From NCBI GenBank assembly GCA_032622095.1, contig CP136066.1:172853164-172917163 (forward strand): a stretch of DNA of 64,000 nt, read 5' to 3'. How positions within the stretch are numbered: the stretch's first letter is position 1; each line of letters starts with the position of its first letter. The notes under the pieces were generated by a model. It did not search any database, was not told the DNA's origin, and worked only from the letters and a program-made list of their open reading frames with translations. The DNA is from Siphonodentalium dalli (Eukaryota > Mollusca > Scaphopoda > Gadilida > Siphonodentaliidae). The position numbers and the translations under genes were made by a program. Shown here in pieces: positions 1 to 64,000 of this stretch.

Positions 1-1014
1 TGGAGCACAAGTTATTGCAACACAATGAACACTCCCATACCCCCCCCCCCCCCCCACGCTATAATTAATCGATGAAATTACTGTTGAAAAAAATAAAATG
101 GGATAGAAAATAATCAAAATCTCAGATTGTGGTTTTCAAGTTGGCAGACCACATCTTTAAATGTTTCAGAAGTACACATGCACGGTGACACCACACAGTG
201 ACGTGTTTAGTGGATCCATCTGAAGCTCGTTCTGCACATGGTCTGTCAACAATGCGGACACCAACTCAATTATGCTGTTAACATTTTCTGGCACTTGGAA
301 TAGAAACATCTTGCCTTAGTCTAATCCTAATCAGAAATGACAATTGCGTTGACTCCCAGAAGTGTAAACTCAATTCAATTTGCCCCCGAAGCAATAATAA
401 CATGTATATATAGTCTGGCATGTGCCAATAAACGATAAACAGTATCAGACTGAGAAACTATGTAGATTCCTCATCGATGATATGGAGGAATAATCATGCA
501 ACATCTTACATGTGTCATGGCGATATGGGGATGGTGTCTCCGCAGTCATCAACCCTGGTAATTTTTTTTAAACAGTTGAACCCCGTGTGGACCCCGGCTG
601 AGCATGATGGCTTACAGTCTGGGACTTAGGACCACGGTAGTTACTGTCTAAAGTAAACTTCTCAAAGTGGGAGGAACCACAAATGAACGCCGTATAGCCT
701 GGATTTAGGCCTCCCTTGTGTCATAGTATGACTATATATAGCTGTTAATAATGACATTAAACGCAAATTAACAAACTATAACTTTACGAAGTTGACAATT
801 CGACGACAGGAACAACAGTAGTTGTGAATTTAGGGCATATTAACTTAGTTCATATTGTTAACCCGGTTAATCAGCATTTTAAACGGGAGGTTTTTAGGCT
901 ACGTTTTGCATATATTCCTATACTTTGTGTTTTATTGAAATTTTCCAAAATGCTTATACCAGGAACAGCGAATGAGGCAAGTCACGTGCCATACTCAGCC
1001 AAAATTCAAGAACG
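1..1014. other. Presumed intron, no recognised feature
   Basis: AT-rich sequence with a poly-C run near 40-55. No coding similarity or known repeat is apparent. It is assigned to the intron upstream of exon A only because the gene's N-terminal exons are absent from the window. Confidence 0.4.
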
Positions 1015-1562
1015 CGGTTTCGAATAAACCCCTAACTCGGGCTAACTGTGTTCTATTTTTGGATTTTTAGTGTGTCCACGATATATGCTCTTCACAATAT
1101 ACATATCCACATGCAGCGCTTAAAAGAACTTGTAAAATGCAGATACATCTCCTCGAAATAGTGTTCAGTTCAAACACGAGAGAGCACTTATCGACATAGA
1201 AGTGGGTGTTAACTGGTGGAAAACCCCGAAATTTAACACTCCCTTCTTGTGTGGGCCTGTCATTAACTAAATTGATTTTAGAAGTGACCGGTTTCGAATA
1301 AACCCCTAACTCGGGCTAACTGTGTTCTATTTTTGGATTTTTAGTGTGTCCACGATATATGCTCTTCACAATATACATATCCACATGCAGCGCTTAAAAG
1401 AACTTGTAAAATGCAGATACATCTCCTCGAAATAGTGTTCAGTTCAAACACGAGAGAGCACTTATCGACATAGAAGTGGGTGTTAACTGGTGGAAAACCC
1501 CGAAATTTAACACTCCCTTCTTGTGTGGGCCTGTCATTAACTAAATTGATTTTAGAAGTGAC
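1015..1562. repeat. Exact tandem duplication, 2 x 274 bp
   Basis: Bases 1015-1288 are repeated at 1289-1562 with no difference that I can find by eye. Each copy begins CGGTTTCGAATAAACCCC and ends GATTTTAGAAGTGAC. Identity over 274 bp in unconstrained DNA implies a very recent event or an assembly duplication. Open frames across it are incidental. Confidence 0.9.
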
Positions 1563-3580
1563 CACTTAAGTGACTGTAAATGAAGAAATGGGCCTAGCAC
1601 CTCGGCAGGTGTACCTGATTAGAAAGGCATGGTCATTTCGCGAGTGTTTCTTTGAGTCCGTGTCATTGGGTACACTAGCGTAATGATTTGGTTTACTAAT
1701 ATTTCTTGTTTGGCTCCACATTTGTGGCCGGTTGCTAACATGTTTCTGTCGGCTGCTTCAAAGAAATATCGAAGCTGGCACTACATGGAGCGTGGCGGAG
1801 CGAATACGAACCACTCATGTTATATGAGTTTACAGTGTTTTTTGACGAGTACGTCGCATAAAACCGATTATATATCAACATTGGATACAATGGTCCCATG
1901 TTAAACACTGTACGAGTATCTTGGTGTGTTAGTGTGTATATAATTTTCGAAACTTTTACGATTCCATGAGGCATCTGCTATGACGGGTTTAACGCTCGCC
2001 ATTGTTCTCTATTTAGAGTCCTAATGTGAGCAAATTTTAGACAAATTTTGATGTTATGACACAGGGAATAATATATAATAATCAATAGTTTATTGCACAA
2101 TATGCCCAAAAAATAATATCTCAAAACATGTGTTCTTGTTCCAGCTCTTTGCTCCAACCCTTTCCACGGTCCTGTTCCGTTTCTGTTGCCCGGAATTTGT
2201 CACTCTTTACCAAGAACCTGTTCCGGATTCGTTCCGGTTATCCGGAGTAACCATTCCCTGTCTCTAAGTACACCCTTGTGATGATTTGGTTCACAGGTAC
2301 TTCTTGTTGGCTCCAGAGTTCTGGCCGACTAGTAGCGTGTTTGTGTCGGCTTCTTCAAAGAAAGCAGCGACTCTGACGCCCGAGCGAGACGAAGCGAAGT
2401 GAAGCAAAGTACTCCCTGACTATAATGGCTTCATACTGCCAGTACGGCGTCAGATGATGCGGGACTGATACGATGTTACCATGGCCACCGCGATTCATAA
2501 ATAAGATCACACACGTTTAGGTCATATGTACCCAATGACACGTAATATCAAAAGGCGGGGGGCGAAGAAGCACTGACTAGGCAGATGGGACATCTCGCCC
2601 TCTTGGTTCCATCGGCGGACGGGCGCAGAGCCTGAAAGTGTCATGTTACGTTCTACATAACGACAAAATGTATATGAATAGAAACAATTGTTATATCCAG
2701 GGTAGACCATGCCACGAATCTCCGCTCCAGCGCGAGTACGCCCTCAGAGAACATATTCCGGCACCAGTACAAAACCTGGGATTTTTTTTTTTAGCATTTC
2801 TGACAGGGAACTGTATACCACTGAACAAGCAAGGCAGGGATTATATTTCTTTGTGAATACTTGTTCCTCGGTAATCTACTTAACAGTAGGGGGTGGTCCA
2901 AGCTCGAGATTGTATTTCCCCCCCCCCCCCGCTCAAATGTCACTTAAATCGTGCAACTTTGTGTTGGTACCGTGACTACCGTCACCTACTGTGGAATAGA
3001 CCATTAAAGAACAGGTAATAACTAAGAAATATATTACCTGCACTACTTTTTCAATGTTATACACTTCCCTGTCACAACATCAACAGTTCCAAGATTTTGC
3101 ATTGGTGCAATGTGATCTCTGCGTGTGTAGCTATAGAGTAGAGATTCATGGCATGATCTATATACATTGGTGATGGAAACACTGAAAGACGAGGGGCCCA
3201 AGCCGCACAAACTTCAGAAGGGCACTTTTCCCAACGCGAACTCTCGATTAGTATACGCATTAGTCAAGGTCAAGGGACTGGAACCTCCATGTCCCATTGC
3301 GTCACCGCTCTTTGGTTCTATTGTCTTTTGAACAAAGTATATATACACCACGAATGTCGACGATAGCTAAATATGAACCTGTTCCATGAAATGCTTCCAA
3401 ATTATGTTTGATTCGCAACATGTTCTAATGAATGTTTTAATGTATATGCTTCTCATCTGAACAAACATATGTGACGGTTTCTGGACGTTTTCTATCCTTT
3501 CTCGTGTTATGCTGCTGGCCGCCCTGCTAAAAAAAAGAAGCAATAATAGCCGTATAGGATATATAGAAAGTCACTTGTTC
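1563..3580. other. Presumed intron, no recognised gene
   Basis: Short open frames only, none with recognisable domains. Similar phrases recur: TGATTTGGTTYAC with TTCTTGTT at about 1683 and 2282, and GTGTCGGCTTCTTCAAAGAAA-like text at about 1747 and 2344. These suggest an old diverged duplication of roughly 0.6 kb. A poly-C run lies near 2920. Confidence 0.35.
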
Positions 3581-3901
3581 TGATGGTAGCTGTTTATTCT
3601 CACGTTGCTTTTGATAGAGTTACTATCAGTGATATTGTAAACAAGTATATCGACTGTAAACAATATCACTGGTTACTATAGTCAGCACAGGAAACAACCA
3701 CAATTCAATTGGAGGTCAGGCAACTGTCACGTGATATGTTGATGAGAAGATGGATATATCACGGACGACGGTAGCTGTTTATTTTAACGTTTGTTTTGAA
3801 AGAGTTAATATAGTCAGCACAGGAAACAACATCAATTCAATTCGAGGTCAGGCAACTGTCACGTGATACGCTGATGAGAAGATGTATATATCACGGACGA
3901 C
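3581..3901. repeat. Diverged tandem duplication with a size difference
   Basis: Two adjacent copies, about 3581-3769 and 3770-3901, both run from GGTAGCTGTTTATT to ATATATCACGGACGAC. The first copy is longer almost entirely because it contains a 45-bp foldback insertion (3627-3671) that the second lacks. The second therefore serves as the empty-site reference. Confidence 0.8.
3627..3671. mobile_element. 45-bp hAT-like foldback insertion
   Basis: The insert starts CAGTGATATTGT and ends ACAATATCACTG, a perfect inverted repeat around a short AT-rich loop. It is flanked on both sides by GTTACTAT (3619-3626 and 3672-3679), an 8-bp target duplication. The neighbouring tandem copy has a single GTTAATAT at the same place. 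The CAGTG end and an 8-bp duplication with T at position 2 and A at position 7 fit hAT transposons. The element is too small to code for anything. Confidence 0.8.
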
Positions 3902-4104
3902 CTGTATCGTTGATGAGCATTACACTGCCGACACCTTCCGCGTGTGTCGACACATGCAGTTAATAAGCTCAGTCAGTGGTCACTAGAATCGATCAGTATA
4001 TCGACTGGGGAGTAATTACGGTGGCACCTCACCCTGTCCGAATGCTAATTAAGCTGTAATGAGAATGATTTTCCCACTCCATGCAACGAACATGAACTTT
4101 TACT

Positions 4105-4399
4105 TTAACCCTTTACCCAACAAACCGGCCAAAACCGGCCAAATAAAGCTTCAACAGCCTAAAATATCTTCGGTCTGTCTCAATAGAACCATACAAATAT
4201 GGATATCATTGGAACCGACTCCTTGACCACATTGTGATAATTACAGTTATGCCCCTGTGCCAATGCATTCTCTTATATATGCGAGTCGACCATAGGTCGC
4301 CTCGCATATATAAGAGAATGCATTGGCCTAAAAAATGGTCGACTCGCATATATAAGAGAATGCATTGGCACAGGGCCGTTCTGTTGGGTAAAGGGTTAA
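4105..4399 (+). mobile_element. F3 element, short form
   Basis: TTAA flanks inverted CCCTTTACCCAACA ends. The long left arm carries ACCGGCCAAAACCGGCC and a segment reading TCTTCGGTCTGTCTCAATAG. Inside is the hairpin core CCAATGCATTCTCTTATATA with a GTCGACC-type loop. This copy has lost most of the spacer and half of the second hairpin compared with the 386-bp copy at 42391-42776. TTAA plus CCCTTT ends resemble piggyBac-type non-autonomous elements. Confidence 0.85.
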
Positions 4400-4434
4400 C
4401 CCTCTGATCCTGAATGGATTCTCCTGTTCAGAAC

Positions 4435-4714
4435 TTAAAGGGGTACTGTACACTAAATCCGGCCATTTATGGGACCATCTCTTATTATACTCAACAGAAT
4501 ATATGCATCAAATGAATTAATTTGAGCCATGGATGAGTGCAAAATACATTCATTTTCATTATAATTACCATGTTATTTGCGTTGTTCATAGAGAACATGA
4601 GTGTATTTTGCACTAATCCATGGTTCAAATTCATTCATTTGAGCCATGGATATATTCTGTTGAGTATAAAAGGAGATGTCCCATAAATTGCCGGATTTAG
4701 TGTACAGTACCCCT
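4435..4714. mobile_element. F8 foldback element
   Basis: The left end after TTAA reads AGGGGTACTGTACACTAAAT and the right end is its complement, GTGTACAGTACCCCT. The arms stay complementary for most of the length (CCATGGAT..., ACTCAACAGAATAT/ATATTCTGTTGAGT), so the element is nearly one long hairpin. TTAA is clear only on the left; GGTG follows on the right. It shares termini with 20253-20844 but not its interior. Confidence 0.75.
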
Positions 4715-6116
4715 GGTGCCCATTTATAGTGACGTCCCTGTGTTGGGGACTTCATCAGAAACACCATGAAGAGAATTTGAAACGGAAACCTCAGCATTCC
4801 TGGCGATGCCGATAAGGTCTCTTATGATTTACCGCCGAGTGTTTGCTTTGCACGCATATTATATGGCATTAGTCTGGGCAAGGCATTAGTGGCAGAACTA
4901 AATCGTGCTACTTCACCCTAAAGAGGAATAAATAAGTCCTATTCATCAACGCGTATCTATCGAGATACTAATATTATGTTTGTCTTATGCAGCGTATCTT
5001 GACCAAGACGAATGAGTTTTGGAAATAAGTGCGATAATGGCGGAACCCTTAATGGCGAATAAACATCGACGTTTCTGCTTGGTCATTTGTGGTAAATTCG
5101 TGACGCACAATTGAGAATATTCACCACAGTGCATATTTTCGATGTGGTGTTCTCCCCCTGAATATTGAGACTGGGAGGTACATTAAGGAAGATTCCGTTA
5201 AGAGATATTGTTCTGTGTGTGATTGTATAGCAAGTTGAAGAAGAGACACACTTTCTCCTTAACTGTCAAGCGTATAACACCTGCGATCAAAACTGATGTC
5301 GCTTCGGTGAGCGTGAACAAATTCTCATTTTGAGATAAATTTTGACGGGGTCCCTAAATGGTGCATGGCGCACACATTACGTACACGCAGTGTCCAGTCT
5401 ATAGTGCACACGATTGGAACACAATCGAAGTACAGCGTAGCTTGCCTTGGCACTGTGTATCGAACGTGCTTAATTTCCGTGGCTCTAGTTCGATCCGGTT
5501 CCCAATCCGATAACGAAGCATTGGATTGAACTTTGAAATATTTGAAAGTGGGTAATACACGCATATTGATGAGGTAAAACCCATTAAATTCCCCGCTGTG
5601 AGCATGGAACCCTTCTGCGTTACACTACATTGCATGCTCCGGGGGATTAAAACGGTATAATCTGATGGTATTTGCGTGTCCATGATATGCAGCTATACAG
5701 AAGCAGCATTTATACAGAAGCAGCATTCTCAATACTTCTCAATAATGATAGCTTTAGTATTGATATAATGACTATGTTTTCTCGTATGCGGAGACTGGGA
5801 ATTGAGTGTGATATAAAAGACAGTGATGTGACTCTGATAAACCATTTACGGAACCAATCATCGCCTCGTCTCAACTGACAGCCAGACTCTGAATGACAGT
5901 GCTTAGAGAACTTAAGAACTATGTAGTAAATTCGTCTCAAGTACATTACTATAATTACATCCATATGATTTCTTCGGTATATATGAATGTCGTGTTTGGT
6001 GTTTACTAGTTCCGTGCTACACGTGGCCGTGGCCCCAATCCAATAGGCTAAACAGTTGTAAATCTCACAAACCGAAACAACAGCATGGGACGATATTATT
6101 CGGTTATTTAGAAACT
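4715..6116. other. Presumed intron, no recognised feature
   Basis: Several overlapping open frames of 70-95 codons occur at 5325-5964 on both strands. None shows domain content, and their number fits chance. No transposon ends were seen. Confidence 0.35.
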
Positions 6117-6302
6117 AAACTAAAAAAAGAAATAGAATCTATAGAAATTTGATAATAAATTTTTTTCCAGAGGAGACGATGCCTAAGCAGAATGAGGTCC
6201 CCCCAAAGGGTGAATTTAGTGCTGCTAGCCCGCTATGCGGGATAGCGTCACTAAATTCACCCCATGGGGACCTCATTTTTAAATGACAGGCACACAAAAC
6301 TG
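6117..6302. mobile_element. F4 foldback copy
   Basis: An AAACTAAACTAAAAAAAGAA tract and TTTGATAATAAA lead into GCAGAATGAGGTCCCC. This is followed by a palindrome around GCTAGCCCGCTATGCGGGATAGC, closing with GGGGACCTCATT. The stem is perfect apart from small changes near the ends. Confidence 0.75.
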
Positions 6303-7177
6303 AGGCTTTTTTTCAACTTTTTGTTTTAATTCTCTTCACCTCAAATACATAAGATATTTGGGGAAAAAATATTATAGCCAATATGAATTATATGGAAAGT
6401 GTCTTATAAAAGTTCTATATAGACATGCACTTATTACTTGTATATCTGAACACCCATGCATACAAACGAATGAATATGATCAAGTAACAACTATACATGT
6501 ACACCAGCGTGTATTTAGATAGCAGGGTCAACGCGTACGCAGTGAACAACTTTCTTAATAGAGGGAGAAAGTTTATATATAACCCATTATTTCTGACAGT
6601 CAATTCAGCATCTTTGATATTTTATTATAAGTATACTATGTTTCCTAAGAAATAGAAGAGAAAAAACAATTTGATATAGCGATTTCCTATTCTCCGCTGA
6701 CCTTTTGACGTACGTTACATATGTCGTATAGTCGTATAAAATAAATAGTGTTCACCTGTTTATCTCGGGCTGCCATTATATCTATTGCGTTCTGAAGACC
6801 CCCATCTGGGCTGCCCCCGTAAATAACGTAGTGGGATCCCACTATCTCTAACAAACGACCATCACGGAGCCTAGAAGTCTCCCCCAATTACGCCACCAAC
6901 ATCGTTAGACATACTGGGCGATAAATTAGGCAAATTGCTTTTTGCTCCCTAGCATTAAATAAGTCTTGTTGAATATGGTCTGTGATTTTGATAGCGATTC
7001 TTGGCTGATCCCGATAGGGACGTTAGTCGCGTCATTGAGACAGCTGACGTATCTAGTTATGTATATCTTATTACGTGATGATTTAGAGGAAATGGCTAGC
7101 GCCAGCTCTTCCGACCACGGAATCCACCTAAAAGCTTTGCGTTCCTGATTCCATTGAAGCACGCGTGGAATGATACG
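6303..7177. other. Presumed intron, no recognised feature
   Basis: Mostly AT-rich DNA with a few short open frames on both strands. I see no exon with consensus splice sites and no element termini. Confidence 0.35.
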
Positions 7178-7514
7178 GGTACGGTATCAAACTCCGTGCA
7201 GCGCCCTCTACGTTATCACTGCGATATATCACTGCCGGAAGGACGGTACTTTGCGGACCGATACATCTATTTTACGTATCGTCGGGACTAGATTTAGTCA
7301 CCTATTATTTTATTTTGACCTCCAACAGTTTGCAATAAGTGGTAATTCTTTCAGTAATGATAAGAAAAATATAAACTGGGCCAGACAATAGACAATTTTA
7401 ATCCTAAAACATAAGAACTAAGAACTTGTAAGAAATCCTTACCAAATGTCCTTGTGGCAGTGGTATTTCAGCGGAGCAATGAGAGATAACTCTGCCTGGA
7501 GTTTGGTACGGTAT
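7178..7514. mobile_element. F9 element carrying a nested insertion
   Basis: The left end reads GGTACGGTATCAAACTCC then CAGCGCCCTCTACG. The right end reads GGAGCAATGAGAGATAACTC then TGCCTGGAGTTTGGTACGG. The compact relative at 54388-54485 lacks about 230 bp present here. That extra segment is bounded by CACTGCC (7230-7236) and GGCAGTG (7456-7462), so it looks like a second element inserted in the middle. Confidence 0.6.
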
Positions 7515-8650
7515 AGTTATAAAATGCTGGTTCATGTTCCAAACACTTGTTGCTATCAACGCATTTTGTCCTTGATTTCATTGAAACGCCCATTGACTGA
7601 TTCGAGTGCGATGGTTCGAAAATGCTGATCAATTCATTTTATTTCTCCTACGCTGGTGTCAATCTAAAAAAAACGTTGCATCCAGTGGCGCGCGTATGGA
7701 CTCTTACGGTTGCATATGGTTCTAAATTGCTGGTTCGTCCTGCAACCGCTCGCTCCTGCATGGCTTGATGTCAGTCTAAAAGCATTACATCCTGGATCAT
7801 TGAAGCGCCCAAGGACTGACAATTCGCAAACTTGTCCAGATACAACAATCTGGTTACCCCCTTGTGTTCACGGTCGCCTAATTGTGCTGTGCAACTTTTC
7901 GATTACGCCACTGGGAACTCCTTTTTGGCAGACGAAACAAGTGGCTTGTGTCGTCAATGGTTCGTTTCAGGTCCTAAACTTTTAATTGCAGCAGACCGTT
8001 TATACTGTCTCGCGGCATGTTGGTCCAATAAACGTCGCCATTAAAAATATCAGTGGCTCTCCGTGGAACCACACGGGAGGTTTAATGCCTCTGACTCTCG
8101 GCAACTTCGTCACCTTTGGGGAATAAATGCCACGGATGCATTGAATCTGGTTTGTTTGTGGCTCCACGGGGTTTTGGCATTCATCGTTCCTTCGAGTTGG
8201 TATCCAGCAGTGTCTTCTGGTTGGTATCCAGCAGTTGGGAATAAATGTCACATAGAACCCACTGTTGCCAACCACGGGGCGTGTAGTGGCCCGATGTTTG
8301 TGTGCGCATGCCCAGTTGGCGACTTTTCATGTCCAATGACTGTGGGAATAAATCTATTTCCAGTGGTTATGAATATACCTATATAATAAACATGTTGCTA
8401 TACATATTTATCGACAGCGTTGTCGCCATGATTGTGTTACCAAAATACTTGGGACTATTATCTTCTTTATATATAGATCACATACCAACCAGTGATGTCA
8501 GTGATTCCACTTATACGATTTTACGACAATGAATATTTTAACTAATTTTAACCCTATATTTGCATTTGAAAATCAGAATTGTATTTTATTTAATTTTTTT
8601 GCGAACCATCACTCACTTGCCGTGACCAAAGTACATCCCATATAACTTGT
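7515..8650. other. Presumed intron with weak internal repeats
   Basis: Loosely repeated phrases such as TTGAARCGCCCA...GACTGA, ATGGTTC...AATGCTG and GGAATAAATG recur through 7560-8350. They suggest decayed tandem units of about 100-200 bp. TTGGTATCCAGCAGT is repeated at 8197-8236. No gene recognised. Confidence 0.35.
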
Positions 8651-8812
8651 GGTCAATCTGAATTTACGCCCATCACGAAGGATTACTCACTATTACTGAA
8701 GGTTTGGTCAATCTAAATTACGCCCATTCCGAAGGATAATTCGCACAATTACATAAGTTTGGTCAATCTTAATTACGCCCAATCCGCAAGATAACTCACG
8801 ATATTGGTACTG
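8651..8812. repeat. Three diverged tandem units of about 55 bp
   Basis: GGTCAATCT begins units at about 8651, 8705 and 8761. Each continues with a form of AATTACGCCCAT..CGAAGGATAACTCAC. Confidence 0.75.
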
Positions 8813-9170
8813 AGTCCGACGAATCATTCTCGTGTCTGGAATGTCGACAGGGAGCGTTATGTGTCTGGACTCTTCCAGTATTTGATTATAAATGACCGAG
8901 TTGATAGAGATTGCGATGCTTTGGCATTGATGATGGCTCTCACGGCTCCCTCGTGCCTGACCCCTCGACAGAGCTCATTAATCACATGGTGTCTGCCCAT
9001 AAGATTGATGACCTAAATTCCAGACGCATGGGTCTTCTGACCGAAGAACAGATTCTCCAACCTATAATCTCTATCGCCGAATCTCATTTCTGTAGATTTG
9101 AGATCTATTCAGAAACCACCATATATATGGCTTGCGTCTGTCCATTTATAAACTTTCATAAGTTATATAT

Positions 9171-9222
9171 ATAAATATATAAGAGAATGCACTGGCACAT
9201 GATCTTTAATGCTGTATCAGCG
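9171..9222 (-). mobile_element. F2 terminal fragment
   Basis: ATATAAGAGAATGCACTGGCACA followed by a form of GATCTTTAATGCTG and CAGCGC matches the CATGACGGGAGC-side arm of F2 in reverse. It is cut off where an F1 arm starts. Confidence 0.6.
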
Positions 9223-9223
9223 C

Positions 9224-9320
9224 GATGAATGGCAACAAGCCATATTTCCGTTTAAATTCTGAAAAGTTACCCATAATTCTGCTGTGGTTAAAGGAGTCGA
9301 TTAATTAGGGCATTACTGTA
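9224..9320. mobile_element. F1 half element (right arm only)
   Basis: GATGAATGGCAACAAGCCAT through GGCATTACTGTA is one arm of the F1 palindrome. The left arm is missing, and an F2 fragment abuts it directly, so the junction is a deletion or recombination point. Confidence 0.8.
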
Positions 9321-10985
9321 TATACATAACTATATGCAAATTGAACAGAGTGGAATTTATTTATTATGTATACATGTATATAAAATTTGTAAATTAACAT
9401 ATAATGAATTGTATTGGACAAAACTATGTTTAAACTAAAGTGTTAACAGTGGATAGCTTACTGGTGCTTCAGAGTTCTTCATCGTTCATTGACACAAGAT
9501 GCAATTGACTCCGTGTGGTGATATATACTTCCATCGTAAACATAGCCTAATCAGATGGTTTCAACACTAACTTTGTACTCACATCCCACTTCACAAATAC
9601 GATATTTAAAAGATTGTTTGGTTTTCTCGCCGTATAAGACATCCCGTTCAATAACCATGGCGTCAGCGAGATATTCTTCCCGTGGTAACGAAGCTATTTA
9701 CCTACCAATGCTCCTCGGTTTCTGGTCCCCGAATGGCTGTATCTTGCTATGTCTGATTGCTTTCGGCGGTTTGTGTCTCTTATCTTCCGATACCAAACAC
9801 AACGTAACTAATACATCACAGTTCATGTTCCCCCTTATCAAAGGCTGACATCACACCCACAGAATACCAATATGACCCTCTGGCGGGGGGTATGCTTGAT
9901 GGAGGACGGGTGATAATAGTCTTTACCCCTTACATAATCCATCAGAAATGTTCAATCAGATGCAAAATTTATTGCTTCAATGCTGCTTTCGTGTTTTCCT
10001 GGAGATTCCTGGGAGACCATTCAGATGTCTTTCTTTATCTATAATGGGACATGTATGCCAATGACAGCAACATCTCTTATAAAGCTACTTAATCTACTTT
10101 TACTGACACTATTCATGCACCAGGACGTTGGTTAATATAAGAAATCACTTTTACTGAAGAGAGGCAACTGTAGATTTGCACTTTAATGGCCCTGCACTCT
10201 AATTACTTGTTGAGTGCAAGGTATGACCGATTCTCTGGCGAGTTAATGCATGATGTGTTTACATACAATACACTTGGCATTATATGGTCATGTTAATTAT
10301 TTACTTTGATTTGATTGCAAACTATATACTAGGTTTAATATGTGTGTGGAATACTAAATCTGTGGGGTTTTTTTCCTGTCAACTTAGAACACAAAGCTAA
10401 TCCAATTTGAAGGGTCTGATAGAAGTTCACAGAACTGTCAACGAAACCATCTAAAATTGTGATTAAGTACCATTTGTGTAACACATTTTACATTTGTCAT
10501 ATAATAATATTAATATAAATAAATTAGCTCATTTATATATACTAACATGGTTTCTTCACATCATTTGGAGAGAAATTTGCTCTCTACCTTTGGAACAGAC
10601 ATTACAAACACAGTTTTTTTCCAACTTAACTCTATAATTGAGTGCCACATAGGATTATATCGCCCCTAAAAAATTATTTTAAAAAATATAATAATTTTTG
10701 GGGGGATTAAATGAACATGTCATAGAGGATATAAAAACCACCTGGATCACTCCTTTTTGGGTATTTTTAGACCCAGAACCACATCAGGAACTCATAGTGA
10801 TAATTTCTGAAATGTGAAAAACATAAGATTTTCTGTCATTGAAAGAGCTAAGGAACTGTATTCTAGAAATTGTTCTTTTCAGCAACAATTTGACAAGACC
10901 AAATAAATTGAACATATGTTTGTTGTTTCTGTTGCTAAATCAAGATTATGGAGATAACTAGAATTAAAACCTTTTTTTTCTTCAG
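9321..10985. other. Presumed intron upstream of exon A
   Basis: No coding exon or element termini recognised. The last 25 bases form a pyrimidine-rich tract ending TTCTTCAG, a good splice acceptor for exon A. Confidence 0.5.
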
Positions 10986-11142
10986 ATATCTGATTCGCTA
11001 ATCAACAGAGTGGTGAGCTCCAGTCAGAACTTCAACAAGGAGATGGAACTCGCTCCTCGGATATCACCTGAGTTTGAGTTGACATTAGACAACACCCCAG
11101 TGCTGCAGGCCATAGAAACACTGAACTTCTTTCAGATGAAAG
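10986..11142 (+). CDS. TRIM9: TRIM9-type E3 ligase, exon A (COS box end)
   Basis: This 157-bp exon encodes ISDSLINRVVSSSQNF... through ...ETLNFFQMK (52 codons plus one base). In class I TRIM proteins this is the C-terminal part of the COS box, a helical segment after the coiled coil that binds microtubules. It is bounded by TTCTTCAG and GTGAGT and ends in phase 1. The frame is fixed by reading on into exon B. In animals TRIM9 is a neuronal RING ubiquitin ligase acting in netrin/DCC-dependent axon guidance and vesicle exocytosis. That role is known for the family and is not shown here. An F2 element begins 29 bp after the donor. The RING, B-boxes and coiled coil must be encoded upstream of the window. 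Confidence 0.9.
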
Positions 11143-11171
11143 GTGAGTTATAAGCTTCCTAAGATAAAGAA

Positions 11172-11431
11172 TTAACCCTTTCATGATGGGAGCAGCGCTG
11201 GTGCAGCATTACAGATCTTGTGCTAGTGCACTCTCTTATATATGCGAGTCTTCCATAGGGATCCTCGCTTATATTAGAGAATGCACTGGATTACCAGGCC
11301 AAGGTAAATATTTTTGGGCCAGTTATTCTCATATATGCGAGGCTCCCTATGGGAGGCTCGCATATATAAGAGAATGCATTGGCACAGGGTTTTCGCAAAA
11401 ATTCAGGATGCTCCAGTCATAGAAGGGTTAA
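11172..11431 (+). mobile_element. F2 element, intact
   Basis: TTAA on both sides with CCCTTTCATGATGGG on the left and a CATAGAAGGG right end. Inside are two hairpins, each built from TGCATTCTCTTATATATGCG and its complement, with TCTTCC/GGGATCC- and CTCCCTATGGGAG-type loops. They are separated by an AAGGTAAATATTTTTGGGCC spacer. It lies just inside the intron after exon A. Confidence 0.85.
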
Positions 11432-12419
11432 CATTTCAATGAAATGTGAAATGTTTAGCAATTTTTCTTTTAAAATATAAGTAAGTATAAATTTCACACC
11501 AAGGATAAAGTCTCCAGTCTCACAGAAATACAGACTCAGATTATCCTGTACAGAATGTTAGCCAAACTGATGCAACACATCTTTGCATTTATATCATCAG
11601 TGAAAATCTTATAAATGATCATTAAATATCAAAAATTGTATTACTTCCTATTCAAACAATGTGCATGTTCATTTTAGCACGTCATTGAAAATATAATTGA
11701 ATTAATACATGTAATTAATTACTAGCAATTACATGTAATTTGGAAACAATTACAAAATTACTCAAAATTTATTGAGAAAATATAATTGATTTACAAATTA
11801 AAATTAACCAATCGCTAATCTGATTAGCCTGGGACCTTGTAGAGAGTGGCAAATCTGCACCATGCAACAGATGGCTTAACTGTTGTATGATGAAATAAAA
11901 TGAGGTTCTAGTTACTCTGGCCTCTAGGATACACCAGGTCTGTGATGCATCTTTATATATATAATTACTGAGTACTCCAGACTCTTTATATAGCGTATTC
12001 GGAGTCTGTGATGCATCCTTATACATGTACAGGTATATCTAACAAGAACTATTTTAACTTGAATGCTTCTATTCACTTCACCATGTAATGACTGACTGCA
12101 CTGTGCACGCAAGGAAGGTCTGCTATCACATTCACTCCTATCATCCATTAGCGTAGAGTAAAAGAAAATAATCAATTATTTTACAACTAAATCTTTGTTC
12201 TTAACGGAGGCAAAATCAACACATTGGTTCTCCCTGACAGAAAAACACTGAAACTTGAACCATGATACTTGCCTTCCAAAATGCCACCCTCCCCATTCAT
12301 TATACCCCCTCCCCCATTCATTATACCCCCTCCCCCATTCATTACGAAAGTTTTTAATTTTGGCAATGCTTCAGGTACAGTTGAATGAAAAGGCTCAGAT
12401 AGGCAAGCTATGTATATAT
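11432..12419. other. Intron, small tandem repeats
   Basis: Contains a short C-rich tandem repeat of about 22 bp (CCCTCCCCCATTCATTATA units, 12286-12345) and AT-rich ATTACATGTAATT phrases near 11705-11745. GTGATGCATC with TTATA recurs at about 11942 and 12009. No coding content recognised. Confidence 0.45.
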
Positions 12420-12703
12420 TGGGGTATATACAGGCCTCAATATATGGTGCCGGACATTTGCATATTGAGGTCTCCAGAGGGTGAATTTAGTCTGCTACCA
12501 CACACAGCGGGCTAGCATCACTAAATTCACCCTCTGGGAACCCCATTTTGCTTAGGCCTCATCTTCTCTGGAAAGTAGCATTGCATATTGAGGTCTCCAG
12601 AGGGTGAATTTAGTCTGCTACCACACACAGCGGGCTAGCATCACTAAATTCACCCTCTGGGAACCCCATTTTGCTTAGGCCTCATCTTCTCTGGAAAGTA
12701 GCT
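12420..12703. mobile_element. F4 foldback, tandemly duplicated
   Basis: Bases 12458-12580 are repeated at 12581-12703 (123-bp unit). Each unit holds GAGGTCTCCAGAGGGTGAAT, a short central AGCGGGCTAGC, and ATTCACCCTCTGGGAACCCC, followed by CTTAGGCCTCATCTTCTC. The two units look identical, so the duplication is recent relative to the other F4 copies. Confidence 0.8.
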
Positions 12704-12719
12704 TTATTATCAAATTAAT

Positions 12720-13030
12720 AAGTTTTTTTAGATTCTTTAGTAAATTCTTAGAAAGTTTATTTTCTTTTTTAGTTTAGTTTCTCTATATCCCCAAATTTGC
12801 AGACGGCACAATGCATAATTGAGGTGCCCAATGGGTGAACATCACCATCTTCACCATCTGGGGACTTAAATGTGAGTCTAGGTCTCCCATAGCAGATGAT
12901 GCCATGTAGAATGAAGTCCCCAGAAGGTGAATTTAGTTATGCTAGCCCGCTGTGCAAGGTAGCGTGACTGAATTCACCTTCTGGGGGACCTCATTCTACA
13001 AATATCCGGTACCATATTTTGAGGTCTGGG
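12720..13030. mobile_element. F4 composite, diverged
   Basis: Begins with the A/T-rich F4 segment in reverse (TTTAGTTTAGTTTCTCTATA), then an eroded hairpin (GAGGTGCCCAATGGGTGAAC). It ends with a well-kept palindrome from GAATGAAGTCCCCAGAAGG to GGGGGACCTCATTCTAC. Confidence 0.7.
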
Positions 13031-14042
13031 TGTGTATGTCTATCTGAAAGTTAAAAAAATCGAACTGCATTTTGGCTGAGATTGGTTCCCCGCTGCTAGA
13101 ATACTCAGCATACCATATCAGGTGTGGCAATCTCGTTCGTTAACGTAAAAGCATATACCTGTATAAATAACAGCCAATCGATTAACCTGATTGAACTCAA
13201 TTACATCAGTGTACCATTCTGTAAATCAAACTCACTAACATTGAGAAACATGAGATAAGAAAATATCGTCCAACCATAAAACCAGGCTGCCATGGAAAAA
13301 GATGCTGTTATATTTGTTTGTCTAAGTTCATTATAGGAAAGTGGCATGTTCTGCGAAAAGGAACGAAAAAGTAAAAAAAACACTGATTCATCAAACACTG
13401 GTTGTGTAGTCTCGTTGTAATGAGGCTCCTGATTTACTCATATTGCCACTGAGTAGCTGAATTAATGAATATGAAAGCAACCGATTTTTTTCCCTTTCTG
13501 TCTGTGAACAGAATGAGTTTAAGCTTGTAGCAGACTGGGACCTTTAATGAGCATCAGATATCTGTTGGATAGACCTTGGGTTTTGAGAGGTTGTTTGCGT
13601 TATGACCCTTCATGATAATCTCATGTGTTGTTGCCTCATTTATATAGAATCAATATTCACCAGAAACGGACATGATTAAAGTGACATGGTGGTTTGCGCT
13701 CCAAAATACAACTTATAATATTTGCTTTTGAATTTTTCCCGGTATCGAGATAGGTCAATAAATACTAGAACTTAACCATTCTGTGAGTATTATGTCCCAG
13801 AAAGACGCATTGATTTCATAAATAAACATACAACTTGAAGACGATGATTGGGTCCCAATCAAATATTGTGAACTGCCCCCCACCCCTTCTATAATTGTTT
13901 TCAATTATCATCCAATTTAATGACACAATATTCTTATCAAGCTAAATTCTTCATTTTCATTAACATAATCCATTGAAATATAGCTAAATTTTCAAATATA
14001 TGTTCTAAAAGTTCATTTAATCCAAGTCATCATTGCCCCTTG
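13031..14042. other. Intron, no recognised feature
   Basis: AT-rich DNA without transposon termini or exon-like open frames. Confidence 0.4.
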
Positions 14043-14210
14043 TACAGTAATGCCCTAAGTAATCGACTCTTTAACCACAGCAGAATTATGGGTAACTTTT
14101 CAGGATTTAGTCGGAAATATGGCTTGTTGCCATTCATCTGAAAGCTCTCCTGAAAAGTTACCCATAATTCTGCTGTGGTTAAAGAGTCGATTACTTAGGG
14201 CATTACTGTA
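14043..14210. mobile_element. F1 palindrome, internally shortened
   Basis: TA + CAGTAATGCCCTAAGT on the left and GGCATTACTG + TA on the right. The arms are complementary for about 60 bp, but the centre (GGCTTGTTGCCATTCATC) is present only once. Confidence 0.85.
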
Positions 14211-15040
14211 CTATATATAACTATGAAAGAAATCCCCAAATGATTTTTGACCCGCCATCCATCACCCCCCTCCCCTCATCTGAAATTCTGAAAGATCTTG
14301 AAACACGACAAGACCCTTCAACTAATCAATGAATATGAACCTGATACTTAATTTCAGATATCTGTTTCTGAATCATGATTATTTCCCCTATAGCCGCTGC
14401 GCTGTCCATTTAGATTCTCAATTGAAATGCTATTAGCAGTAGTTCTGACCAAGAACCCTGTAGCTCCCATGATTACACAGCAGGGTTTGGGCTTTCATCC
14501 GCAATTTATCGAGCCTAATCGTATGGGTAATGCTCTATTGATGCATTATCGACCAACAAACACCAGGATTCATCAGAAAAAAACGAATCTTTGAAATCAC
14601 TAGCCATTTTACGATATCAATTAGCTGATATATCCAGAATTGATGACAAGCAATTGGATTGTACAACCCTATTAATGAATTTGTGTTTCAACATCTGCAG
14701 CATGTTTGCTTGGAAAATATTTAAGGGATAAATTTTGGTTCATAATGTGAAAATATCGGTGAACTTTTGTTGGCCCTGGCAGATGTGCAGTTGTTGGGGA
14801 TAATTGGAGGGTTCGGGAGTGTGTGTTTAATTTTGAAAGGATTAATTTACATGAAAGGGATCATTCCTTGATGTTCATGTCACAAATGTAAATATTCCCG
14901 TTGTCACAAATACTATTTTAATTACTGTCATTTGGTGGCATGAAATTGCTATTGAGATAAAACCTTGTTATAGTAAATATTAGTGGAAAAACATCCTGAT
15001 TGCTTCTGATATTCTTTGTCTTCTCACTGTTTTGAGATGT
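14211..15040. other. Intron, no recognised feature
   Basis: Nothing beyond AT-rich intronic DNA was seen. Confidence 0.4.
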
Positions 15041-15270
15041 TCAGTAATGCTCTAAATAATCGACTCCTTAACCACAGCATAATTATGGGTAACTTTTCAG
15101 GATTTGGTCGGAAATATGGCTTTTTGCCATTCATCGGAAAGCTCTCAGCGAGAGCTTTCCGATGAGAGCTTTCCGATAAATGGCAACAAGCCATATTTCC
15201 AACTAAATCCTGAAAAGTTACCCATAATTCTGCTGTGGTTAAGGAGTCGATTATTTAGAGCATTACTGTA
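15041..15270. mobile_element. F1 palindrome, full length
   Basis: The arms run from CAGTAATGCTCTAAATAATC to its complement ending in ATTACTGTA. The centre contains an extra repeat of GAGAGCTTTCCGAT, making this copy slightly longer than its relatives. The left flank is TT rather than TA. Confidence 0.9.
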
Positions 15271-15375
15271 GTAAACAGAATTTGGGATACTGGAGACATG
15301 TTAAATTGAACCAAATGATGGAAATCCTCAAGTTTGATCAATATGAATTAAAGGTACACGTGGCGTTCAAAACTT

Positions 15376-15763
15376 CATAGTCTGAAGATATGGTTGTTAT
15401 ATATATTCACATTTATGGAGGCACAGACTCAGTGCAGAAGGATATTCATTGGTGGGAAATGTTCAGATAATAGGTCATTTGTTGAACTTATTATCTGAAT
15501 ATTTCCTAAGGGAACTACAGTAATGCCCTAAGTAATCGACTCCTTAACCACAGCAGAATTATGGGTAACTTTTCAGGATTTAGTTGGAAATATGGCTTGT
15601 TGCCATTCATCGGAAAGTTCTCGGGGAGAGCTTTATGAATGGCAACAAGCCATATTTCCGAATAAATCCTGAAAAGTTACCCATAATTCTGCTGTGGTTA
15701 AGGAGTCGATTACTTAGGGCATTACTGTACTTATAAATGAGTATTTAGTATAAGAAGGGTTAA
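15376..15763 (+). mobile_element. F5 element interrupted by F1
   Basis: The left portion is decayed. The hairpin GTTCAGATAATA...TTGAACTTATTATCTG and the right end AGTATTTAGTATAAGAAGGG + TTAA are clear. The sequence GGAACTAC|TTATAAATGAG is split by the F1 copy at 15516-15729. Confidence 0.7.
15516..15729. mobile_element. F1 palindrome nested in F5
   Basis: Full-length copy with a simple TA duplication at both ends. Removing it with one TA restores a continuous F5 sequence, which dates this F1 insertion after F5. Confidence 0.9.
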
Positions 15764-15770
15764 TGGCAAG

Positions 15771-15919
15771 CTAACCCTTTCATGACGGGAGCTGCGCTGG
15801 TGCAGTATTAAAGATGCTGTGCCAATGCATTCACTTATACTTGCGAGTCTCCCATAAGAGAATGCTTTGGCACAGAGTTTCTGCAATATTTCTGGAAGCT
15901 CCAGTCATGGAAGAGTTAA
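15771..15919 (+). mobile_element. F2 element, deleted centre
   Basis: CTAA + CCCTTTCATGACGGGAGC on the left, a CATGGAAGAG + TTAA right end. The spacer and most of both hairpins are missing, leaving 149 bp. The left target is CTAA instead of TTAA. Confidence 0.8.
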
Positions 15920-17435
15920 AGAAAAAGAAAAAAAACCATCTAGAAACGCAATAATGAAGCCCTATATCTGCAAGATTGGATGGGAACGTGATAGATTTTA
16001 TAGTGTTAGCAATTTTCTCAACCAGTCTGCGAAATCCACCGTGAGAGTAAATAAATTTGATGAGGACCCAGAATATCACCTTAACTAACAAGACAAACAT
16101 CAAATAAAACCAGGATGTTGTTAAAGCCGATTTCCAGACATTAGAACGACAGACAGACATACAATGTGACACGTTGGTTCAATTTCCGTCAATATCCCTT
16201 ACGTCTTATACAATCCTAAATAAACATTTTCTGCGACATTTAGACAGGAGACGAGGTTTCTCTGTCGCCCCAACATATCGGCTGTGTTCAGAAGTCAATG
16301 TAACGACAAAGCCACGAAATCTAAGGCTGTTTACTTAGGATTCTGTGAATCACGCAAGGACAAGCAAGTGTTTCAAATTTTCCGGCATGAAAAAACACAC
16401 AACGACATCGTGTCGCCTGCCGTCTACCCTTTGGGTCAAATAACCCATTGTTAGTTCAGATTGAACATGCAGGGAATAAAAAAAAATGGCAAATATTTAC
16501 AATGACTTCCACTTCACATCCATCAATTAATCTTGTGGTTTCACAATTCAATTGAACCAAAATGGAGCTATTGCCAATGTTAATTAACCATTCATTTATT
16601 AAACCAAATAATTAAAATAGGTCTGCACTGGTATGTGACCTTGTTACTCTTAAGTCGAAATGCATTTGAGATGGGTACTGCTTATATTAGCTTTGGAAAC
16701 TCAAGAGCAATGCCACTTTAACAAAAATAGCTATCAATGCATAAATAAATTAAAAATAATTAGGGGCTGGACTGCCCTGATGTTATATTACTGTAGGGTT
16801 CCAACAGAGATGAATCACTTAACATCTATTCTCTCATTGTTCATTGGAACAGATTTGTCTGAGATTTCTAAAGATCAATTTGTATCAGCCATAATATCGC
16901 ATGTCCATCCTGGACAATGGAACGCACACCATCTGACATGGAACATGTTGTTCTAAAGTGGTATTGTTTCATTTAATGGGATTTTAACTTGATTTCAGTC
17001 ATTTTATAGAAAAAATCCTCCTAAATCTGTCACATTATTCCTGTTAGGGGACATTCCCCCCTCAGGCATACACAAACCTCAATCAGATTTTAAAGCTCAT
17101 TTAATTGAATTTCACCCACTTTCCCATTACCATAATCTAAATGAATCCCAAATCTGTACCTGCTAATGTATTACTGGCACCATCAAACAATTTCAAAGCT
17201 CTTTTTCTCAAAATGAAATCCAGTATTTGCTGATACCAGCAGATTTCAAAGCTTAAGCTCAAGGATTTAATGAAAAAATGAAAAGCTTTTGGGTTTTTAA
17301 AGTAGCCGAGTCCACTTCATGATTTTTCCATTGCTCTCGTGGCTAATACAATGGGTCCCGGCATCACAAAAAATGGTCTAACTTTGTAACAAGTACTGAT
17401 AATCTGGTTAAAGTAGACATATATTATGGTTCCCA
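15920..17435. other. Intron, no recognised feature
   Basis: The two longest open frames (about 113 codons on the minus strand at 15831-16172, 98 codons on the plus strand at 16660-16956) have no recognisable domain. Their lengths are near what chance gives in a window of this size. Confidence 0.35.
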
Positions 17436-17782
17436 CCAAGCCTGAGTTTAGTATGGCTGCCATTTGCAGAATGAGGTCCCCAGAGGGTGAATTCTATCCC
17501 ACATAGCAGGCTAGCATAACCAAATTCACCCTCTCGGGACCTCATTCTGCATGGCCTCATCTGCTGTGGGAGACATAGACTCAGATTGAAGTTCCCAAAT
17601 GGTGCATATTGTGAGGTACACCTATTGGGAATCTTGATTATGCAATGTGTGTCTGCCAATTTGGGGATATAGAGAAACTAAACTAAAAAAGAAATCTATG
17701 TGAAGAAATTTCTGTAGAAATTTGGTAATAAAGAAACTTTCCAGAAAAGATGAGCTAGGCCTAAGCAAAATGAGATCCACTT
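17436..17782. mobile_element. F4 element, long form
   Basis: A foldback from GCAGAATGAGGTCCCC to GGGACCTCATTCTGC. It is followed by GGCCTCATCTGCTGTGGGAG, a second degenerate hairpin (GTTCCCAAATGGTG), CCAATTTGGGGATATAGAGA, an AACTAAACTAAAAAAG tract and TTTGGTAATAAAGAAACTTT. With 53922-54296 it defines the fullest F4 layout. Confidence 0.75.
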
Positions 17783-17783
17783 C

Positions 17784-17987
17784 ATGTTCAGGTAATATGT
17801 TCAACAAACAACCAAGTTGAACTTATTATCTAAACATTTCCCATCAATGTATAAGATTCATTCTTCTCTTTCTATTGTCTGACATCTGCTTATATTTCCT
17901 TAACATACCTCCAGATGAATAATAGACCCTTCCAATGTATACTTTTATCACTGAGTGGGAGAATCCATTCAGTATGAAAAGGGTTAA
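17784..17987 (-). mobile_element. F5 element, truncated
   Basis: Reverse copy holding the TTGAACTTATTATCTAAACA hairpin, a polypyrimidine-rich middle and the GAATCCATTCAGTATGAAAA + GGGTTAA end. The opposite terminus is lost where it meets F4. Confidence 0.75.
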
Positions 17988-18989
17988 GCACTTTCCAGGC
18001 TTTGAATATCACTTGTCATATTCAAGGTTATTCAATGTATTCTATTTTCAAGCTACAAACCAGCATAAACGCAATACACCTGTTGAAAATTCAACTTTTC
18101 AGAGTCCTCACACACTTTTTTCATCAATTAATTCTAGTCAACTTTGCAAAATTTTCAATATTTTCAATTAAGTTTTAAGATAGATGCACCTATCAACTTT
18201 GAACAGCTATTAACATTTCAGCCACTATCGTGGATCATACTACCAGTTTGCACAATACTCTGTTTGTCATAAGCCTTATTATCAGAGAGATCAGATGAAA
18301 ATATAACAAGACTTCATTGTGATGATAAATTACCATTTTCAGGAATATTATGAAAAAAGAGTTACCACCACCTGGGCCACATTGTACCATTCAGATTAGT
18401 TCAACATGTCCTCAACAACATTCAAGTGCATCTTAGCAATTTTCCTCGAGATTTTCATAAGGACCCGTTTCAATGACTTAAAAAAATCTCTGCGATCCTG
18501 TGTCTCTACTCTTGACACTGATGAGTTTTCACCACAGTATACAATATTCTTCATTAGCGCATAAATTGGATCCACACACTTTTTCACACCACTTGCAAAT
18601 ATTGAGGTTGAAACCATTAACACCAAAATTCTTGTCTTTGCATTCTATCAGATGGAATTGTGGGTAAGTAAAATATCGGCATGTGTTTTACCCGTCATTT
18701 TTATTTGCTGGAACCAATTCAGCCATTATATTGAGTTTTTCCGCCATTCTTCCATGTTGTTTTTTCCCTGATTTTTAGTTGTTCTGACATGTTGTAACGA
18801 TGTTTTAGTGATGTGGTGTCATGGGTGTTCATTGGACGATAATAAGTCACGCCATTTATCGCTGCTTCCAAGGCATGTTGGCATGTTTGCCGGAAAATAA
18901 CTGCCATTATTCATACCAGTTCATCAACGGCTGTGCATTTGAGAATTTATGACCATGCTTCTGTTATGATCATCTGCATGTTGGCTTAC
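17988..18989. other. Intron, no recognised gene
   Basis: An 80-codon minus-strand open frame at 18396-18626 is lysine-rich and slightly protein-like. It has no upstream extension and no family resemblance that I can name. Nothing else was seen. Confidence 0.3.
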
Positions 18990-19530
18990 TATCACTCATG
19001 GTAAATCATTCATACAAAACCCCTGTAAATCACTGCCAATGGCAGAATATTCAGGTATGTTTGATGTTTGTTCGGAAGTAGACACAACATTTATGGTAGA
19101 AGATAGTTTAACTTGTGTAGAATATAGTAATCTCACAAACAAGTTGATATATAGTAATGCCCTAAATTATCAACTCCTTAACCACAGCAAATTAAGGGTA
19201 ACTTTTCAGGATTTACTCGGAAATATGGCTTGTTGCCATTCATCGGATAGCTCTCACTGAGAGCTTTCTGATATATGGCAACAAGCCATATTTCTGACTA
19301 AATCCTGAAAATTTACCCATAATTCTGCTGTGTTTAAGGAGTTATATTATTTAGGGCATTACTCTATCACTCATGGTAAATCATTAATACAAACTCTCTG
19401 TAAATCACTGCCAAGGGCAGAATATTCAGGTATGTTTCATGTTTGTTCGGACATTGACACAATATTTATGGTAGAAGATATATAGTTTAACTTGTGCAGA
19501 ATACATTATTCTCATGAACAAGCTGATATA
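18990..19530. repeat. Direct flank duplication around an F1 element
   Basis: 18990-19151 (TATCACTCATGG ... AAGTTGATATA) recurs at 19365-19530 (TATCACTCATGG ... AAGCTGATATA) at close to 90% identity by eye. Each copy starts and ends in TA, and the F1 element lies exactly between them. The duplicated unit is about 162-166 bp. Confidence 0.85.
19150..19366. mobile_element. F1 palindrome between duplicated flanks
   Basis: Termini are TA + TAGTAATGCCCTAAAT and GGGCATTACTC + TA, with arms complementary throughout. The first C of the usual CAGT end is T here and the matching G is C. The copy sits precisely at the junction of the flank duplication. Confidence 0.85.
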
Positions 19531-19630
19531 AGCTGCATGATAAATTTTATCCATAAATTCAACAAAAAAGGGTGAAAGCCAGAATCCTTCCCTGGCTCAA
19601 TTACAGATTTTCCTTTTATTTACTGTAATT

Positions 19631-19895
19631 TTAACCTTTTCATGACGAGAGCTGTGCTGGTGCAGCATTAATGATTCTGTGCCAGTGCATTCTCTTATAT
19701 ATGTCTGAGTCTCCGATAGAGAGCCTCACATATATAAGAGAATGCACTGGCTTACAAAGTCAAGGTAAATATTGTTAGGCCAATGTATTCTCTTATATAT
19801 GTGAGGCTCTCTATGTGAGACTCACATATAGTAGAGAATGCATTGGCACAGGGTTTTCGCAAACTTTTAGGAAGCTCTGGTCATTGAAGGATTCA
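19631..19895 (+). mobile_element. F2 element
   Basis: TTAA + CCTTTTCATGACGAGAGC on the left. There are two hairpins with TATATATGTCTGAGTCTCCG and GTGAGGCTCTCTATGTGAG variants. The right end, TCATTGAAGGATTCAGTAA, has lost a clear TTAA. Confidence 0.8.
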
Positions 19896-20252
19896 GTAAA
19901 TATATATATTCAATGCTGTGTATGTTTGATAGCAATAAGAGTTACTGTTTTTGGTAACAGTATATAAAGAATGTACAAGTATGGATGAATTGGTCACTCA
20001 GAGTTTTTTGTTTTATGATAAAGTTACCGGAGTTCTCAAAATTGTGAAAAAGTTACCTCGGTTCCAGAATTTGTGATAAATTTACCCAGTTTAATAAAAT
20101 GTAATATATATAAACCAAATATGCGATGAAAATGACCACCTCCAGTACTAAAATTTCTTCACTCAATGAGAGCTGTCACTTGCCGAAACTAAACAGTATT
20201 TCCCTCAGTCACTTTTAAATTGCATTCATATCTGTTCAATTGTGAGACTTGC
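19896..20252. other. Intron, diffuse repeats
   Basis: GATAAAGTTACCGG and similar phrases (GTTACCTCGG, TTTACCCAGTTT) repeat about every 40 bp. Related text in the other orientation follows the next element at about 20860-20900. Confidence 0.4.
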
Positions 20253-20844
20253 TTAAAGGGGTACTGTACGCCAAATGTTGTTGTTGGTTTCTATAGTCTC
20301 CGAGTCAGAGAATAAGGTAACAATTTTTTCATTATTTGAAAGTCTGTTGAGTACGAAGTAGTGTTACGGATGACAAATTTACCGGAATGCAAAAATACAA
20401 ATTGAGTAATTTTTGTACAGTTTTCAACCAAATGAATCAACTAAAAGTTATATTATAGGCATAGTAGTCCAATATAATCATTTAAGTTATTGTATCGTCG
20501 CTAGTCAGTGAGTGGCTTGAGTGTTCTCCCCGTATCATCATAATATTTTAAACGATCGTGTGTGCGATCGGTTTAACAAGCCAGTATCCCTCAATTACTT
20601 TATTTCACTGAGTTTGATTACGGAAATTCGTAATTTAATTGACGCCATTTTATGGCTCCAGTCATAAATTCAATTTATATCAAATTATTAACTTTTAAAT
20701 TATTAAATTTTAAGATAGCCTATTAACCTGAGCGTTTACAGAATACATCTTCGACTCAAATTACTTATGTTTCTATATATTATCGATATTAGATCGTTGT
20801 TGTCACCGGAAATTTAATGAAAATGGCGTACAGTACCCCTTTAA
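20253..20844. mobile_element. F8 element with TTAA duplication
   Basis: TTAA + AGGGGTACTGTACGCCA opens the element and TGGCGTACAGTACCCCT + TTAA closes it. At 592 bp it is about twice the size of the copy at 4435-4714, and the interior is unrelated. The interior has no convincing open frame, so the element is non-autonomous. Confidence 0.85.
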
Positions 20845-21516
20845 TCTGGGTAACTCTATCACAATTCTCCCCCACATGGGTGACTTTATCATGAAAACCG
20901 GTGAGAGTGACCATGCAATTCAGCACTTGTATGCATGCAGCATATCTGCCGACAAACAGACCAAACCTGATGGGTTAACGACTGAGTTCACACCAACAAT
21001 AAACTCCCATTGTCGGAAGAATTTTTTATTATCGAAAGGAAATAGAAAATTAAAAAATACATAATAGAAGCAAATGAAGCAGAAACTATTTGCAAAAAAA
21101 TCTTAATAACAATGCGTAAATCATAAGTTGCCCTCATCACAGAGAAATGATTACAGTTTGAGGTCCGTAATTGCTCGCTTGAATCTCATAATTACAATGT
21201 GGAAATGGTAGCGTCATTCATGAAACAATGCCGTGACACATTTCTATACCTGCTATCCATTCAATATTGAGCGTTTTTTCACGTCTTAGTTTTATGCCCC
21301 GTTACAATAACCAAACAGCGTTTAGCGTTTGTTCAGCTCGGCATAAACAGTGCTTCGTGTTCGGTTTGATTGTTTGAATGTCTAATATTTGCTCTGTTTT
21401 CCGTGCGATTGTGTATGATGCATGACTCAGATATCCGCTTGCACGGTCTCGCCACAGGAGATAGGACGTCCATTGGATCAATCGCCTACCCGTGGTTTTG
21501 GTCTTTTGTTCCATGA
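20845..21516. other. Intron, no recognised feature
   Basis: Nothing identifiable beyond short open frames. Confidence 0.35.
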
Positions 21517-21680
21517 TCCCTGATCCTTTCTATGAACACTCCATCAATTATATCTCCCATACTTGCTATTGATTCGGCTATAACCTGTAGCTCCGAGAGA
21601 TTATACGGAAAAAACTGGGTCGATGGGAGGAGACGCCTCTGCCTACTGTATAAGGCTTCTCTGCAGTATATGGGTTCCAT
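21517..21680. repeat. Local dispersed duplicate, copy 1
   Basis: CCTTTCTATGAACACTCCAT through CTTCTCTGCAGTATATGGG matches 22797-22940 at moderate identity (shared TAACCTGTAGCT, CGAGAGA, AAACTGGGTC). Confidence 0.65.
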
Positions 21681-21716
21681 GGTCTTCTTTTATACACTGA
21701 ATTTTATGATTTTTGC

Positions 21717-21933
21717 TACAGTAATGCTCTAATTAATCGACTCCTTAAACACAGCAGAATTATGGGTAACTTTTCAGGATTTAGTCGGAAATATGGCTTG
21801 TTGCCATTCAGCGGAAAGCTCTCGAGGAGAGCTTTCCGATGAATGGCAACAAGCCATATTTCCGACTAAATCCTGAAAAGTTACCCATAATTCTGATGTA
21901 TTTAAGTGGTCGATTACTTAGGGCATTACTGTA
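21717..21933. mobile_element. F1 palindrome, full length
   Basis: TA + CAGTAATGCTCTAATT and GGGCATTACTG + TA, with a central CTCTCGAGGAGAG. There is a simple TA duplication and no flank duplication. Confidence 0.9.
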
Positions 21934-22538
21934 TCTTGGGTGGATTTGTCTATGATTTTAAACATTTAGAACTGTTTGTTCATTATTGTAGTCATATGTA
22001 TCTTATTGTTTATGATTTCATCCACCTAGGCCTGAATGTTAATTATTTTAGCCATATTGGTGGAAATATATATTATTTTCAACATTTAAAGCCTGATTGT
22101 TCAGAGATTGTTCACGATTTTAGCCATGATGTCCTTTATTTCATTATTATAGCCATTTAGTCCTGATATTCATCAATTCAGCCCCTTAAAGGTACTCAAT
22201 CCGATTTGTTGGTCCCCATATCTTCAGATTTACATATTACATGTCTCGGGGAAACAACAAATTTAAAAAACTTGTTTCTGATCACTTTGAGCTTTGTTGG
22301 ATGGGTTCCTCAACTTGAATCAAATATTTTTTACCCACAAAGCCAAAGAAATAATAATTTCGGAGCGGTAATTTGGATTATGCATCTTTAAGCCTTTCTA
22401 TGAGCTGCACTGAATCAATTAAATCTCATTGGAGTATTTATATAGTCCATTGTAGATAACATTCAACATGGAACTGGCTCCACTTCCTCCTGATACATAG
22501 AGACTTTCACCCACCATACATTGCATTATTTTGTTCCA
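21934..22538. other. Intron with TGATTTTA-type irregular repeats
   Basis: A phrase such as TGATTTYA..CATTTAG/CACCTAG..CTG recurs roughly every 55-60 bp from about 21950 to 22180. It looks like a decayed tandem array. Confidence 0.4.
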
Positions 22539-22790
22539 TTAACCCTTTGTATAATAAATACTCATTGACGAGTAGTTTTCTTAGGAAATTTTCAGATAAT
22601 AAGTTCAACAAAACGACCATATGAACATTTCCCACAAATAAATATGATTCCTTCTGCTCTGGTGTTATTTGTTTTTAATGTCTGTCATCTGCTTTTATTA
22701 CCTGAACACCCCTCCAAATGAATAATAGACTGTTCTAATGTATACTTTTATGAGTGAATCGGATAATCCATTCAGTATAGAAAGGGTTAA
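22539..22790 (-). mobile_element. F5 element, full length
   Basis: TTAA at both ends. It reads in reverse from CCCTTTGTATAATAAATACT through the AAATTTTCAGATAATAAGTT hairpin to ATCCATTCAGTATAGAAAGGG. One arm of the hairpin is eroded. Confidence 0.85.
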
Positions 22791-22796
22791 ACCTGG

Positions 22797-22940
22797 CCCT
22801 TTCTATGAATCAATTACATCCCCCATACTTTGATATTGATTGACTGTAACCTGTAGCTTCGAGAGAATATTGAACAGGGGAAACTGGGTCAATCGTTGGA
22901 GATGTTCGTATTTTTAAGGTTTCTCTGCAGCCATGAAGCT
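22797..22940. repeat. Local dispersed duplicate, copy 2
   Basis: Partner of 21517-21680. It starts with CCTTTCTATGAATCAATTAC directly after an F5 end. Confidence 0.6.
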
Positions 22941-23009
22941 TGAAGAACCTGGCCTGCTTTATAATGATATGGAATGAATTTTGCTTGAATATGTTAGAAA
23001 ATGATGGGA

Positions 23010-23215
23010 TTAACCCTTCTTTACTGAATGGATTCTCCCATTCAGCTATAAAAATAGACATTGTAATGGTCTATTATTCATCTGGAGGGGTGTTCAGGAA
23101 AAATAAGCAGACGACAAATAACAAAAAGTGCAGAAGGAGTCCTATTTATTGGAGGGAAATGTTCAGATAATAAGTTCAACAAAATACCTGTGTTGAACTT
23201 ATTATCTGAACATGA
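23010..23215 (+). mobile_element. F5 element, 3'-truncated
   Basis: TTAA + CCCTTCTTTACTGAATGG start, GGAGGGGTGTTCAGGAAAAA middle and an intact hairpin with AATGTTCAGATAATAAGTTC. It stops at ...TCTGAACATGAG and lacks the AGTATAGAAAGGG end. Confidence 0.8.
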
Positions 23216-23229
23216 GTAGCAACCTCAAG

Positions 23230-23561
23230 TTAATTTTCATCTGATATATGCGAGTCGACCATAGGTCGCCTCTCATATATAAGAGAATGCATTGGCCTGA
23301 CAATTTTTTATCAATTTGTCTTACATTCTTTAACAACTTTTATAATTTTTTATAATTATTTCTTACATTCTGTAACAATTTCGATAATTTTTTATCATTA
23401 TTTCTTACATGCTTTAACAATTATAAAAAATGATATAAAATTTGTTAGGCCAATGCATTCTCTTAAATATGCGAGGCGACCTATCGCATATATATGGTAA
23501 GAATGCAATGGCACAGGGTTTTTCGCAAAACTTCAGGAAGCTTTTGTCATGAAAAGGTTAA
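23230..23561. mobile_element. Chimeric element: F2 end, F3-type core
   Basis: The right end (GGGTTTTTCGCAAAACTTC then GGAAGCTTTTGTCATG and TTAA) is F2. Both hairpins carry the GTCGACCATAGGTCGCC loop characteristic of F3, F6 and F7, and the spacer is the F3-like TTACATTCTTTAACAATTTT. The left end is short: TTAA, a few bases, then the hairpin. Confidence 0.75.
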
Positions 23562-24214
23562 TTAATCAAAAGCTACTTAAATTTCAATAACATTACATGA
23601 AGATGGCTTTCATATGATGACATGATATTACGGACATTTGCGAATCATTTCCCTGTTTATATTATTCATTTATTTGGCTCTTATATAATTTAAATTTTCT
23701 AAATTTCCAAATATAATGCAAAAGTTTCAAAATTCATGTTCTATCATACCAGTATCACTGTCACCCATGTTTATGCACTGTAGTTTATCATAAGCACAGG
23801 TTTACATAAATTTAGCTGAATCAGTAATAAGTATCCCATACATCACACGCTGTCATCATACACTTGATCCATCTTGCAGAAAGAGGCCTGCAGAAACATA
23901 CCATATAACATCCAGTGATTTTCTCATTTGACAAGTCCCATGTTTTATGACCCATCCAAATGTTCTACATATGGACTCATCAGTTGTTATGTGTATATAA
24001 ATGTGTTGTTTGAGAACTTTAATGACGGAGCAATCATTGTACGCTGTCACATTCCCATCAAAATTTGGCCATAAGTTTGCCTTGTCATATTTATATGATT
24101 GCCCCCATCATAATGACATCCACAGGGCAGTCAGTAGGTTATAGGCATGGGAAGTAATCCATGTGATGCTTTGAGATCAAAAACTGCATTCTTGCTTATG
24201 AAGTAGAAAGTATT
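23562..24214. other. Intron, no recognised feature
   Basis: Nothing identifiable. Confidence 0.35.
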
Positions 24215-24464
24215 TTAACCCTTTCCATACTGAATAGATTATAAATGTATACATGGGAACGGTGCATTATTCATTTAGAGGGGTCATCAGGTAATAAAAG
24301 CAGACGACTGACAGAAAAACAGATAATACAAGAGCAGAATGATTCATATTCATTGGTGGGAAATTTTCAGATAATAAGTTCAACAAACGGTCGTTTGTTG
24401 AACTTATTATCTGAACATTTCCTAAGAGGTAACTACTCGTCAATGAGTATTTAGAAAGGGTTAA
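24215..24464 (+). mobile_element. F5 element, best full-length copy
   Basis: TTAA flanks CCCTTTCCATACTGAATAG and GAGTATTTAGAAAGGG. The central hairpin is strong: TCAGATAATAAGTTCAACAA, a short loop, then its complement. The element is 250 bp and has no coding capacity. Confidence 0.9.
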
Positions 24465-25379
24465 TGCTCCCATCAGTATAATATGAGAACATGGGCGGGT
24501 TAAAGAAAAAATAATTTTAGAATGAAACGTATTGACCCCGGGAATGAAACGCATAAAACCAGATACAAAACACCACTTGAATGTATGAAATGACTGCTAT
24601 ATAACATCATGCATTCCGTAGACTTAATTTGAAGATTTAATGCCACCTTAAGGTTAGACAACCCAAATTTCATCTATCATGTTTTCTGCTTCCTCCATCT
24701 GGTACCTACCTACCTCCCTAATTTCAGGAACTCCTATCCCATGTTATATAACTCCCACCTTATCTATACCTGATTATTTGAGCTAATTTGCAGCTTCCTG
24801 ACCAAAATCAGGAAATCCCATCAAAATTATCGTAATTATGCAACTTAGATTGGTGGAAGTGCACAAGACTGTTTATCTTTCCACCAATCCAGTCTCCCAT
24901 GCTATCTACCATCCATAATGATGTAAGAGATACAGGCTCACATGTGAAAGTATGTTATCCTTATATTATTTTCTCATATACAAATCCACCTTTAAACAGA
25001 TAAAGCCAGAAGTCATAGAGAGTGGCCTGTTGTTGCCTTGATGGGATAGTGAAAAGCCTTGTTTTGATAGCCCCATGTCCATATGGCGCTCGTGTTGACA
25101 GACAGGGATGTATGTAACAACAACATCCTTCTTCCTATGTAATACTTTGGTGCTGTTATCCACAGCCTATAGCATTGTGTAATGAGGCCTCATCTCTGAT
25201 GGGATTGGATGGGATTAGCATTACACCTATCAGTAATCCCTGTCTATTACCTCTGCCTGGGATCTCAGTTGCTTCGTGTTCTTATTGGTGCATCGATCTC
25301 GGTGCGTTGATGTGTTAACCTCCATGAGATCAGTAACAACCACACCCGTATCACTCCTTGCCCAGTCCAACTGAGTGTA
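24465..25379. other. Intron, no recognised feature
   Basis: Contains a moderately GC-rich stretch around 24900-25330 with no exon-like frame. Confidence 0.35.
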
Positions 25380-25700
25380 AAGGTAGTATGGATAAATCCC
25401 AATACACTCCCATTTCTCATCTCCCAGTTAAAATAAGCAGCAAGAAAGTATGAATAAATCACTATCCACCCCATACCTCATCTCCCAGTTAAAATAAGCA
25501 GCAAGAAAGTATGGATAAATCTCTATCCACCCCATACCTCATCTCCCAGTTAAAATAAGCAGCAAGAAAGTATGGATAAATCACTATCCACCCCATACCT
25601 CATCTCCGAGTTAAAATAAGCAGCAAGAAAGTATGGATAAATCACTATCCACCCCATACCCCATCTCCCAGTTAAAATGAGTGGCAAGAAAATATGGACA
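25380..25700. repeat. Minisatellite, 61-bp unit, about five copies
   Basis: The unit runs CAAGAAAGTATGGATAAATC through CCCCATACCTCATCTCCCAG to TTAAAATAAGCAG. Units begin near 25441, 25502, 25563, 25624 and 25685. The middle units are nearly identical and the outer ones diverge. Confidence 0.9.
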
Positions 25701-25763
25701 AACAATAAGGTGCCTTTTAAATCAATAATATTTCCTATTCCTGATTGATAATAAACAAAAATA

Positions 25764-25800
25764 AACATGAATGACTCTTTTATTGTGCTCAATAAAAATG
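25764..25800 (+). repeat. Segment Z, repeated inverted at 26456-26490
   Basis: ACATGAATGACTCTTTTATT and following bases are the complement of the sequence right after the F2 copy that ends at 26455. It marks an inversion or template-switch event between neighbouring F2 copies. Confidence 0.7.
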
Positions 25801-26052
25801 TTAACCCTTTCATGACTGGAGCTTCCTGTATTTTTGCGAAAACATGTCAATGTATTCTCTTATATATGTGAATCTCCCATAGAGAGCCTCGCATATGTAA
25901 GAGAATACATTGACCTAACATTATTTACCTTGACCTTGTGCATTCTCTTATATATGCGAGGTCCCTAATGGGAGACTCGCATATATAAGAGAATGCAATG
26001 GCACAGGATCTTTAATGCTGCACCAGCGCAGCTACCGTCATGGAAGCGTTAA
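25801..26052 (-). mobile_element. F2 element, reverse, intact
   Basis: TTAA + CCCTTTCATGACTGGAGC on one side and CAGCGCAGCTACCGTCATGG + AAGCGTTAA on the other, with two hairpin cores separated by TTATTTACCTTGACCTTGTG. Confidence 0.85.
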
Positions 26053-26197
26053 CGGCATCACATAGCTCTGCCAATAAATATCATAGCTAACTCAACAAGA
26101 CCCACCCACAATAACAATATAGCAATCAGACTTTTGTATGTCATAAGGTTTATGTTTAAATGTATTAATGAAAGTCCTATAGGCTCATAACTGTTAA
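26053..26197 (+). repeat. Segment X, copy 1
   Basis: ATCACATAGCTCTGCCAATA through GGCTCATAACTGTTAA. It is repeated at 26644-26786. Here its terminal TTAA is occupied by an F2 element. Confidence 0.85.
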
Positions 26198-26455
26198 CCC
26201 TATCATGGCGGGAACTGCGCTGGTGCAGCATTAAAACCCTGTGCCAGTGCATTCTCTTATATATGCGAGTCTCTGATACGGAGCCTCGCATATATAAGAG
26301 AATGCAATGGCTTACAAGGTCAAGGTAAATATTTTTAGGCCAATGCATTCTCTTATAAATGCGAGGTGCCCTATGGGCAACTCACATATATAAGAGAATG
26401 CATTGGCACAGGTTTTTCACAAAAATTCAGGAAGCTCCAGTCATGAAAGGGTTAA
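26194..26455 (+). mobile_element. F2 element, intact
   Basis: TTAA duplication on both sides. The left end is CCCTATCATGGCGGGAAC and the right end TCATGAAAGGG. The equivalent TTAA in the second copy of segment X is unoccupied, which supports TTAA targeting. Confidence 0.88.
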
Positions 26456-26485
26456 CATTTTTATTGCGCACAATAAAAGAGTCAT

Positions 26486-26640
26486 TCATGTTGGTGCAGC
26501 ATTACAGCATTAAAGACCAGTGCATTCTCTTACATATGCAAGTCTCACATAGGGAGCCTCGCATATATATAAGAGAATGCATTGGCTCACAAGGTCAAGG
26601 TGAATATTGTTAGGCCAATGTATTATTCTCTTATATAATG
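26486..26640 (+). mobile_element. F2 partial copy
   Basis: Starts inside the left arm (GGTGCAGCATTACAGCATTA), has one full hairpin and the AAGGTCAAGG spacer, and breaks off inside the second hairpin at TCTTATATAATG. Confidence 0.8.
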
Positions 26641-26643
26641 GGA

Positions 26644-26786
26644 AGATCACATAGCTCTGCCAATAAATATCTAACTTGACAGGACCCACCCACAATAACT
26701 GAACAATATAGCAATCAGACTTTTATATGTCATTAGGTTTATGTTCAACTGTATTAATGAAGGCCCTGTAGGCTCATAACTGTTAA
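26644..26786 (+). repeat. Segment X, copy 2 (empty TTAA)
   Basis: Matches 26053-26197 with scattered substitutions and ends AACTGTTAATGAAG, i.e. the F2 target without an element. Confidence 0.85.
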
Positions 26787-27768
26787 TGAAGCTCACAAAA
26801 AGCGTCTGTTTATAAAGGGACCATCTGAGGAACATCTCTGTACAGACATAAAGTGGTCCACTCATGGGGGTAATGAGGCCCCACCAGATTCATAAAAAAC
26901 TAGCTCTTAAATCTATTCTTTCCCTATCTCTTTATTAAGACCAAATCAAAATTCCTGGTTTCATTGGCCACCCGCTGACTTGGTCTGGGGCTCACAGAAA
27001 CCACCTGTTTTACTGTTAGTGAGGAAACAGACTTCGGGTCTGAAGCTCAGAGTTCTGGCTCGTTTTTTATTCCCTGTGTATCATTACCCCAGAAATATCT
27101 CATAAATTCTCTCCCAAATGGCTTTAAATGCCAGAAAATGCCATAAAACAGAGCTTGGGTTAGCAGTATGTGAAAAAATTAATGGAGCTGTGCGAAATAT
27201 TGTTTATGGCTCAAGTTTATGTGTGAAGGTATAAACTAAAGTATTGTTCCAGCTATATCCTTGTAATATTCCCTGGTATTATACCCTGGTAAACTAGCTA
27301 TGGCACCATCCTGGATGTAGGTATTAACCAGGCATCATGGATCCAGTGTTTAGGGGATGCTGTACTACTTTAATAGCACTGTGTTGTTTTATTGTAGCAC
27401 ACCTTGGGTGTACAATATTGTTTATTTCTGAAATTTCCGTGGAGGTGGTCACATGTGGTTGCAACAGGACGTTTCACTGTGGCACCCCCCCCCCCCCCCA
27501 TAACCAATTAGGTAGAGGCAGTTTTAAATTAAATTAAATCCACAGAACTCTCTTCGTATATGTTAAGCTTTGTAAAATGGATTTATCCTGAGGGGCCAAG
27601 AGCCTTGGCAAGAGGACTTAAGGGCAAAGACCCCAACATACAGAATGGAAATTTTTAAAGGAAATTAACATCCCTAAGTAGCTTATACCGGTAATACCCC
27701 CTCCCTGGGCCTCGGACCCTTGCTGCTAATACAGTTTAATGCATTATGTGGCCTATACAGTAAGTTTG
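26787..27768. other. Intron, no recognised feature
   Basis: A poly-C run occurs at about 27486-27499. No exon or element termini. Confidence 0.35.
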
Positions 27769-28042
27769 TTAATTACCCTTCCATGACTGGAGCTTTCAGA
27801 AATTTTGCGAAAACCCTGTTCCAATGCATTCATCTTATATATGCGAGTATCCCATAGGGAGCCTATGATATATAAGAAATCCATTGACCTAAAACTATTT
27901 ATATTGGCCTTGTAAGCCAATGCATTCTCTTATTTATGCGAGGCTCCCTATGGGAGACTCGCATATATAAGGGAATGCACTGGCACAGGATCTTTGATGC
28001 TGTAATGCTGCACCAGCGTGGCTCCCGTCTTGAAAGGGTCAA
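27769..28042 (-). mobile_element. F2 element, reverse, aged
   Basis: TTAA then TACCCTTCCATGACTGGAG on the left, GCTCCCGTCTTGAAAGGG + TCAA on the right. Both hairpins are present with small disruptions (an inserted A in CATTCATCTTATATAT). Confidence 0.75.
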
Positions 28043-28928
28043 ATGCATTTCTTCTATGGTCTTTACCTTATGATGATAAAATCTCACTGTTACCTGGTGG
28101 AAATTGAACCTTAACTGTATGTTCTGCCTCATCTCCTTTGAGTATATATCCGCTATCTACATCATGCTATTGATATATCAGCTAAGCTTCTACCTGTAAT
28201 AAATAGATATCAATTAATAATCAGCCAATCTGTCCAGAATGATATATTCCAGCCCATTCTAAAACCAACATCCATGAATGCTTTATTGTCATTAACACAT
28301 ATCCCATTCTATTATCTTGTATCTGAAAAATGATATGTCACTGATGAGCCAAAATCAAGTCAGATTGACACACTCCAGACTATTCTAAACCCATAATCAA
28401 TGTAACGCCTATTCTGATTGGAACATACCTGCCCTAAGCCAAATCATGTAATCAATCTCATTGGATTACTCATCATCTGCCACCATGTCTCTCAGAGAGG
28501 CATTTGTGCACAACACCTAACACTGTTTAAATGCACCATATCATTGTTATCTGGATCTTCCATGTTTTCTGGATGAACTCATATCACAAGAAAGCAATAC
28601 AGGTGTAGTACCTGTCAAGGATTTCCAAATAGACATTCATGACATTACCAGGTGTGCCAGAAGTCAGGGGAAGTTAGGGCAGCTGCCCCGTCCCCTTTAC
28701 CAAGTTGGGGGGGGGGGCAAATGCTCTTCCCGGCTTCTAGGCGCCATAAGAATATTAGTCAAATTCTGACATATCAGCATAAATGGGACCCTTTCAGTCA
28801 AGCCTACTATTTTTATAACAGACCGTCATGAAACTTTCAGGTGATCTCAGATAGAGAAAGAGTTCTTCCACTTGCTACACTCCAAACATTTGTGCGAGCC
28901 GTAAAATGTCCCAAATTGATTCTATGTT
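28043..28928. other. Intron, no recognised gene
   Basis: A G/C-rich patch at 28650-28745 (GCAGCTGCCCCGTCCCC and a run of G) resembles patches near 37800-37900 and 54940-55095. These may be fragments of another dispersed repeat. Confidence 0.35.
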
Positions 28929-29478
28929 TTAACCCTTTACCCAACAGAAGGGCCCTGTGCCAATGCATTCTATTATATATGCGAGTCGACCATAGGTCGC
29001 CTCGCATATATAAGAGAATGCATTGGCTTAACACATTAAAAATTATAAAATTGTTAAAGAATGTAAGAAAAAAATGGTAAACAGTGTTAAAAAAAGATTT
29101 TTTTTAGGCCAATGCATTCTCTTATATATGCGAGGCGACCTATGGTCGACTCGCATATATAAGAGAATGCATTGGCTTAACACATTAAAAATTATAAAAT
29201 TGTTAAAGAATGTAAGAAAAAAATGGTAAAAAGTGTTAAAAAAAAGTTTTTATTAGGCCAATGCATTCTCTTATATATGCGAGGCGACCTATGGTCGACT
29301 CGCATATATAAGAGAATGCATTGGCACAGGGCATAACTGTAACTATCACAATGTGGTCAAGAAGCCGGTTCCAATGATATCCATATTTGTATGGTTCTAT
29401 TGAGACAGTCCGAAGATATTTTAGGCTGTTGAAGCTTTATTTGGCCGGTTTTGGCCGGTTTGTTGGGTAAAGGGTTAT
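28929..29478 (-). mobile_element. F3 element with three hairpin cores
   Basis: TTAA + CCCTTTACCCAACAGAAGGG on the left; the long arm (TTGGCCGGTTTTGGCCGG, TTGTTGGGTAAAGGG) + TTAT on the right. Internally the hairpin core occurs three times, separated by two near-identical spacers (ACACATTAAAAATTATAAAA). The core-spacer unit has therefore been tandemly amplified inside the element. Confidence 0.88.
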
Positions 29479-30147
29479 ACCAGAAAATTTGAAATATATT
29501 ATATTGATGGAAGCATTTGCGGACAGGCATCCTCGATTCATATTTATTAATTTATACCACGGAAACTATATAAAACGTATTTAGGAAGAGATAATCCATC
29601 TTTAAAGGTTAGACTACGGTAGATAATGAATCTGATATTTAAATCAATGCATTACATTATCCATAGCATATGTTATTGAGTGAATTAATGCACTCCGCGG
29701 TATAAACTTACACGGGATTCCCCAGGCGGAATCAATTGTTCATCACCATGAATCCTCTTAGGGAAATTATTATGTAACCATTACGCAATATTCCTATATA
29801 CTCCATCACTGTAACTTTTCGAGCATATCAGGCGATGGGATGTTTTTTCATGACTGAATATCACACTATTAAGGTTCTTCCATTAGTTTCAGTCGACATA
29901 AAACATTGATAACATATAATGGATCAGGTTTTTATTCCGGGATTTGGTTTGATATTCTCTGCCTTAATCAATTTACTTCACACACTTAGAGATGTATCCA
30001 TGACTTATCAGTATACAGCTGGTTTACTACACCTGACTGGGAATTCCTGAGTGCATTCCGGCTATCATAGACAGATGTACTGTATGATTTCTCTAATGGT
30101 ATCATTGTAAATCACAGCCCTTCTTCAAAAGATTGTGACTTGACATT
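29479..30147. other. Intron, no recognised feature
   Basis: Nothing identifiable. Confidence 0.35.
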
Positions 30148-30546
30148 TTAACCCTTTACCCAACAGAAGGGCCCTGTGCCAATGCATTCTCTTATATATG
30201 CGAGTCGACCATAGGTCGCCTCGCATATATAAGAGAATGCATTGGCTTAACACATTAAAAATTATAAAATTGTTAAAGAATGTAAGAAAAAATGGTAAAA
30301 AGTGTTAAAAAAAGATTTTTTTAGGCCAATGCATTCTCTTATATATGAGAGGCGACCTATTGTCGACTCGCATATATAAGAGAATGCATTGGCACAGGGC
30401 GTAACTGTAACTATCACAATGTGATCAAGGAGCCGGTTCCAATGATATCCATATTTGTATGGTTCTATTGAGACAGACCGAAGATATTTTAGGCTGTTGA
30501 AGCTTTATTTGGCCGTTTTTGGCCGGTTTGTTGGGTAAAGGGTTAA
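30148..30546 (-). mobile_element. F3 element, complete
   Basis: Two hairpin cores with one spacer between a short left arm and the long right arm. It ends GGGTAAAGGG + TTAA, and that TTAA is also the left border of the next F2 copy. Confidence 0.9.
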
Positions 30547-30730
30547 CCCTTTCATGATGGGAGTTTCCCACATGGAACCTCACATATATAAGAGAATACA
30601 TTGGCCTAACAATATTTACCTTGTAAGTCAGTGCATTCTCTTATTCATCCAAGGCTCCCTATGGGAGACTCGCATATATAAGAGAATCACTGGCACAAGA
30701 TCTTTAATGCTGCACCGGCCCAGCTCCGGG
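30543..30730 (-). mobile_element. F2 copy sharing a TTAA with F3
   Basis: TTAA + CCCTTTCATGATGGGAG begins on the TTAA that closes the preceding F3. The hairpins are partly deleted and the copy fades after CTGCACCGGCCCAGCTCC. It ends about 120 bp before exon B. Confidence 0.8.
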
Positions 30731-30852
30731 CATCCCATCCCGTTTTTCCAAGAGGAAAAAAGGGACTCTTTTTTTTTGTTTTCATCAATTTAGTTTTTTT
30801 TCACAGGAAATTATAAGAGAGTTTTTAAGCAGAATCTCTGTTTTCTTTCCAG

Positions 30853-30995
30853 CACCAGGAAAGCCTGAAATAGTCCCAGAAGAGTGTAGTGCTGAGAACA
30901 ACAGTGTGACGATAGCGTGGCAGCCATATTACGGGAGCATCGTCGAGGCGTACACACTCGAACTCGATAACGGCAATGATAAGGGAGACTTCAGG
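30853..30995 (+). CDS. TRIM9: TRIM9-type E3 ligase, exon B (FN3 first half)
   Basis: This 143-bp exon completes an Ala codon with exon A and encodes PGKPEIVPEECSAENN... to ...LDNGNDKGDFR. It is the N-terminal half of the fibronectin type III domain: the VTIAWQPY strand and the YTLELDNG strand with the FN3 tryptophan are visible. The acceptor is TTCTTTCCAG and the donor AGG|GTGAGT (phase 0). FN3 in TRIM9 lies between the COS box and SPRY and is thought to contribute to partner binding. An F5 terminus begins 8 bp after the donor, and F2/F3 elements end about 120 bp before the acceptor. Confidence 0.92.
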
Positions 30996-30999
30996 GTGA

Positions 31000-31095
31000 G
31001 TATCCCTTTCTTTACTGAATGGATTCTCCCAATCAGTAACAAAAGTACTCCTTGGAATGATCTGTTTTTCATTTGGAGGGGTGTTTTGATAAAAC
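31000..31095 (+). mobile_element. F5 terminal fragment at the exon B donor
   Basis: GTAT + CCCTTTCTTTACTGAATGG is the F5 left end, starting 8 bp after exon B. The body continues to TTTGGAGGGGTGTTTTGATA and is then lost at a junction with F4. The preceding four bases are GTAT, not TTAA. Confidence 0.75.
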
Positions 31096-31275
31096 AAGTT
31101 TCTAAAGAACATATAAAACTTGTTAATTTGATAATAAAGATACATTCCAGAAAAGACGAGGCCTAAGCAGAATGAGGTCCCCAGAAGGTGAATTTAGTGA
31201 TGCTAGTCTGCTGTGCAGGTAGGGTCACAAAATTTGCCCTCTGGTGTCCAGCACCACAACTGAATATTTTCTGGC
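31096..31275. mobile_element. F4 copy, eroded
   Basis: AGTTTCTAAAGAACATATAA, TTTGATAATAAAGATAC and GCAGAATGAGGTCCCC are recognisable. The second hairpin arm is degraded (AAAATTTGCCCTCTGG). Confidence 0.65.
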
Positions 31276-31830
31276 CTGATTGGGGTTGGATAATTCTGGC
31301 TTTCTCCATGTAGTGTGGCCCAGGGCCCAGGCTAGCATTTGCATAACATATATCTGCCGCACTTGGCTGGGTTAACTGGACTGGGTTAGTATGATCAGAT
31401 AGTGCAATAACAGAGACAAGATTTATTACTCATGGAACAGTATAGCATTGAAGAAATTTGATTGACATTTATAATTCTATCACAAGATAAAAATAAATTT
31501 ATAATTATCACTAAAATTTTAAAGGGATTTCTACAAAGGGGTTGAAATCCATTCGTTCTCCCATTAGAGCGATAATGGTCGTAAACTTGCTATTAAAATT
31601 TTATTGGTCCTTGTGAGCCTATGTGATGATGTCATCGATTCCTCACATAAAAACCTCAGGTTTGAGACCCAACAAAGAAATCAGCATGTGTTTGTCACAT
31701 TCATCTTGTAATAATACACGTAATAAACCACGGTAATTAGCCACAATTATCGATCCCTTAATTATTGATCATTGCTGAATCATCTGCTTCCATTTTACTA
31801 AAGGTGTTAAACACAAAGGCATGTAAGGCC
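31276..31830. other. Intron, no recognised feature
   Basis: Nothing identifiable. Confidence 0.35.
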
Positions 31831-32078
31831 TTAACCCTTTACCCAACAAAACTGCCAAAACCGGCCAAATAAAGCTTCAACAGCCTAAAATATCTTCGGT
31901 CTGTCTCAATAGAACCATACAAATATGGATATCATTGAAACCGGCTCCTTGACCACATTGTGATAGTTACAGTTATGCCCTGTGCCAATGCATTCTCTTA
32001 TATATGCGAGTCGACCATAGGTCGCCTTGCATATATAAGAGAATGCATTGGCCTAAAAAAACACTTTTTACCATTTTT

Positions 32079-32145
32079 ATGTTTACCCATACCATAGTAT
32101 GGTAAACATAGTGTCGTTGCCCGGATTGACCACTCGTCGTTCGTC

Positions 32146-32180
<35 letters not shown>

Positions 32181-34094
32181 CTGTCTGTCTGTCTGTCCGT
32201 AGACACTTTACGAGTAATGCGATAACTCAAACATTTTCTATCCAATCGAAACCAAATTTTGTATATGGGTTTCTCAGCCCAAAATACAGATCGAGTTCGA
32301 ATTTGGGTTTGATCCGAGATTTTGTTACAGAGTTATGGCCCTTTTTCAACTTAGAATTCACGCATTCTGCCATAACTCAAACATTTTTTATCTGATTGGA
32401 ACCAAATTTGGTATGTGAGTTTCACAGCCAAAAATACAGATCGAGTTCGAATATGGGTTTGATCCGATTTATTTTAAAGGAGTTATGACCCTTTTTTCGA
32501 AAATAAAATAAATTTTAAAAAAATCCGATGCTCTAACCGAAATATTTTTTTGTCCGATTGTGTTCATATTTGATATGTAGGTTTATGATGACACACCCCT
32601 CACCTGTATAGTTTTTGGTATTGATTGGTTGATCAGTTTAGAAAATAATTAACCCTTTACATACATGCTATCCAATGCAATAAGTTGAACATATTTCTTC
32701 TGATCTGCCTCATATTTCTTACCTAGGTTTTTCTTAGCACGTTCTTCATCTGTATGGTTTTTGGTATTGTTTAATTAACCCTTTTCACTCTTATGTTTAC
32801 TTAGAATTCACCCAAGCTGCTATGACTCAAAACATTTTTCATCTGATCAACACAAAATTTGGTATATGAATTTATCACCCCTAAATACAGATCGAGTTCG
32901 AATATGGGTTTGATCCGATATATTTTAACAGAGTTATGACCCTTTATAATTCAAGTAATTACTGCTGGGAATTTGAAGAGAACATATATCCCACAGCAAT
33001 GTGTGTTATTGAAATGAGTTAATTATCACTATGACATTAGATACTACATGCTATAAAGCATGATAGTGGTACCACTGGCTGGCTGGACTTGTGTATCATA
33101 ATTATGTCAAACTGTGATTGATTACTCACTCTCTGGTGGAGTTCTGCTTTCTGTGCAATATGAAGTTAACCCCTTTGTTGAAACAGGTTTATTACATTAG
33201 CTATATGCACACACTATATGACACCTATTCTAAAATAATAAATTGGAATAGTCCATTGTTACTTTGTAGTGTTGTTTTACAGACATTGTTCTTTACAAAC
33301 ACTGTTGTCTTATCTTAGACAAAAATTTATCCACACATTCCTTAGTTCCATAACATGATGTCATTGAAAATGATTAACCCTCTTCACACATCATATGGTT
33401 TTGATGCTTTTCATTTAATCATTCTCCTATGTTATGTCCAGGTTGATGGTGATCCACTTTTGATTTGCATGGATTTGGGATTAAAATTAAACCATTCCAT
33501 AGACACATATTATGCGATAGACAGATATAATATTATCCCTTTCACTTTGAGCCAGGTTCAGTAAGGGTTTCAATACATCACCAATTGAATATTCATCATT
33601 AGAGGAAATGTCTTATTTTGAAATTCCCTCAATTGCATTTGGGCTCCAGGATAATATTAATGGTGCTGGTATTCTTGAGACTGACTTATTGTATGGGGTT
33701 CTAAATCCAATGACATGCTTTTCATAGACTATTTTGTGTTTATCAGTTCATTAGTTTGGGTAAGATTAACCCCATTCTATCCGATTTGATAACTCAAATA
33801 TTTCCATTGATTATGTTTATAGTTCTTGGCATAGTTGACGATAACACACCCCTAACCTGCATAGTGAGGGTCATTTGGTTTATTTGCTTAAAAATATTAA
33901 CATCCTCCACCAATCCTGTTGACACAATGTGATAACTAAATATTTTTCACACGATCACTATATAAAGTGTGAATTGTTGAAACTTTTTGCACTCATGAAA
34001 AGGTTGGTGTAAGGATTTATAAAATTTATAAAAATAGCTAATCGCTATCGCTAAGGTATGGGTTAAACATCTGCCGATCGTGATCGGCCTCTCG
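32079..34094 (+). mobile_element. Pearl / Helentron-associated-like element
   Basis: Inserted within a T-run of an F3 spacer without an evident target duplication. In order: a terminal ATGTTTACCCATACC, a (GTCT)n microsatellite (about 32135-32200), and a core of degenerate units of about 150 bp (ATAACTCAAACATTTT..., GATCGAGTTCGAATWTGGG, GAGTTATGRCCCTTT). These are followed by a complementary GGTATGGGTTAAACAT (34055-34070) and a 3' hairpin GCCGATCGTGATCGGC. This order is that of Helentron-associated elements (DINE/HINE) and of the Pearl elements of bivalves. No Rep/helicase coding sequence is present. Confidence 0.75.
32135..32205 (+). repeat. (GTCT)n / (GTCC) tetranucleotide microsatellite
   Basis: GTCC, then GTCTGTCTGTCTGTCT runs with interspersed GTCC units. 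It is part of the Helentron-like element, not an independent locus. Confidence 0.9.
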
Positions 34095-34236
34095 TTTCTT
34101 ACATTCTTTAACAATTTTATAATTTTTAATGTGTTAAGCCAATGCATTCTCTTATATATGCGAGGCGACCTATGGTCGACTCGCATATATAAGAGAATGC
34201 ATTGGCACAGGGCCCTTCTGTTGGGTAAAGGGTTAA

Positions 34237-34507
34237 GGCCATTAAACCCAGAATGTTTCTTTAAAACAACGACTCAAAAACATCTTTCAGTGTTGTAGGT
34301 GGATAGAATTTATTTAGTGACTACATGAAATGTTTAGAGTTTTGTACAAATACAATAATATGGAAGTTTATTAAATTTTTTGGAAAAATATAACTATGTA
34401 TTTGATAATGGAGGCTATGAGAAAAATGGTTGAGGCAGTAGTAGAATCAAAGAATAATTTAGTGAGGCTGTAAAACAGAATACCATAATTCCATGCTCAC
34501 ATGGATA
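34237..34507. other. Intron, no recognised feature
   Basis: Nothing identifiable. Confidence 0.35.
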
Positions 34508-34715
34508 TACAGTAATGCCCTAAATAATCAACTCCTTAACCACAGCAGAATTATGGGTAATTTTTTAGGATTTAGTCGGAAATATGGCTTGTTCCCATTC
34601 ATAGGAAAGCTCTCTTTCCGATGAATGGCAACAAGCCATATTTCCGACTAAATCCTAAAAAATTACCCATAATTCTGCTGTGGTTAAGGAGTCGATTATT
34701 TAGGACATTACTGTA
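34508..34715. mobile_element. F1 palindrome, full length
   Basis: TA + CAGTAATGCCCTAAAT and GGACATTACTG + TA. Both arms carry a TTTTTTAGGATTTAG variant, so they changed together. Confidence 0.9.
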
Positions 34716-35211
34716 GAAATAAATGTACATGTATATCGTAACAGAAAAATCTTACTGTTCACCATTCAAATTAACTTTTAAAATGAGCATATTTAATACT
34801 ACCTTACAAACTAGCTCCATACAGAGAGCTCAACATTACAGAAACAACATCAAAATATTGATGCATCATCATGAATTCCGTGTTTAAGCCAATCAGCACA
34901 GAGACTGTCATTATTCCATGAAGTCCTATACCAGGTCGATGAGTTCATATTCACTAATTAGTCTCATTACAGGGGTGGTATAGGACATGCAGTATCGGAT
35001 GTACATTCTTCTCTAAGGATAAATATGGATTCTTCTTAAATTATTTACTACAAAATCTGCCAACCGTGACCAAATATCCACTAATTGCGCTAAATATTTG
35101 TAAATTGGCTCTTGTGCTTCGCACTTAGAGTCTCAAGGAATGTATTTTTCTTTACATGAGCCATCATTGCTTGAGTGACAGGAACTCTTCCACAAAAAAT
35201 TTCTTGTAATG
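34716..35211. other. Intron, no recognised feature
   Basis: Nothing identifiable. Confidence 0.35.
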
Positions 35212-35367
35212 TAAAGTAATTCCCAAAATAATCGACTCCTTAACCACAGAAGAATTATGGGTAACTTTTCAGGATTTATTCGGAAATATGGCTTGTTGCC
35301 ATTTATCAGAAAGCTCACCCATAATTTTGCTGTGGTTAAGGAGTTGATTGTTTAGGGCATTACTGTA
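35212..35367. mobile_element. F1 palindrome, internally deleted
   Basis: The left end is degraded (TAAAGTAATTCCCAAAAT). The right arm is short and begins at CACCCATAATTTTGCTGTGG, so about 60 bp of the palindrome is missing. Confidence 0.8.
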
Positions 35368-35389
35368 ACACAAAATAGATGGACTGGTG

Positions 35390-35649
35390 TTAACCCTCAG
35401 CTGCGCTGGTGCAGCATTAAAGACCCTCTGCCAGTGTATTATCTTTATATATATGCGAGTCTCCCATAGGAAGCCTTGCATATATATATAAATAGAATGC
35501 ACTGGCTTACAAGTTCAAGATAATTATTGTTAGGAAGTGCATTCTTTTATATATGCGAGGCTCCCTATGGGAGACTCGCATATATAAGAGAATGCATTGA
35601 CACAGGGTTTTCAAAAAATTTCAGGAATCTCCCATCATGGAAGGGTTAA
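35390..35649 (+). mobile_element. F2 element
   Basis: TTAA + CCCTCAGCTGCGCTGGTGC (CATGACGG deleted) to ATCATGGAAGGG + TTAA. The first hairpin has extra TA dinucleotides in the TATATA run. Confidence 0.82.
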
Positions 35650-35733
35650 ATATTTGTCTCATTTGTTATAATACCCAGGACAAATATAAAGTAGGCTTTA
35701 TATATAAATACATTAAATATTTCCATTGTAAAC

Positions 35734-35990
35734 TTAACTTTTTCATGACGGGATCTGCACTTGTGCAACATTAAATATCCTTTTCCAATGCATTCTCTTA
35801 TATATATGAGTCTCCCATAGGGAGCCTCGAATATATAAGAAAATGCACTGGCTTACAAGGTAAATATTGTTATGCCAATGTATTCTATTATATATGCAAG
35901 GCTCCCTATGGGAGACTGGTATATATAAGAGAATGCATTGGCACAGAGTTTTCGCAATATTTCAGGAAGTTCCAGTCATGGAAGGGTTAA
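35734..35990 (+). mobile_element. F2 element
   Basis: TTAA + CTTTTTCATGACGGGATC to CATGGAAGGG + TTAA. Two hairpins, the second with GGTATATATAAG in place of GCATATATAAG. It lies 84 bp after another F2 in the same orientation. Confidence 0.85.
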
Positions 35991-36689
35991 TTGTTCCATG
36001 GGTCCATACTCTGGATAGTTGAAATTGCTTCCGCTGGCCATTCTCTCAGACTTGTCAGAACATGTTTGCCTGGATATGTAGTCATTGTCTTTGAACCTTG
36101 TATTCACAATAACATAGCTCAGACACCCTATTATTAACAGCAGTCTAAAGAAAACATGCTTATTTTGCTTCCATTTCAAAAGAATTTTAATAGCCAGCCA
36201 TTGAAATCTCATAAGACCCAAACTCAGATTTATATTCTCTAAAACAAAACAGCCCCTTGTCTTTGTCTAACCAGTGAAACTGAAACAGAGGCTGTCAATA
36301 AATATCCATTAGCTGGCATTGTAAGACCTTTGGAGTGAAACAACAAAGGATAGTAAAACTGTTGTAAGGGTCTTAAGACCCTCTCAGATGGTTTCTTTAC
36401 TTGACCTTTGTGGATGAGGTAGGAATAATTGATTGAAATTAATCCGTGATGAATGGATGGCTAAGGCACCTTGCTGCCTCTCAGACCACTTGATGTAAAA
36501 GGTCGAGTTTGACAGCTAACATTGTCAGCAATTCTTCTGAAGCCCATCCAGCAAGGTTTACTCTTATGGACTTATAACTCTTCCATGTCTGTCTGATGAT
36601 TGAAGTTCCCAGTTTGAAGTTGGTGACGGATGTTCACACATTCGTCAGCTCGATTATAATTTTATCTTCTGCAAATTAGGCGATATGGA
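35991..36689. other. Intron, no recognised feature
   Basis: Nothing identifiable. Confidence 0.35.
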
Positions 36690-36980
36690 AACTGAACGGA
36701 AGGGAAAAAATAACTAAAAACAATGTTAATTTGAGACTGTAGATACTTCCCAGAAGATGAGGCCTAAGTAGAATGAGGTCCCCGAAGGGTAAACTGAACG
36801 GAAGGGGAAAAGTAATAAAAAACATGTTAATTTGAAACTATAGATACTTCCCAGAAGATGAGGCTTAAGTAGAATGAGGTCCCCAAAGGGTGAAATTGGT
36901 GATGGTATGCGGGGTAGCATTACTAAATTCACCCTCTGGGGACCTGATTCTGTAAACTTCAGACACGCTATTTCTAGGCA
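36690..36980. mobile_element. F4 copy with a 102-bp partial duplication
   Basis: ACTGAACGGAAGGG through GAATGAGGTCCCC occurs at 36691 and again at 36793. Only the second is followed by a hairpin (GGTGATGGTATGCGGGGTAGC, GGGGACCTGATTCTG). Confidence 0.7.
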
Positions 36981-38087
36981 TTCTGGAGTAAAATAAATTG
37001 AAATACATGAGTATATCTGAGTATATAACAATTTTGTCTTCATTTCAAGAAGTATTTGAGGCTGGAAGTTGATGTGTGTGAATTCAACAGTCATCTGATT
37101 CCAGAAACTCAAATTTATTTAAAGATCTGTTGCACAAAAACTTTTATTGGAATTTGTGCTGAAAATTCACAATGATTTGCGAACAGGTCAAATATAATCA
37201 CAATGATGAGCAAACATGTCGGACAAATAATCTAATTACGCTCGACAGAAGGTTCTCTCATTCGATTCATTCCTGCATAAAACACTTCAAATACCTCAAA
37301 GAAAGAACAAATTTCAAATCAATGATTGGATCGCACAAATTATTACCATTTGAATTAGCAATAAAAACGTGATATAGAAAATCGTAATATTCTTGTTGAG
37401 CCAGAGATTAATGAATGTTTTGATTGAAAGGCATTGATTTTTGACGAAAAAATCATCGGTGACACTCGTATGCTGTATTTGACGAGTGGACGGAATCGTT
37501 CTGAAGTGTCGCTTAATTATATCTCAATACATCATGTGACTGAAAGTAAATCGTTCTTGGATCAACGATTTTCTTTTTCATCAAAAGATGCGTCATCGCA
37601 TTGTTCTCGATAAATTATTTGAATGGGAGTAGAACATGTGTTGAATGGCCAGTATGGTACTGATGGTGCTTAAGTAGGCATGTTGTGGATTGGAGTGTGG
37701 TGTCCGCAGGGAGGATATCTCAAGTGCTGTAACATCTACTTCACCATTCTTTGAGAATTCATCATCTTGTGGCATGTTTTTCCAATTGAAAGTGTGGGCA
37801 TATTCAGGGGTGGCAGAGTGGGGGGGGGGTGCAGTGGGACAGCATATGTTGCCCCCATTGCCCCACCAATGGCAGATATCACCGTTTGTTGCCCCGTAGT
37901 GCGAGAAATACCTTCTATCTTAACAGAAATCTAATATTGTCCTGAGAGCATATGTTTATACCCCCCCCCCCCCCGTTTAAAAATGGTTGTATTATGTCAT
38001 CAGTCTGTCTAGCCATTTGTACATCCGTCTGTCTGTCCATTAACATTTTTGGTTTCCGACTGATAACTTCAGTTTGGATTATTTGAA
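36981..38087. other. Intron, no recognised gene
   Basis: Contains G-run and C-run patches at 37820 and 37960 and a short GTCTGTC stretch near 38020. No exon recognised. Confidence 0.35.
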
Positions 38088-38298
38088 AAAACTAAAGAAG
38101 TTTCTAAAGAAATTAAAAAAACTTGTTCATTTGATAATAAAGATACTGCCCAAAGGAGATGAGACCTATTAAAGCAGAATGAGGTCCCCAGAGAGCGAAT
38201 TTAGTGATGCTAGCCCACTGTACAGAGGCATCACTATAAAATTCACCTCTGGGGACCTTATTCTGCAAATGTCCAGCACCATATTTTGAGGCCTGCAG
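38088..38298. mobile_element. F4 foldback copy
   Basis: Runs from AAACTAAAGAAGTTTCTAAA through GCAGAATGAGGTCCCC and a GCTAGCCCACTGTACAGAGGC loop to GGGGACCTTATTCTGC, then ATTTTGAGGCCTGCAG. Confidence 0.75.
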
Positions 38299-38311
38299 AT
38301 AGCAGACACTG

Positions 38312-38998
38312 GCTCAGTATGATGATGTGCTCAGTATGATGTGCTCAGTATGATGTGCTCAGTATGATGTGCTCAGCTCAGTATGATGTGCTCAGTATGA
38401 TGTGCTCAGTATGATGTGCTCAGTATGATGTGCTCAGTATGATGTGCTCAGCTCAGTATGATGTGCTCAGCTCAGTATGATGTGCTCAGCTCAGTATGAT
38501 GTGCTCAGCTCAGTATGATGTGCTCAGTATGATGTGCTCAGTATGATGTGCTCAGTATGATGTGATCAGTATGATGTGCTCAGCTCAGTATGATGTGCTC
38601 AGTATGATGTGCTCAGTATGATGTGCTCAGTATGATGTGCTCAGTATGATGTGCTCAGTATGATGTGCTCAGCTCAGTATGATGTGCTCAGTATGATGTG
38701 CTCAGTATGATGTGCTCAGCTCAGTATGATGTGCTCAGCTCAGTATGATGTGCTCAGTATGATGTGCTCAGTATGATGTGCTCAGTATGATGTGCTCAGC
38801 TCAGTATGATGTGCTCAGTATGATTTGCTCAGTATGATGTGCTCAGTATGATGTGCTCAGTATGATGTGCTCAGCTCAGTATGATGTGCTCAGTATGATG
38901 TGCTCAGTATGATGTGCTCAGTATGATGTGCTCAGCTCAGTATGATGTGCTCAGTATGATGTGCTCAGTATGATGTGCTCAGTATGATATGCTCATTC
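38312..38998 (+). repeat. Minisatellite of 14-bp and 19-bp units
   Basis: About 45 near-perfect copies of CTCAGTATGATGTG, some extended by an extra CTCAG to 19 bp. Short and long units alternate irregularly, with runs of four long units near 38450-38520. Only a few substitutions occur (TGATCAG near 38563, TGATTTG near 38821). Length is likely polymorphic. Confidence 0.97.
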
Positions 38999-39024
38999 AG
39001 TATTCCATTCCCTCTTACCCTCTT

Positions 39025-39250
39025 TTAACCCTTCCTGAAATTTTGCAAAAACCCTGTGCCAATGCATTCTCATATATCAGAGTCTCCCATATGGAGCCTC
39101 GCATATATAAGAAAATACATTGGCCTAACAATATTTACCTTGATCTTGTAGGCCAGTGCATCCCCATGGGAGACTCGCATTTATAAGAGAATGCACTGGA
39201 ACAGGATCTTTAATGCTGCACCAGCGCGGCTCTTTTCATGAAAGGATTAA
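39025..39250 (-). mobile_element. F2 element, deleted second hairpin arm
   Basis: TTAA + CCCTTCCTGAAATTTTGC to GCGGCTCTTTTCATGAAAGG + ATTAA. The inner part of the second hairpin (CTCTTATATATGCGAGGC) is gone. Confidence 0.82.
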
Positions 39251-40091
39251 AGATTATTTTGCACTGCTTTTTTTCCTTTTATACATGCCAAATTTAGTGA
39301 AACCAAATATCTTTCAGGTGATATAAAGCTTTCATTTGATCCTTGATGAATTTCTGATCAAAAGGTTCAAAATCTACCTCGTCTATATATCAATGAGTTA
39401 GAACTCACCATACTCTCTCAGAGGCTGCCCCAAGAAATGATCCAAATCAAGGAACAGGACCCGGACTTAAAGCCCTTTGCTTCCAGTTTCACTATTTTAC
39501 TTCAGTCAAACAGAGTCAAAGAGTATAAAGACATGATGTGGTAGCTTGTCTGTTCTTTGAAATCACTATTAGAATTACCTGAAGCATCGTTTTCCATTCT
39601 TTGATGGCACTGAGAGTCCTACCTGAGTTAACGAGTAATACACACCTCACCTGAAGAATCAAGGGAACTTCATGCTTAATAATTAACACAACAATCCTCG
39701 ACCAATTTGTGAAGCTCGTTATGTTACCTTGTGTTGTGGTACAAAAAATGTTATATTTTTAACAGCTGAGTTTAGAGGCAAAGAGATAAAGTTCAAACTC
39801 AGACAATGTTATCACTCATTTGTAAAAGACGTTTTTTGCGTGTTCTATTTGTATAATCTGTATTCATTTAGTACAGGATATACTTGCAAGGGGTGGTGAA
39901 AACAAAAACTGAAATAAGAAGAACAAAACTAACAGGGAACAATGTTTACATGCTACAAATACATTTGGACCCAGTCTTTCTTTTCGAGTCAATAAATTTT
40001 TATCATTTTGGCTTCTAATTACCATTTTATAGCCAGAAATTTATACGAAAACTGCAGGGAACTGGGACCACATTTAATAACCAACGCAAGA
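39251..40091. other. Intron, no recognised feature
   Basis: Nothing identifiable. Confidence 0.35.
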
Positions 40092-40440
40092 TATATTAAA
40101 GTGATGTGAAGCACTCTAGTAGGGTGATCGAATAGAAATTGAGAATAATCTTGCTCAAAGTAGTTATTTGTTACGAATATTAATTAATCATTCTTATATA
40201 TTAATTAAATGCAATCACCCTCAATGGCGAAATCATTTGTTAGATTATTGCCAATAGTTTCGCCCCGAATCGAGATGTAAATATTTACAATTGGGCATAG
40301 TTCAGATGATGTTTTCTATGGAGTGGTATGGTCAATGTCTGAAATTTTCGATGATGTTAGTAGAATGCTACATTCCCTGAGTGCCTGAGTACTAACTTAT
40401 CAATTTCACGCATCCGAACAAGTCCATAATGCATCTATAA
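40092..40440 (+). repeat. F10 dispersed repeat, copy 1
   Basis: ATATTAAAGTGATGTGAAGC through CATCCGAACAAGTCCATAAT is the reverse complement of 47316-47646 at moderate identity. TGTAAATATTTACA, GATGATGTTTTCTATGGAGT and GAATGCTACATTCCC are shared. No coding content recognised. Confidence 0.75.
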
Positions 40441-40984
40441 GGCTTGGTGTTTATGATATTTCCATCATAGTGACTCGACTACACCCCCAGGGAGTTTTTG
40501 CACTCAGATATTGCCATTTGCACAGACAGTGTTTATTGCATAATGTATAATCTTCAAACCCAGATCGCAGCTCGGAGATTATAAACAGTCCAGCAATCAG
40601 AATCCTGGGTAAACAATCAAGCGGGCCGACTGCACTCCAGATAGTAATTCTGATTTAATTTCGCCCCTAATATACTGGAATCAACGAGTCTGAATGGAAC
40701 CAGGACCCTTACTGTGTAGTGTGCACTGAAAACCAAACAGGTTAATTACAGAGTTATGATATGGTCTTGTTTCATTTGGAAGATAGGAATCATAGTACAG
40801 TGGGGTCACATCTACCAGTGAGCATTTTCGACAGGGAAGAAGGGGTGGGTATGTACAGAACAGTTAATCTGGACCCTTACTTTAGTATGCAATTCCAACC
40901 ATATAACCAAGAAAGCAAAATTTGGCATTCACAAACTTTGTATATGGAAGAGAAATACTGTGCACAACCAATATTTTTCAGCTA
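40441..40984. other. Intron, no recognised feature
   Basis: Nothing identifiable. Confidence 0.35.
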
Positions 40985-41042
40985 TAGTAATGCCCATAAT
41001 TCTGCTGTGGTTAAAGGGTCATATACTTCGGGCATTACTGTA
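40985..41042. mobile_element. F1 remnant, 58 bp
   Basis: A short left end TAGTAATGCCCA fused to most of a right arm (TAATTCTGCTGTGGTTAAAG ... GGGCATTACTG + TA). The right arm has the GGGTCATATACTT variant also seen at 46851. Confidence 0.85.
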
Positions 41043-41464
41043 TCTATTTTATTTCGCAGGGGACTGGGAGCATAAAAGGTTAAGACACTGTGTGCGACCT
41101 CAGATCCATCAAATATACCAGTCATTGGACCAAATGATACAACATTAGGACATCCCCTGTGAGCTATCACTCTCACTACAGATTTCCCTCACTAAAGGCT
41201 TTCCTCACATTAAGAAATTTTGTTGCCTAATTTCCATAGTTATCTCTCTATCATTCCAGACAGCATTGGGAAATGGATCTGGTTTATCAGGTTTATTAGA
41301 CTTAATATAGTTCTTCGTAATGTTATTGGACAGTGTGACTTTTATAGTCTGTGCTGGATATATATATCGATTTCATAACTTCAGTGGTAGGTATTATGCT
41401 GCATCGGATTGCATTGTCTCAGTCAATAAGGCACACGAAACTGCATGGCCCAAAACATTATGAC

Positions 41465-41612
41465 ACACAGACCTCAAAATACGGTGCTAGATATTTGCAA
41501 AATGAGGTCCCCAGAGGGTGAATTTAGTGACACAACCCGCATAGCAGGCTAGAATCACCAAGTTCATCATCTGGGGACCTTATTCTGCATGGTCCCATCT
41601 GCTTTGGGAGAC
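41465..41612. mobile_element. F4 foldback copy
   Basis: GCAAAATGAGGTCCCC to GGGGACCTTATTCTGCATGG, preceded by CCTCAAAATACGGTGC. It runs straight into an F2 fragment at AGACTTACTCACATTTATAA. Confidence 0.75.
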
Positions 41613-41773
41613 TTACTCACATTTATAAGAGAATTCATTGGCCTATCAATATTTACCTCAAGGTATATATTTTGAGGCCCGGCCCTTTGCATGGGAGACT
41701 CGCATATAAGAAAATGCACTGACACAGGATCTTTAATGCTGAACCAGTCCAGCTTCCACCATGTAAGGGTTAA
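41609..41773 (-). mobile_element. F2 fragment joined to F4
   Basis: Holds the inner half of one hairpin, the TATTTACCTCAAGG spacer and the terminal part GATCTTTAATGCTGAACCAG ... CATGTAAGGG + TTAA. Confidence 0.75.
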
Positions 41774-41798
41774 TTAATTAGGCCTGAAATTTATATGT

Positions 41799-42022
41799 TA
41801 CAGTAATGGCCTAAATAATCGACTCCTTAACCATAGCAGAATTATGGGTAATTTTTCAGGATTTAGTCAGAAATATGGCTTGTGGCTTGTTGCCATTCAT
41901 CGGGAAGCTCTCAGTGAGAGCTTTCCGATGAATAGCAACAAGCCATATTTCTGACTAAATCCTGAAAAATTAATCATAATTCTGCTGTGGTTAAGGAGTC
42001 GATTATTTAGGCCATTGCTGCA
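41799..42022. mobile_element. F1 palindrome just upstream of exon C
   Basis: TA + CAGTAATGGCCTAAAT on the left, GGCCATTGCTG + CA on the right. GGCTTGT is duplicated in the left arm. It ends 87 bp before exon C, so it lies in the branch-point neighbourhood. Confidence 0.88.
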
Positions 42023-42082
42023 CTTTTAACATTGCTTGAGTGCAATTATATCCACAACTAGAGGACATATCTCATGCGTTAA

Positions 42083-42301
<219 letters not shown>

Positions 42302-42390
42302 TAGCTGCAAAAAACATATTTCATTCAATACATATTGAAATAGTTAGCATTTAAAATCTTATATAGGCTAGACAAATTTCACTTGCTGGC

Positions 42391-42776
42391 TTAACCCTTT
42401 ACCCAACAGAAGGGCCCTGTGCCAATGCATTCTCTTATATATGCGAGTCGACCATAGGTCGCCTCGCATATATAAGAGAATGCATTGGCTTAACACATTA
42501 CAAATTATAAAATTGTTAAAGAATGTAAGAAAAAATGTTAAATTTTTTTTTTAGGCCAATGCATTCTCTTATATATGCGAGGCAACCTATGGTCGACTCG
42601 CATATATAAGAGAATGCATTGGCACAGGGCATAACTGTAACTATCACAATGTGGTCAAGGAGCCGGTTCCAATGATATCCATATTTGTATGGTTCTATTG
42701 AGACAGACCGAAGATATTTTAGGCTGTTGAAGCTTTATTTGGCCGGTTTTGGCCGTTTTGTTGGGTAAAGGGTTAA
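42391..42776 (-). mobile_element. F3 element, reference full-length copy
   Basis: TTAA on both sides. Short arm CCCTTTACCCAACAGAAGGG, two GTCGAC-loop hairpin cores separated by an ATTATAAAATTGTTAAAGAA spacer, then the long arm with CAATGTGGTCAAGG, TTAGGCTGTTGAAG and GGCCGGTTTTGGCCG. It begins 142 bp after exon C. Confidence 0.93.
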
Positions 42777-42916
42777 AACTTGTCCTTGTACAATTTTTGA
42801 GAAATTTCGATAAAAAACGTGTGTAGTGTATATTACAAGAAAACGGAAAGATAATAATATAACAATATCAATTATAGCGAACATGAAAAGCTGTTTTCAC
42901 CCTATTCATGCAATGC

Positions 42917-43081
42917 TACAGTAATGCCCTAAATAATCGACTCCTTAACCACAGCAGAATTATGGGTAATTTTTCAGGATTTAGTCGGAAATATGGCTTG
43001 ATGCCATTCGGAAAGTCTCACTGAAAAATTACCCATAATTCTGCTGTGGTTAAGGAGTCGATTATTTAGGACATTACTGTA
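42917..43081. mobile_element. F1 palindrome, shortened centre
   Basis: TA + CAGTAATGCCCTAAAT and GGACATTACTG + TA. Part of the centre of the right arm is deleted. Confidence 0.88.
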
Positions 43082-43986
43082 TCTGAAATTGATAATGCAG
43101 ACAATAGTGCTACTTTAAGATACATTCCTAGATTGAGCTATTTATAAATTGTAGCCTTTTTTTTATCAATCTGTATTATTCCGATAACTGAACTGATGAA
43201 AATTGAAAATTCAGAGATGAGCTGAAGATCACTCTTTTGCTCCATCAAATTAAGAACATTCAGATCTTTTCCCCAAATAGTTTGTGTAATATCCCCAAAT
43301 GGTTGTTGTTTTATTGAATGCGGAACATCACAAGAATATAAGAACATCCCATGATAAAAGAAAAATAATGCTCGGAAGTTTGATAGATGGTCTAGCATGA
43401 CATAGGAGTTCTTATAACAAAGACAAACTCATCAAAGACATCTAAATTAATCAGACTTATAACATAGCTAGAACCATTCAGACCAAAAACTGGTTTGTGT
43501 TATGTAGGCGTTGGGGATATATTGTGAGACATTTATTTTGTAAGTGTCCCTATTGAGGAAGTTTTATTATGACTATAAGGGTATTAACTTACACATACCA
43601 TTATCCCCTTATATTCTTGTCTTTGATGTAAGTATCAGAATCTAAAACAAGAGTATACAGAACAAATGGTCTGGTCTAATGAGCTCATATTTTGGGCAAG
43701 AATGTGGTCTATTTGGAATTGCCGAATTTTCCATGCATAACAATGAGTGTGTCAACACTGGAGTCAGTACATTTTTTGTCTGACATACATCGTTCATTCT
43801 GGATTGTTGGTTTGTCGTCAAAACCACAGTTATTGGATGGATTCTCAATTCAAAATTGTATAAAGAATGTTTTCCCTGCAAAAAGAGATACAAAATTTTT
43901 GTGTATGTAAATATATTTCCTACCCTCCCTCCCCAGTGTCTGTATTCTTATTCCTTTTTACTTTCTTTTTCTTTCATCTCAATAAA
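43082..43986. other. Intron, no recognised feature
   Basis: Nothing identifiable. Confidence 0.35.
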
Positions 43987-44307
43987 GATGATTCATTTAA
44001 TCAGTCAGACCAATAATTGATTCTGTCCACCATGTTACTAAAATTCACAAACTGCCACAGGACACTTGACCAATTTGAAGTAAAAAAAAAATCAATATTT
44101 TCCTGTGTATTTCTATTGGTCACAAAAATTGAGTGGGTCTGTCAGGGTCTGTAGTCTTTTTTTTTTAATCTCAAAATGATGATTCATTCCGGCTTGTCAG
44201 TCATGCCGATGATATTGATTCTTTCCAACAAGTTGCTGAAATTCATCAGTAGTGGACCAATTTGAAGTCAATATTCCCCATGGGCTTCTATTGGTCACTC
44301 CATTTCG
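43987..44307 (+). repeat. Diverged tandem duplication of about 140-190 bp
   Basis: GATGATTCATT, TTGATTCT..CCA, TGACCAATTTGAAGT and TTCTATTGGTCAC occur in the same order at 43987-44128 and 44176-44307. Confidence 0.7.
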
Positions 44308-44632
44308 GGGTCACTCCATTATTTGCTCAGGACAGTGGCATGTCAATTCTGACGTGTATCATTATAACCATGTCTCCAATCCCAGCACTAATGCATCTGT
44401 AATCGATTATGAATTGATGTCGAATAATACCCCACAATCTATATCTTTACCATAGGACTTCTGTGACAATAATCATGCCTTTCTTCATTGAGAAACCACT
44501 TGATAGATTTAATAGAAAATGGATTATAACCGGAGGATTTATTCACTCTCTTTATTGGAGCCCGAAGGTGCTCTGTTGAATATGATGGGTCCTCGTATAT
44601 ATCACTATTGGTTCATGACTACTACAGTAATG

Positions 44633-44824
44633 CCCGAAGTATATGACCCTTTAACCACAGCAGAATTATGGAAAATTTATCAGGATTTAGTCGGAAATAT
44701 GGCTTGTTGCCATTCATCAGAAATTTCTCACGAGAGTCAGCAAGCCATATTTCCAACTAAATCCTGAAAAACTTCCCATAATTCTGCTGTGGTTTAGGGG
44801 TCGATTATTTAGGACATTACTGTA
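44633..44824. mobile_element. F1 palindrome with unequal arms
   Basis: TA + CAGTAATGCCCGAAGT and GGACATTACTG + TA. The left arm carries the GTATATGACCC variant, the right arm the GGGTCGATTATT form. The centre is partly deleted. Confidence 0.86.
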
Positions 44825-45387
44825 AGTCAGGAATATTTCTGGATGAAGACTGTTATTGGAATGGTTTACCCCTCGGCATAGTTTAACCAAATCAACATTA
44901 ATTACCACTTGGCGCTCTAGATCGGATATTAAACATTTGAGAATTTCATTAATATCCTGTTCCGATGAGTGTATAATTTTTCAACAACTCCATCAGTCCA
45001 TCTTAGAGTTTTCAAATTTGATTGTTTTAACACCCTCCCCATCCTGTTGTCAAAAAACCTTATAAATATCAAACAAAGCCTTTTTTATAGGTTTTATAAA
45101 AAATAGCCCAAAACCTTAATGCATCTTTATATTCATCACACTCCAGAATGATTTGCCTTCAATTTTGCATGAACTTATTTACCTTGTCTATTTATAATCA
45201 AAAATATTCATAATTACCATACTTTTCATAATTACCGACCAATCAGTGATCATGTAGGATTATTTCAACATTAACGCATGCCGCAGACCTGTTATATTTG
45301 AAACAACTGCAATCTGTAGTCTTGCTTAAGTATTTATCAAGGAATATTACAATTAAATCATTCAGTGCTTGATTCTCTAAGTATTTG

Positions 45388-45698
45388 TACCTATTACTAG
45401 TATAGTGGATGTCCTTGCACCTCGTCCACTCAAGTACAGTAATGCTCTAAGTAATCAACTTCTTAACCACAGCAGAATTATGGGTAACTTTTCAGGATTT
45501 AGTCGGAAATGTGGCTTGTTGCCATTCATCGAAAAGCTCTCGGGGAGAGCTTTCCGATGAATGGCAACAAGCCATATTTCCGACTAAATCCTTAAAAGTT
45601 ACCCATAATTCTGCTGTGGTTAAGCAGTCGATTAATTAGGGCATTACTGTACCTATTACTAGTATAGTGGATGTCCTTGCACCTCGTCCACTCAAGTA
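45388..45698 (+). repeat. Exact 49-bp direct repeat flanking F1
   Basis: 45388-45436 and 45650-45698 are identical (TACCTATTACTAGTATAGTG ... CGTCCACTCAAGTA). Each begins and ends with TA. The element occupies exactly the space between them. Confidence 0.93.
45435..45651. mobile_element. F1 palindrome between 49-bp repeats
   Basis: TA + CAGTAATGCTCTAAGT and GGGCATTACTG + TA, full length with a CTCTCGGGGAGAG centre. The related unoccupied locus at 45948-45991 carries only one copy of the flanking segment. Confidence 0.93.
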
Positions 45699-45962
45699 TT
45701 CATGTTAGAACATAGCTGAATATTTGCCATAAATTTTGTACAAACTCATTTACCTTGTCTACGGTATTAATCCAGAATATTCATAATTTCCCTATCTATA
45801 GATATATATCTAAATATCAACTCATGTAACAGATCTGCTACATTCTATTAGCAACTGCATTCTATCTCATGTATTCTGCTTGAGTTTTTATCAAGGAATA
45901 TTATAGCTAATAATTCAATGCTTGATGCCTCAAGTACAATGTACTTGTACCTATTATAGCCC

Positions 45963-46097
45963 CATGTCCTTACACCTTGTCCACTCAGGTATTCATGTTA
46001 GTATCCAGGTGAATACAGCACCCGATTACCATGTCCTTACACCTCGTCCACTCAGGTATTCATGTTAGTATCCAGGTGAATACAGCACCCGATTACC
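45963..46097 (+). repeat. Tandem 67-bp duplication
   Basis: CATGTCCTTACACC through ACAGCACCCGATTAC occurs at 45963 and 46030 with about one mismatch. Confidence 0.88.
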
Positions 46098-46427
46098 TCT
46101 TTCTCATCTTGATTTATCAGCCAAAAAAACTGACAGTTAGAAGACGTAGTCAGCCAAAAACTCATGTTCGTACTCATGTTAGAAGAGAATTCGTATGGAG
46201 ATGTGCAGGATAAACAGCCTTGATTAATTCAGAATGCTGACAAGTGTATCAACATGCAAAAATTATGGTGAATCGTTATTAGGCCAATGAAACTTTCAAC
46301 AATCTTTTGTAAGTTAGTCGTAATGTAAAAAAAAAATTGATTCGAAGTTTTCAATTTAAAATTTCGAAGATTTATATCAATATATAAAAAGGTAATTTTG
46401 TTTGCAATTGTTTGGTGTCCTTCAAAA
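46098..46427. other. Intron, no recognised feature
   Basis: Nothing identifiable. Confidence 0.35.
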
Positions 46428-46615
46428 ACTAAACTAAAAATTTTATAAAATAAATAAATTATAAATTTAACAAAATATTCTCTGCCAGATAGTACCTAAG
46501 CAGAATGAGGTCCCCAGAGGGTGAATTTAGTGATGCTAGCCCGCTATGTGGGATAGCGTAACTAAATTCACCCTCTGGGGACCTTATTCTGCAAATGACA
46601 GACACACTAAACTCA
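46428..46615. mobile_element. F4 foldback copy, well preserved
   Basis: AAAACTAAACTAAAAATTTT, then GCAGAATGAGGTCCCC, a near-perfect palindrome around GCCCGCTATGTGGGATAGC, and GGGGACCTTATTCTGC with AAATGACAGACACAC. Confidence 0.82.
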
Positions 46616-46634
46616 GACTTGGACGAGAATAGCA

Positions 46635-46851
46635 TACAGTAATGTCCTAAATAATCGACCCCTAAACCACAGCAGAATTATGGGACATTTTTCAGGATTT
46701 AATCGGAAATATGGCTTGCTGCCATTCATCGGAAAGCTCTCGGTGAGAGCTTTCCGATGAATGGCAACAAGCCATATTTCCGACTAAATCCTGAAAAATT
46801 TCCCATAATTCTGCTGTGGTTAAAGGGTCATATACTTTGGGCATTACTGTA
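46635..46851. mobile_element. F1 palindrome, mixed-arm variant
   Basis: The left arm reads CAGTAATGTCCTAAATAATC then GACCCCTAAACC. The right arm reads GGTTAAAGGGTCATATACTT. The outer 30 bp no longer pair fully, which suggests exchange between copies. Confidence 0.88.
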
Positions 46852-47315
46852 TCTGCCTGACCAGTAGGGGGTACAGATATAATAACAAGATTTATGATTC
46901 TCTGATCTGATTTCCATGCACTGTTCAAGCTGTCTATTGAGAAATTTTGTTTATTTTGGATCTATGTATGAATTCCATGTTGATGATAAGTCAGTGGTTG
47001 TGATTAATAGTTGCAGGTGGGTTCAATGGGTTGTTTTGATGGAGGGTATGTGGTATACATGAGTCCTGATGCTTGCCATGATTATCTAGAAGTTCTATTA
47101 TGGTTTTTTGATGAGTCAGCTTGCAAATGCTGAACAAAAAAAATTAAGTGCAAGAATGTAGCAATTACCTGCATCATCTATTTAAGGTTGTTCCATATAT
47201 TTTGGTTGAGAAATGTTAAATCTATGTAAGTTTGTTCCGTACATTCTGATGAAGAACGGTTAAATCTATGTGAGGCTGTTCCATACTTTCTGGTGGAGAA
47301 AGATTAAAGGCATAT
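46852..47315. other. Intron, short repeated phrases
   Basis: AGAAA(A/G)TTAAATCTATG and TTGTTCC(A/G)TA recur at about 47185-47320, perhaps 60-bp decayed units. Confidence 0.4.
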
Positions 47316-47646
47316 TATGGGCTTGTTCGGTCATGTGGAATTGATAAGTTAGTGCTCATACGCTATGTCAACCTGGGGAATGTAGCATTCAACTAACATC
47401 GCCGAAAATTTCAAAGAAATTGACCATACCACTCAATAGAAAACATCATCTGACCTACGCTCATTTGTAAATATTTACATCTCGATTTGGGACTCAACTT
47501 CTGGCGATAAACTAACACAATTGATTTTGCCATCGAGAGTCATTGCATTTTGGATTAATATTCATAAAATATAACTACTTTCACCAAGATTATTCTCAAA
47601 TTCTATTTGACCAACCTACCCGAGTGTTTCACATCACTTTAAATAT
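47316..47646 (-). repeat. F10 dispersed repeat, copy 2 (inverted)
   Basis: Reverse-oriented partner of 40092-40440. It begins at TATTATGGGCTTGTTCGG and ends at GAGTGTTTCACATCACTTT. Confidence 0.75.
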
Positions 47647-47696
47647 ATGTGAAGTTGTTCTATGCATTCTGGGTGGAGAAAGGTTAGATTCGATGA

Positions 47697-47765
47697 AAGG
47701 TTAAATCACTAAATTCACTCTCTGGGGACCCCATTCTGTAAATGACAGACACACTGTTTCCAGCC
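47697..47765. mobile_element. F4 terminal fragment
   Basis: ACTAAATTCACTCTCTGGGG, CCCCATTCTGTAAATGACAG and ACACACTGTTTC: the outer right arm only. Confidence 0.7.
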
Positions 47766-48310
47766 TTGCTCTCTTAAGAGTTAAAATGTAGCATTCCTTG
47801 TACATTGTATATCGCATAGCAGTATGGCTGGCAAGGGTCAATAAAAGACAGAACATCAAAACAGTGAATAATAAAACTGACAAAAGTCCACAGCTGATAA
47901 AACTAAAACCTCAGTTAATTTATTTAATTTAGACAGAAGAAAAATAAAACAGTTTTACAACCTGATGGTCCAGGGCTCCCAAAATCATTATATGATTAGG
48001 AGGAACTAAAGCTTGATCACAATGCCAAGTATCCATAAGAGTGTTGGCACCATGTGGAATTTATGTAGCACATAAAACAGCAATCAGCCCCAGCAGCCTC
48101 TGTGCTCAGGTGAGGTGAGCCTGTGATGTAACGAGATTAGGACTCATAAACTCACAGACACTCAGCCTGTTTTGTTCTTAGATAGAGTCTCCACGGTGAT
48201 AACCTTTACGCTTTTAGAATATTGTATGGAGAGATTATAGCATGAATGCAAATTCAGCAGGTACTCAAGAGATATTTTCAAAGGAAATAAGTCTGGTGAT
48301 GTCTTCTTGG
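47766..48310. other. Intron, no recognised feature
   Basis: Nothing identifiable. Confidence 0.35.
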
Positions 48311-48412
48311 CAAGCCTTGAAATAGTGTGTCTGTCATTTGCAGAATGAGGTCCCCAGAGGGTGAATTTAGTGATGCTATCCCGCATAGTGGGCTAGCATC
48401 ACCAAATTCACT
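48311..48412. mobile_element. F4 left arm
   Basis: CAAGCCTTGAAATAGTGTGT then CTGTCATTTGCAGAATGAGG and TCCCCAGAGGGTGAATTTAG, cut off after CACCAAATTCAC. It shows the outermost F4 terminus. Confidence 0.78.
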
Positions 48413-48499
48413 GGTATGGCCTGCAGGCTTCAATTCAGTGAATTTGGCCAAAATGTTAACACTGTCGCCTATGGGAAACCATTTAGTTCAGTGATTCCA

Positions 48500-48868
48500 C
48501 ATAGGGTGCACATAGTTACTTCTGGTGCACACAGGGTGCACATGGTTACCTATGGTACTTTACCAATCAGTTAATGTTACAATGGTTACTTTTAATATTT
48601 TTTTTCTTAGAAATCCCAGGATACAATGGTACATTGGGCACAAATTAAAAAGATATTCCCTGAAATACTTTCAGGCCCATGGGTGCATAGGGTACACATG
48701 GTTACTTCTGGTTACTTTACCTATCAGTTAATATTACATTGGTTACTTATATTTCTTTTTTCTTAGAAATCCCAGGATACAAGGGCACATTGGGTACAAA
48801 TTAGAAAACATATTTCCTGACCAACTTTCAAGCCCATGGGTACACTTGGTTACTTCTTGTTTCTTTAC
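48500..48868 (+). repeat. Tandem repeat, units of about 150 bp
   Basis: GG(T/G)..CACATGGTTACTTCTGG, CTTTACC.ATCAGTTAATRTTAC, CTTAGAAATCCCAGGATAC and GCCCATGGGT recur with starts near 48541, 48697 and 48845. The TTCTTAG|AAATCCC phrases look like splice acceptors but lie in a repeat. Confidence 0.8.
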
Positions 48869-49124
48869 CAAGCCTTGAAATAGTGTGTCTGTCATTTGCA
48901 GAATGAGGTCCCCAGAGGGTGAATATTTAGTGATGCTACCCCGCATAGTGGGCTATCATCACCAAATTCACCCTCTGGGGACCTCATTCTGCTTACACCT
49001 CAGCAGAACGAGGTTCCCAGAGGATGAATTTGGTGATGCTAGCCCGCTATGCGGGGTAGCATCACTAAATTCACCCTCTGGGGACCTCATTCTGCAAATG
49101 ACAGACACACTATTTCAAGGCTTG
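48869..49124. mobile_element. F4 complete palindromic element
   Basis: CAAGCCTTGAAATAGTGTGT begins the element and ACACACTATTTCAAGGCTTG ends it, so the full termini are inverted repeats. Inside are two tandem foldbacks with GCGGGGTAGC and GTGGGCTATC centres. It gives the true ends of F4; I do not see an obvious target duplication. Confidence 0.85.
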
Positions 49125-49499
49125 ATTACACTCCATTGTCGATGTTATGGTGAGCTTCTCCATACCCTCAGATGAATATAAAGTGAGCTCTTTGGCATTA
49201 AATATTTTTATGATGGCAGTGTTTCAGTAGCACCAAAAGGGCCTGGTGGTGGACGGAACCTTCCAGTTGTCGCTTTTGTCAATGCAAACACATGCATTTG
49301 TGCAGCCGTCAATCAATGAGAAGGCACATATGAAACCGATAAAGCTCATTCAGGATGACCCACGGACCAGTCTAGAGGGCTACTTCGCAGTTATCTTCCC
49401 GCTAAAATGTGCAACTTCTAAAAAAAATTATACACCCATTTGAAAAAATGGTCAAATTATAAAATCAGTTAACATATTTGGTTCATCGTAAGCTGGATA
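49125..49499. other. Intron, unexplained GC-richer patch
   Basis: 49230-49440 is less AT-rich than its surroundings and open for about 60 codons. I could not match it to a TRIM9 exon or a transposon protein, and no good splice sites bracket it. Confidence 0.3.
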
Positions 49500-49627
49500 A
49501 ATATTCTTCATATGAAGGCTTGGCCATATAGAATGTGTGTAAAGCAATATATCAAATGGCAGCAATTCTAAATACAGGTTACATATACAAGCTTAAGCTC
49601 CGTATTTATCATAAGATATTACTCGAT

Positions 49628-49819
49628 TACAGTAATGCCCTAAGTAATCCACTCCTTAACCACAGCAGAATTATGGGTAACTTTTCAGGATTTAGTCGGA
49701 AATATGGCTTGTTGCCATTCATCGGAAAGCACTCAGTGAGCCATATTTCCGACTAAATCCTGAATAGTACCCATAATTCTGCTGTGGTTAAGGAGTCGAT
49801 TACTTAGGGCATTACTGTA
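49628..49819. mobile_element. F1 palindrome, partly deleted centre
   Basis: TA + CAGTAATGCCCTAAGT and GGGCATTACTG + TA. The right arm has lost the GATGAATGGCAACAAG segment. Confidence 0.88.
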
Positions 49820-49921
49820 GCTCTCTGTATGAATATTAGCAGTCATAAAGATTACAAATTTGATTAACATCAGAAGAGAATTAACAGAGTATGAAGACTT
49901 TCAGTTTGCCATATGTGAATA

Positions 49922-49966
49922 TGTGAGACCTACTCGTCAATGAGTACTTAGTATAGAAAGGGTTAC
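49922..49966 (+). mobile_element. F5 right-end remnant
   Basis: CTACTCGTCAATGAGTACTT then AGTATAGAAAGGGTTA. The rest of the element is absent. Confidence 0.75.
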
Positions 49967-50100
49967 ACATAAGATATCACTCAATAGATTGTCTCTGCAA
50001 CAAAATATGCATTGAAATTCCAGATTGGATAAACATCAGAAAAGAGTATGAAGACTTGGCCATATGTGTAGTGAGGCCAGCTTCATTCTAAAGCAAGTCA

Positions 50101-50890
50101 AGCTGCATGAAGCGCTAAAAGAATTTATGGATGACAGAGTTCAATTCAATTAAATTTAGGGAATTGTGCAAAAACTTAATTCCATCATCAGCCTTCATGC
50201 CTATAATTATCTAAGATATTAAAACATTCCAAGAAAGTGAGTTTGCCTGTCAGAATGATTGACTGCCGAAATCCATACGATTATTAAGAAAGTTAAATGC
50301 ATGAATATTAGAAAAGCTTCCGGCGAGAATATGCTATTAGGAAATGCATGCCTGTCAGAGTGATATTCGAGGCGTTTTTTGATAATAAAGAAGACGTGTA
50401 ATATCAAACTATAGAAAATTGGAGTGTTATGTATTAAAGTTGATTAGAAGCAAGTGAGACGAGGATAAAGGGAAATTAATTCATGTGTCCGTCTTGCATG
50501 CAGCATTCTGCTTTTGTTCTGACGCTTCATTAAAACGTGGATCTTCAGACATCGCGGAGCCAGAATGAATCGCTGAGTGAAACGGAATGATTCCAAGATG
50601 AATCGGTTCTCATTTGATTACTTAAATGAGATTTCACGACAAAGACTCTCAAGTTATTTATGCGTCAGTGGACAAACACTGAGTCTTTTTATGGTCAGGG
50701 AATTGCATCTTCTGGGCACCCAGCTAATTTCATAGATGGGCGATCGGCTGATGATATTTGATCTGACAAAAATTAAACTTGCCCCGAAATTGGGTCTCCA
50801 ATGTGCTGATGAGTTCTTAATGAAACTTTGTTCTTCTTCGTCAGACTTTTTTTTACATTTTTCATCATGAAACTCATTTGTCTCAGTCTG
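50101..50890. other. Intron, no recognised feature
   Basis: Nothing identifiable. Confidence 0.35.
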
Positions 50891-51200
50891 ATGTTACAAA
50901 ATTGTTTGTCGTAGGTCATGAATGATCCAGTAAATCACTTTAAATAACTTAAAATTTCACATTTGTCAAGAATATTTGACTTTATGTGAAAAAGAAAAAA
51001 AATTGTCATTTTGACCTATAATGTCATTAACACAGTATTTTATCATTTAATGTTACAAAATTGTTTGTCATAGGTCATGAATGATTCAGGAAATCACTTT
51101 AAATAACCTCAAATTTCACATTTGTCAGGAATATTTGACTTTATGTGAAAAAGAAAAAAATTTGTCATGTTGACATTTACACAGTAGTTTATCATTTGGG
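50891..51200 (+). repeat. Tandem duplication, unit about 159 bp
   Basis: ATGTTACAAAATTGTTTGTC begins copies at 50891 and 51050. Both run through AGGTCATGAATGATYCAG, ATATTTGACTTTATGTGAAA and ACACAGTAKTTTATCATTT with few differences. Confidence 0.9.
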
Positions 51201-51379
51201 ACACAAGAGTTTTTTTATCGTTAAGAACGTTACTTTGCATAATATTTGCACATTTCATATTTTCATCTTTGGGAAATCATTGCTAATCACTTCTAATGCC
51301 TCAAGTGCAAACATATTCTGTCAATCGTTTTGATGCTTTGCGGATTAAGTTAGTATTGACTATTCACATAGCGTTCCAA

Positions 51380-51597
51380 TACAGTAATGCTCTAAGTAAT
51401 CGACTTCTTAACCACAGCAGAATTATGGGTAACTTTTCAGGATTTAGTCGGAAATATGGCTTGTTGCCATTCATTGGAAAAGCTCTCGGGGAGAGCTTTC
51501 CGATGAATGGCAATAAGCCATATTTCCGACTAAATCCTGAAAAGTTACCCATAATTCTGCTGTGGTTAAGAAGTCGATTACTTAGAGCATTACTGTA
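51380..51597. mobile_element. F1 palindrome, full length
   Basis: TA + CAGTAATGCTCTAAGT and GAGCATTACTG + TA. The left flank is TAGCGTTCCAATA and the right flank TAGTGCTCCAATA, possibly a 13-bp TA-bounded duplication with two differences. Confidence 0.92.
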
Positions 51598-51608
51598 GTG
51601 CTCCAATA

Positions 51609-52057
51609 TGATGCAAAATCAACTGTCATAATTCTATTGTTTTTACACACTTTCTTGTTAGTAACTTTCCACTTACCGTAAGTCGATCTTTACCAAATTG
51701 ACAGATTATTGTAACAGCTACTTTCATATCATCAGCATTGTTGAAACAAATCAACTGAATATCGTATTGCTACAATATGCCGGGTTATTTAAAGTTTTAC
51801 CCAGGATAGTGTGAAGACCATATTGTTATCAGAGTTCATTCGCAAAGTGATTGTAGAAGAATTTAGGAATTCATGTTCAGGCTTCACATGAGTGATTTTG
51901 ATGAGAGCAGTTTTTAGCACACTAAGTTAGAGACATGGGACCCAGAATAATATATTTATTTTTTCTTTTTGGATGAAATTCTTATTGTAACCCGTAAATA
52001 TTTTCTGCAGTTATTTTTCATCCCTTTGTATTTGCTAGCAATAGTAACATTAAGACC
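51609..52057. other. Intron, no recognised feature
   Basis: Nothing identifiable. Confidence 0.35.
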
Positions 52058-52134
52058 TATGTGATGCTAGCCACACTAAATTCACCCTCTGGAGACCTCG
52101 TTCTGCAAATGTCCGGTGCCATATTTTCAGGTCT
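52058..52134. mobile_element. F4 right-half fragment
   Basis: GATGCTAGCCACACTAAATT, CACCCTCTGGAGACCTCGTT and CTGCAAATGTCCGGTGCC. Confidence 0.7.
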
Positions 52135-52416
52135 GATTCCTTTAAATGGATCAGAGCATTCATGGAACAAGTGATCCATAACTTATCCAAGCATAGCCAC
52201 AATAACCATCTAATGACAAATCCGGTTTTGCTGATAATTGTTTTCCGAGTGTAATTTTAATGCCATTCATCATTATGTTGGAGACATTCTGTTATGTTAG
52301 CCAGCTATTATCTTCAAATTAGACATTAGCCAGCTAAACTGATTCTTTGAGACCAACTCATCACAACATAAATCAAAGAAGTCCATAGATAATAAGCCCA
52401 CTTAGAATATAAAGCT

Positions 52417-52815
52417 TAAGACAAGAGTTATATGGACAGTTGAAGTTCCAATGGTATAGCCATGCTTGGTTGTGAATGGGAGGTGTGGGGTGGAATGATG
52501 CTCCCTTCTACAGTAATGCCCTAAATAATCCACTACTTAACCACAACAGAATTATGGGTAACTTTTCATAATTTAGTCGGAAATATGGCTTGTTACCATT
52601 CATCAGAAAGCTCTCAGTGAGAGCTTTCCGATGAATGGCAACAAGCCATATTTCCGACTAAATCCTTAAAAGTTACCCATAATTCTGCTGTGGTTAAGGA
52701 GTTGATTATTTAGGGCATTACTGTAAGACAGAGTTATATGGACAATTGAAGTTCAGTGGTGTAGCCATGCATGGTTGTGAATGGGAGGTGTGGGGTGGTG
52801 TGATGTTCCCTTCTA
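52417..52815 (+). repeat. Direct flank duplication around an F1 element
   Basis: 52417-52510 (TAAGACAAGAGTTATATGGA ... CTCCCTTCTA) recurs at 52724-52815 (TAAGACAGAGTTATATGGAC ... TTCCCTTCTA) at about 88% identity. Both copies start and end in TA, with the element exactly between. Confidence 0.88.
52509..52725. mobile_element. F1 palindrome between duplicated flanks
   Basis: TA + CAGTAATGCCCTAAAT and GGGCATTACTG + TA, full length, central CTCTCAGTGAGAG. Arm divergence is low relative to the flank repeats. Confidence 0.92.
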
Positions 52816-52887
52816 ACTCACAAGTTCTCATCAACAAAAATCACAGGATTCCATCCATAATCGGCCCACGCGCTTTGAATCTAAAGA

Positions 52888-53130
52888 TTAACTCTTTCTT
52901 TACTAAATGGATTCTCCCCATTCAGATATATAGGTAGACATTAGAATGGTCTATTATTCATCGGGAGGGGTTTTGAGAAAAATAAGCAGATGACAGATAA
53001 TACAAGTACAAAAGGAGTCCCATATATTGGATGGATATGTTCAGATAATAAGTTCAACAAATGACCTTTGTTGAATTTATTATCTGAACATTTGCTATAG
53101 GATAACTACTCGTCAATGATTATAGATTAA
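52888..53130 (+). mobile_element. F5 element, full length
   Basis: TTAA + CTCTTTCTTTACTAAATGG to CGTCAATGATTATAGA + TTAA. The hairpin GTTCAGATAATAAGTTCAAC is intact; the right end has lost AAAGGG. Confidence 0.82.
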
Positions 53131-53341
53131 AGCTCATAAGGAGGACATAAGTACTGATGGTGGATCCATGAGGGAGCCGAGGGGGAAGGAACTCCCTTGA
53201 AACTCACATAGCTTTCACAAATATGCCCTGAACCAAGGGCAATTTAAGGAGCAATCTTCTAGAAAAGGGAACATTTTTAGTTAGCAGTGAATCATAGATG
53301 ACGAAAAGAAAGAAAAAAATTCACTCAAACAGCGCTTTTAA

Positions 53342-53727
53342 TTAACCCTTCAGTGACTGGAGCTTCCTCAAATTTTGCCAAAATCCAGTGCCAATGCATT
53401 CTCTTATACAGTAATGCCCTAAATAATCGACCTTAATCGCAGCAGAATTATGGGTAATTTTTCAGGATTTAGTTGAAAATATGGCTTGTTGCCATTCATC
53501 GGAAACTCTCACTGAGAGCTTTCCGATGAATGGCAACAAGCCATATTTCCGACTAAATCCTGAAAGATTACCCATAATTCTGCTGCGGTTAAGGAGTCGA
53601 TTATTTAGGGCATTACTGTATATGCGAGTCTCCCATAGGGATTCTCTCATATAAAAGAGAATATATTGGCCTAACAATATTTACCTTGACCTTATAAGCC
53701 AGTGTATTATCTTATATATGCGAGGCC
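53342..53727 (-). mobile_element. F2 element interrupted by F1, truncated
   Basis: TTAA + CCCTTCAGTGACTGGAGC, then the first hairpin split at CTCTTA|TATGCGAG by F1, a TATTTACCTTGACC spacer and part of a second hairpin. The CATGACGG-side arm is missing. Confidence 0.82.
53407..53620. mobile_element. F1 palindrome nested in F2
   Basis: TA + CAGTAATGCCCTAAAT and GGGCATTACTG + TA inserted into the TATATA run of an F2 hairpin. Deleting it with one TA restores CTCTTATATATGCGAG. Both arms share the CGCAGCAGAATTATGG / TTCTGCTGCGG change. Confidence 0.93.
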
Positions 53728-53921
53728 ACCCCTAATGCTCCAGACACCTCTGCTGTGGTCCTGACCTTGGATGTAACCACTCATTATATCAAACTCGAGG
53801 CTCAGATGGCCCGATATTGCATTATATATGAGATATACTTTCTATTGTTCCTGCGGGAGGCTCCCCAAATGGCAAGCAATGATAATTATCCTACACATTT
53901 CAAGGTTGATAGCAAGCAATC

Positions 53922-54296
53922 AAGTCTGCGTTTAGTGCGCCTCTCATTTGCAGAATGAGGTCCCCAGAGGGTGAATTTAGTGACGATATCCTGCATATAT
54001 AGCGGGCTAGCATCACCGAATTCACCCTCTTGGGACCTCATTCTGCATGGCCTCATCTGCTATGGGAGACATAGACTCAGATTGAAGTTCCCAAATGGTG
54101 AATATTGTGATGTACACCCATTAGGAACCCCGATTATGCAATGTGTCTTCTGCCAATTTGGGGATACAGAGAAACTAAAAAAAAAAAAAAAATAGAATCT
54201 ATGTGAAGAAGTTTCTATAGAAATTTGATAATAAAGAAACTTTCCAGAGAAGATGAGACCTAAGCAGAATGAGGTCTTCAGAGGGTGAATTTCCTG
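53922..54296. mobile_element. F4 element, long form
   Basis: GCAGAATGAGGTCCCC foldback with an extra ATATAT in the loop, then GGCCTCATCTGCTATGGGAG, GTTCCCAAATGGTGAATATT, CCAATTTGGGGATACAGAGA, an A-run, TTTGATAATAAAGAAACTTT and a second GCAGAATGAGGTC start. It closely parallels 17436-17782. Confidence 0.8.
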
Positions 54297-54387
54297 TTAA
54301 ACTTATATGGCTTTTGTAACTTTACATAGGAAGTTGTAACTTTATACAGCTGGGAATAGATAGTTTATCTTTAAATTCAGTTTGACA

Positions 54388-54485
54388 ATGAGTACCAAAC
54401 TCCATACAGCGCCCTCTACGCTATGGCTGCGATGTATCTCAGAGGAGCAATGGGAGATAACTATGCCTGGAGTTTGAATGAGTAC
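54388..54485. mobile_element. F9 element, compact form
   Basis: A unit of about 98 bp from GAGTACCAAACTCC to GGAGTTTGAATGAGTAC, with CAGCGCCCTCTACGCTATGG inside. It is the uninterrupted relative of 7178-7514. Confidence 0.65.
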
Positions 54486-55098
54486 TTGTGGAGTTATATG
54501 TTATTTCTAAAGGCAGACTCTGTTGGTAGCTCCCAAAATAATTTTTTAAACAATCACATGTGCATCAGGAAGATGATAGTGCACTGGTCGTGTTTTCATT
54601 TTGGTATCAGAAATCTGGGGAATGTTTCACACCTTGTGGTTCTGTATTTGTTTATTTCTCTTGGCATGCTTGCATGGAATTGATCTGACAATGGAATGAT
54701 TTGGTGTTTCCCTTTGACCTTATATAACCAAACAATCTAGATTACTGCTGCAGACCAGATAAATTCAGATCGAATGTTGGTAGCTAAATCGGAAGCATTT
54801 TGTGGAGGGGTTATGGTGCCATTGTTGGGCTGTTGTGGAGATTCTTTAAAAATCAAGCCAAGTTTTATTATTGGAAATATATCAAATTTATAATTATCCA
54901 TCATTGAAAATCTGTTTGTGAAGTATTTAGCAGGGTGGCACAAGAGGAGGGGTCAGGGAGGGCTACAGCTGCCCCCCCCCCTGTTGGAGAGGGTTAGCCT
55001 CTCCCCTCCCTCCCCCATTAGGGAGATCTACAATGGTCAGCCCAGTAGCTATAGCCCCCATGTTGGGGGATCGTAGTGCCTGGTGCCACCCCTGGTAT
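54486..55098. other. Intron, GC-rich patch
   Basis: 54940-55095 is C/G-rich (runs of C, GGGGTCAGGGAGGG) and resembles patches near 28650 and 37800. Nothing coding was recognised. Confidence 0.35.
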
Positions 55099-55473
55099 TT
55101 AGCCCTTTGAGTGCCAGGGGCCGATCTCATCGGCCCTAAACCTTCAAAATAAGTCTGTTAAAGAATATAAGAAGAAATTATTAAAATTGTAAAAAAAAAA
55201 AAATTGTTAGGCCAATGCATTCTCTTATATATGCGAGGCGACCTATGGTCAGGGGCCGATCTCATCGGCCCTAAACCTTCAAAATAAGTCTGTTAAAGAA
55301 TATAAGAAGAAATTATTAAAATTGTAAAAAATTGTAAAAAAAAAAAATTGTTAGGCCAATGCATTCTCTTATATATGCGAGGCGACCTATGGTCGACTCG
55401 CATATATAAGAGAATGCATTGGCACAGGGTATATGGGTTGATACAAAAATCGACCTGGCACTCAAAGGGTTAG
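55099..55473 (+). mobile_element. F6 element with TTAG duplication
   Basis: TTAG + CCCTTTGAGTGCCAGGGGCC opens and CGACCTGGCACTCAAAGGG + TTAG closes. After GATCTCATCGGCCCTAAACC comes an A-rich spacer and one full GTCGAC-type hairpin core. The left 135 bp, including half a hairpin, are tandemly duplicated (55116-55250, repeated from 55251). Confidence 0.88.
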
Positions 55474-56373
55474 ATTCCATATTTGTTTTGAACATAAACA
55501 TATATAATTGTAATTTTTCATCAGGATGTGGGGTTCAATATTTCAAACGGGTTTCAACTATCACTGATCATGTAGTGCTCGAGATTGCAGATAATGTACT
55601 AATTCCAGAATCTCTGCCTTGAATGGGTTCCGAGGTTTGATCTCATTATTTTCCACTAAGGAAATTGTACAAACAGTAACTAAATGGTATCGAACTGGAT
55701 TGGGCATCTTTATATTAGAATCCCTGTTACAGCTGAAAAGTAAATAATACTGAAGCTGATGTTGAAAATCTGTTCCTACTTCAATAAATGTGTTTGACTT
55801 CAATTGAACTTTGTTAGTGATAAGTACATCAAAGGTGCTCTCACCTGCGACAATTGTTACCTGAAGGTAATAGTAGAACACTTTTAGGTGTTGTTTGGTA
55901 AACGAGTAAGATTTGTAGCATATACAAACACACCTGGAAAACATAAGACCATCATCATCAAAGGGGTGTGTTAACGATGCGTTCCAGGTGTGGTGTGTTA
56001 GCAAAGCTACAATGTGTAGGAGGATAGAACAAATTACTCAATCATTTATGAAACTCCGGCTCCAATTCATTTAACATGATCATGATACAAAGTGAATCTC
56101 CACTCCCATGCGATTCTGATCGTTTCCTACACACCTTCCTTTAGATTTCATTAGTAGCACTTTACAGGCAGACCTCCACACACACATTCAGAACTCTTCA
56201 ATTAAAGGCATGTATTACGTTTGCAAATAAAAACATCACCCTGATGAAATTGTCGGAACAATCTGCTATCTCACTGTACCATATAAAACTAGAGCTGTAA
56301 ATCTGATTATTTTATTTACAGTATGTTTGCTTCATGTTATTTTCATACTAATTTTTCATTACATTCTACAGGA
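55474..56373. other. Intron, contains the longest open frame
   Basis: A minus-strand open frame of 147 codons lies at 55561-56004. No domain, composition bias or splice context supports it as a gene, and about one such frame is expected by chance here. Confidence 0.4.
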
Positions 56374-56520
56374 TACAGTAATGCCCTAAATAATCGACTC
56401 CGCAACCACAGCAGAATTATGGGTAATTTTTCAGGATTTAGTTGGAAATATGGCTTGTTGCCATTCATCGGAAAGCTTTCTGCTGTGGTTGAGGAGTCGA
56501 TTATTTAGGGCATTACTGTA
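56374..56520. mobile_element. F1 palindrome, one arm mostly deleted
   Basis: Complete left arm from TA + CAGTAATGCCCTAAAT to CATCGGAAAGC. The right arm is reduced to TTTCTGCTGTGGTTGAGGAG ... GGGCATTACTG + TA. Confidence 0.88.
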
Positions 56521-56547
56521 TGTGCTTCTTAATATAGTATTTTGCCT

Positions 56548-56803
56548 TTAACCCTTCCATGAGCTGCTCGGCTGCAGCATTAAAGATCCTGTGCCAGTGC
56601 ATTCTCTTTTATATGTGAGTCTCCCATAGGGAGCCTCGCATATATAAGAGAATGCGCTGGCTTACAAGGTGAAGGTAAATATTGAGGCCAATGCATTCTC
56701 TTATATATGCGAGGCTCCCTATGGGAGAATCGCATATTTAGGAGTATGTATTGGCACAGGGTTGTCGCAAAATTTCAGGAAACTCCAGTCATGAAAGGGT
56801 TAA
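56548..56803 (+). mobile_element. F2 element 62 bp upstream of exon D
   Basis: TTAA + CCCTTCCATGAGCTGCTCGG to AGTCATGAAAGGG + TTAA, with two hairpins and a short AAATATTGAGG spacer. It sits immediately before the acceptor region of exon D. Confidence 0.87.
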
Positions 56804-56865
56804 TTCACAGTTTAATTCAGAAAAATGTAACTTATTTTATAAGCAGTTTCTTCTTTATTTTTCAG

Positions 56866-57090
56866 TTGCTTGGTTTCGTCTCGACCCATCGATGGCTCAT
56901 CCTGAAATCACCTTCTCTAACTCTAACATGACAGCATGTTGTAACAGTTTCGACCACAAAGTTGTACTTGGCAGCGTAGGTTTCTCAAAAGGCGTCCACT
57001 ACTGGGAGGTGACGATAGATCGCTATGACAACAACTCAGATCCAGCCGTGGGCGTGGCTAGATTTGATGTGGACAAATCAGTTATGCTTG
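56866..57090 (+). CDS. TRIM9: TRIM9-type E3 ligase, exon D (SPRY first half)
   Basis: This 225-bp exon completes the Val codon from exon C and encodes AWFRLDPSMAHPEITFSNSN, then ...GSVGFSKGVHYWEVTIDRYD and ...PAVGVARFDVDKSVML. It is the N-terminal half of the SPRY (B30.2-like) domain. The LDP motif, the HYWEV motif that forms the core strand, and the GVAR strand are visible. The acceptor is TTATTTTTCAG. The donor is a weaker G|GTTAGT and leaves phase 1. SPRY domains bind protein partners and in TRIM9 form the C-terminal interaction module. Confidence 0.95.
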
Positions 57091-57293
57091 GTTAGTAGCT
57101 AATTTTTCATTCATCACTGAGACACTATGTTTAAAACGGATGTAGGAATACTTAACAATTACAACTCCCGAAAACACAAATTAATTACTGACATCAATAT
57201 TTACTTGTAATTCCGGAGCAAGTGAATAGGATAATTCTTATTTGATAATGATAATCACCCGCACCCATCCTACTACAGTTTAATATTTACATA

Positions 57294-57758
57294 TATGTGA
57301 CCTGCCATATCAAATCCAGTCGTAAGTCGGGATTTTTTTTACCCTGTGCCAATGCATTCTCTTATATATGCGAGTCGAACATAGGTCGCCTCGCATATAT
57401 AAGAAAATGCATTGACCTAACAATTTTTTACAATTTTAATAATTTTTTCTTGTATTCTTCAACAATTTTATAATTTCACCCATACAGAGCCCCAGACAAA
57501 CATGAGCAGACAACACTCTTCTATATGCTTCTATATATGTGTGGGGCTCCCTGCAGGGTAATGGATGTTTTTTTTATTTTATGTCCTAAAAATTGTAAGA
57601 AATATTTATTTTAAAAAAATGATAAAAAATTGCTAGGCCAATGCATTCTCTTATATATGCGAGGCGAACTACGGTTGACTCGCATATATAAGAGAATGCA
57701 TTGGCACAGGGTAACAAAATCCCGACTTACGACTGGATTTGATATGGCGGGTCACATA
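57294..57758. mobile_element. F7 element: TA-flanked termini around the shared core
   Basis: Termini are TGTGACCTGCCATATCAAAT and its complement ATTTGATATGGCGGGTCACA, with arms complementary for about 40 bp (AGTCGTAAGTCGGGATTTT). TA flanks both sides. Inside sit two GTCGAC-type hairpin cores bounded by CCCTGTGCC and GGCACAGGG, identical in plan to F3. The spacer carries a further insertion near 57480-57560 (GAGCCCCAGACAAACATGAG, GTGGGGCTCCCTGC). Confidence 0.88.
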
Positions 57759-58073
57759 TCTAGTATTTATTGTCTCACTCTATAAATCGCATATGAAGCC
57801 ATTTTCCCTGGATGATATCGGTGATGATCAATGAAAATAGTATTATTTGGTATGTGAGTTTACTATATAGCAAGGGACACCGTTCAAGTTCAAATCTGTC
57901 AAAAAATATGGGTGCCTTCAGGCCATTTTTGCATGAATTATGTCCCTTTATTTAAAATTTGCTAATTATATTGCTACCTGTAAACTAACTTATTTACTAT
58001 TATCTATTTGCTTTCAAATTTTATACATGAATCACTCAAATGAAAATACAGATGTTTAAACTTTTCAACCTAG

Positions 58074-58400
<327 letters not shown>

Positions 58401-58782
58401 TTTAACAACGTCTGCGAGATGTCAAGCAGCTCTCTTCCATTATGGAGGATAAACCTGCCTCAGGATTTAACTCAACTCAGCTGAATCTCGCTGATATCAT
58501 CGAGCTCCCAGTCAAGAAGATGTTCCAGATCACTGTTGTTCGTGCGCCTTCAGCCTCGGCTAGCATAGCTGCTCCTCTGTTCATAAACCAATATAACATG
58601 TGAACCGGTAAACAAAGGACAATCACAGTTTATTGAACAGCCTCTGAATATCTAGCAGAAGTCAAATAGCTTGGTTCTCTGCTCATAAACCTAACACTGA
58701 GCCATCACATGTTAAAGTGGTTCCCATATGATATATCTCTTCATTGAAGAAGTAGTCCTGATTTGAATTTATGAAATCGGTG
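58401..58782 (+). other. Presumed 3' UTR, beginning
   Basis: Sequence after the stop codon. No AATAAA occurs close by. The first canonical AATAAA that I see downstream is at about 59710, so the 3' UTR could reach roughly 1.3 kb and would then include an F4 copy. Confidence 0.4.
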
Positions 58783-58878
58783 GTGATGGTCCCCAGAGGG
58801 TGCATTTGGTGTTGCCTGCCTGCTATGCTGGATTCACCCTCTGGGGACCTCATTCTGAAAATGTCCCGCACCTCAATT
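58783..58878. mobile_element. F4 fragment, possibly within the 3' UTR
   Basis: GTCCCCAGAGGGTGCATTTG, a GCCTGCTATGCTGG loop, GGATTCACCCTCTGGGGACC and TCATTCTG: a short foldback with a deleted loop. Confidence 0.75.
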
Positions 58879-59997
58879 TATAACGAGAGTTCAGGGAAAA
58901 GATGCACTGTCTTCATTCAAATATTTTCGATTAGTTGCGATTTCTGGAGGGCCAAAAAAAAGGGCATGCATGGGCCACCTTAAATGACTTGCAGAGTTCT
59001 TCTGGAAACGGCAATTTAATAATCGTGGATGATGACGCACAAATTAATTGGTCTTTTCTCCATGAATTAATGTGGTTAAACTCAACTGACTTGTGACCTT
59101 CCGTTACCGAACTTGGAATGCTGGAAGTGGATCCTGATTAGAGGAATGCAATGCTCCTTATTAGTATCGCGAAACTCGAGCCCCTTCTTAATCGAAATAG
59201 CAAATTGAATAGAAAACACTTCTACTTGCGAATTATGCTGCACCTTGTGCACAGAGATAATGCCTTGATAATGCTAGTGATATTGCGTGATGCTATGTAT
59301 CCAGAGAGATGCAGACTGAAGCTGGGGGTGGGGTATCAAAGCTAGAACTTCAATATTCCCATCCCTAGTGCCTCCCCAAAAATGTGTACTAAATTTCAAA
59401 CAGATGGAAAAGATCATTTGAACATTTCAGGCTTGGATGTAGATTTCCACCCTGTATTTAACAAAATGTATGTGGTTTTATGAGAAATTTATATACATGC
59501 ACCTAAATATATTCAAGAGGAGAACAAGGGAGATAATGCTATTAGAATATATTGGATATGGTATCAAATACATGTAGCTTCAAGTTATGAAGTTTAATTG
59601 CTATTATCCCGTAAATAGTTATCCTAAATGTAATATGTGACGAACATCAAGCATTTTACAATCCTGCAAGTCAACATATACAGAGCACTGGGTATTTCCT
59701 GCATTTCTAAATAAAAAAACTACCAAATTTGTCAACAACCATATATTCTCACTTCTTTCATATCGGCATAAAATGAAATTTCACCAGCAGCAGCACAATT
59801 TAATCATATCATATCATCACTGGTGCAATGCCATGGCCTATCGCTGACCTAGAATTTAAGTCAATTTCTTTGCTTAACCCTCTAATGACCAGATACTCAC
59901 TGATAAATACTTGATTCCCATTCATTCATTTGTACGGATGCAAACCTTTTAGCTTCAAACAAATATCCATTGGTTGTTTGGTCAACTTACAGTAATG
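58879..59997. other. 3' flank, candidate polyadenylation signal
   Basis: AATAAA at about 59710-59715 is a weak candidate for the end of the transcript. No exon of a second gene was recognised. Confidence 0.25.
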
Positions 59998-60207
59998 CCC
60001 TAAATAATCGACTCCTTAACCACAGCATAATTATGGGTAACTTTTCAGGATTTAGTCGGAAATATGGCTTGTTGCCATTCATCGGAGGAAAGCTCTCATT
60101 GAGAGCTTTCCAATGAATGGCAACAAGCCATATTTCCCACTAAAGCCTGAAAAATTACCCATAATTCTCCTGTGATTAAGGAGTCGATTATTTAGGGCAT
60201 TACTGTA
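59998..60207. mobile_element. F1 palindrome, full length
   Basis: TA + CAGTAATGCCCTAAAT and GGGCATTACTG + TA. The left arm has an extra GGA in CATCGGAGGAAAGC. The right arm has several private changes. Confidence 0.9.
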
Positions 60208-60605
60208 TATCTGAGCATCCATATAAGTGAATTCATGGAAATTCATAAGATGTTTCTCTGCCTGTCGTCTGCTCATATTACAAATGAATGGGATAATACA
60301 ATGCAAACTGTAAGCCTTTAAATTCCCCCAAATTCAAGCGAGAAAAAAATGAGCTCAAAATATTAAATTGTGCACACAAAAAAGTAGCAGACATGCTCTC
60401 TTTATGCATATGAATATAAATGTGAAAATTTCTCACTTCAGCAGCATAAAAATCAATTAAGAATTCTTGAAGCAGGAATTAAGCCTCCAGAAGCTAGGAA
60501 ATTGCTTCTTTTGATGTCTAGTTTTAAAAATTTCTAACATCAGGTTGAACCATGGATTGCTCAATGAATCTGGGGCCAACTGGAGGGTTATTACAAATTA
60601 AGCTA

Positions 60606-60822
60606 TACGGTAATGCCCTAAATAATCGACTCCTTAACCACAGCAGAATTATGGGTAACTTTTCAGGATTTAGTCGGAAATATGGCTTGTTGCCATTCAT
60701 CGGAAAGCTCTCACTGAGAGCTTTCCGATGAATGACAACAAGCCATATTTCCGACTAAATCCTGAAAAGTTACCTATAATTCTGCTGTGGTTAAGGAGTC
60801 GATTATTTAGGGCATTACTGTA
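60606..60822. mobile_element. F1 palindrome, full length
   Basis: TA + CGGTAATGCCCTAAAT and GGGCATTACTG + TA, central CTCTCACTGAGAG. The arms are almost perfectly complementary. Confidence 0.93.
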
Positions 60823-60844
60823 TTACAGACCTGAACTGAATGGG

Positions 60845-61082
60845 TTAACTGTTTCTAAACTAAATGGATTCTCCCATAAATGTATAGATTGCAATGGTTT
60901 ATTATTCGTTTGGAGCGATGCAGACGTTTGGATAAGCAGACGACAGGTAACACAAAGTACAGAAGGAATTCTATCAATTGGTGGAAAATGTTCAGATAAT
61001 AACAAGTCATATGTTGAATTTATTATCTGAACATTTCCGGAGGAACTACTCATTAATAAGTATTTAGTATAGAAAGGGTAAC
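60845..61082 (+). mobile_element. F5 element, first of a mirrored pair
   Basis: TTAA + CTGTTTCTAAACTAAATGG to AGTATAGAAAGGGTAAC, with an ATGTTCAGATAATAACAAGT hairpin. Its right end overlaps the end of the next, inverted copy. Confidence 0.82.
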
Positions 61083-61320
61083 CGTTTCTATGCAAAATAC
61101 ACATTGATGAGTAGTTATCCCTCAGGAAATGTTCAGATAATAAATTCAACATGTTGAACATATTATCTAAACATTCCATCCAATAAATAGTATTCCTTCT
61201 GCACTTTTATTTTATCTGTCGTCCGCTTGTAACCTGTACATCCCTCCAAATCAATAACAGTCCGTTCCAATGTACACTTTTTAACTTGCTGGGGAATCCA
61301 TTTAGTATAGCTAGGGTTAA
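61079..61320 (-). mobile_element. F5 element, second of a mirrored pair
   Basis: Starts GTAACCGTTTCTATGCAAAA and ends TTTAGTATAGCTAGGG + TTAA in reverse orientation. The two copies meet at AGGGTAACCG, tail to tail, with no DNA between. Confidence 0.82.
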
Positions 61321-63186
61321 CAAATGGGTTGAGCTGTAACAGCATATTAAACTGTTATCAGAACGAACTGGCAATCTTATGTAACTATCATAAATCAACA
61401 CAGCTCAATCCTTTCATGTTTCTAGTTCATGTAAACAACATCTCTGACAACCAGACATATCACTCATTAAGTATTCATATGCTCATGAATATGTATTACC
61501 TCATGCATACTCATTAATTTCCACCAGACAAGATATCATTTATTACATATCCTATCAAAATTCAGTGGGAAATCAGTGCGTGTCGAGAGGTCAAAGCTGG
61601 TTATTGATTTCTTTTGGCTACAAAAGGTTTGATATGAGCAGTCTAGACACCAGGAAGCTTGTGAACCTTGATTGGATTCAGAACTAGTGCTGTCACATTA
61701 TTTCATAATTGGTTTCTTTTCTCTTTTCTTTTTTAAATAATTGAATTTTTTGTTTGGTAAAAATGGGTTCATGTGTTTTTTTTTCTTCAGAAAATATTGG
61801 AAAATATGATTGGTAATTTAAGAAACACAATATAGTTTTCACATTTGTGATACAAACTGAAACAATTAGAATGAGGTGTATAATTTTAGCTCACCACAGT
61901 AAAACATAGTTTCTTGATGATAATTAATATCCCTAATTACTGATTATGCCAAGCACTGGCCAGACAGCAATCGTTGAATCTAATAAGAAGATGACAGTTT
62001 TGTTAATCTGGAATGGATGTTTTATTGCCAAATACCATGGTTTATAGGACAAAAATGCATGATTTATCCTTCTAAAAGTAAGCACACATATATGTTGCTT
62101 CTTTACATCTTCGGGATACATAATGGTAATATAGATGTGTTTTATGCATGTGTCTTTTCAGAATAGTCCGTGTTAGATTAGACCTTGTTCATTACACAGG
62201 CCTGCAGATTTCAAAATTATCGATTTTGTTTATTGGGAATTAAATTATCTTACACATACCGTACATATACTCATCTCTAAATATAGCATGTTCAATTTAC
62301 CAAAATCTTCCACTATTTTCACTAACCACAGGTAACTGATGTTCTTGAATATTGCATTTTTTTTATCTACTTGTTTGAACAACAATTGAAGTAAAACATG
62401 ATTGATACAAGAACTTCATGAAAAATATTATTTTTTTCCGGGCTTTTCATTTTAGACAACATACAGGCGATATGAATTGTCATTCGCCTCAAACCTGCAG
62501 GCCTGTTTTACACTGTATAACCACTACCGACATCTCAGGATGTATCGTCCCTATAAAGTGACCTCAAATTACTATATTTGTTTGTGTTCCCTTTGTCATG
62601 TATTTGTGGTGTTTGATAACTGAAGTTAGAACCATTTTTCATGTACACTGCAAAAAAATTAAAAAACCATGAATGTGTAGAACCAATGCAGTTAATAAGC
62701 ATTTACTCACCAGCCTACAGGGTCCCTCATCTCCTGGACCATTTATACGCTACTATTATTAGAGATTTTTTGCAAAATTATGACGACGAATATTGAACAT
62801 AATGCTAGTGACAACTGGTTGTGATTGGAATTGATCGAACAAATTTCTCACTTGTGTAGTGCTAGATAATGATATGCATGGTAATCCGTATTGCATAGGG
62901 AATATGATACAGCACCATACCACAAGTGTCCATCAAGACGTTAAATAACATTGATTGAGCAATGTTTATTTGTGTCACATGATGTTATGGTTCAGGATCA
63001 AACCCTGAGATATTTCTTACTGTAAAATCAAGCCATATATTTGCTAAACCTCTCTAATAAATTCAAAATTATTCTTCCCTCTGGAAATATTTATGAGGAA
63101 ATAAAATTTATCTTAGATATGAAAATATTTTCTATGTGTACATTTGTGGCTACTGTAGCCAGGTTTACAGGTTTACGAGTTACACA
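61321..63186. other. 3' flank, no recognised feature
   Basis: AT-rich, no gene or repeat identified. It is the longest stretch in the second half of the window free of the described families. Confidence 0.4.
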
Positions 63187-63403
63187 TACAGTACTGCCCT
63201 AAGTAATCGACTCCTTAACAACAGCAGAATTATGGGTAACTTTTCAGGAATTAGTCGGAAATATGGCTTGTGGCAATTCATCGGAAAGATCTCCCCGAGA
63301 GCTTTCCGATGAATGGCAACAAGCCATATTTCCGGCTAAATCCTGAAAAGTTACCCATAATTCTGCTGTGGTTAAGGAGTCGATTATTTAGGGCATTACT
63401 GTA
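63187..63403. mobile_element. F1 palindrome, full length
   Basis: TA + CAGTACTGCCCTAAGT and GGGCATTACTG + TA, with a central GATCTCCCCGAGAGC. Confidence 0.92.
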
Positions 63404-63482
63404 CTTGTGCATGGATAAACTTTGCTGGTCTCTTTGAAATTGTGACCCATCTGTTCTCCTTTATCTGAAGATCAAAAGGTGT

Positions 63483-63738
63483 TTAACCCTTCCTATACTG
63501 AATGGATTCTCCCACTGAGTTATAAAAGTGTATATTGCAATGGATTATCATTCATTTGGAGGGATGTTAAGGAGATATGAGCAGACGACAGCCAGATGAA
63601 ATGATAATACAAGTGCAGAATAATTCATTGATGGAAACTGTTCAGATAATAAGTTCAACATGGTTTTGTTGAACTTACTCTCTCAACATTTCCTAAGAGA
63701 ACTACTCGTCAATGAGTATTTAGTATAGAAAGGGTTAA
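63483..63738 (+). mobile_element. F5 element, full length
   Basis: TTAA + CCCTTCCTATACTGAATGG to AGTATAGAAAGGG + TTAA. One hairpin arm has changed to TTGAACTTACTCTCTCAACA. Confidence 0.88.
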
Positions 63739-63755
63739 AATATTCCCTATCTCCA

Positions 63756-63992
63756 CTATCCCTTTGAGTGCCAGGGGCCGATCTCATCGGCCCTAAACCT
63801 ACAAAATAAGTCTGTTAAAGAATATAAGAATAAATTATTAAAATTGTAAAAAAAAAACAAACAAAATTGTTAGGCCAATGCATTCTCTTATATATGCGAG
63901 GCGACCAATGGTCGACTCGCATATATAAGAGAATGCATTGGCACAGGGTATATGGGTTGTTACAAAAATCGACCTGGCACTCAAAGGGCTAT
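63756..63992 (+). mobile_element. F6 element with CTAT duplication
   Basis: CTAT + CCCTTTGAGTGCCAGGGGCC to CGACCTGGCACTCAAAGGG + CTAT. It holds one hairpin core with a GCGACCAATGGTCGAC loop. It is a clean single-unit version of the copy at 55099-55473. Confidence 0.92.
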
Positions 63993-64000
63993 ATATTTGA

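Follow-up and report, generated by a model that had tools for sequence, protein, structure and literature searches.

A palindromic core shared by transposon families with unrelated ends in the genome of Siphonodentalium dalli

MITE families are usually classified by their ends, and each is assumed to descend from one autonomous element. Among the closest described systems is that of Acropora corals, whose CMITE families (Wang et al. 2010) are about 100 bp long with a 75-base internal region, number an estimated 1,600 copies, and have an origin and function that the study leaves open (PMC2872659). The elements described here resemble them in being TTAA piggyBac-type MITEs in which differing CCCTTT-type ends enclose one internal region better conserved than the ends, and in forming tandem arrays, the two systems being matched by description (PMC2872659). 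Conservation of the internal region above the ends was likewise found here between families. All coral families use TTAA, whereas one family here, F7, has TTAA beside none of its 24 copies, and the present elements are longer (230-460 bp) and far more numerous (PMC2872659). The coral CMITEs are a close precedent, and the novelty here lies in a second class of target site and in scale: one internal module is retained while the ends differ, crosses from TTAA to AWWT elements, and is represented by about 300,000 exact arms. The system is a natural test case for whether the success of MITEs is driven by their internal sequence, and especially by palindromes, an issue raised and left open by the coral study (PMC2872659).

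Fanzor1 is also an internal passage that occurs in transposons of several superfamilies, Sola2 included, with different ends, and the same account describes Sola2 chimeras whose 4-bp duplications are AWWT or AT-rich; the shared part there is a protein gene, whereas the present core is short and has no evident gene (PMC3627910). Satellite-seeding MITEs and other elements with internal tandem repeats are comparable in that one form here (F2b) has a spacer array and the F3 unit can duplicate in tandem, but the unit in the present elements contains a long palindrome and is common to elements with unrelated ends (PMC7492417, PMC12628747). The Galileo foldback elements of Drosophila have terminal repeats that similarly vary in structure and can incorporate foreign sequence or tandem repeats, yet they belong to one superfamily and their ends are the conserved part (PMC4168063).

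The window, that is, the whole stretch of DNA analysed, is 64,000 nt long. The four example elements that a first-pass annotation had named in it, from families F2, F3, F6 and F7, all exist, and their positions are given in Table 1 with those of two further copies.

Table 1. Elements and core parts located in the window.
Feature	Position	Strand
F3 element with CCCTTTACCCAACA ends, flanked by TTAA left and right	42395..42772	+
Core of this F3 copy, CCCTGTGCC...GGCACAGGG	42415..42629	+
Hairpin 1 of F3 core, 69 nt; 32-bp stem with one internal mismatch, 3-nt loop	42421..42489	+
Hairpin 2 of F3 core, 69 nt; hairpin 1 inverted	42555..42623	+
F6 element with half core and internal tandem duplication, flanked by TTAG left and right	55103..55469	+
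Sole complete hairpin in the F6 copy at 55103	55355..55423	+
F2a element, CTCCC-type loop, TTAA on both sides	56552..56799	+
Core of this F2a copy	56588..56761	+
F7 element, GTGACC...GGTCAC, ATAT at 57293-57296 and 57756-57759	57297..57755	+
F7 core in this copy, the longest form	57342..57711	+
Additional structured segment midway in F7 core	57478..57560	+
F2b-type copy, damaged; F2 right end, GTCGACC core, AT-rich spacer	23240..23560	+
F3 copy with tandemly duplicated hairpin-plus-spacer unit, three hairpins	28933..29474	+

In the core a 69-nt near-perfect palindrome occurs twice, in inverted orientation, on either side of an AT-rich spacer; the core is bounded by CCCTGTGCC in F3, F6 and F7 and by CCTGTGCC or CCCTGTGCC in F2. 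Exact occurrences of its 20-nt arm, ATGCATTCTCTTATATATGC, number 299,292 across the 2.23-Gb host genome (reversed control, 0). The window itself holds 68 arm matches at ≤3 mismatches, with none in each of 100 shuffles, and 30 exact arms were observed where 8.6 would be expected from the genome mean. The first-pass annotation had assigned the same core to all four families, which is correct for F2, F3 and F7 but not for F6, whose 16-copy consensus has half a core, namely one hairpin and the spacer with a short GGGCCGATctcATCGGCCC stem opposite. Its distinction between loops was borne out, with CGACC/GGTCG in F3, F6 and F7 and mostly CTCCC/GGGAG in F2. A minority F2 form, F2b (188 exact 50-mers, 11 copies read), has its ends in common with F2a but a different spacer and loop, both of the F3/F6/F7 type; its spacers are built as arrays from 30-43-bp units, and F3, F6 and F7 retain about one such unit. 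The core is carried by non-autonomous elements. A search of the window against Rfam at gathering thresholds gave 0 matches.

The consensus sequences of F2, F3 and F6 have CCCTTT ends, which fit the piggyBac-type terminal motif CC[C/T]T given in the coral study (PMC2872659). TTAA duplications flank 51 of 67 complete copies (F2 8/11, F3 33/40, F6 10/16), a count that takes in some mutually duplicate loci, e.g. L001/L002, L008/L009 and L010/L011. By duplication and terminal motif F2, F3 and F6 fit piggyBac-type MITEs. The F2 consensus omitted two F2 end pairs, at 15775-15915 (one arm) and 33171-34003 (no arm), and the F2-like end pairs L089 and L091, which have neither arm nor TTAA, were taken as chance. 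F7 has GTGACC...GGTCAC ends with identical 4-bp AWWT flanks in 18 of 24 copies (ATAT 13, ATTT 3, AATT 1, AAAT 1). The earlier description of this family as TA-flanked is thus compatible with the ATAT copies alone and not with the other five 4-bp duplications. A 4-bp AWWT duplication is reported for Sola2 elements (PMC3627910), and on this character F7 fits a Sola2-type non-autonomous element. Matches to the piggyBac transposase family numbered 128; the 11 loci read lacked F2, F3 and F6 ends, which may lie beyond the stretches read. In the long stretches read from one F7 end to another no transposase frame was recognised, and a 4.3-kb span between two such ends, a candidate autonomous F7, proved to be two separate F7 elements.

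Between families, the flanks outside the core showed no homology in any of 24 comparisons (z −1.2 to 1.4), whereas the adjoining hairpin consensus sequences were identical at 69/69 positions among F3, F6 and F7, and F2a matched at 63/69. Spacers of F2b (one copy, L099), F3, F6 and F7 were homologous in 8 of 9 between-family comparisons (z 4.2 to 9.9); F3 against the second F7 spacer reached a z of only 1.9, and the F2a spacer matched that of no other family. Sequence comparison supports separate histories for core and ends, because the ends are unrelated and come with two kinds of target duplication and the core is common to them. As the first-pass annotation had stated, families differ in their ends and F7 also in its target duplication, here found to be AWWT against TTAA in F2, F3 and F6. 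The agreement of core and end histories throughout that it had named as evidence against its own reading was not seen between families. Families defined by the core conflict with families defined by the ends. That all four are plain divergent descendants of one element has in its favour the CCCTTT start and TTAA use common to F2, F3 and F6, but is hardly credible given the different duplication of F7 and given F2a and F2b, which have their ends in common but not their spacer and loop, and it was rejected on the identity of cores between unrelated ends.

Exact core ends were preceded by the bases expected for F3, F6 or F7 in 115,798 of 123,995 cases (93.4%). An STA context, often expected if the core inserts freely at TA, occurred at only 394 core ends as against about 124,000. 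Twenty of 1,043 odd ends were read, all on C1; 19 had flanks belonging to known families, and the remaining one, L128, fits none clearly. A core alone with its own target duplication, which the first-pass annotation had proposed to look for, was not found in the search by STA context or in the odd ends read. Core-less end pairs were likewise absent from 80 loci (40 F3, 16 F6, 24 F7), many of them picked by core and 12 F3 (L073-L084) and 15 F7 (L065-L071, L103-L110) picked by ends. F3 ends without C at the junction numbered 781, and all 12 that were read were point variants carrying the core. Within F3, spacer type and flank haplotype were inherited together in 38 copies (42 rows, 4 without a readable spacer being set aside). 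Taken together, the context of core ends, the linkage within F3 and the core-bearing F3 ends indicate that exchange was rare and dates to the founding of the families. The earlier suggestion of a mobile cassette or swapped ends holds in that core and end histories differ between families; a core that currently moves itself was not supported.

The core might instead once have been a transposon with terminal repeats CCCTGTGCCAATGCATTC, inserted separately into proto-F2, -F3, -F6 and -F7, the free form since having become extinct. It is an inverted repeat whose end does not shift by a base from one flank to another, and such a boundary fits a unit with ends of its own better than it fits random template switching. 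F7 reads TTA-core-TAA mid-palindrome, which resembles a TA duplication. F2 and F3, however, have no duplication around the core, and both the scarcity of STA flanks and the known-family flanks of the odd ends weigh against such an origin, which we regard as unlikely. Helitron-type insertion, suggested by several A-core-T junctions, was dropped since F3 reads G-core-C.

We think it probable that an old core module was set between new ends in a few founder events and that each chimera amplified as one unit. On this view the core is a module that has long travelled as a passenger in non-autonomous DNA transposons. It would first have resided in old F2-type piggyBac-like MITEs, which were probably its donors, with F2b perhaps the earliest form. 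On a few occasions it would have come between other ends, giving F3 and F6 (TTAA) and F7 (4-bp AWWT), each chimera then multiplying as a unit, presumably mobilised by a transposase recognising its ends. Repair-associated capture or template switching at palindromes seems the likeliest route. For F3, F6 and F7 neither an undivided ancestor nor an intermediate was found, so that both direction and route are proposals. Of the families F2 has diverged most, and one F7 copy lies within an F2a hairpin (L069). Among 71 clusters, 65 were assigned by probes and 2 more by eye; L017, L029, L031, L034 and L128 fall outside family assignment and count against the founder-event reading.

A different reading, in our judgement decidedly doubtful, is that the core was retained for an activity, boosting the copy number of its host element via DNA structure, host protein binding or hairpin RNA. 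One hairpin is common to four amplified families, and for CMITEs the coral study has proposed that the internal sequence has effects (PMC2872659). F6, however, thrives on a single hairpin. Among copies not chosen by arm (F3 15, F7 12, F2 7; positions ≤5 bases from a gap masked), hairpins had fewer substitutions than flanks in F3 (13/1,894 against 46/1,839 sites, p 9e-6) and in F7 (19/1,479 against 12/371, p 0.02), the F7 copies having been picked by exact ends so that only inner flank was compared, and including L067 and L068, copies of one insertion. The difference was not significant in F2 (p 0.18), and with singletons only it was weak (p 0.03, 0.11, 0.49). The statement that the core is better conserved than its host thus applies to young F3 and F7 copies and lacks significance in old F2 copies. 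A divergence table from L001-L040, picked by exact arm, understates hairpin change. Deletions were heavier in hairpins (122 bases deleted beside 1,948 aligned) than in flanks (50 beside 1,885), the hairpins of L076 being misaligned in this count. The additional conservation appears modest and, as evidence for function, weak. More specifically, the paired palindrome might be a transposase-independent amplification module, through which capturing elements gain copy number, whether by copying driven by cruciforms, through a DNA-binding protein of the host or by means of a hairpin RNA that interferes with silencing. This too is improbable in our view; if true, it would be a selfish part selected across transposase superfamilies and changing vehicles. 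At three hairpin positions where F2a departs from the other families the change is paired across the stem, a point for activity, but paired changes are also expected from palindrome-templated repair, and most other hairpin changes break base pairing. The T-C mismatch, a further point for activity, is retained in 58 of 63 distinct hairpins.

The window, part of contig C6 of the 2.23-Gb, nine-contig genome, contained 68 matches to a 20-nt probe for the hairpin arm (≤3 mismatches), and 100 shuffles gave none, supporting the first-pass annotation in its proposal that one core is common to the non-autonomous transposon families F2, F3, F6 and F7. Genome-wide, the exact arm occurred 149,730 times in forward and 149,562 times in reverse orientation, its reversed control had no exact match, and at least one arm (≤4 mismatches) was present in 5 of 20 four-kb stretches sampled at round coordinates over all nine contigs. 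The window is rich in this sequence, with 30 exact arms observed versus 8.6 expected from the genome mean.

Complete copies were excised by their ends, and target duplications were counted in copies with at least one arm. Matched F7 flanks read ATAT (13), ATTT (3), AATT (1) or AAAT (1), and none of the 24 copies was flanked by TTAA; the TA flanks previously assigned to F7 would be compatible with ATAT but not with the other five, which indicate a 4-bp duplication. The F3 core is bounded by CCCTGT and ACAGGG; between them, a 69-nt hairpin and its inverted copy are separated by an AT-rich spacer. In each hairpin a 32-bp stem, perfect but for one internal mismatch, closes a 3-nt loop; folding as single-stranded DNA gives -35.4 kcal/mol (shuffle mean -6.6). 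The F7 core is the longest, with a further structured segment in its middle, and F2 has two subforms: F2a combines a CTCCC loop with a ~27-nt spacer, whereas in F2b a long spacer goes with a GTCGACC loop. F6 had been thought to carry the whole core; the consensus of 16 copies has one hairpin and a spacer.

Transposon families, and locations of associated features.
Feature	Location	Length	Start or ends	Flanks or content
F2		~250 bp	CCCTTT	TTAA both sides, 8/11 copies
F3		~390 bp	CCCTTT	TTAA both sides, 33/40 copies
F6		~235 bp	CCCTTT	TTAA both sides, 10/16 copies
F7		~460 bp	GTGACC	identical 4-bp flanks, 18/24 copies
F7-ended element	L066:588-1121 (G000:C1:4550087-4550617); L065	~1.4 kb	F7	core split at hairpin
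Core fragment	L031:185-629			spacer and half hairpin between two 97-bp direct repeats, 94% identical
Second palindromic element	window 56374-56520, 53407-53620, 45435-45651 (examples)		TACAGTAATGCCCTAA...	TA
Regularly spaced core-bearing copies	G000:C1 ~736-926 kb; 94.237-94.292 Mb			spacing ~14.56, 11.17, 7.86 kb
Presumed TRIM9-type exons	window 30708-31166, 56742-57095			fibronectin and SPRY

Consensus flanks, the element sequence outside the core, were built from 8 F2, 20 F3, 16 F6 and 5 F7 copies, and each comparison was scored against 200 dinucleotide-preserving shuffles. No homology between families was detected in 24 flank comparisons (z -1.2 to 1.4), whereas the hairpin consensus was identical in F3, F6 and F7 at 69/69 positions and matched F2a at 63/69. 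Spacers of F2b (one copy, L099), F3, F6 and F7 were homologous in 8 of 9 between-family comparisons (z 4.2-9.9), the ninth, F3 versus the second F7 spacer, giving z 1.9; neither the spacer of F2a nor the middle segment of F7 matched any of the others. On these sequence comparisons the four families are chimeras with a common core, and core and ends differ in history, as had been proposed.

Whether the core is a cassette moving by itself, one of two options in the same annotation, was judged from its surroundings. An exact 33-mer at the core end occurred 123,995 times, preceded by G (F3 type) at 80,334 sites, TATA (F6 type) at 14,372 and TTA (F7 type) at 21,092; the 115,798 ends (93.4%) in these contexts carry the bases expected per family, which is not proof of family identity for each copy. 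A pyrimidine preceded 1,043 ends, and among 20 of these read, all from C1, the flank was F3 in 13, F7 in 5 and F2 in 1, the remaining one being L128 (L113 has an F7 flank on the right only). The STA context, which would be frequent had the core freely inserted at TA, was found 394 times, counted with a slightly shorter core word. Probes assigned 65 of 71 core clusters (window and L001-L060) to families; two of the six left were F2 remnants by eye, the others being L017, L029, L031 and L034. Ends seemingly without a core numbered 781 in F3, and all 12 checked had a core with a point change. Across all loci, no end pair lacked an arm among F3 (40), F6 (16) or F7 (24), many loci having been picked via the core and 12 F3 and 15 F7 by ends alone. 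Flank and spacer types were linked within F3 in the 38 of 42 copies with a readable spacer (CTA-A 8, TGG-B 25; in between, CTG-B 3, TTG-B 1 and CGG-A 1); the single CGG-A copy could be a recombinant. Taken together, the family context of core ends, the scarcity of STA, the absence of arm-less end pairs in this sample and the linkage within F3 do not support a core that now moves independently: the core is inherited together with its family, and repeated entry or exit does not occur. At L067 and L068, one F7 insertion lies in two inverted copies ~53 kb apart, with a different internal core deletion in each.

Each family is probably mobilised through its own ends with the core as passenger, F2, F3 and F6 presumably by piggyBac-type transposases and F7 by some transposase. 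The piggyBac transposase family PF13843 had 128 genome matches, many with open frames >500 aa; none so far is linked to F2, F3 or F6 ends (11 loci read). The common core boundary suggests a unit with defined ends. This boundary may be the base of the large inverted repeat, cut or copied in break repair, a reading favoured by the absence of a duplication flanking the F2 and F3 cores. Alternatively, it may stem from an extinct element's terminal repeat, which the F7 junction, TTA-core-TAA, favours.

Flank singletons per site were 6.7% in F2, 1.3% in F3 and 2.2% in F7, making F2 the most diverged, and an F7 copy (L069) sits within an F2a hairpin. A 50-mer spanning the junction of F2 end and GTCGACC core occurred 188 times genome-wide. 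Eleven such F2b loci were fetched: F2 ends were present on both sides in four (L094, L100, L101, L102), three (L093, L095, L098) were broken or without a left end, and four (L092, L096, L097, L099) extend beyond the fetched stretch. In F2b, as determined on L099 and L096, the spacer is an array of units, each 30-43 bp long and built around AATTGTTAAAGAATGTAAG, of which about one is left in F3, F6 and F7; F2b is for this reason inferred to be the best candidate source of the core.

Substitutions were compared in copies not selected by arm. The expectation that the core is better conserved than its host element held for F3 (hairpins 13/1,894 sites, flanks 46/1,839; p 9e-6) and F7 (19/1,479 and 12/371; p 0.02); in F2 the difference was not significant (61/895 and 46/521; p 0.18). 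Singletons alone gave p 0.03 (F3), 0.11 (F7) and 0.49 (F2). Deletions in F3 were heavier in hairpins, with 122 bases deleted beside 1,948 aligned versus 50 beside 1,885 in flanks. Among 63 distinct hairpins, three differences that set F2a apart from the rest were paired on either side of the stem, most other changes disrupted pairs, and a T-C mismatch at positions 28 and 42 of the otherwise paired stem recurred in 58, in all families. The pattern is consistent with a palindrome whose pairing is maintained in multiplying copies, by selection or palindrome-templated repair, and which decays after insertion; it does not demonstrate a function of the core.

The coral (Acropora) CMITE families follow the same principle but are confined to TTAA elements (PMC2872659). 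AWWT duplications, and chimeric elements with one internal gene common to several superfamilies, are on record in PMC3627910. Unlike these, the present module is short, without an evident gene, and common to two target-site classes. The titles and abstract openings surveyed in the open-access literature held no earlier case of such a module, which is a weak indication, within that literature, of a new step.

The split core of the ~1.4-kb F7-ended element contains a GC-rich inverted repeat and a 177-aa Bcl-2-family frame (PF00452, E 1.7e-13). The protein had at least 153 genome matches, of which many are intact and several form inverted pairs; our guess is that these copies are tied to mobile or viral elements. 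The regular spacing of core-bearing copies on C1 indicates that elements there sit in large tandem segmental arrays. Two window frames resemble what we take to be exons of a TRIM9-type gene, so the window's elements may be intronic to a single gene. The second palindromic element is also abundant, with 19 forward and 20 reverse ends in the window (≤3 mismatches), and one copy sits within an F2 core.
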